From a virus: a DNA stretch of 24,341 bases. The translations under genes were made by a program, and so were the position numbers. Every line of letters begins with the position of its first letter. The first letter of the stretch is position 1. Positions 1-24,341 of the stretch are shown here, one piece after another. The stretch lies in the IMG/VR virus record IMGVR_UViG_3300003177_000023, positions 1 to 24,341 of that record. One strand, 5' to 3'. The notes under the pieces were generated by a model that searched no databases, was not told the DNA's origin, and worked only from the letters and a program-made list of their open reading frames with translations.

Positions 1-367
1 AAATGATTTCACTAGGGGGTGGTGAAATCATTTCACTAGGGGGTGAAATCATTTCACTAGGTAGTGCAGAATTTTCACTAGGGGGTGAAATATTTTCACC
101 TCCATTAAACACTAGCTTATAGAGATTTGAAGTGAAGCCGTTTTGCGTCTTTCTTAGCGACTTAACAAGAAAACCATCATCAATTAAATGATTAATATGC
201 GTAATCACAGAACGCTTAGTCATCTCACAATGATCGGCAATATGCTGATAACTTGGATAACACTCACCCGCATCATTAGCATTATCAGCCAACTTAATCA
301 AAACCAGCTTTCTGCCCGCATTACCGACCTTAGACTCCATAGCACTAAGAATACAGCGAATACTCAT
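1..367 (-). CDS. Phage replication initiator (O/DnaD-like HTH), N-terminal part, runs off left edge
   Basis: Reading the minus strand from an ATG at 367-365 gives an open frame of about 122 codons that leaves the window. It begins MSIRCILSAMESKVG. A winged-helix type segment follows, with the pattern ADNANDAGECYPSYQHIADH, then MTKRSVITHINHLIDDGFL. This is the usual look of HTH_36-type phage and plasmid replication proteins (lambda O N-terminus). The domain is followed by a low-complexity linker of tandem SPPSE(N/M)I units encoded by the iterons at 7-91. In lambda, O binds iterons inside its own gene to open the origin; the same arrangement is inferred here. The ATG overlaps the stop of the upstream 47-aa gene (ATGA), which suggests translational coupling. 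The C-terminal partner-binding part lies outside the window. Confidence 0.75.
   Translation of the reverse strand, partial: MSIRCILSAMESKVGNAGRKLVLIKLADNANDAGECYPSYQHIADHCEMTKRSVITHINHLIDDGFLVKSLRKTQNGFTSNLYKLVFNGGENISPPSENSALPSEMISPPSEMISPPPSEII
7..91. repeat. Four iteron-like repeats inside the replication gene (putative phage origin)
   Basis: The core TTTCACTAG starts at 7, 31, 52 and 73, so spacing is 24, 21 and 21 bases (multiples of three). Three copies are complete with GGGGGTG; copy three degenerates after TTTCACTAGG. Each full unit has an internal dyad, TTTCAC-N6-GTGAAA. In the minus-strand protein the units encode repeated SPPSE motifs. Direct repeats of about one or two helical turns inside an O-like gene are the hallmark of lambdoid origins. 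More copies may lie to the left of the window. Confidence 0.65.
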
Positions 368-507
368 TTCCTACCTCCAGCCTTACCCTTACCAACCTGA
401 GAAAACATATCACACCCCACACGCGTAGGCGAGACAGAGCGCAAACCAACTGGACAATTCAAATTCACACAGCCGCGCGAATCACTCCTAAAACTAACCC
501 TGCTCAT
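364..507 (-). CDS. Small 47-aa protein between SSB and replication gene
   Basis: An ATG at 507-505 has a strong AGGGGGG ribosome binding site a few bases upstream. The frame encodes 47 residues beginning MSRVSFRSDSRGCVN. It ends in a TGA that overlaps the ATG of the replication gene. The product is basic, Gly/Ser/Arg-rich, with three cysteines and no membrane segment. It starts only 8 bases after the SSB stop, so it belongs to the same minus-strand operon. No family is recognised. The case for a real gene rests on the ribosome binding site and the tight packing on both sides. Confidence 0.5.
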   Translation of the reverse strand: MSRVSFRSDSRGCVNLNCPVGLRSVSPTRVGCDMFSQVGKGKAGGRK

Positions 508-515
508 AAACCCCC

Positions 516-932
516 CTAAAAAGGAACATCATCATAATTTTCCGAAGACGATTGATCGCTCCGCACCTCAACGCCAGAAGATGGAACCGAACCCCCTTGA
601 GCCTCAGCGCGACTACCCAACATCAACATATCATCAGCAATAATCTCAGTGGCATAACGATCAACACCATCCTTTGTCCACTTGCGCGTTTTAATACGCC
701 CCTCAATACGAATTAATCGCCCTTTCTTGACATAATCGCGCACAATCTCAGCAAGTTTGCCGAAAATAACCACACGATGCCATTCCGTCTCCTCAACCCT
801 TTCGCCCGAATTCTTATCTTTCCATCGACGCGTTGTTGCCAACGACAAATTAACAACCAAATTACCATTGGGCATAAAACGCGCATCAGGTTCATTACCT
901 ACCCGCCCGATCAACTCAACCTTATTCAGCAT
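516..932 (-). CDS. ssb: Single-stranded DNA-binding protein
   Basis: The product is 138 aa. The N-terminal OB fold (residues about 1-108) starts MLNKVELIGRVGNEPDARF and includes the typical TEWHRVVIFGKLAEIV and GRLIRIEGRIKTRKW segments. A short Gly/Ser-rich linker leads to the acidic tip DDVPF, the canonical SSB C-terminal peptide that recruits replication and repair partners. Phage SSB coats single strands during replication or recombination. The start is supported by AGGTGAGTGAT just upstream. It lies 3 bases after the 51-aa membrane gene and 8 bases before the 47-aa gene, so it is co-transcribed with the replication protein. Confidence 0.95.
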   Translation of the reverse strand: MLNKVELIGRVGNEPDARFMPNGNLVVNLSLATTRRWKDKNSGERVEETEWHRVVIFGKLAEIVRDYVKKGRLIRIEGRIKTRKWTKDGVDRYATEIIADDMLMLGSRAEAQGGSVPSSGVEVRSDQSSSENYDDVPF

Positions 933-935
933 TTA

Positions 936-1091
936 TCACTCACCTCGCCTATAAGAAAACAAATCATCCAGCCAAAACCCCAGCCGCCTATCAACCCACT
1001 GGAAAAAATCATTCAAAAAATAAACAGGCGTAGACACCAACCAAAAAACAGCAAAAAAGCCCAGCCCGAGCAACTGAAAACAAAAACGCAT
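936..1091 (-). CDS. Small 51-aa single-pass membrane protein
   Basis: An ATG at 1091-1089 overlaps the TAA of the LuxR-like gene (TAATG) and is preceded by TGGGGGAT. The frame reads MRFCFQLLGLGFFAVFWLVS, then an amphipathic, charged tail with QWVDRRLGFWLDDL and ending SYRRGE. It stops 3 bases before the SSB start. The N-terminal 25 residues can form a membrane helix, leaving a cytoplasmic or surface-bound amphipathic C-terminus. No family is recognised. A competing hydrophobic frame covers part of the same DNA, but it has a weaker start and ends in the middle of this gene. Confidence 0.5.
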   Translation of the reverse strand: MRFCFQLLGLGFFAVFWLVSTPVYFLNDFFQWVDRRLGFWLDDLFSYRRGE

Positions 1092-1399
1092 TACACAAAA
1101 TCCCCCAAAACACGCCCACCACGAACAGAAAAAGACCGAGCCAACCTAACACGCCTAACCCCATCATCACCCACGCGAAAACAGGAACCAACAACAGCCA
1201 CCAACACCACAATCAGCCCCAAATCCTTAGCAATGGCGACCAAATTAACCGCATTGCGCGCGTGCAACTTCGCCATGCAATGCGCTACATGCGTCTTAAT
1301 CGTGTCATACGAACGGAACCGACGTTCAGCAATCTCACGCTGCGTAAATCCCTCAGCTAACTGCCGTAAAACTTGTAACTCTGTTTTTGTTAAATGCAT
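1091..1399 (-). CDS. LuxR-type HTH regulator without receiver or ligand domain
   Basis: The product is 102 aa. Residues 1-62 form a complete LuxR/GerE-type DNA-binding helix-turn-helix: LTKTELQVLRQLAEGFTQREIA, then DTIKTHVAHCMAKLHARNAV. There is no receiver, PAS or autoinducer domain. The remainder (residues 63-102) starts with a hydrophobic stretch and becomes Arg-rich, so the true C-terminus could differ if the frame is shifted there. The start ATG at 1399 is preceded by GGTGAT. As first gene of the minus-strand replication operon, behind a terminator, it may control that operon or act as an antiterminator-like regulator; both are inference. Confidence 0.7.
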   Translation of the reverse strand: MHLTKTELQVLRQLAEGFTQREIAERRFRSYDTIKTHVAHCMAKLHARNAVNLVAIAKDLGLIVVLVAVVGSCFRVGDDGVRRVRLARSFSVRGGRVLGDFV

Positions 1400-1409
1400 A
1401 AATCACCTG

Positions 1410-1430
1410 TGTGGGTAATACCGAAACGCC
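1410..1430. promoter_or_regulatory. Inverted repeat upstream of the LuxR-like gene
   Basis: GAAACG and CGTTTC face each other around a 5-base centre (GAAACG-CCATA-CGTTTC), about 15-30 bases upstream of the LuxR-like ATG. It could be an operator, possibly for the LuxR-like protein itself. No second copy was seen in the window. Confidence 0.3.
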
Positions 1431-1456
1431 ATACGTTTCAGTAAACTAAACCTTAG

Positions 1457-1489
1457 TAAAAAAATGCCCTGCTATGTATAAGGCGGGGC
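1457..1489 (-). terminator. Rho-independent terminator behind the Cro-like gene
   Basis: On the minus strand GCCCCGC (1489-1483) pairs with GCAGGGC (1472-1466), one G-T wobble, around a 10-base loop. A run of seven T follows at once. It lies 33 bases beyond the Cro-like stop and before the LuxR-like gene, so it separates the immediate-early Cro-like transcript from the replication operon. That arrangement resembles a lambdoid tR-type terminator. Confidence 0.75.
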
Positions 1490-1521
1490 GAGTCGGAAAC
1501 AATCAAAGTGCGGGTTCATTA

Positions 1522-1722
1522 TTATTTTTCTAAACCAAGAAAAGATATCCTGCTTATACCTGTGGCTTTCTCTAAGCGTAACGCAGTATTAACGCTCATT
1601 GTTTTAGATTTTCTGTAAAGCAATTTATGGATAGTTGCTTGTGACACGCCTGATTCCTTGGCAAGTTTGACTTGATTGCCACAGATTAAAATTGCTTTTT
1701 CAATAACTGGATTAATATTCAT
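1522..1722 (-). CDS. Cro-like (YdaS-type) HTH repressor
   Basis: The product is 66 aa, almost entirely one helix-turn-helix: NQVKLAKESGVSQATIHKLL, followed by NTALRLEKATGIS. Size, fold and position (divergent from a larger XRE repressor, with shared operators between) match Cro proteins of temperate phages. The predicted promoter puts the transcript start at or next to the ATG, and no clear ribosome binding site is visible, so the mRNA may be leaderless. A terminator follows 33 bases downstream. Confidence 0.75.
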   Translation of the reverse strand: MNINPVIEKAILICGNQVKLAKESGVSQATIHKLLYRKSKTMSVNTALRLEKATGISRISFLGLEK

Positions 1723-1728
1723 GTCTAC

Positions 1729-1757
1729 ATGGTATTACTTATGTAATATTACGTCAA
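1729..1757 (-). promoter_or_regulatory. Promoter of the Cro-like gene
   Basis: On the minus strand TTGACG (1757-1752) and TACCAT (1734-1729) are separated by 17 bases, a plausible sigma70 pair. Operator 1 lies between and overlaps the -10, so a bound repressor would block it. The expected start point falls at about 1722, the first base of the ATG. Confidence 0.5.
1733..1748. promoter_or_regulatory. Phage operator 1 (TATTAC-N4-GTAATA)
   Basis: A perfect 6+6 palindrome with centre TTAT. The same half-sites recur at 1780-1795 and, with one mismatch, at 4091-4106. It covers the Cro-like promoter, as expected for the CI/Cro switch. Confidence 0.75.
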
Positions 1758-1779
1758 CCACTAAAGTCATTAGATTTAC

Positions 1780-1795
1780 TATTACTGGAGTAATA
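1780..1795. promoter_or_regulatory. Phage operator 2 (TATTAC-N4-GTAATA), at the CI-like gene
   Basis: A perfect palindrome with centre TGGA that overlaps a -10-like TACTAT (1777-1782) and contains the GGAG that serves as ribosome binding site for the CI-like gene (ATG at 1801). Binding here would repress the repressor's own gene. Confidence 0.75.
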
Positions 1796-1800
1796 GAATT

Positions 1801-2214
1801 ATGCTTATGACAACATTAGCCCAACGAATACAACAAAGAATGGATACGCTTGGTATAACTCAAGACAGGCTGGCATTTCTCTCAGGGTTATCGCAATCAG
1901 CAATACATAAGCTGATAAGTGGAAAATCCATGTCATCAAGAAGGATGCCTCAGTTAGCGAAAGCTCTGAAATGTGATATTTATTGGCTCACAGATGGTAA
2001 AGGCAGCATGGAGTTCACCCCATCCCCAGACTCAAACACACATAAAACAAAAGCCAAACCGCCAATTATCAGCGATGAAGAATGGAAAACACTCCCTTTA
2101 AAAGCGCGTACGTTAGTAGAAGATTTTTTAACCAAAACCAGTGGCGGAAAACTATCAGAATCCAGCATCAAATTACTGCAAGAGACCGTTGACGAACTCA
2201 GCAAGGAGAAATAA
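1801..2214 (+). CDS. CI-like XRE-family repressor
   Basis: The product is 137 aa. Residues about 6-70 are an XRE helix-turn-helix with the pattern TLGITQDRLAFLSGLSQSAI, ending in the common DIYWLTDGKG segment. The C-terminal half is short and helical and lacks a LexA/S24 peptidase domain, so induction by RecA-stimulated self-cleavage is not expected. A second in-frame ATG lies at 1807. The gene diverges from the Cro-like gene over two operators and is followed after 2 bases by the HipA-like kinase. It could therefore act both as lysogenic repressor and as a HipB-like partner of the kinase; which role dominates cannot be told from sequence. Confidence 0.8.
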   Translation: MLMTTLAQRIQQRMDTLGITQDRLAFLSGLSQSAIHKLISGKSMSSRRMPQLAKALKCDIYWLTDGKGSMEFTPSPDSNTHKTKAKPPIISDEEWKTLPLKARTLVEDFLTKTSGGKLSESSIKLLQETVDELSKEK

Positions 2215-2216
2215 GG

Positions 2217-2921
2217 ATGTTAAACGCAATCACTAAAGGCTACGTATTACGCAAGACACCACTAAAAGATAGACAAAACATCAACCCAGCTTGGAAAGCA
2301 GAAGTGCGTACTCATAACGGCGATATACCTGCCATTGTTAAGAAAATCAGTGAAAATGAAATTATCATAGAATGCTGTTGTGCGCTGATTGCGGAAGCCA
2401 TGACACTCCCTGTGCCTAAACCATTAATCGTCAAAGATGAACAGCAAGGTATTTTGTTTGGCAGTGAAGAACTGCCGCATCCCGATTTAAAACGTACCCA
2501 TCTATCAACATTTCTGGTCACGCTTTCGCTCGCTAACTGGGCGATATTGCCGGATGCAGTCGTGTTTGATGAATGGATTGCCAACCCTGATCGACATGGC
2601 GGCAACCTACTGACAGATGGTACTGGTAATTTTTGGCTAATTGACCATGGCTTAGCCTTAGCGCGCGGCATAACCCCAGAAGACAAAGTAAAAAACTACC
2701 TACTCGACATCGCAAGCGGACTAGCAGATGATGACCTAAAAAAACAACGCTTACTCAAACGGATTAGCGTAAAATTACCCACCGAACACCACATACCTCA
2801 AGCGGGAAACCTACCAGCCGAGCAGCAACATATGCTAAAATTCCTAGACCAACGCCACCCTCGGCTATTTGCGCTACTCAGAAAAACGGTGCTTAATCAT
2901 GATGAAATCCCAGGCTTTTAA
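2217..2921 (+). CDS. HipA-family (HipA_2-type) Ser/Thr kinase-like protein
   Basis: The product is 234 aa, about half the length of E. coli HipA. The kinase core is visible: IVKKI near residue 42 could hold the ATP lysine, the catalytic loop is DEWIANPDRHGGNLL (D125, N130) and the metal-binding motif is LIDHG (D143). Family members phosphorylate protein targets and many act as toxins or stress switches. The N-subdomain-1 of classical HipA is absent. The start follows AAGGAG and lies 2 bases after the repressor stop. Its place directly behind the lysogenic repressor implies expression in the prophage state, so it may be a maintenance or defence cargo. Composition is less T-poor than the early genes. 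Confidence 0.75.
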   Translation: MLNAITKGYVLRKTPLKDRQNINPAWKAEVRTHNGDIPAIVKKISENEIIIECCCALIAEAMTLPVPKPLIVKDEQQGILFGSEELPHPDLKRTHLSTFLVTLSLANWAILPDAVVFDEWIANPDRHGGNLLTDGTGNFWLIDHGLALARGITPEDKVKNYLLDIASGLADDDLKKQRLLKRISVKLPTEHHIPQAGNLPAEQQHMLKFLDQRHPRLFALLRKTVLNHDEIPGF

Positions 2922-3762
2922 CTCATTACACTTCCCAGCCCTCCCTGCTCATCAATACCTAACAGCGCCTATTTATATCGAACCCATGATAGGCAGCGGC
3001 GAAAGACTGACGATTGCTGGTGCTGTCAGCAATAAAAAAGAAACCTTAATTGAAAAACTAATCCTGCCAGACCTTGCAGAGGCGATGTATGGCAAACAAG
3101 GCAAAAACATTCTAGGGCTTGCCGATTTAATTATTCAAGACCTACAGGAACACCTAAAAACAGGCAACTTACCCGACTGGCAGCCGTGTTTTGAAGGCGC
3201 TTACCTAGGCACAGTAAGCAACGCCAGAGCAGACAATCCACGCCATGCACTCTCACAGATCGCACGACTGCATTCCAGCTTATGCAAACTCTCAGCCCTA
3301 AAAGCACTGGATGAAGACGAACCAGAAGAGCCGATAATGAAAGACAACACCCTTTCCGCATGGGTAAAACAAGTCCAGCAATTAGCGGCAACCCGCTCCC
3401 CCGATTGGCGACCTTGTTTTAATATAAAAGAAAATCTAGCGCAAGGCGATTTAGTGACCCTGCACTTTGCCTATGATACATTTGCGGCAAACATTGGCTT
3501 AATCACCCCCGTTCAGCTTTCCTCAAGAATAAATGATGCCAAAATCAAACTTTGGAATCTCGACCATTTACCCAAAACTTACCGAGAAAAACGACTAATC
3601 TTAGGTATTCCGCGCGAAGATGCGCCCGAAATGGCAGATGATCGCGTAAAAAACAAAGTATTAGGAAAAATAGAGGCATTGCAAGAAGAAGCGCAACGCT
3701 GTTCTATTGACGTAAAAACAGCACATACCGCACAAGCAGCCGCACAACTTTTAGCGGCTTAA
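2899..3762 (+). CDS. Unknown 288-aa partner of the HipA-like kinase
   Basis: The frame overlaps the kinase gene by 23 bases. The likely start is the ATG at 2899 (MMKSQAFNSLHFPALPAHQY), with GGTG upstream; an ATG at 2869 in the same frame would add 10 unconvincing residues. The N-terminus contains IYIEPMIGSGERLTIAGAVS, then a mixed helical protein with a QDLQEHL segment and a C-terminal helical region of about 60 residues (KVLGKIEALQEEAQ). HipA_2 kinases are often paired with DUF3037-type proteins; the N-terminal strand pattern is reminiscent but not enough to assign it. The overlap suggests coupling with the kinase as a two- or three-gene unit with the repressor. Confidence 0.7.
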   Translation: MMKSQAFNSLHFPALPAHQYLTAPIYIEPMIGSGERLTIAGAVSNKKETLIEKLILPDLAEAMYGKQGKNILGLADLIIQDLQEHLKTGNLPDWQPCFEGAYLGTVSNARADNPRHALSQIARLHSSLCKLSALKALDEDEPEEPIMKDNTLSAWVKQVQQLAATRSPDWRPCFNIKENLAQGDLVTLHFAYDTFAANIGLITPVQLSSRINDAKIKLWNLDHLPKTYREKRLILGIPREDAPEMADDRVKNKVLGKIEALQEEAQRCSIDVKTAHTAQAAAQLLAA

Positions 3763-3804
3763 TTCACCGTTAATTGAAGGGTTACAATAAAAACAAGACA
3801 CTTG

Positions 3805-3912
3805 TTAAATCGTTAACAGCAAATTAAAAGCCGCTACAAATTGATGAGCAATTTTAACAGGGAGACGCGTTAGAGCTTTTGCCGCTGACTTTTTGTAAGT
3901 AATCGTATACAT
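3805..3912 (-). pseudogene. Truncated RelE/ParE-superfamily toxin remnant
   Basis: An ATG at 3912-3910 starts a 35-codon frame, MYTITYKKSAAKALTRLPVK followed by IAHQFVAAFN. This is the typical N-terminal strand and first helices of RelE/YafQ-type mRNA interferases (usually 85-95 aa). The frame then diverges and stops at 3805. The catalytic C-terminal strands and any antitoxin gene are missing, so it should be inactive. It is probably the scar of an earlier toxin-antitoxin cargo at this accessory site. Confidence 0.55.
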
Positions 3913-4026
3913 GGCTAAATGATAGCACACTGTTATCTTAAGCTAATAACCCTATATCAATAACCGCACCCCCTGCCCTCCCCGACTAAATTATTTTTTA
4001 AATCATCCCTCATATAAAGAATAACC

Positions 4027-4049
4027 AGCCGCTTTGTCGCGGTTTTTTT
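4027..4049 (+). terminator. Rho-independent terminator after the kinase operon
   Basis: AGCCGC (4027-4032) pairs with GCGGTT (4039-4044), one G-T wobble, with a 6-base loop, followed by T to 4049. It separates the lysogenic transcript from the early promoter just downstream. Confidence 0.65.
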
Positions 4050-4079
4050 GTGCTTGTAAGAAAAAATATTACTTAAGTG

Positions 4080-4107
4080 TTGATTAATTTAATTACTTTG
4101 GTAATAT
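4080..4107 (+). promoter_or_regulatory. Rightward early promoter with operator 3
   Basis: TTGATT (4080-4085) and TAATAT (4102-4107) are 16 bases apart. Operator 3, AATTAC-N4-GTAATA (4091-4106), sits across the spacer and -10 and differs from operators 1 and 2 by one base. The CI-like or Cro-like protein should therefore control the early operon starting at 4182. Confidence 0.55.
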
Positions 4108-4181
4108 ATAAATCTAGCAAAACAAACAGTAATTTCCTCCCACTCACCACAAGGACGTGGCACTTTTTTTACAGGTGAGCC

Positions 4182-4340
4182 ATGACACAAAAACACACCC
4201 CACAGCAAAAAGCAGAAGCGATCTTTGCCGAAGCCGAAACAAAAGCAAACCAAAAAGGACTAAAAAACGCTGAAAAATGGGCGTTTATCTGCGGAAGACT
4301 ACAGTATCAAATCGAAAAACTTTACGAGGAACAAAAATGA
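4182..4340 (+). CDS. Small 52-aa early protein
   Basis: The frame begins MTQKHTPQQKAEAIFAEAET and ends KLYEEQK. An AGGTGAG ribosome binding site lies just upstream of the ATG. The product is highly charged and helical throughout (Lys/Glu/Gln-rich), with no recognisable domain. It is the first gene after the early promoter and shares an ATGA overlap with the next gene. Confidence 0.6.
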   Translation: MTQKHTPQQKAEAIFAEAETKANQKGLKNAEKWAFICGRLQYQIEKLYEEQK

Positions 4341-4549
4341 ACATCAGCAGACTCGGTCGCAAAGCACTCACGCAAATCATTGCACGCAGACGCGCAAGAC
4401 AAGCAGGCAAAGACCGCACCAGCATCAAAATAGCGGGCATCTATGCCCGCGAACTACTCAACCAAGGACACAGTGCCGCACGAGCCATCGCCCTAACAGA
4501 AAAACTCAGCTTAAACGGAGAAACACCATGCAAAACAGCCAGCAACTAG
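4337..4549 (+). CDS. Small 70-aa basic early protein
   Basis: The start is the ATG at 4337 (MNISRLGRKALTQIIARRRA), which overlaps the preceding stop; an upstream in-frame ATG at 4277 lies inside the previous gene and is not favoured. The protein is strongly basic in its first half and helical, with GIYARELLNQGHSAARAIAL resembling a DNA- or RNA-binding helical hairpin. No family is assigned. It overlaps the next gene by 22 bases. Confidence 0.6.
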   Translation: MNISRLGRKALTQIIARRRARQAGKDRTSIKIAGIYARELLNQGHSAARAIALTEKLSLNGETPCKTASN

Positions 4550-4731
4550 CAGACCTAAACACCTGCGAACCAGAAGCGGACACCCTACTAGACAACCTAG
4601 AAGCCCTAAGCGTTGACCTCCCCTACATAAAACCGCTACACGCAGAACTGGACAAAGCCATCAATGCCATGCGCTTAGTCGTACAACTAATCGCGCAAGA
4701 ACAAACAAAACTAAAAACAGCAAAGAACTAA
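4528..4731 (+). CDS. Small 67-aa acidic early protein
   Basis: The product begins MQNSQQLADLNTCEPEADTL and is acidic and helical, with a Leu-rich second half (MRLVVQLIAQEQTKL) that may form a coiled coil. GGAG lies 7 bases upstream of the ATG. It overlaps the basic 70-aa gene by 22 bases; a basic/acidic neighbour pair could interact, which is inference only. Confidence 0.6.
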   Translation: MQNSQQLADLNTCEPEADTLLDNLEALSVDLPYIKPLHAELDKAINAMRLVVQLIAQEQTKLKTAKN

Positions 4732-4866
4732 AAGCAATACCCAACGCCCAGCGGTCGGTGGCGAGTAACAACCGCCGTTGCATTTGAGAACCCTCTTACC
4801 GAAAACACTCAATGAGCAGCCGTCCACCCCTACGATACAGGGGCATTTAAAAACAGAGGAAAGAAC
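4732..4866 (+). ncRNA. Structured leader, possibly a C4-like antisense RNA with 12-codon ORF
   Basis: Two hairpins are visible: CGGTGG (4756-4761) with CCGCCG (4772-4777) around a 10-base loop, and CCCCT (4827-4831) with AGGGG (4839-4843) around ACGATAC. Between and through them runs a small frame at 4812-4850, MSSRPPLRYRGI. The layout, two GC hairpins in an early phage leader ahead of a gene, recalls phage C4-type antisense RNAs, but I recognise this only by general appearance. It might equally be just a translational leader of the transglycosylase gene. Confidence 0.35.
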
Positions 4867-5367
4867 ATGATCACAAAATACGACCCATTAATCAAAAAAG
4901 CGGCAGCAGAACACCTGCCAGACGTAGATTGGCGACTACTCAAAGCCCAACTTTGCGCGGAATCAAACCTAAACCCGAATGCAACCTCACTCGCAGGCGC
5001 AATGGGCATCGCACAAATCATGCCGAAAACGTGGGAACAACTAAAAATAGAACTAGAACTCCCAGCCCTTGCCAACGCCTACAACCCTGTACACGCGATA
5101 CCCGCTTGCGCATACTACATGCACAAACTCTGCGCAAAATGGAGTAGCAAACGCGAACAAGCAGACCGCTACGCACTGGCACTAGCAAGCTACAACGCAG
5201 GATTTGGCAACCTACTAAAAGCACAGCAACAAGCAAAAGGCGCAGTAGAATACTACCCGATCATACAGGCATTACCCGCAATAACCCACCAACACGCAGT
5301 CGAAACCCAAAACTACGCCCCCAGAATATTCAAAATATTCAACGAATACTTAATGAGCGGTAGATAA
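4867..5367 (+). CDS. Lytic transglycosylase (SLT domain)
   Basis: The product is 166 aa and is essentially one SLT domain. The catalytic glutamate is E32 in LCAESNLNPNA, followed by GAMGIAQIMP (residues 44-53) and ASYNAG (107-112), the three signature motifs of Slt70/MltC-type muramidases (PF01464). The enzyme cleaves the MurNAc-GlcNAc bond of peptidoglycan with formation of 1,6-anhydro-MurNAc. There is no signal peptide or membrane anchor, so a holin or another route would be needed for periplasmic access. It may serve as endolysin, although it lies in the early region. GAGGAAAGAAC precedes the ATG. Confidence 0.88.
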   Translation: MITKYDPLIKKAAAEHLPDVDWRLLKAQLCAESNLNPNATSLAGAMGIAQIMPKTWEQLKIELELPALANAYNPVHAIPACAYYMHKLCAKWSSKREQADRYALALASYNAGFGNLLKAQQQAKGAVEYYPIIQALPAITHQHAVETQNYAPRIFKIFNEYLMSGR

Positions 5368-5649
5368 ATGAAACAGTCAATAAAAGGCGGATATACATGG
5401 GTAGCCGCAATCAATAAAAAACAAAAATGCGTATGGGGTATCGGCAAAACAAACCAAGAAGCACTAACTGATGCGAAGAAACAAATAAAAAGCAAATCAG
5501 CCGATTTACAAAAAAAAGGACTTGGAAAAATAGAATACGCCACATTAAAGAAAAAAGCACCGACAGAATTTTGTGGCATCGCACTGTTTAAACATATCGT
5601 CATTAAAGAAGACCAAGAAAACGGACAGATAGACCTATTTGGACAATAG
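5368..5649 (+). CDS. Unknown 93-aa protein with C-terminal clamp-binding-like motif
   Basis: It starts on the base after the transglycosylase stop. The N-terminal 60 residues (YTWVAAINKKQKCVWGIGKT, then ALTDAKKQI) suggest a small beta-beta-alpha fold. The protein ends QIDLFGQ: Q87-I-D-L-F91 matches the bacterial beta sliding-clamp binding consensus Q-L-[SD]-L-F and sits at the very C-terminus, where such peptides are often exposed. A role at the replisome, for example recruiting or blocking the host clamp, is inferred. No family is recognised. Confidence 0.6.
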   Translation: MKQSIKGGYTWVAAINKKQKCVWGIGKTNQEALTDAKKQIKSKSADLQKKGLGKIEYATLKKKAPTEFCGIALFKHIVIKEDQENGQIDLFGQ

Positions 5650-5651
5650 CC

Positions 5652-5673
5652 AACTTTCGGTAAAACCAATGAG
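5652..5673 (+). repeat. Repeated translation-start segment, copy 1
   Basis: A 22-base block containing CTTTCGGTAAAACCAATGAG spans the start codon (5669) of the zinc-finger gene and is repeated exactly at 6164-6185, again across a start codon. No Shine-Dalgarno sequence is present in either copy. Confidence 0.8.
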
Positions 5674-6157
5674 ACCGCAACTAGAAGAAAAACCAACAAA
5701 ATGCAAATGCTGCAATAAAATCCTCACAAAACGCAAAACAGAAACTGAAAAAGCATTTACTCGTCGCAAATTCTGCAACACTCAATGCGCAGGAAGAAAA
5801 GCAGGCGAACTGCATCGTGGAATACAAGATAAAACCGTAGACACAGCTAACGAAATAATAGAGGCATACAATAACAAGAAATTTAAAGTTTCAGACATAA
5901 TGGCATTTAAAAAAATTACGAGAAGCCAAGCTGGCAGACTCTGCAATCTACTCATGCAAGAAGAAAGAGCAGAAATAATCAGCAACTCTAAACCTAAAGT
6001 TTTTGCTATAAAAAAAGACGCTGAATACATCAATCAAAACGACATCATCTGCATAACCTCACGCAAAAAAACAACAGCAATAGCAACAACAGCAATAGAC
6101 TATACGGAACACCTAAAAAAGATACTGCTTTTTTACCGCGCAACCGCGATCAGATAA
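5669..6157 (+). CDS. Zinc-finger protein, probably DNA-binding
   Basis: The ATG at 5669 lies inside the repeated start block and gives 162 aa; an in-frame ATG at 5639 overlaps the previous gene. C12/C15 (KCKCCNKIL) and C36/C40 (FCNTQC) form a likely zinc-binding site. Residues about 60-105 (NEIIEAYNNKKFKVSDIMAF, then KITRSQAGRLCNLLMQE) resemble a helix-turn-helix. The C-terminal 60 residues show no pattern I can place. A regulator of early genes is plausible but unproven. Confidence 0.65.
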   Translation: MRPQLEEKPTKCKCCNKILTKRKTETEKAFTRRKFCNTQCAGRKAGELHRGIQDKTVDTANEIIEAYNNKKFKVSDIMAFKKITRSQAGRLCNLLMQEERAEIISNSKPKVFAIKKDAEYINQNDIICITSRKKTTAIATTAIDYTEHLKKILLFYRATAIR

Positions 6158-6163
6158 CCAACA

Positions 6164-6185
6164 AACTTTCGGTAAAACCAATGAG
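6164..6185 (+). repeat. Repeated translation-start segment, copy 2
   Basis: Identical to 5652-5673 over 22 bases and positioned the same way relative to the ATG (here 6181). The exact conservation of non-coding plus start-codon sequence suggests recent duplication or a conserved translational control element. Confidence 0.8.
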
Positions 6186-6399
6186 CCACAACCTACTGAC
6201 AGAAGAAGAGCTGAACGAACTCACAGGCTCACCTCAGCGAAAAAAACAAATTGCGGTGCTGGTCAAACACGGCATAAACTTCATCACCCGCACCGATGGA
6301 AAAATAAAAACAACCTGGCAAGCCGTCAACTCAGTCCTGGAAAAAAGCACAGAAAAACAACAGACGACCGAGCCAGATCTAGACTTCTTGAGGCAATAG
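6181..6399 (+). CDS. DUF4224-like phage protein
   Basis: The product is 72 aa. The N-terminal pattern LLTEEELNELTGSPQRKKQI followed by VLVKHGINFITRTDGKI fits the DUF4224 family, small phage proteins commonly found near integrases and early regulators; function unknown. The ATG lies in the second copy of the repeated start block. It is the last gene of the T-poor early block before the Csf operon. Confidence 0.75.
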   Translation: MSHNLLTEEELNELTGSPQRKKQIAVLVKHGINFITRTDGKIKTTWQAVNSVLEKSTEKQQTTEPDLDFLRQ

Positions 6400-6411
6400 G
6401 ATGCGCTACAC

Positions 6412-7149
6412 ATGATATTAAAACAACTGCTAACACTAATAAATGACAAAACACCGGCGTTAAGCGATGCTATTAATGACCATTGCTGTGTGTGTGATGC
6501 AGAACTAAAAACAGGTGGAATTAAGTTCAATAAATTACTCACAAAAAGCACTTTCAACCTGAATCAACAATTTAAAAACATGCGTAGTGACCTCATTTGT
6601 AGTCATTGCGCTGTATTTTTTGGGCGTGAAAACTGGCTGGCGTATTGTGATCGCAATAACAAAGACCCCTACTTTCCAAAAGTGGGTGAAAAAAAGCAAA
6701 GCGTGGCTAATTGGTTTTTCTTTAGTCACTACTTTGCAAAAAATGAGCACCGAATAGTAAAAACCAGACAAGATTGGCGTGAATACTTATGTAACCCACC
6801 TGAGCCGCCCTTTTGTTTTGTTATTTCTACAATGTGTAAAAAACACCTGCTATTTAAAGCAGAAATGGCTTATAGCAATGATAATTATCCAATTCGTTTT
6901 GAAGAGAAGATTGTCTATATTAATGTGACTGACTTCAGAACCTGCTTACAAGCTTTTGAAACGCTTTATAACCAAGGCTTAAGCAAGGCCACTTTAAAAA
7001 CAGGCGAATATAACAGCAGTGCTTTATTAAAGGTCGATAGAGCGGTATTGCATGAAAATGACAGCATTTTGCAGAAATATCGTCTTAATAACCCTGATTA
7101 CCTAGAAATATGTGAGTTTATTGGAGGAAAAGCGTGTACCACGACATAA
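6412..7149 (+). CDS. csf1: Csf1-like protein (type IV CRISPR-Cas large subunit)
   Basis: The product is 245 aa. Two CxxC knuckles, C25-V-C28 (CCVCDAEL) and C63-SH-C66 (LICSHCAVFFGRE), sit about 35 residues apart in the N-terminal third, as in Csf1 proteins, whose hallmark is a four-cysteine zinc finger. Length and the mixed C-terminal part are compatible with Csf1. In type IV complexes Csf1 takes the place of the Cas8-like large subunit that contacts the crRNA 5' end. Assignment rests on this motif and on the csf2, csf3 and cas6 genes downstream; alone it would be weak. AGGATG lies upstream, and the stop overlaps the next start. Confidence 0.65.
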   Translation: MILKQLLTLINDKTPALSDAINDHCCVCDAELKTGGIKFNKLLTKSTFNLNQQFKNMRSDLICSHCAVFFGRENWLAYCDRNNKDPYFPKVGEKKQSVANWFFFSHYFAKNEHRIVKTRQDWREYLCNPPEPPFCFVISTMCKKHLLFKAEMAYSNDNYPIRFEEKIVYINVTDFRTCLQAFETLYNQGLSKATLKTGEYNSSALLKVDRAVLHENDSILQKYRLNNPDYLEICEFIGGKACTTT

Positions 7150-7304
7150 AGCCTATTACAAAAATCGATACCCGTGTTAATTTCATCATCAAATGTGACG
7201 ATGAACAGCAATTAAGCGAGCTAAAACAGCAGTTAAACTTCAATAAAAAAATGGTGACTTATGACGAGTTTGTTAATCAACTCAGCAAAAATAACGAAAA
7301 CTAG
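7134..7304 (+). CDS. Small 56-aa protein within the Csf operon
   Basis: A GTG start at 7134 is preceded by a near-perfect GGAGG ribosome binding site (7123-7127). The frame encodes about 56 residues including VNFIIKCDDEQQLSELKQQL and ends KNNEN. It overlaps csf1 by 16 bases and the glycosyltransferase-like gene by 44 bases. The strong ribosome binding site and the lack of any other frame in the gap make it credible. No family is recognised. It could instead mainly serve to carry ribosomes to the next start (7261). Confidence 0.5.
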   Translation: MYHDIKPITKIDTRVNFIIKCDDEQQLSELKQQLNFNKKMVTYDEFVNQLSKNNEN

Positions 7305-8187
7305 CATTACCGCACACACGCGCAATGCACTTATCTTGGCAAAAAACTTAAATATCACGCTAGTCAGTACGTCTCAAGAAATAAAGGCGCTTAACCGCAC
7401 TGATTACGACACTTTTATCGTGGTTGGTGCTGCTTTCTATGAGAAAACCGCCGAAATTGAAGCATGGATAAGAGTGGGATCAGTTAAAAAGATTGTTTGG
7501 ATTAATAACGAGTACCAAGTAAGCGCTAATTCTGAATATGCGCGTTTAATTAAAGATTACCCCAGCCTGATTATTTCCAATGTGGTTGAAGCAGGAAACA
7601 AGATCAAAGGTTACGATCAGTTTCAATTGCTTAATCTGAACGCACTTATTTATGACGACAGTGCGCGTGAAATTCAAAAAAAGTATGATTTAACTTATTA
7701 CGGCACATATCGACCAGGCAGGCGGCTTTATTTGCAAAAATACTTCTCTGAGAGTCAGTTTTATATCAGCTCGTCTAAGCGCAATATTCGTAAAATACAC
7801 CAATTATGTGGCGTAAACACGCAATTCTGCGATAAATTTAACTGGGAACAAGGTAAAGAAACGCTGAATTTATTCAAATACTCTTTGTATATAGAAGATG
7901 AGTTTACCCACTCACATTACAACCATCTTGCCAACCGATTCTATGAATCTTTGATGTGTAATGTAGTGCAGTTTTTTGAAGAGTCATGCAGAAGTACCAT
8001 TAAAGCCGCTGGTTATGATGTAGCAGATAAATATTTTGTCAGCAATAAGCATGAGCTAGAGCAAAAAGTTTCTGACTTTGATTTTAATGCCTGCATCCAA
8101 GAGCAGCGCGAAAAATTTACACCCAAAGCACAGCAAGAAAAACAGGAGGCATTGCAATGTATATCTGCGCTGCTCACAAACAACTAA
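7261..8187 (+). CDS. GT-B-like glycosyltransferase
   Basis: The product is 308 aa. The N-terminal half alternates strands and helices: LLINSAKITKTSITAHTRNA, DTFIVVGAAFY near residue 50 and KIVWINNEY near 77-85, as in a Rossmann-like acceptor domain. The C-terminal half has TYYGTYRPGRRLYL (145-158) and HLANRFYESLMCNVVQFFEE (222-241), which resembles the sugar-nucleotide-binding end of GT-B enzymes, where an acidic residue after N-R-x-x-E contacts the donor. Acceptor unknown. Its place directly before a TGT/DpdA-like gene suggests a modified base or nucleoside as acceptor. TGGTGA precedes the ATG; it overlaps both neighbours. An unrelated nucleotide-binding Rossmann protein is the main alternative. 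Confidence 0.55.
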   Translation: MTSLLINSAKITKTSITAHTRNALILAKNLNITLVSTSQEIKALNRTDYDTFIVVGAAFYEKTAEIEAWIRVGSVKKIVWINNEYQVSANSEYARLIKDYPSLIISNVVEAGNKIKGYDQFQLLNLNALIYDDSAREIQKKYDLTYYGTYRPGRRLYLQKYFSESQFYISSSKRNIRKIHQLCGVNTQFCDKFNWEQGKETLNLFKYSLYIEDEFTHSHYNHLANRFYESLMCNVVQFFEESCRSTIKAAGYDVADKYFVSNKHELEQKVSDFDFNACIQEQREKFTPKAQQEKQEALQCISALLTNN

Positions 8188-8852
8188 AACCCATGTTACA
8201 AAACTTTAACCGACTATATGCTTTCCCAAATACGCCTGATCTTGATGATCAGCATAAAATAATCTTAGATTCAGGTGCGTTTGGTTTGAGTAAATCAGGT
8301 AAAAAGATGGACGCACAATATCTGCATAGCTTAGCCGAGCATTATAGAAAGTACGGCAAACAAAAGAACGTTTATTGTATTGCGCCCGACGTGTTCAAAA
8401 ATGCTCAACAAAGCATAAGGCAATATAAAGACTTTATTGCGCGTTACCCTGGTATTAAAGTCGTCCCTGTACTGCAATTTAGCAGTAGCACCATTGATTT
8501 ATTCAACAGCAAAAAACAAATAGAACAATACAGCAAGCTATCAAAAAGCGGCATGATTTGCATATCCAATAATAAATTCAATCCCGTCAAACAGCATGAT
8601 GAACTTGCTTATATCGTTAAGAAAATTCGTCTTAAATTCAAGCAAGTATGGATACATGTATTAGGTGCAGGCTACTCGCACAATAACGTAAAAGACTGGC
8701 TGTCTTTAGGCGTTGATAGCATGGATAGCATAAGTTACTACACCGACGCACAAGCACAGCTTGCTTGGGTAAGAGATAGCTACCAAACCAAGCCTAGCTC
8801 AAGCGACTTTAAAGAAATCGCACTTAATAATGCTATGGTCGCAAACTTATGA
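8157..8852 (+). CDS. TGT/DpdA-like 7-deazaguanine transglycosylase
   Basis: The product is 231 aa, a short TIM-barrel of the tRNA-guanine transglycosylase superfamily. ILDSGAF (D38) matches the TGT DSGGF motif, CIAPDVF (D78) the second substrate-binding loop, WIHVLGAG (166-172) the LGVG loop and LGVDSMDSISY the motif holding the nucleophilic aspartate (D190). No cysteine follows D190, so the C-terminal zinc site of bacterial TGT is absent. TGTs swap guanine for preQ1 in tRNA; phage and Dpd-island DpdA proteins put 7-deazaguanines into DNA. No preQ0/preQ1 synthesis genes are in the window, so a host-made or outside-encoded base would be needed. AGGAGG lies upstream; it overlaps the glycosyltransferase-like gene by 31 bases. 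Confidence 0.75.
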   Translation: MYICAAHKQLKPMLQNFNRLYAFPNTPDLDDQHKIILDSGAFGLSKSGKKMDAQYLHSLAEHYRKYGKQKNVYCIAPDVFKNAQQSIRQYKDFIARYPGIKVVPVLQFSSSTIDLFNSKKQIEQYSKLSKSGMICISNNKFNPVKQHDELAYIVKKIRLKFKQVWIHVLGAGYSHNNVKDWLSLGVDSMDSISYYTDAQAQLAWVRDSYQTKPSSSDFKEIALNNAMVANL

Positions 8853-9331
8853 AATATTTTCTACAAAAAAAAGTAAGCTCTCACGCTGAAATAAGTGCGA
8901 TAGTCAAAAAAATTCACATATCACATTACAATTTTGGCTTTTATTTCGACAACATCAATACTGTGCGTGTTTTTTCTGACAGCAAAGAAGTTTTACAGCG
9001 CTTAGAAATAAATGATGATATTCAGCGAGTACCTGAACATACTCAGTACATGCAATGCATACGAGTAAGAGCCTTGGAGCGACAAACGCCACGGCAAAAA
9101 ACCAAGCGCATTGCACGCTTAAAAGAACATTTAGCAAAAAAAGGCATTCAATATAAAGAAGACTATACCAAACCGCAAGCGCGGCATGACTACTTCATCA
9201 ACATGCACAGCATTAGCAATGGCTCAAGTTTTCGCTTGTATGTGCATAACAAGATTGTAAACAACAGAAATAACGAATTATTCAGTAGCTATGGATTGAG
9301 CCTAAATGGCGCAACTATTCCCTATTTTTAA
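8849..9331 (+). CDS. cas6f: Cas6f/Csy4-type crRNA endoribonuclease
   Basis: The product is 160 aa (Csy4 about 187). The catalytic histidine is H23 in VKKIHISH, aligning with H29 of Csy4. An Arg/Lys-rich helix (residues 72-98, RVRALERQTPRQKTKRIARL) matches the RNA-groove helix. HSISNGSSFRLYVH (120-133) corresponds to RSQSTGQHFRLFIRH with the active-site serine (S121). The end, SSYGLSLNGATIPYF, matches CYGLSKGGFVPWF. Cas6f cuts at the 3' base of a 5-bp repeat hairpin and stays bound to it. All active-site positions are kept, so it should be functional. The start overlaps the TGT-like stop (ATGA). Cas6f is typical of type I-F, so its pairing with csf genes is notable. Confidence 0.9.
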   Translation: MKYFLQKKVSSHAEISAIVKKIHISHYNFGFYFDNINTVRVFSDSKEVLQRLEINDDIQRVPEHTQYMQCIRVRALERQTPRQKTKRIARLKEHLAKKGIQYKEDYTKPQARHDYFINMHSISNGSSFRLYVHNKIVNNRNNELFSSYGLSLNGATIPYF

Positions 9332-9343
9332 CCAGGAGCAATA

Positions 9344-9775
9344 ATGATTTACCAATTTGAAACTGACAACCAACAGCGAGCCACTGCCGCATTAATGGTC
9401 TATGCAGTCTATAAAAGCCGTGATATATCGCGATTTAAAGTCTCTACAAAAATGTGGGAGCAAATAACTGGCTTTGTAAAGCTGGCAGCTAAGCGCTCTA
9501 TCAATTTAGCGGAATTTATTGAGTATTTTCGCAAGCCAATGAAGTGCGAAGCAATACAAGCGAAATATTGCAAAATCGACAAGTCGATCATGATGATTGA
9601 TGGGGCGCTATCTGCCGCAAGCGATACTGAAGCGCGTCAATTTTTAACATCAGAGCTAGAGCAAGCCGATCAAAAAAAGGTCATTAGCACCTTAATCAAA
9701 GAAACCGCGTTCGTCATTATGCTGGTGCGCGAGCGTCTTGAAAATGAAAAACAAACAGACAAAATACAGGACTAA
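9344..9775 (+). CDS. Small helical protein in Cas11 (small subunit) position
   Basis: The product is 143 aa and almost wholly alpha-helical (QRATAALMVYAVYKSRDISR, then KMWEQITGFVKLAAKRSINL, and ETAFVIMLVRERLENEKQ). AGGAG lies 7 bases upstream. In type IV-B and IV-C loci a helical small subunit, Cas11, precedes csf2; size, composition and position match, but the family diverges too fast for a motif call. In the complex such subunits line the belly along the crRNA-target duplex. If it is not Cas11 it would be an unknown operon member. Confidence 0.5.
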   Translation: MIYQFETDNQQRATAALMVYAVYKSRDISRFKVSTKMWEQITGFVKLAAKRSINLAEFIEYFRKPMKCEAIQAKYCKIDKSIMMIDGALSAASDTEARQFLTSELEQADQKKVISTLIKETAFVIMLVRERLENEKQTDKIQD

Positions 9776-9776
9776 C

Positions 9777-10652
9777 ATGAACTACTTATTAAGCGGTACA
9801 TTTACAACCAAAAGCCCTTTATCGCATATCAGCGAATCAATCAGCACAGGCTCTTTATTGAATGAGCGTGCAATGCTGCAAAGCAACGGTGAACTAATCG
9901 ACGTTTTTTGCTACAACGGCAACGCATGGCGTGGACAGTTGCGTGATTTAGCGGCACTGTATTTAATAGAAAAGCTAGACATTACTGAACTTAAAATAGA
10001 TATTCATAACTTTTTATTCAGCGGCGGAAAAATAGGCGGTCAATCAAAATTCAAACTGGAAAACGTGCGCAAACACTTTGAGTTGTTGCCTGCGTTTTCG
10101 TTGATGGGCGGTTGCCTTGATAACATGATGCTACCAGGCAAGTTATCAGTATTTGATGCACTGCCATTATGCCAAGAGGCTATTATTGAGCTGCCGCAGT
10201 CAGAACATACGGCAGCAGTTGAAAACAGCTATAAACGCATGGTGATTGAACGTGAATTTACACGCATGGATGACTCTAAAAATATGCAACTAAATGACAC
10301 GCTCAGTGCTGAAGATTTTGAAAATAAAGAAACGGTTCAAATGCGAATGGGCGGCGAGCTGCTTAACTCAGGCGTGGATTTGTTTACTCGTATTCTTGCG
10401 CGTGACAGCTCTTTAGTAGAGCTCGGGGCTTTGTGTTCTGCTCTAGCTAAGTTTGCTGATAACCCATTTATTGGTGGTCAGCACAATAAAGGGCATGGCA
10501 AAGTCGATATTGCGTATAGCATTAATAATCAGCACTTCTTTGCTGTCAATGACTTTGATATAAAGACTAGCGACTTGTTTACGAGTGCTTTAGCTGCTTA
10601 CGATGAGCACCTAATCGCCAACCAATCTACAATACTGGAGCTACTACAATGA
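9777..10652 (+). CDS. csf2: Csf2 (Cas7-type backbone, type IV)
   Basis: The product is 291 aa from the ATG at 9777, one base after the previous stop; an in-frame ATG at 9738 lies within the upstream gene. It shows a RAMP/Cas7 layout: an N-terminal strand LLSGTFTTKSPLSH, the conserved loop-helix NGNAWRGQLRDLAA (48-60), FSGGKIGG (81-88) and a late Gly-rich segment FIGGQHNKGHGKVDIAY (231-247). Cas7 subunits polymerise along the crRNA and flip every sixth base. An acidic residue for target RNA cleavage, as in type III Cas7, cannot be asserted. The stop overlaps csf3 (ATGA). Confidence 0.78.
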   Translation: MNYLLSGTFTTKSPLSHISESISTGSLLNERAMLQSNGELIDVFCYNGNAWRGQLRDLAALYLIEKLDITELKIDIHNFLFSGGKIGGQSKFKLENVRKHFELLPAFSLMGGCLDNMMLPGKLSVFDALPLCQEAIIELPQSEHTAAVENSYKRMVIEREFTRMDDSKNMQLNDTLSAEDFENKETVQMRMGGELLNSGVDLFTRILARDSSLVELGALCSALAKFADNPFIGGQHNKGHGKVDIAYSINNQHFFAVNDFDIKTSDLFTSALAAYDEHLIANQSTILELLQ

Positions 10653-11293
10653 AAGCACTAAAAATCACAGCTCATTTAGAGAAAGGCTTTAGTGCAAGCG
10701 ACGCATGGAGCCCATCGCTTGACTCAATTCTTGCTTATTTCTCATTAAAAAATAAACTCGGTAGCCGACAATTTAACCTTGATACGGCTATGGGCGTACA
10801 AACTACCGTCGATGATTTACCATTAGAACGCATTTGCTTTGATGAAAAATGGTGGTGGGCATGTTCCACGCCAGAATTTGACAAGCAACAAGAAATCAAT
10901 CGTGCATTTTATAAGAAATTCAATATCGACACCGCTTTAATGATTGAGCGCAAAGTAAGAAATATCGAGTTGACTAAAAACCAGTTTAAAAATTACGCAT
11001 TGATATTTAAAGAGATTATTACCGATAGTGTTAGCTGGCATGTGATAGGTGATGAGGCAAAGATTATGGCTTTATTGGCTGACTGCCAGCAGATAGGCGC
11101 AAAGCGTGGCAAAGGAATGGGGCTAGTAACAAAATGGTCAGTGAGTGCGGGTGATATGCAAAAGGCTTTATATAAGCGTGCCTTGCCTATTGAGTATGCA
11201 GAATTAAAGAAAATACAAGGGGTTAAACTGTGGCGAGGCTTTTGCCCATCATATCGACTTACTGAAAATCAGGGGCTTTGTGTGATTAATTAA
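10649..11293 (+). CDS. csf3: Csf3 (Cas5-type RAMP, type IV)
   Basis: The product is 214 aa. It opens with a ferredoxin-like RAMP strand (MKALKITAHLEKG), then AWSPSLDSILAYFSLKNKLG (19-38), a segment seen in Csf3/Cas5 proteins, and a Gly-rich loop IGAKRGKGMGLVTKWSV (149-165) followed by a strand. Cas5-type subunits cap the crRNA 5' handle next to Csf1. It is the last gene of the operon; its TAA lies in the left arm of an inverted repeat at 11290-11319. Confidence 0.75.
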   Translation: MKALKITAHLEKGFSASDAWSPSLDSILAYFSLKNKLGSRQFNLDTAMGVQTTVDDLPLERICFDEKWWWACSTPEFDKQQEINRAFYKKFNIDTALMIERKVRNIELTKNQFKNYALIFKEIITDSVSWHVIGDEAKIMALLADCQQIGAKRGKGMGLVTKWSVSAGDMQKALYKRALPIEYAELKKIQGVKLWRGFCPSYRLTENQGLCVIN

Positions 11294-11319
11294 TTGTTTT
11301 GTGTTGACAAAACAATTAA
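11290..11319. promoter_or_regulatory. 13-bp inverted repeat over a promoter
   Basis: TTAATTGTTTTGT (11290-11302) and its exact complement ACAAAACAATTAA (11307-11319) flank GTTG. It overlaps the csf3 stop and the -35 box of the next promoter. An A-run rather than a T-run follows on the plus strand, so an operator fits better than a terminator. Confidence 0.6.
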
Positions 11320-11331
11320 AAAGACTACAAT
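11304..11331 (+). promoter_or_regulatory. Sigma70-type promoter for the 11409-13108 genes
   Basis: A perfect TTGACA (11304-11309) lies 16 bases from TACAAT (11326-11331). The -35 sits inside the inverted repeat, so a dimeric repressor could block it. It gives the integrase segment a transcript independent of the Csf operon. Confidence 0.75.
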
Positions 11332-11337
11332 ACTTTA

Positions 11338-11408
11338 CCAAGAGCTTAAGAAAAGCTCTTTCGACTCAGCGATACTGAGAACCCGAAATGGAGAATTAAA
11401 AATTAAAA
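11338..11408 (+). promoter_or_regulatory. Two-hairpin 5' leader
   Basis: The predicted transcript opens with hairpin AAGAGCTT / AAGCTCTT (11340-11347, 11353-11360; 5-base loop), then CTCAG / CTGAG (11365-11369, 11375-11379) around CGATA. A GGAG lies 15 bases before the ATG. The second hairpin has the 5-bp stem and 5-base loop geometry of type I-F CRISPR repeats cut by Cas6f, but the sequence occurs only once and no array is present. A riboregulator or translation control is equally possible. Confidence 0.35.
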
Positions 11409-11606
11409 ATGAAAACTGTAAACGAATTAAAAAAAGGTGACATTTTAACAAACACAAATCATGGATTTGATATTGAAATTGTCGAAATTGGAAAAAAGAA
11501 CACTAGATATTTGAATTTAGAAACTGGCGAAAAAGTTAAAAGCTTTACAAGTAAGTTTAACTTTATGCTTAGAGAAGGCGTTTTTATTAAAAAAGAAGAA
11601 TTATGA
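11409..11606 (+). CDS. Small 65-aa protein
   Basis: The product begins MKTVNELKKGDILTNTNHGF and ends IKKEEL. It has a compact beta-rich pattern (KKGDILTN, IEIVEIGKK, RYLNLETGEKV) suggestive of a small barrel. No family is recognised. It follows the two-hairpin leader and overlaps the next gene (ATGA). Confidence 0.6.
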   Translation: MKTVNELKKGDILTNTNHGFDIEIVEIGKKNTRYLNLETGEKVKSFTSKFNFMLREGVFIKKEEL

Positions 11607-11935
11607 AAACAGCGGCACAATTCGCAAAAGAGGCTGGGCTACCCAGCCTCTTGATGGTGGCTGAATTGTCAGGGCAATCATCACAAACATTAAACAATTG
11701 GTTTAAAAATAAGCCTTTTGTATTTTATGCAGTTATAGAAAAAGCAGCCAAGGAATTTAACATGAAATTTAGAATAGACTTTAAGTATAAAGAAAATAAC
11801 AATGCTTTCAATAATTCTTGGGAGCACGGTTTTCAAATAATTAATGCTGAAAGCGAAAGCGAAGCAAAAGAAAAATTTAAAAAATTATGGACTGCTGATA
11901 GCGAGTTAGTTATAAAAACATTAGAAATAGTTTGA
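11603..11935 (+). CDS. HTH-like phage protein with extra C-terminal domain
   Basis: The product is 110 aa. The first 50 residues (AAQFAKEAGLPSLLMVAELS, then TLNNWFKNKPFVFYAVIEKA) look like a divergent helix-turn-helix of the kind seen in small phage regulators. A second segment after residue 62 (GFQIINAESESEAKEKFKKL) looks like a short alpha/beta module. Regulation of integration or of the promoter at 11304 is possible. Start overlaps the preceding stop. Confidence 0.6.
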   Translation: MKTAAQFAKEAGLPSLLMVAELSGQSSQTLNNWFKNKPFVFYAVIEKAAKEFNMKFRIDFKYKENNNAFNNSWEHGFQIINAESESEAKEKFKKLWTADSELVIKTLEIV

Positions 11936-11960
11936 CGTGACGCTAGGCAGGTAAAAACAT

Positions 11961-12152
11961 ATGAACTCGGAAAATAAAAACGGGCTATCTGGCAACCAAA
12001 ATGCTAAAAAAAAAGAAGAGGATAAAAAGCTATCATTTATTCATGCGAGATGCAGCTCTCATGATAAGGCGCTCTGGGTAAAAGAATCTCAAAGAAGAGG
12101 TGTAAAACTAACTGAATTTATAGTGAATACACTAAATAAAGAAATAAAATGA
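11961..12152 (+). CDS. Small ribbon-helix-helix-like protein, possible excision factor
   Basis: The product is 63 aa: a basic N-terminus with GLSGNQNAKKK, then FIHARCSSHDKALWVKESQR and GVKLTEFIVNTLNKE, a strand-helix-helix pattern similar to ribbon-helix-helix DNA-binding proteins. Its stop overlaps the integrase start (ATGA), so the two are translationally coupled. The position suggests an excisionase or integrase regulator; sequence alone does not prove it. Confidence 0.55.
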   Translation: MNSENKNGLSGNQNAKKKEEDKKLSFIHARCSSHDKALWVKESQRRGVKLTEFIVNTLNKEIK

Positions 12153-13108
12153 ATACAAAACTACCTGCGCGCGTATACCTAAAGCATAACGCGTATTACT
12201 ACGTAACCTTGCCAGATCGGAAATGGATACGACTAGGCAAAACAGAGTCAGAAATGTATGCCGCGCTATCAAAAATAAAAGACATCGACAGCGGAAAAGG
12301 AACAATGCTGGAGCAGTTCGAACGATACGAAAACGAAATAATACCGACCAAAGCACCCAGAACCCAACAAGACAACAAATCAGAAATAAAAAACTTAAAA
12401 AAAGCATTCGGCAAAATGCTCCCCGAAAACATAAAGCCAAAACACATCTACGCATACATGGATGCGCGCGGGCAGACATCAAAAACCAGAGCAAACAGAG
12501 AAAAATCACTACTAAGCGTAGTTTTCAGCAATATGGTTCGTTGGGGCATTGTAGAGTACAACCCATGCAAACAAGTTAAGAATTTCACCGAAAAACCCCG
12601 CGACAGATACGTAGAAGACTGGGAATATCAAGCGGTACTCTCGCTTGCATCCGCAGTTATGCACGCCGCCATGGAAATAGCAGTTATAACAGGAATGCGC
12701 CAAGGCGATATCATTAAACTAAAATACAGTGATCTAACAGACGAAGGAATTCGATTAACACAGAACAAAACAGGGAAAAAACAAATTTTTCAATGGACAG
12801 ACGATCTAAGAGCCGCGATCAAGAAATCACGCGAACAAAAACGACATGCAGAAAGCGTAATAAATATAATAGCAAACGAGCGCGGGCAAGCTTATACGTC
12901 AAATGGATTTAAAAGCAACTGGCAACGCTTAATGAACAAAGCAATAGAGACAGGCGCAATAAAAAACAGATTCACATTTCACGATTTACGAGCAAAAGCA
13001 GGCAGTGATGCGAATGGAAATGCACAAGAATTATTAGGACATGCTAACGCAGCAACAACTCGAAAAGTCTACGAAAGAAAGCCCGCAAAAGTGAAGCCAA
13101 ATCGTTAA
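12149..13108 (+). CDS. int: Phage tyrosine integrase
   Basis: The product is 319 aa. It contains an N-terminal arm-binding-like domain (residues 1-60), a SAM-like core-binding domain (about 65-145) and the catalytic domain. The catalytic set is complete: R184 (TGMRQGD), K207, H278 and R281 (FHDLRAKAG), H298 (LLGHANAATT) and Y308 (RKVYERK). It recombines attP with the tRNA-His attB by a covalent 3'-phosphotyrosine mechanism. The gene points straight at attP, 66 bases away. The plus strand here is very A-rich and T-poor, like the early genes. Confidence 0.95.
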   Translation: MNTKLPARVYLKHNAYYYVTLPDRKWIRLGKTESEMYAALSKIKDIDSGKGTMLEQFERYENEIIPTKAPRTQQDNKSEIKNLKKAFGKMLPENIKPKHIYAYMDARGQTSKTRANREKSLLSVVFSNMVRWGIVEYNPCKQVKNFTEKPRDRYVEDWEYQAVLSLASAVMHAAMEIAVITGMRQGDIIKLKYSDLTDEGIRLTQNKTGKKQIFQWTDDLRAAIKKSREQKRHAESVINIIANERGQAYTSNGFKSNWQRLMNKAIETGAIKNRFTFHDLRAKAGSDANGNAQELLGHANAATTRKVYERKPAKVKPNR

Positions 13109-13346
13109 AAAGTTAGACAAACTAAAAATAGTTAGACATTTGACTATATAGGCATTACAAGAATGTAGCAAAAATGGGGTGGACGATGGGTCTTGAACCC
13201 ACGACAACCGGAATCACAATCAGAAACCTTATTTAACTATTTTTTAGTTATTTCAGTGATTTATATAAATAGCGTCTAACTATAAGCCTTATTTTAGCCA
13301 TTATTTAATCAAAGAGTTATGTTTTTTATACGCACAAAGTTAGACA
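13109..13346. other. attP: Phage attachment site attP with integrase arm-type repeats
   Basis: The core is the tRNA-His 3' segment at 13175-13221. The 9-base motif AGTTAGACA occurs at 13111-13119, 13130-13138 and 13338-13346, and as the inverted GTCTAACT at 13274-13281. So two direct copies lie on the integrase side and two copies on the tail-gene side of the core. This is the P-core-P' layout of a lambda-type attP. In a prophage these arms would be split between attL and attR and host DNA would border the core. Confidence 0.8.
13175..13221 (-). other. 3' part of a tRNA-His gene (attP core)
   Basis: The minus strand reads from the anticodon loop (GATTGTGATTCC, anticodon GTG) through a T-arm with TTCAAGA to the acceptor end GTCCACC followed by C73 and CCA at 13175. 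C73 and the GTG anticodon identify tRNA-His. The D-arm and the 5' acceptor strand are absent, and the 5' side of the anticodon stem does not pair, so this is not a functional tRNA. Integration would rebuild the host gene's 3' end. Confidence 0.85.
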
Positions 13347-13370
13347 GATTTTAAAGCTATTTTCTATTTG

Positions 13371-13401
13371 CCTCATTCCCACGTTCTCCGTGGGAATGAG
13401 G
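13371..13401. repeat. REP-like palindrome after the last tail gene
   Basis: CCTCATTCCCACG (13371-13383) and its exact complement (13389-13401) flank TTCTC. The 13-bp stem ends 5 bases beyond the tail-gene stop and may stop minus-strand transcription although no T-run follows. Palindromes with a TTCCCACG...CGTGGGAA core are common dispersed repeats in proteobacterial genomes, so it may be host-derived. Confidence 0.7.
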
Positions 13402-13405
13402 AAGG

Positions 13406-15499
13406 TCAGATAAATATGGCTCGTGAAAGCCCATATATTCTTACGTCCATAATAGCTAGACTAGATAGAGAAACGTCTGTGGAGCCATTTATAATAAAGT
13501 CTTGACCAAGATAACCTGGGGTATGTCTACCAGCTTTAACATATGCGTTACCGTATTTATCAGATACGTAATAAGCTACCTTGTAACTCGAGTATTCGTT
13601 TGATATTTTCCATCCGAGGATGTTAGTACTTAACTGACCGCCTCCATCAGTCCTTGAAAATGCGCCATTGATTACGTCGTAATAAAATCCGTACCTCATG
13701 TCAAGAATTATCTTTTTTTCATTTATTGTATAGGGTGTAGTATCGGGTTCCACTATCACCATTCCATCCATCGTCACTGTGAGGATTGGAGAATTTATCT
13801 TAAATGGCGGAGAGGAAGAACTTAACTCTCCAGCCCACACCCAGTCATGAAACTTAAATCCAACAACTTTTCTATTTCCTACGTAATCCATAAAGTAATT
13901 ACTTTGTTCTTGAGTGAGGATAGGGGATTCTATTGCTCCAAGGGTGACAGTTTTAGCTACCATATCTATGTTAAAAGTCATGGGATAGAATTCTTCTGGC
14001 GAAACGTAATAAAATGGATCTCCGATATTGTTAGTGCCGAATCCAGAAACATGCAGGTTAAATACACCACAAGCTTCTGTAACATCTTTGTTGACTCCAA
14101 TTATTCCATTAAACTCCCCATAGTGAAATGCCGGACCAGGATGTAGGTCTCCAAGCAGTATTTCCCCTGTTTTTACGGTTGCTCTGTTTTCTACAAAAGC
14201 ATAAACTAATTTAAAGGGGGTAGAATCTACCCCTAAGGTGTTGATAAGCGGGGCTCGTGACATTAGGACTATATATCTTTTCACCCCGTTTATTACTTTC
14301 ACTGCCGCACCGTAGATGATGTTAGGGCTAGAAGCACCAAAGATGGATTTCCCTTCGTCGTATAGTATTCCTGATTGAAGTATAGTATTCCCAGAGCGGT
14401 CAGTCTGTAAAGGAGCCTCATACCTACCCCTTAAAAAGTAGGTGTCTGTAGGATTCCCCCAAGTTATATAGTTATTCCCATCAGTCCAATCAAATATCCC
14501 ACCATAAGCAGAGGTATAGTCTGGTAGACCTGGGGTGTTGATGATGCCATCATATATCTTGTGGGAGTTGGCATCAAACTTTATTACAGTGGCTTTAGGG
14601 GGTACTCCAAATACGAAGTTGGATTGAGTACAAACTCTAGGGTTATTTACAAACCCTGCTATTCTTGGGGTATCCCAGTTCCGATGAAAACTTACTACAA
14701 CTCTATCCCCAACTTTAAAAGCACTCGTACCACAATTCCCATAAAATACGGGAACATCAACCAAGTTGGGAGTTTTATTTATCACATAAGCCGCGTTATG
14801 CACGCCACGCACCGAACTTACTTCACTCTCATTCTGAAAAGTTATATTGCACGTATTATTTTTAGCGTCTATCGACGTTATCTTTCCTGCTCTGTACTCA
14901 GGTCTCCAGTATTGTTGCGCTGGTAAGGCTATCCAATTGTATACGAGGGTATATGCCCCTACTTCTCTCGCGGGGGTTAATGTGCGAGTGGTATTATGAG
15001 TGGTTGGGGAGATTAGGATAGCTTCGTTGTGCGGAGCATTCACTTCATCAGAAAGCTCAATCGTATCTACTTCTCCAGTCAGTCCCTCAGTAAATGTGAT
15101 ACACCAAGCTTCCACGGGCATTGGGTTTGCATATTTTGCTAAATCCTGATCTAAAGCCTTAAGTTCATAAAAAAGGGAGAAATATTTGGCATCAAGAGTG
15201 CGCTCTGTGCTTTTAAGATTATCAAGTTCGGTTTTTAATTCTGCTAATTGTTTTCGCAGTAATAACTCATCTTGTAAATTATGCTCCCCTGTTACTAAAT
15301 TTTGTAACTGGGTGAATTTATCTTCCACCTCTATATTTTTTAAGGTTATTTTAGCTTTAACAGAAGTTAAGTTACCATTTACTTTTGTCATTGATGCAAT
15401 GACTTCCGTTTTTCTTGCGCTTAATTGGCTTGTTTTATAAATTTCTTTTATTAGGTACTGACCTTTGCCTCTGTCATTGAGTATTAACGCTTTACCCAT
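13406..15499 (-). CDS. Large tail-tip or fibre protein
   Basis: The product is 697 aa and the last gene of the late operon. Residues about 25-125 are heptad-like and charged (QLQNLVTGEHNLQDELLLRK, then LAELKTELDNLKSTERTL), a likely trimeric coiled coil. A beta-rich central part follows, with RAGKITSIDAKNNTCNITF and VGDRVVVSFHRNWDTPRIAG resembling small barrel domains of baseplate proteins. The long remainder is beta-rich and Gly/Tyr/Asn-rich with no recognised fold. The position next to attP matches lambda side-tail-fibre genes. A receptor-binding role is inferred. It overlaps the upstream gene by 8 bases. Confidence 0.65.
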   Translation of the reverse strand: MGKALILNDRGKGQYLIKEIYKTSQLSARKTEVIASMTKVNGNLTSVKAKITLKNIEVEDKFTQLQNLVTGEHNLQDELLLRKQLAELKTELDNLKSTERTLDAKYFSLFYELKALDQDLAKYANPMPVEAWCITFTEGLTGEVDTIELSDEVNAPHNEAILISPTTHNTTRTLTPAREVGAYTLVYNWIALPAQQYWRPEYRAGKITSIDAKNNTCNITFQNESEVSSVRGVHNAAYVINKTPNLVDVPVFYGNCGTSAFKVGDRVVVSFHRNWDTPRIAGFVNNPRVCTQSNFVFGVPPKATVIKFDANSHKIYDGIINTPGLPDYTSAYGGIFDWTDGNNYITWGNPTDTYFLRGRYEAPLQTDRSGNTILQSGILYDEGKSIFGASSPNIIYGAAVKVINGVKRYIVLMSRAPLINTLGVDSTPFKLVYAFVENRATVKTGEILLGDLHPGPAFHYGEFNGIIGVNKDVTEACGVFNLHVSGFGTNNIGDPFYYVSPEEFYPMTFNIDMVAKTVTLGAIESPILTQEQSNYFMDYVGNRKVVGFKFHDWVWAGELSSSSPPFKINSPILTVTMDGMVIVEPDTTPYTINEKKIILDMRYGFYYDVINGAFSRTDGGGQLSTNILGWKISNEYSSYKVAYYVSDKYGNAYVKAGRHTPGYLGQDFIINGSTDVSLSSLAIMDVRIYGLSRAIFI

Positions 15500-17021
15500 C
15501 AGAAACCTCCATAGTCACCAATCTTTTACTAAAATTTTTTACTACTTTTGTGACTGAAACAATAAGCGTGGGACTAATTTCCACAGAGTCACCGACATTT
15601 AAACCTGCAATCGGCGTGGCTCTTACTCGCAACGATCCGCTTGCATCTGTATTTACAAAAGATATACCTGATAATTTGTATTGCGTGGGTGAATTATTTA
15701 CTGGGATTATCCCAGATAATGCCATAGTTATACTAAAATGTTTTGCCCCTTGTGAGCTGGAAAAATTTTTTACGTTAAAAGGCTCAGAGATAACTTCTTT
15801 TGTTGTTCCGTCGCTGTAGATGGTTACTTCATGAATAGTGACTAAGCCATTGGGTCGCGCACTAATACTGCTTAAAAAATTGCCCCCGTTAGGGATAGAA
15901 ATTGAAGCTGTATTTTTGTTTCCTTTTGCTATTCTTAAAGTTAATGTGTGCAAGGGTAAAATTACATCTGCAAGTCCATCTTGCGTGCCAGTTAATATTG
16001 CAGAATAGCGCAAACCAATACTGTCTGGCGAGGAATTTATAATAATCCCAAAGGACGGTAAACCACCTACAAACGAATCCGATTCACCCGTTAGATCAAT
16101 TATTATGTTATTTGGAACTCTCCCATGCAAAATAGCGTTATTAAGCAGTGGGACGGATGTATTAACCCCTTGTATAATTGTTGGAGTATTTCCTGTTCCA
16201 TGTAGGGAAAATCCAGAATTAACTTGAATTATAGGACCGAAAATAGGGGTATTAAATACTAAACTTCCTGTCCCCACTAGAGCAGTTTGGCTATTCCCAA
16301 TGGTCGAGGATGCTAAGTTACCTGTTAGTGTTAATGCTTTATGTAATGCCGTTCCAGTATAAGGCACACCCGCTTGGGTCTGCACCGCTAGGGACATTAA
16401 ATCTTGCCCCCCTGCGGCTTGGGAAAGTAGCAAGGTTTGGTTGGATAGGGTGTCCGTTGCGGAATACGCTGTTACGTAGAAGTCTGTGCTTCCCGTTATG
16501 GTTTTTCCAACAAATTCAATAAGATTACTGGTAAATCTTACTGCGACTTCTGCTATGGTCGTTCCAGGGGTTAGAGAGTCCTCTAGTATGAATAGGATTA
16601 TTGTTTCGCCGCCAGCCGTTCTAATTTGTGAGCTTGCGGCGGTTGCTGCATCCTTTCCTACTGGATGGAAAGTAAATATCACATCAGGCTGATCTGACCA
16701 ACCAATCATCTGGTTGACGTTAGGCACAGACATAAAAGCCGCAGAAGCACCTGCAGCTAAGGCAGTTTTATAGAATAGAAGTCCGCCTTCGGTGCTTATA
16801 TAATAACTGGGAGCGACTTGATTACCCCATATCGGGGTGGAAAGGGAAATAGTTTGAATACTATTATCCCCCGCCAGGCTAAACATAGTCCCAGTGGTTG
16901 ACGCTCCCACCGCTGTAACCCACGCATCATATTGAGCTTTAGGTGTTAAAGAAGAGGCGGTTACGGTGGAATTTAGGTTGGTTAAACCAGACCCTGCCCC
17001 GCTTAAATCAATAGTTGCCAT
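15492..17021 (-). CDS. Tail-associated structural protein (509 aa)
   Basis: The product starts MATIDLSGAGSGLTNLNSTV and is rich in Ser, Thr, Gly and Asn with alternating short strands, typical of phage surface or tip proteins. Residues near 30-40 (PKAQYDAWVTAVGA) are helical. The last 60 residues (GSLRVRATPIAGLNVGDSVE) resemble a small barrel. No family is named. It overlaps the fibre gene by 8 bases and starts 1 base after the preceding gene, so all are co-transcribed. No coiled coil is seen. Confidence 0.6.
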   Translation of the reverse strand: MATIDLSGAGSGLTNLNSTVTASSLTPKAQYDAWVTAVGASTTGTMFSLAGDNSIQTISLSTPIWGNQVAPSYYISTEGGLLFYKTALAAGASAAFMSVPNVNQMIGWSDQPDVIFTFHPVGKDAATAASSQIRTAGGETIILFILEDSLTPGTTIAEVAVRFTSNLIEFVGKTITGSTDFYVTAYSATDTLSNQTLLLSQAAGGQDLMSLAVQTQAGVPYTGTALHKALTLTGNLASSTIGNSQTALVGTGSLVFNTPIFGPIIQVNSGFSLHGTGNTPTIIQGVNTSVPLLNNAILHGRVPNNIIIDLTGESDSFVGGLPSFGIIINSSPDSIGLRYSAILTGTQDGLADVILPLHTLTLRIAKGNKNTASISIPNGGNFLSSISARPNGLVTIHEVTIYSDGTTKEVISEPFNVKNFSSSQGAKHFSITMALSGIIPVNNSPTQYKLSGISFVNTDASGSLRVRATPIAGLNVGDSVEISPTLIVSVTKVVKNFSKRLVTMEVSDG

Positions 17022-17022
17022 G

Positions 17023-17487
17023 CTAGGTTATGGAATACCACCCGTTTGCGGGCTGATTTATTATGAAGTTAGAATTGGTCGATGATTGAGAGGTGGTGGT
17101 GTTTGTGGTATCCAAATCCACGTACCAAAGCAGCTTATCTGTCGTACCCAGGAACGTGTTCGCCGTTACTGGCTGAACGCAGATTAGAAATTTAGCCGTT
17201 ATTGTTACATTCGCTCCAAAGTTCGCTGCCCCACTTGCAAACGAAGTTGTTCCAACAACTGAAGCAGAATCTAAAACGGGAGCAGGAACGGCAATGGGCG
17301 CACCTGCTCCTGTTGTTATAACGCCCAATAATTGCGAGGTTGTTGAATGCGTGGCAGACGGAATGTAGGTGTTATCTGCCAGAATAAACATATTGCTCCC
17401 TGCGGTTGCATCATCCCATTGTCGCCCCGCCGTTCCGAAAAGCGTTGTTTCTAATCCGTTATATTTTGTTACCACTCCAATTGCCAT
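17023..17487 (-). CDS. Small structural protein of the tail tip (154 aa)
   Basis: The product begins MAIGVVTKYNGLETTLFGTA and ends PANGWYSIT. It is Thr/Ala/Ser-rich and beta-rich, with no charged helices, as seen in phage decoration or tip proteins. It lies between the 113-aa gene (9-base gap) and the 509-aa structural gene (1-base gap). No family is recognised. Confidence 0.55.
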   Translation of the reverse strand: MAIGVVTKYNGLETTLFGTAGRQWDDATAGSNMFILADNTYIPSATHSTTSQLLGVITTGAGAPIAVPAPVLDSASVVGTTSFASGAANFGANVTITAKFLICVQPVTANTFLGTTDKLLWYVDLDTTNTTTSQSSTNSNFIINQPANGWYSIT

Positions 17488-17496
17488 ATCTTTCCC

Positions 17497-17838
17497 CTAT
17501 GTTAATTTTTTTTCTGCTAAAAATAGTAATTTTATGGGGGTCACTGCAATATCTAATTGCTTTATTCCCCCCTCGAAAACTCCTGATTTAGTGCTTATTC
17601 TGACGCGTGAATGATTTTTTATTAGCCATTCTAAAGAATCCCTTACGCCTATATCATAAATTTCTAAAGCCCATTGCCCGTCTGCTTCTGATAATCCCAA
17701 ATCAGTTATGACATTGCCGCCATCAATAGTAGCGGTGTTAGTTAGCCTTCTTGAAAGCGGTGGCAATTTGCTTGTAGAAACTTTATGTAGTTGAACGCTT
17801 CCGAGCAGGTCGAATGTTTTTGCAGTTATAGAAATCAT
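17497..17838 (-). CDS. Minor tail protein directly after the tape measure (113 aa)
   Basis: The product begins MISITAKTFDLLGSVQLHKV and contains a SEADGQWALEIYDIGVRDSL segment and a C-terminal strand. Start and tape-measure stop overlap by 4 bases. The slot and size match lambda gpM (about 109 aa) or a short distal-tail subunit, but the sequence is not close enough for a family name. Likely part of the tail tip ring. Confidence 0.55.
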   Translation of the reverse strand: MISITAKTFDLLGSVQLHKVSTSKLPPLSRRLTNTATIDGGNVITDLGLSEADGQWALEIYDIGVRDSLEWLIKNHSRVRISTKSGVFEGGIKQLDIAVTPIKLLFLAEKKLT

Positions 17839-19502
17839 GTTAAGAGTGTCATCCCTTCTGCTAATGCTTCGATACGAATATTATTTATAAGCCCTTCCAT
17901 AACGGCTTGTAATTCAGGGGCTAAGTTTCCAGCATCTATGGTCACCTGTGTGCCGCCTTGCAATCTATTTGCCTTTGCTCTCATTAAGTCTATTTCTGCA
18001 TTATTTAGGTCTGTTGCATTAGCTAAAGCTTGGTCTGCTCTATCGTTAGATAGACCTAACTGACGTTCGAATTGAAACCCAAAGGTATCCCCTTTCTTAG
18101 GTCCTGATCCAAAGATTGCCGAAACACCATCCGTGGTGGACTTAACTACGTCGGATACTGATTTAAAAGCGGCTTCTGCAACTTTTGCCGCCGCTTGTAT
18201 TTCTGCTACATCCACGGTTGCTTTAAACTTCAGTGCCTGTACTTGCTTGGCGGTGGCTAATTCAGCCATTTTTCTTTTTAACTTTCCAGCCTCTGTTATC
18301 CCTAGCCGTTGCGCTTCTGTTAGCTTTCCCGTTGCCTTGGCTTCTGCTTCTATGGCATCCTTTGTCTTAGTGGTTTGTACGCCAAATGTTTCTACCGTTT
18401 TTACCCCGTCCTTTAGTACGATTCTAAATGACTTGTGCGCCTTATCCGCTTTTTCAATTGCCGCTTTAAGGTCATAGTCTGCCTTTTTTGTTGTTTTTAC
18501 TTTTCCTGTAGTTAAATCCAATTCCAACCCAAGGTCTTTCATCCCTTTAACAACGTCGGTAGTGGTTTTTTTCCATGTTATGGATTTAGTTGCCGCGTCT
18601 GCTACCTCTTTATCATAATCCCTCACTACAGCAGGCGCTTTTCTCCAGAGCTTATCCACTTCGTCAAATACAATTTTTCCAGACTCTTGAGCCTTTTTTA
18701 AATCCTTATAATTAGTTATTGTTTTCCCAAGCTCAACGGAGGCTTGCCTAAGCTCCTCTTTTTTAGCTGCCTCTTGCTTGGTCGCAAGCTCGGATGCAGT
18801 TGTCGATGCCTTGGTTGCTTTTGTATAATCATTGTATTCCCCAATACCAATGGTTATGGCGGTCGCCACACCTGCAAGAGCTAAACCGACAGGGCCTAAA
18901 GCAAGAGCGGCTGCCCCTGCCCCTCTTGCGAGAGAAAGAAGCGAAGTGTTTGCGCCTGTACTACTCAAAACCGCCAAAGCCCCACCTACGGTGCTGAGGG
19001 TAGTGGCGATTAAATCAAGAAAGGGCAATACCTTGTTGATAGCAGACCCTATCCCTGCAACTTCCCCCACAAAATTTGCAACCCCTGTACCACTCGCTGA
19101 AGCATCTGCCAACATAGTGGCAATCCCAGTGAATAATGGCTTTAATCCCTCAATGACTCCTGCCGATGCACTTGCAAGTGACCCCATGAAATCCACAATT
19201 GCCTGAAGAATAAGTTTAAGGTCTTCGGGTTTAGTTGGATCTAAGCCATCAAACAAGCTTCCAATTTCTTTTTTTATATCCCCAAATCCAGACAATAAGT
19301 TAGTGAAGTCAATTCCTGCGAAAGCATCGGGCAGTGCTTTTGCTATTCCAGCAAACAAAGTCTCTATATCCCCACCCTGAGTGTTTAGAGCGGTAAATAA
19401 CGGATCTAATCCGCCCGCTTTAACAATATCACCAAATGCTTTTTGTATTTTTCCAACCCCAGTTACTGTATCGTTAAACCCAGGAAGGAGTTTCTCACCC
19501 AC
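17835..19502 (-). CDS. Tape measure protein, C-terminal part (frame-broken)
   Basis: This 555-codon frame opens at a GTG (MGEKLLPGFNDTV) inside the end of the N-terminal part and lies in the -1 frame relative to it. It continues smoothly as a tape measure: alternating hydrophobic stretches (VGGALAVLSSTGANTSLLSL, then LALGPVGLALAGVATAITIG) form predicted membrane segments near residues 165-215, followed by long Lys/Ala-rich helices (AKQVQALKFKATVDVAEIQA). The first ribosome binding site belongs to the N-terminal part, so this half cannot stand alone as a sensible gene. See the entry for 19463-20482. Confidence 0.75.
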   Translation of the reverse strand: MGEKLLPGFNDTVTGVGKIQKAFGDIVKAGGLDPLFTALNTQGGDIETLFAGIAKALPDAFAGIDFTNLLSGFGDIKKEIGSLFDGLDPTKPEDLKLILQAIVDFMGSLASASAGVIEGLKPLFTGIATMLADASASGTGVANFVGEVAGIGSAINKVLPFLDLIATTLSTVGGALAVLSSTGANTSLLSLARGAGAAALALGPVGLALAGVATAITIGIGEYNDYTKATKASTTASELATKQEAAKKEELRQASVELGKTITNYKDLKKAQESGKIVFDEVDKLWRKAPAVVRDYDKEVADAATKSITWKKTTTDVVKGMKDLGLELDLTTGKVKTTKKADYDLKAAIEKADKAHKSFRIVLKDGVKTVETFGVQTTKTKDAIEAEAKATGKLTEAQRLGITEAGKLKRKMAELATAKQVQALKFKATVDVAEIQAAAKVAEAAFKSVSDVVKSTTDGVSAIFGSGPKKGDTFGFQFERQLGLSNDRADQALANATDLNNAEIDLMRAKANRLQGGTQVTIDAGNLAPELQAVMEGLINNIRIEALAEGMTLLT

Positions 19503-20482
19503 CGCGAACCAGTAGCTTTTAATGCAACAGCCGTTATATCTTGGCTCTTTTTTAAGCTATCAAAAGCAATAACCATTTTACCCGCCTGGTCTACTCCTGT
19601 TATTTGAGAAGCGATAACTAATTTTTGTTTTTTATCCAACCCTTTAAATGCTTTTGCCACATCTATGAAAATCGATTTTCCGTCACGCATTTTCCCATTA
19701 ACATCTAATTGAGAAACACCAATACTATTAAGCGCATCTCCGACGGGTTTTGATTTATCGATTAACTTTAGTAGTCCCGTTTTAAGAGCATTCGCCGCTT
19801 CAGGTCCGCTCCTAAATACCTCAATTATGGGGGTAAGTAGCCCCGTCGTTTCCTCAAAGGAAAAGCCCATCTTACTTGCAATAGGGGAAATGGCTACCAT
19901 TCCGTCCGCTAAAGTAGAGAGGGAAGTGGCGTAATGATTAGACACATTATTAAGCGCTTCAATATAACGCGGAGCAGCAGAGGCTTGTGCGCCAAATCCC
20001 TTGATTGAAGCTATTAAAATCTCAGACGCTTTCCCAATATCCACATCCCCAGCAACAGTTAAATCTAAAGCCTGCTTTTCTAAAACTGCCGCGTCCTTGG
20101 CGTCAAACCCCGCTTGTTTAAAGTCTGCCATCCCGTTTAAGACAGCGGTGGCAGCAATTCCATATTTTTCTGATAATTTAATAACATTATCTGTAAATGA
20201 TGTAACTGAAGGGTCAGTAGCGTCTAATACTTTAGCCAAGTTTCCTTGCGCATCTTTAAAATCAAGTGCCTTCTGGATTGAAAAACCACCATAGGCGGCG
20301 GCTAATGCAACTAAAGCCGTTTCGGTTTTTAATAATGATCCAGCAAGAGTATCTAAGGGCTGAGTAACATCGGATACTTGATTATTTAAAGAATGTAAAT
20401 TTCTGCCAATTCCCGTAATAACTCGACTCGTATTATCCGTTGCACCAAAGATTATTTCTATCGTTTCCGAAATACTAGCCAT
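19463..20482 (-). CDS. Tape measure protein, N-terminal part (frame-broken)
   Basis: The product is 339 aa. It starts MASISETIEIIFGATDNTSR and contains the PhageMin_Tail-type core: ALDFKDAQGNLAKVL (residues about 70-85) and KYGIAATAVLNGMADFKQAG (about 105-125), with GFGAQASAAPRYIEALNN later. The natural reading near the end would be KATGS-AVGEKLLPG, but the frame goes to RWVRNSFLGLTIQ and stops. Joining both halves gives about 880 aa, which would specify a tail of about 130 nm at 1.5 A per residue. AGAAAGGGGTAG precedes the ATG, which overlaps the end of the gpGT frame. Confidence 0.8.
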   Translation of the reverse strand: MASISETIEIIFGATDNTSRVITGIGRNLHSLNNQVSDVTQPLDTLAGSLLKTETALVALAAAYGGFSIQKALDFKDAQGNLAKVLDATDPSVTSFTDNVIKLSEKYGIAATAVLNGMADFKQAGFDAKDAAVLEKQALDLTVAGDVDIGKASEILIASIKGFGAQASAAPRYIEALNNVSNHYATSLSTLADGMVAISPIASKMGFSFEETTGLLTPIIEVFRSGPEAANALKTGLLKLIDKSKPVGDALNSIGVSQLDVNGKMRDGKSIFIDVAKAFKGLDKKQKLVIASQITGVDQAGKMVIAFDSLKKSQDITAVALKATGSRWVRNSFLGLTIQ

Positions 20483-21073
20483 TATCTACCCCTTTCTCTA
20501 AATAATACTTTTCCCATAGAATTAATTCCGTGGTGGTGATTTCCCCCTCTGGGAAAAGAGAGGGCTTTACTTGAAACAAAAATTGGTTTCTTGCTTCGCA
20601 TAAAGCCATAATCCCTGCTATGCCTGGATATTCCCAGAGGGATCTGGCTTTTTTACAGCAATTTCCATCCCCAACCCTGTTAAAGCAGTGATTTTATTGG
20701 TTAATAAATAAAATTCTATTGGGTAACACTCGGCAAATTTAACGGCTGTGTGCTGATCAATCTCAGGAGTTAAAGAACAAACCACTAATTGGTTTATTCG
20801 CTTAACAAGATCGAAAGGGACATTCGTCCCTGTGCCTAACACCTCACGCAACTCTGCGGTTACTTCTTGAGAATTACCCAATGCTTCTACTATTTGAGAA
20901 AGCGATTGCTGAGTAGTTTCAAGGTCTAACATACGAGCTAACTCTTCCCCTGTTTGCCCTCTAATACGCCAAAGCGGTTCACCCTCAAAAAAGGAAGCTA
21001 GAGATGGTACTTTAACCTCCTCAATTCGTTGTTTAAATTCCTGCTTAAGAAATGCCGTTTTATTAAATGCCAT
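20475..21073 (-). CDS. Tail assembly chaperone gpGT fusion by -1 frameshift
   Basis: If ribosomes slip -1 at the slippery site (20654-20648), reading changes after K142 from PDPSGNIQA to ARSLWEYPGIAGIMALCEAR and on to LILWEKYYLEKGVDNG, giving a fusion of about 199 aa. The extension has no independent start and fills the gap between gpG and the tape measure gene exactly, ending 8 bases inside the tape-measure start. In lambda gpGT is made at a low rate and recruits the tail tube to the tape measure. Confidence 0.75.
20618..21073 (-). CDS. Tail assembly chaperone gpG-like
   Basis: The product is 151 aa, starting MAFNKTAFLKQEFKQRIEEV. It is helical, with GEPLWRIRGQTGEELARMLD (residues 31-50) and a hydrophobic LLTNKITALTGLGMEIAV end. 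Size, place between the major tail protein and the tape measure, and the frameshifted extension identify it as a gpG-type chaperone that keeps the tape measure soluble until tube polymerisation. Its ATG overlaps the last base of the tail-tube gene. Confidence 0.8.
   Translation of the reverse strand: MAFNKTAFLKQEFKQRIEEVKVPSLASFFEGEPLWRIRGQTGEELARMLDLETTQQSLSQIVEALGNSQEVTAELREVLGTGTNVPFDLVKRINQLVVCSLTPEIDQHTAVKFAECYPIEFYLLTNKITALTGLGMEIAVKKPDPSGNIQA
20648..20654 (-). promoter_or_regulatory. Slippery heptamer A-AAA-AAG
   Basis: In the gpG frame the codons are GTA AAA AAG, so the phased heptamer A AAA AAG is the same as in E. coli dnaX. A -1 slip fuses gpG to the T-like frame. The downstream CCAGATCCCTCTGGGA could form a stimulatory stem (CCAGA/TCTGG). 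Confidence 0.8.
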
Positions 21074-21996
21074 TAACTTGCTCTATCAATAGATTCTACT
21101 TCGGGTGAAATGGTGCACGAAACACTAGGATTATTTGCCGCACCAAAAGTACGTCCAATGCCTAATTTTCCTTGGGTTAAAATATGCGGCAATTTGTTCC
21201 GATCTTGATAATATTTAAACCACAAAGTTTCCCCTTTTTTACCGATTAAGTTATCAGTAATCCCGTCTTTTAACACCGCTGTAAAAGACCCTTGCCCTAA
21301 TGATGAGCTGGATGCGCCTATTGTTGCACCGTAAACCTGTGTGGAACTGGTTGAAAATGAGGTTTCTGCTGGTACAAAATCATTAGCAAACGTTTGTTCT
21401 AAGAAAATAGGGTCACCATAGGACGCATAAACTCCTTTAGTATTTCCGCCTGTGTGAATGGCAGGCAGTGCAGTAGAAAAATGTATTTCGGCTGTTTCAT
21501 TAGCAACTGTAAAAACGGGAAAATCTGAGCGTTCAACATGAGTTCCGATAATAGTAAATATTTCCTGCTGTGAAATTACTGCCGCAGCACTACTAGCTAA
21601 TCTTACTTGACCAATTTCAATGGATGAAACTGGGATAAAAGGCGGTCCTCCTGCTGCACCCCGTGTTTCGGAAAATGTAGTAGAAGCCCCAGCAGTTCCC
21701 GTAATAAGAGCAATCGCACCTAAGGAAGTTACCGTAATAGAGATAACGCTTGCTACATTGGTTGCAGGTCGAGTTATTGAGGTATCAACGGAAGCGGAAA
21801 CTACAATATCAGTTCCTGCGATGGAAGCAGTTAAGGCTGCAATGTCAATCGAGTTATTAGCCCCTGATACCGATGGCAGTATCGCCCGCACGGCTGAAGA
21901 GGTAAAAGTTAAATGGTCGCCACTGTCTGTCAGTGCGCCCATAGGGTAAAAAGTAACCCCTGTTTCATATTCTAAAAGTGAGTTTTCATTAGACAT
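21073..21996 (-). CDS. Major tail tube protein (gpV-like)
   Basis: The product is 307 aa, beginning MSNENSLLEYETGVTFYPMG. It is Ser/Thr/Ala-rich and beta-rich throughout, with DPIFLEQTFANDFVPAETSF and IGKKGETLWFKYYQDRNKLP in the C-terminal third and an end that resembles a tail-tube (VSCTISPEVESIDRAS). In siphophages the major tail protein lies between the terminator and the chaperone genes, as here. It would form the hexameric tube around the tape measure. A tube protein of this length probably carries an added surface domain (about residues 30-120). Confidence 0.75.
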   Translation of the reverse strand: MSNENSLLEYETGVTFYPMGALTDSGDHLTFTSSAVRAILPSVSGANNSIDIAALTASIAGTDIVVSASVDTSITRPATNVASVISITVTSLGAIALITGTAGASTTFSETRGAAGGPPFIPVSSIEIGQVRLASSAAAVISQQEIFTIIGTHVERSDFPVFTVANETAEIHFSTALPAIHTGGNTKGVYASYGDPIFLEQTFANDFVPAETSFSTSSTQVYGATIGASSSSLGQGSFTAVLKDGITDNLIGKKGETLWFKYYQDRNKLPHILTQGKLGIGRTFGAANNPSVSCTISPEVESIDRAS

Positions 21997-22013
21997 ACTG
22001 TCTCCTTATTGTG

Positions 22014-22448
22014 TTAATTGACAGCAACGAACGGATCGCCGTGCTGAGTTGCATAAAAAATAGTAAAAATAACCACCAGCGAAATAATGCCACTGCCCTC
22101 AGCTGGATAAGTAGGGGTTGCTGATACATAGTCCATTCTGTTCGCCAAGCCACCAAAGCTGCTATCGTTTGCCATAATGGTTTTAATAACTTCCCCAATG
22201 ACCGCATTGGCTTCCGTGCTTGCGTGACTGATTACGTTAAACTGCATATCCAACGCAATCGGAAAGCTACACTTCTGCATCCCAAAAGCTTGCTCTTCTG
22301 CCGTATCTTCGCCATCCCAGATAGATACATTTCTAACAAAAGCATCATTAACATGTGCGCGTTTCGTGCGCTCTACCGTGTCTGATGATAAGCTTTGCGC
22401 TCGTGCAGTGAATGCTTTAATAATTTGCTCTCTAATTGTGTCAGCCAT
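22014..22448 (-). CDS. Tail terminator-like protein (gpU position)
   Basis: The product is 144 aa: MADTIREQIIKAFTARAQSL at the start, a middle DMQFNVISHASTEANAVIGE and a C-terminal strand SGIISLVVIFTIFYATQHGD that matches the ending of gpU-like and minor tail completion proteins (conserved Y-x-T-x-x-x-D/N-P). Position before the tube gene supports a tail terminator that caps the tube. It overlaps the gpZ-like gene by 8 bases. Confidence 0.65.
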   Translation of the reverse strand: MADTIREQIIKAFTARAQSLSSDTVERTKRAHVNDAFVRNVSIWDGEDTAEEQAFGMQKCSFPIALDMQFNVISHASTEANAVIGEVIKTIMANDSSFGGLANRMDYVSATPTYPAEGSGIISLVVIFTIFYATQHGDPFVAVN

Positions 22449-23013
22449 TGCGCCTACTCAATATAAAATTAACTTGTGCGTGCAGTTCGCTTAATAAACG
22501 ATCTGCCGATGTCGTTTGTACTTGCTGTGACAGCCCTGGGGTTTTTTCGTAAATCGTAGTTATAGATGGTCCGAACATTTCTTCGATGGGCAATCTTGGC
22601 GAATAAACACCAGGTGATATTTTTGATCGCTTAAAAATGCCTGTATGCCCGCTGTGTATTGTTGCGTAAAAATGGTGACGGAACTTTACTCCCTGCTCCG
22701 CTTTCCATATTTTTACAGAAACTCCTTTTGCTAGTTTTCGATTAGCAAATAAAATCGCGGGCATTGAAGCCCCTCTGAGAGTGATTTTTGCACTCAGTCT
22801 ATCGTTACTTGCTTTTCTGATTGAGATGTACTCTTTAATCTTTTTGGATTTCAGCGTAACCGTCTTGCCCACTTCTTTTGCTACCAGTGTTTTTGCAGCC
22901 GCCGCTGTTTTATTAATTGAACGTCTTAGTGCTGTTTTAGTATCGCGCTGAATACCATTTAATAGCGCATTCACACTAGCTAATTGCGCCTGATTAATTG
23001 TAATTGTTGTCAT
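22441..23013 (-). CDS. Minor tail protein Z-like (tail completion)
   Basis: The product is 190 aa. A basic helical N-terminus (LLNGIQRDTKTALRRSINKT, then KTLVAKEVGKTV) leads to the segment KISPGVYSPRLPIEEMFGPS, which is the signature of lambda gpZ-family proteins (R-L-P-I-x-E-x-x-G-P-S). gpZ joins the tail to the head in lambda. The TGA overlaps the next start, and its ATG overlaps the preceding gene by 4 bases. Confidence 0.8.
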   Translation of the reverse strand: MTTITINQAQLASVNALLNGIQRDTKTALRRSINKTAAAAKTLVAKEVGKTVTLKSKKIKEYISIRKASNDRLSAKITLRGASMPAILFANRKLAKGVSVKIWKAEQGVKFRHHFYATIHSGHTGIFKRSKISPGVYSPRLPIEEMFGPSITTIYEKTPGLSQQVQTTSADRLLSELHAQVNFILSRRNG

Positions 23014-23312
23014 GATTTAACCACCACACGCACATAATGACCATCATCAAATAAAACGCTTTCAACGACAAAAGATTGTTTATTAAACATAATTCTGTCC
23101 CCCTTTACTGGGTAATGCGTAATGCTTTTTAATAAAAATTCCACTTCTTTGCGATATTCGATCGTATAGCCATCTAGCCCTACATCCTGCACCAACTGAT
23201 CAACCACCGCTTTAATCTGTATTGATCCGCCCGATTGATAAATATAAGTAATATCATCACCCAAGCCAGTCATTAACGCGTCGTCTGAAAACATATCCAA
23301 AAAACTAGACAT
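23010..23312 (-). CDS. Head-tail joining protein (gpFII-like)
   Basis: The product is 100 aa: MSSFLDMFSDDALMTGLGDD, then IKAVVDQL and a C-terminal barrel with PVKGDRIMFNKQSFVVESVL and DDGHYVRVVVK. This two-part shape (short helix plus beta barrel ending in V-V-V) is that of lambda gpFII-type stopper proteins. It starts on the base adjoining the previous stop. Confidence 0.65.
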   Translation of the reverse strand: MSSFLDMFSDDALMTGLGDDITYIYQSGGSIQIKAVVDQLVQDVGLDGYTIEYRKEVEFLLKSITHYPVKGDRIMFNKQSFVVESVLFDDGHYVRVVVKS

Positions 23313-23639
23313 TTAGGAAATTGTCCCTTTTTCAATGCTTAATGTAACAAACCATGTTGTTTTTCCATTATCATTCACCTGTATTTCCAGCAAAGCCGAG
23401 CCGTATTCAGTGATAAGCGCTGTATCTGCGCTACTAAAAACAACCACCACTAATGAATTAGCCCAATCAGCCCCCACAGTGGTACTAGCGCAAACAACTG
23501 GGTTAATTAAAGTTCTCGCTCTATCTTCACTAATTAACGCTGCTTTTACGACCGCAGCTGTATTAATCGAGAATGCCGTATTATCTTTTTTTAATGAAAC
23601 TGGAAGCGTTACATCATCACCCGTTACAATCACCGACAT
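23313..23639 (-). CDS. Structural protein of the connector region (108 aa)
   Basis: The product begins MSVIVTGDDVTLPVSLKKDN and is an all-beta domain with SSADTALITEYGSALLEIQV and ending TWFVTLSIEKGTIS. It resembles the Ig-like or BppU-type N-terminal domains of phage structural proteins but is not assigned to a family. The start overlaps the previous gene by 10 bases, and the stop abuts the gpFII-like gene. Confidence 0.55.
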   Translation of the reverse strand: MSVIVTGDDVTLPVSLKKDNTAFSINTAAVVKAALISEDRARTLINPVVCASTTVGADWANSLVVVVFSSADTALITEYGSALLEIQVNDNGKTTWFVTLSIEKGTIS

Positions 23640-23893
23640 AGTATTGATGCCTCGTTATTTTTCTTAATACTGGCTGATAACAAAGTTAATTTATTAGCCG
23701 TTAATCTTTGTTTTCGTAAATTAGCACTGACCTGCCCACTGATATTCGCATTCAAACCGCGCGTAATGTATGCGCTTCGTAAGCCGCTAATAATAACCGT
23801 TGCACTACTACCTGACTGAGCGTTTAAGTGTGTCCATGCGCTGGCATTATTCGGGGCAGTTGAACCAGCGGTTAAAATATCCCAAGCAGTCAT
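23630..23893 (-). CDS. Small structural protein (87 aa)
   Basis: The ATG at 23893 overlaps the stop of the preceding gene (ATGA) and is preferred over an upstream in-frame ATG at 23908. The product, MTAWDILTAGSTAPNNASAW and on to a basic end (SANLRKQRLTANKLTLLSAS), has no recognised family. It lies in the head-tail connector block, so a virion role is plausible. Confidence 0.55.
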   Translation of the reverse strand: MTAWDILTAGSTAPNNASAWTHLNAQSGSSATVIISGLRSAYITRGLNANISGQVSANLRKQRLTANKLTLLSASIKKNNEASILCR

Positions 23894-24341
23894 TGCGTAT
23901 GACTCCAAACTTTTGCGGCTATATCTAACTTATCCTGTGCTGTCACTGCTGTCACTACTGCGGGAATAGTGATTAAGATGTTACTTGATATAGTTTCTGA
24001 ATGACCTCCGTTAGCAACATCTAGAATGAAACTTTTAGTAAGCCCTACGCTACTCATTAATTCGAAGGAAGCACTGGAAAGAACTTGTATTACTTGTTGT
24101 TTCCCTAAGTTAATACTTTGAATTAGCTCAGTAGAGCTTGAACTACTGACAGCCAACATCTGTTGTTGCAGCAAGCTAATGATTTGAGTTAATTCTGAAG
24201 ATATAGAATTATTAATTCCTAGCAATTGTCCTTGAGTTAAAGCTATATTTTGAATTACTTCAGATAGTGTAGAGTTATTAATTCCTAGCAATTGTCCTTG
24301 AGTTAAAGCTATATTTTGAATTACTTCGGATAGTGTAGAGT
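23890..24341 (-). CDS. Repeat-containing structural protein, C-terminal part, runs off right edge
   Basis: The minus-strand frame is open to the right border; the true start lies outside. The visible 150 codons hold at least two nearly identical 66-base (22-residue) units, LSEVIQNIALTQGQLLGINN, and then three or four degenerating helical repeats with the same spacing (SELTQIISLLQQQMLAVSSS). The end TAQDKLDIAAKVWSH resembles C-termini of several phage structural proteins. The 22-residue amphipathic period suggests a rod or coiled coil. Function unknown. Confidence 0.6.
   Translation of the reverse strand, partial: STLSEVIQNIALTQGQLLGINNSTLSEVIQNIALTQGQLLGINNSISSELTQIISLLQQQMLAVSSSSSTELIQSINLGKQQVIQVLSSASFELMSSVGLTKSFILDVANGGHSETISSNILITIPAVVTAVTAQDKLDIAAKVWSHTQ
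24209..24341 (-). repeat. Tandem 66-bp repeats in the coding sequence
   Basis: Two consecutive 66-base units differ at one visible position (ACTTCAG versus ACTTCGG), and a third, more divergent unit begins near 24196. More units probably continue beyond the right border. The near identity points to recent slippage or unequal exchange. Confidence 0.85.

Follow-up and report, generated by a model that had tools for sequence, protein, structure and literature searches.

A probable attP with paired arm sites around a tRNA-His core in a viral contig carrying type IV CRISPR-Cas-like genes

Very probably, a temperate, siphovirus-like phage has its attP at positions 13109-13346 of the IMG/VR record IMGVR_UViG_3300003177_000023, and non-integrated copies, namely virion DNA, an excised circle or replicating DNA, are the most likely source of the contig. 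The record is linear and was analysed at its whole length of 24,341 bases (hereafter the window). A first-pass annotation had argued that an intact attP shows the window to be the free phage genome. The premise holds, in that the junction is an attP; the step from attP to a free genome does not, since the same junction would also arise in a tandem of identical prophages.

Results

Four putative arm sites surround the 3' part of a tRNA-His

Exactly three copies of the 9-mer AGTTAGACA are present in the window, starting at 13111, 13130 and 13338, always on the plus strand and never outside 13111-13346; none of 100 shuffled sequences reached this number. The 8-mer AGTTAGAC occurs four times, the fourth copy being inverted at 13274-13281; at least four copies were likewise found in 0 of 100 shuffles. 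By this repeat search, two arm sites lie on the integrase side of the core: P1 (13111..13119, plus strand) and P2 (13130..13138, plus strand), both AGTTAGACA, form a direct pair 19 nt apart just past the integrase stop codon (13108), and relatives carry the same pair at the same distance. The other two lie on the tail side, where P'1 (13273..13281, minus strand), an inverted AGTTAGACG agreeing at 8 of 9 positions, and P'2 (13338..13346, plus strand), again AGTTAGACA, form an inverted-plus-direct pair 64 nt apart. An inverted counterpart of P'1 is found on the same side of the core in the relatives L134 and L146. The annotation had therefore placed the arm sites correctly on both sides of the tRNA-His 3' core, while its "four 9-base repeats" amount to three exact copies and one inverted copy that differs at the ninth base.

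The core itself (13175..13221, minus strand) reads in reverse complement as the 3' part of a tRNA-His; its 47 nt run from the anticodon loop, with anticodon GTG, to an encoded CCA, the acceptor end pointing towards int. It differs by 3 mismatches from the complete tRNA-His of the Methylococcaceae metagenome-assembled genome (MAG) G023. An Rfam search of 12900-13600 gave no match, which we take to be expected for a partial tRNA. The exact 47-mer had 0 matches in viral contigs, and with up to one mismatch allowed it had none in 311 genomes of the order of G023 and 63 of the order of G024. The search for a host tRNA-His gene with the same 47 bases, which the annotation had proposed as a check, thus found no exact copy in 374 genomes of two orders.

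These features support the assignment of 13109-13346 as an attP of the tyrosine-integrase, tRNA-targeting kind, with predicted binding of the arms. The N-terminal domain of Int would bind the four sites P1, P2, P'1 and P'2, and its catalytic domain would exchange strands with the host tRNA-His in the anticodon-loop part of the 47-nt core. After integration, a restored, complete tRNA-His would adjoin P1-P2 and int at attL, and a 3' tRNA fragment would adjoin P'1-P'2 and the tail end at attR.

Between attP and the tail gene lies a 13-bp perfect palindrome with a 5-nt loop (13371..13401), which as far as is known is not part of attP. It was not among the predictions of a terminator scan, which gave one weak match elsewhere. 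Near matches to it number nine in the Methylobacter genome G025 and two in G024, with none in the five others searched besides the record itself. The palindrome looks like a host-type dispersed element carried by the phage, and may be a hint at the host.

Phage genes adjoin attP on both sides

The gene left of attP encodes a tyrosine integrase of 319 aa (12149..13108, plus strand; PF00589, 1.7e-16; PHROG integrase, 7e-46). The PF00589 match spans residues 168-311, and TGMR, HDLR, LGH and Tyr motifs were recognised by eye. Full-length relatives with 75% identity lie at tRNA-His in G023 and G215. Further left is a gene for an excisionase-like protein of 72 aa (6181..6399, plus strand; phrog_1266 excisionase, 6.6e-21), a homologue of which lies just upstream of int in L094, L004 and L005. 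The far left of the window holds an O-like replication initiation gene cut by the contig end (2-367, minus strand; phrog_8540, 1.8e-33), an SSB gene (516-932, minus strand; phrog_44, 2.5e-52) and a cro-like gene (1522-1722, minus strand) divergent from a repressor-like gene (1801-2214, plus strand), both of the latter matching PHROG transcriptional repressors. Directly after the repressor gene, 2217-2921 encodes a protein with a HipA-like kinase domain (PF20613, 8e-9), which is followed by a phrog_21150 protein whose function is not assigned by profile; the pair spans 2217-3762 and is a possible toxin or defence pair, judged from sequence.

On the other side, convergent with int, a gene for a protein of 697 aa (13406..15499, minus strand) had no match among the PHROGs, and its one Pfam match stayed below the threshold. 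We call it a probable tail fibre or tip protein because of its place after the tape-measure gene and its 22-27% identity to the downstream tail gene in other phages with this tail module. The tail and neck genes follow on the minus strand (15492..23639; PHROGs), with homologues in the same order in L067-L089. They include a split tape measure (17835-20482), a tail tube-like gene (21073-21996, named from its position), and tail terminator, Neck1 and head closure genes. From one pattern hit, no viral contig yielded a relative of the 697-aa tail gene, although the tail-module loci fetched with the tube-like protein contain distant homologues. The tube-like protein itself was seen in 0 of 10 records carrying relatives of the integrase or csf2, so no second record was found with both the left and the right modules of the window. 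Phage genes on both outer sides of attP, as the annotation had it, are therefore confirmed, namely the integrase on the left (Pfam, PHROG) and the probable tail fibre or tip gene on the right. So is the lambda-like order tail fibre-attP-int, which the related record G009 and the isolated phages mEp390 and Fostie also show.

The record is a fragment. Its left end falls in the O-like gene and its right end lies beyond the neck genes; the two ends share no exact repeat of 15 to 200 bases, and in a fragment a linear state without terminal repeats does not refute a free state. Pfam and PHROG searches named no terminase, head or holin gene in it, and it does not hold the full gene complement of a free phage (terminase, head, lysis). 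At the right contig end, 23890-24339 is a repetitive reading frame with repeated STLSEVIQNIALTQGQLLGINN-like units, which may have caused the assembly to stop there. No host gene was recognised in the window, where genes are phage-type, cargo or unnamed, and ARAGORN found no complete tRNA in its 24,341 bases. By tetranucleotide composition, none of 88 other segments (at most 0.554) comes as near to the right half as the left half does (0.656); seen from the left half, however, 12 of the 88 rank ahead of the right half. Composition thus fits a single genome, but the result is mixed, not decisive and no proof.

Integrated relatives carry the arm sites apart

The relatives in chromosomes served as controls, the nearest of them belonging to the order of the Methylococcaceae MAG G023. 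In G023 itself (L094/L133), the 75%-identical integrase is followed by two AGTTAGACA copies at a spacing of 19 nt; complete tRNA-His, tRNA-Arg and tRNA-Pro genes come next, and beyond them the genes read by eye as host. Another contig of the same MAG (L134) lacks both an integrase and a complete tRNA, and carries a 3' tRNA fragment with an inverted site at +93 and a direct site at +158 behind it. When these two half-sites are joined, the product aligns with 13109-13346 along all four sites and the core. The arms are split as in G023 in two further genomes: in the 4.97-Mb contig of G215, the 75%-identical integrase and its repeat pair abut complete tRNA-His, tRNA-Arg and tRNA-Pro genes, and in G068 the arms are parted, one P' site having been matched by pattern. 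Since the arms are parted in the integrated relatives and together here, 13109-13346 is neither attL nor attR. Moreover, with the acceptor end of the core facing int, this is the junction where integration would re-create a complete tRNA; the close chromosomal relatives have such a tRNA beside int, and the window does not. Sequence comparison thus supports reading the junction as attP.

An attP-like junction may nevertheless lie in a chromosome, and "free phage genome" was an overstatement for a linear 24-kb fragment: chromosomal junctions without a complete tRNA do occur (L099, L132, L146). We consider it unlikely, though worth weighing, that the window comes from a chromosomal tandem of the same phage, or of phages of the same specificity, whose middle junction would be identical to attP. 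The 24,341-base record would be compatible with such a tandem; tandem elements at tRNA-His exist in G215, and tandem prophages, described as an unusual find, are reported for three M. abscessus strains (PMC9934374). It would, however, need a special arrangement, the record contains neither a complete tRNA nor a recognisable host gene, and the G215 tandem consists of different elements with unlike arms.

The G215 tandem is an instructive locus in its own right. At C1:4,697,318-4,888,430 (L143, L146, L147), two elements with different integrases and different repeats share one tRNA-His gene. Core copies at 4,697,318, 4,852,622 and 4,888,384 bound an element of 155 kb, with an integrase of the 12149-13108 type, and directly behind it an element of 35.8 kb with another integrase, so that the far junction of the former abuts a second element, unlike in G023. 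At the middle junction, TTTCCCACCA repeats stand on the integrase side (integrase 31% identical) and AGTTAGACA-type repeats on the other. A junction between different elements can therefore be recognised by its unlike arms.

This bears on a second kind of tandem, in which the tail block would belong to a different prophage integrated next door. Such mixed arrays are real, as the 155-kb and 35.8-kb elements of G215 with their different integrases show, and L099 reads by eye as int, core and a second integrase. Nevertheless, unlike arms are expected at a mixed junction (judging from G215, the one tandem examined in detail), whereas the arms at 13109-13346 are alike and keep the conserved geometry. 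In G009, a tRNA-His attP also has a homologous tail module as its native neighbour; this element brings an integrase of its own (33% identity), a tRNA-His core flanked on either side by its own repeats, and a homologue of the tail gene. We regard this alternative, which the annotation had raised as the counter-case to its own reading, as highly improbable. Equally improbable is an assembly chimera joining integrase-side and tail-side pieces of different molecules at the core. The tRNA-His core is used by many elements and offers a short-read assembler a plausible place for a false join; a chimera would, however, have unlike arms, except where a single phage type had supplied both pieces, and here the arms match and the geometry is kept. 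An attP of one phage remains our preferred reading.

Two other sets of relatives are recorded here as observations. L132/L145 (Methylobacter KS41) is a decayed locus with a broken integrase, a single arm site and part of a tRNA-His; the complete tRNA-His lies about 81 kb away and has another integrase beside it. The integrase relatives L003 (57%) and L004 (62%) have arm sites and no recognisable tRNA in the core; perhaps they combine the same arms with another target.

Arm geometry recurs among relatives, and repeats covary with the integrase N-terminus

The survey set comprised 82 distinct integrase loci, each with a match reaching Int residue 300 and at least 300 nt downstream, identical downstream sequences being counted once. 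A direct pair 18-22 nt apart was present in 36 of them, compared with 303 of 8200 shuffles that keep base composition only. The full four-site geometry, defined as this direct pair plus an inverted-plus-direct pair 45-75 nt apart, was present in 12 of the 82 loci, 13109-13346 included, and in 0 of 8200 such shuffles; the rule is post hoc, having been set after the first relatives, so that L004-L007, L053 and 13109-13346 are not independent of it. The other six loci (L008, L014, L016, L031, L057 and L125) were not used to set the rule, although L008, L014 and L125 had been partly inspected before. The rule failed to pick up the L146 integrase as well as L003, whose sites can be seen by eye. Among these loci, picked by hand from the survey, a complete tRNA within 420 nt of int was found in 0 of 12 four-site loci versus 15 of 24 pair-only loci (Fisher p 2.6e-4).

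The repeat sequence varies from locus to locus (AGTTAGACA, TTTATTAGGCA, AATAGCGCA, ATAGTACAA), and spacing and orientation are constant. We asked how repeat similarity relates to the integrase. The covariation set comprised 34 of the 36 loci, L044 being left aside for its low-complexity pair and L136 for its near identity to L094, and the final comparison used the 27 loci with a nearly complete Int N-terminus. Repeat similarity tracked the identity of Int residues 1-55 after correction for the catalytic domain (partial r 0.42, n=27), a value reached in 0 of 500 permutations; the reverse partial correlation was 0.06. This covariation is what arm binding by the N-terminal domain would predict.

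Against this background, it is extremely improbable that 13109-13346 is no attachment site at all and merely holds chance repeats beside a decayed tRNA remnant. Decayed junctions do exist, as in L132/L145, but the repeat statistics, the intact integrase, the split arms in relatives and the covariation with the Int N-terminus all stand against chance.

Taking the loci together, it is quite possible, though we would stop short of calling it probable, that attP in this integrase clade follows a fixed grammar (a direct pair 19-20 nt apart, the core, then an inverted site followed, mostly after about 60-66 nt, by a direct one) in which the repeat is rewritten as an address label in step with the Int N-terminus, allowing unrelated elements to stack on one tRNA gene without cross-recombination, as in G215. 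If so, matching, missing or unlike labels flanking the core would reveal on one contig whether it is free, singly integrated or part of a mixed array.

Comparison with known attachment sites

In lambda, the tail-fibre genes lie on the other side of attP and the P' sites are in tandem. As in the window, the lambda int gene adjoins an attP composed of arm sites and a core; unlike lambda, the core here is a tRNA 3' end, and the P' side is inverted plus direct with a distance of 64 nt. Lambda Int has an N-terminal arm-binding and a C-terminal core-binding domain, according to the relevant part of PMC2951348. A closer precedent is the attP of Cluster J mycobacteriophages at tRNA-Leu, for which the attP passages of PMC3706429 describe a 44-bp tRNA core about 100 bp after int and, as here, paired putative arm sites flanking the core to left and right. 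Those pairs are 10-bp direct repeats with another consensus, unlike here, and the N-terminal domains showed no systematic association with the sites in that study (PMC3706429).

The Enterobacteria phages mEp390 and Fostie, whose records are labelled complete genomes, share with the window the order excisionase-integrase-(attP)-tail fibre, with integrase identities of 40% and 35%, respectively. They differ in a core that reads by eye as tRNA-Leu-like, in other repeats and in small genes between attP and the tail fibre. Of six annotated phage records, only mEp390 passes the four-site rule, with an 18-nt pair, and Fostie fails it; the partial record 606R7 has a complete tRNA-Ser after int and looks integrated. 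The elements of G023 (L133, L134) and G215 share P1/P2, the P' sites and the targeted gene with the window, but are integrated (155 kb long in G215), and no tail gene of the window's type was found near their ends. The Thiotrichaceae MAG locus L118 (L053 in IMG/VR) resembles the window in its Int C-terminus (85%), its four sites, its tRNA-His core and, by eye, a structural-looking gene next on the other side; its tail genes gave no match to those of the window. The attP is thus a new example of a well-known arrangement, paired arm sites around a tRNA core having already been described. What is possibly worth keeping is the fixed geometry with changing repeats, by which free, integrated and mixed states could be told apart on a single contig.

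A type IV CRISPR-Cas-like gene set lies between the excisionase-like gene and int

The interval 6412-11293 holds homologues of Csf1/Cas8 (6412-7149), Cas11 (9344-9775), Csf2/Cas7 (9738-10652) and Csf3/Cas5 (10649-11293), together with a Cas6f/Csy4 gene (8849-9331; Pfam, 2e-15), a weakly matching queuine-transglycosylase-like gene (8157-8852; TGT/DpdA-like) and a protein without an assigned family (7261-8187). Profile searches of the set named no dinG or cas10, tblastn found no cysH, and 3700-12200 contained no CRISPR array. By the definitions in the part of PMC8175902 used here, the set fits none of IV-A, IV-B and IV-C. From its gene content it resembles an IV-B-like core with Cas6 added, and the place of CysH in relatives is taken here by the transglycosylase-like gene.

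That some phages and prophages carry type IV systems has been described before (PMC11656645). The viral contigs L090-L093 are phage-borne loci related to 6412-11293, and all four have Cas11, Csf2 and Csf1 as well as an extra match of 171-191 residues to the L093 protein 10954-11529, which is absent from the window. Csf3 and a CysH-like gene are found in L091-L093 and were not seen in L090, a shorter locus; the L093 protein 12557-13255 appears CysH-like by our own reading, with no profile match. Neither the Cas6 nor the TGT-like protein of 6412-11293 had a match in L090-L093.

Discussion

The usual argument for a free phage, that no host DNA adjoins the core, cannot separate an attP from a mixed tandem junction. 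The matched-arm test does separate a true attP from such a junction, and it works on a single metagenomic contig. The co-evolution of arm sites with the Int N-terminal domain is in turn a testable claim. For the phage itself, the result means that the genes left and right of 13109-13346 are likely those of a single temperate phage rather than of a host island, and it argues that the type IV CRISPR-Cas-like set travels on a phage.
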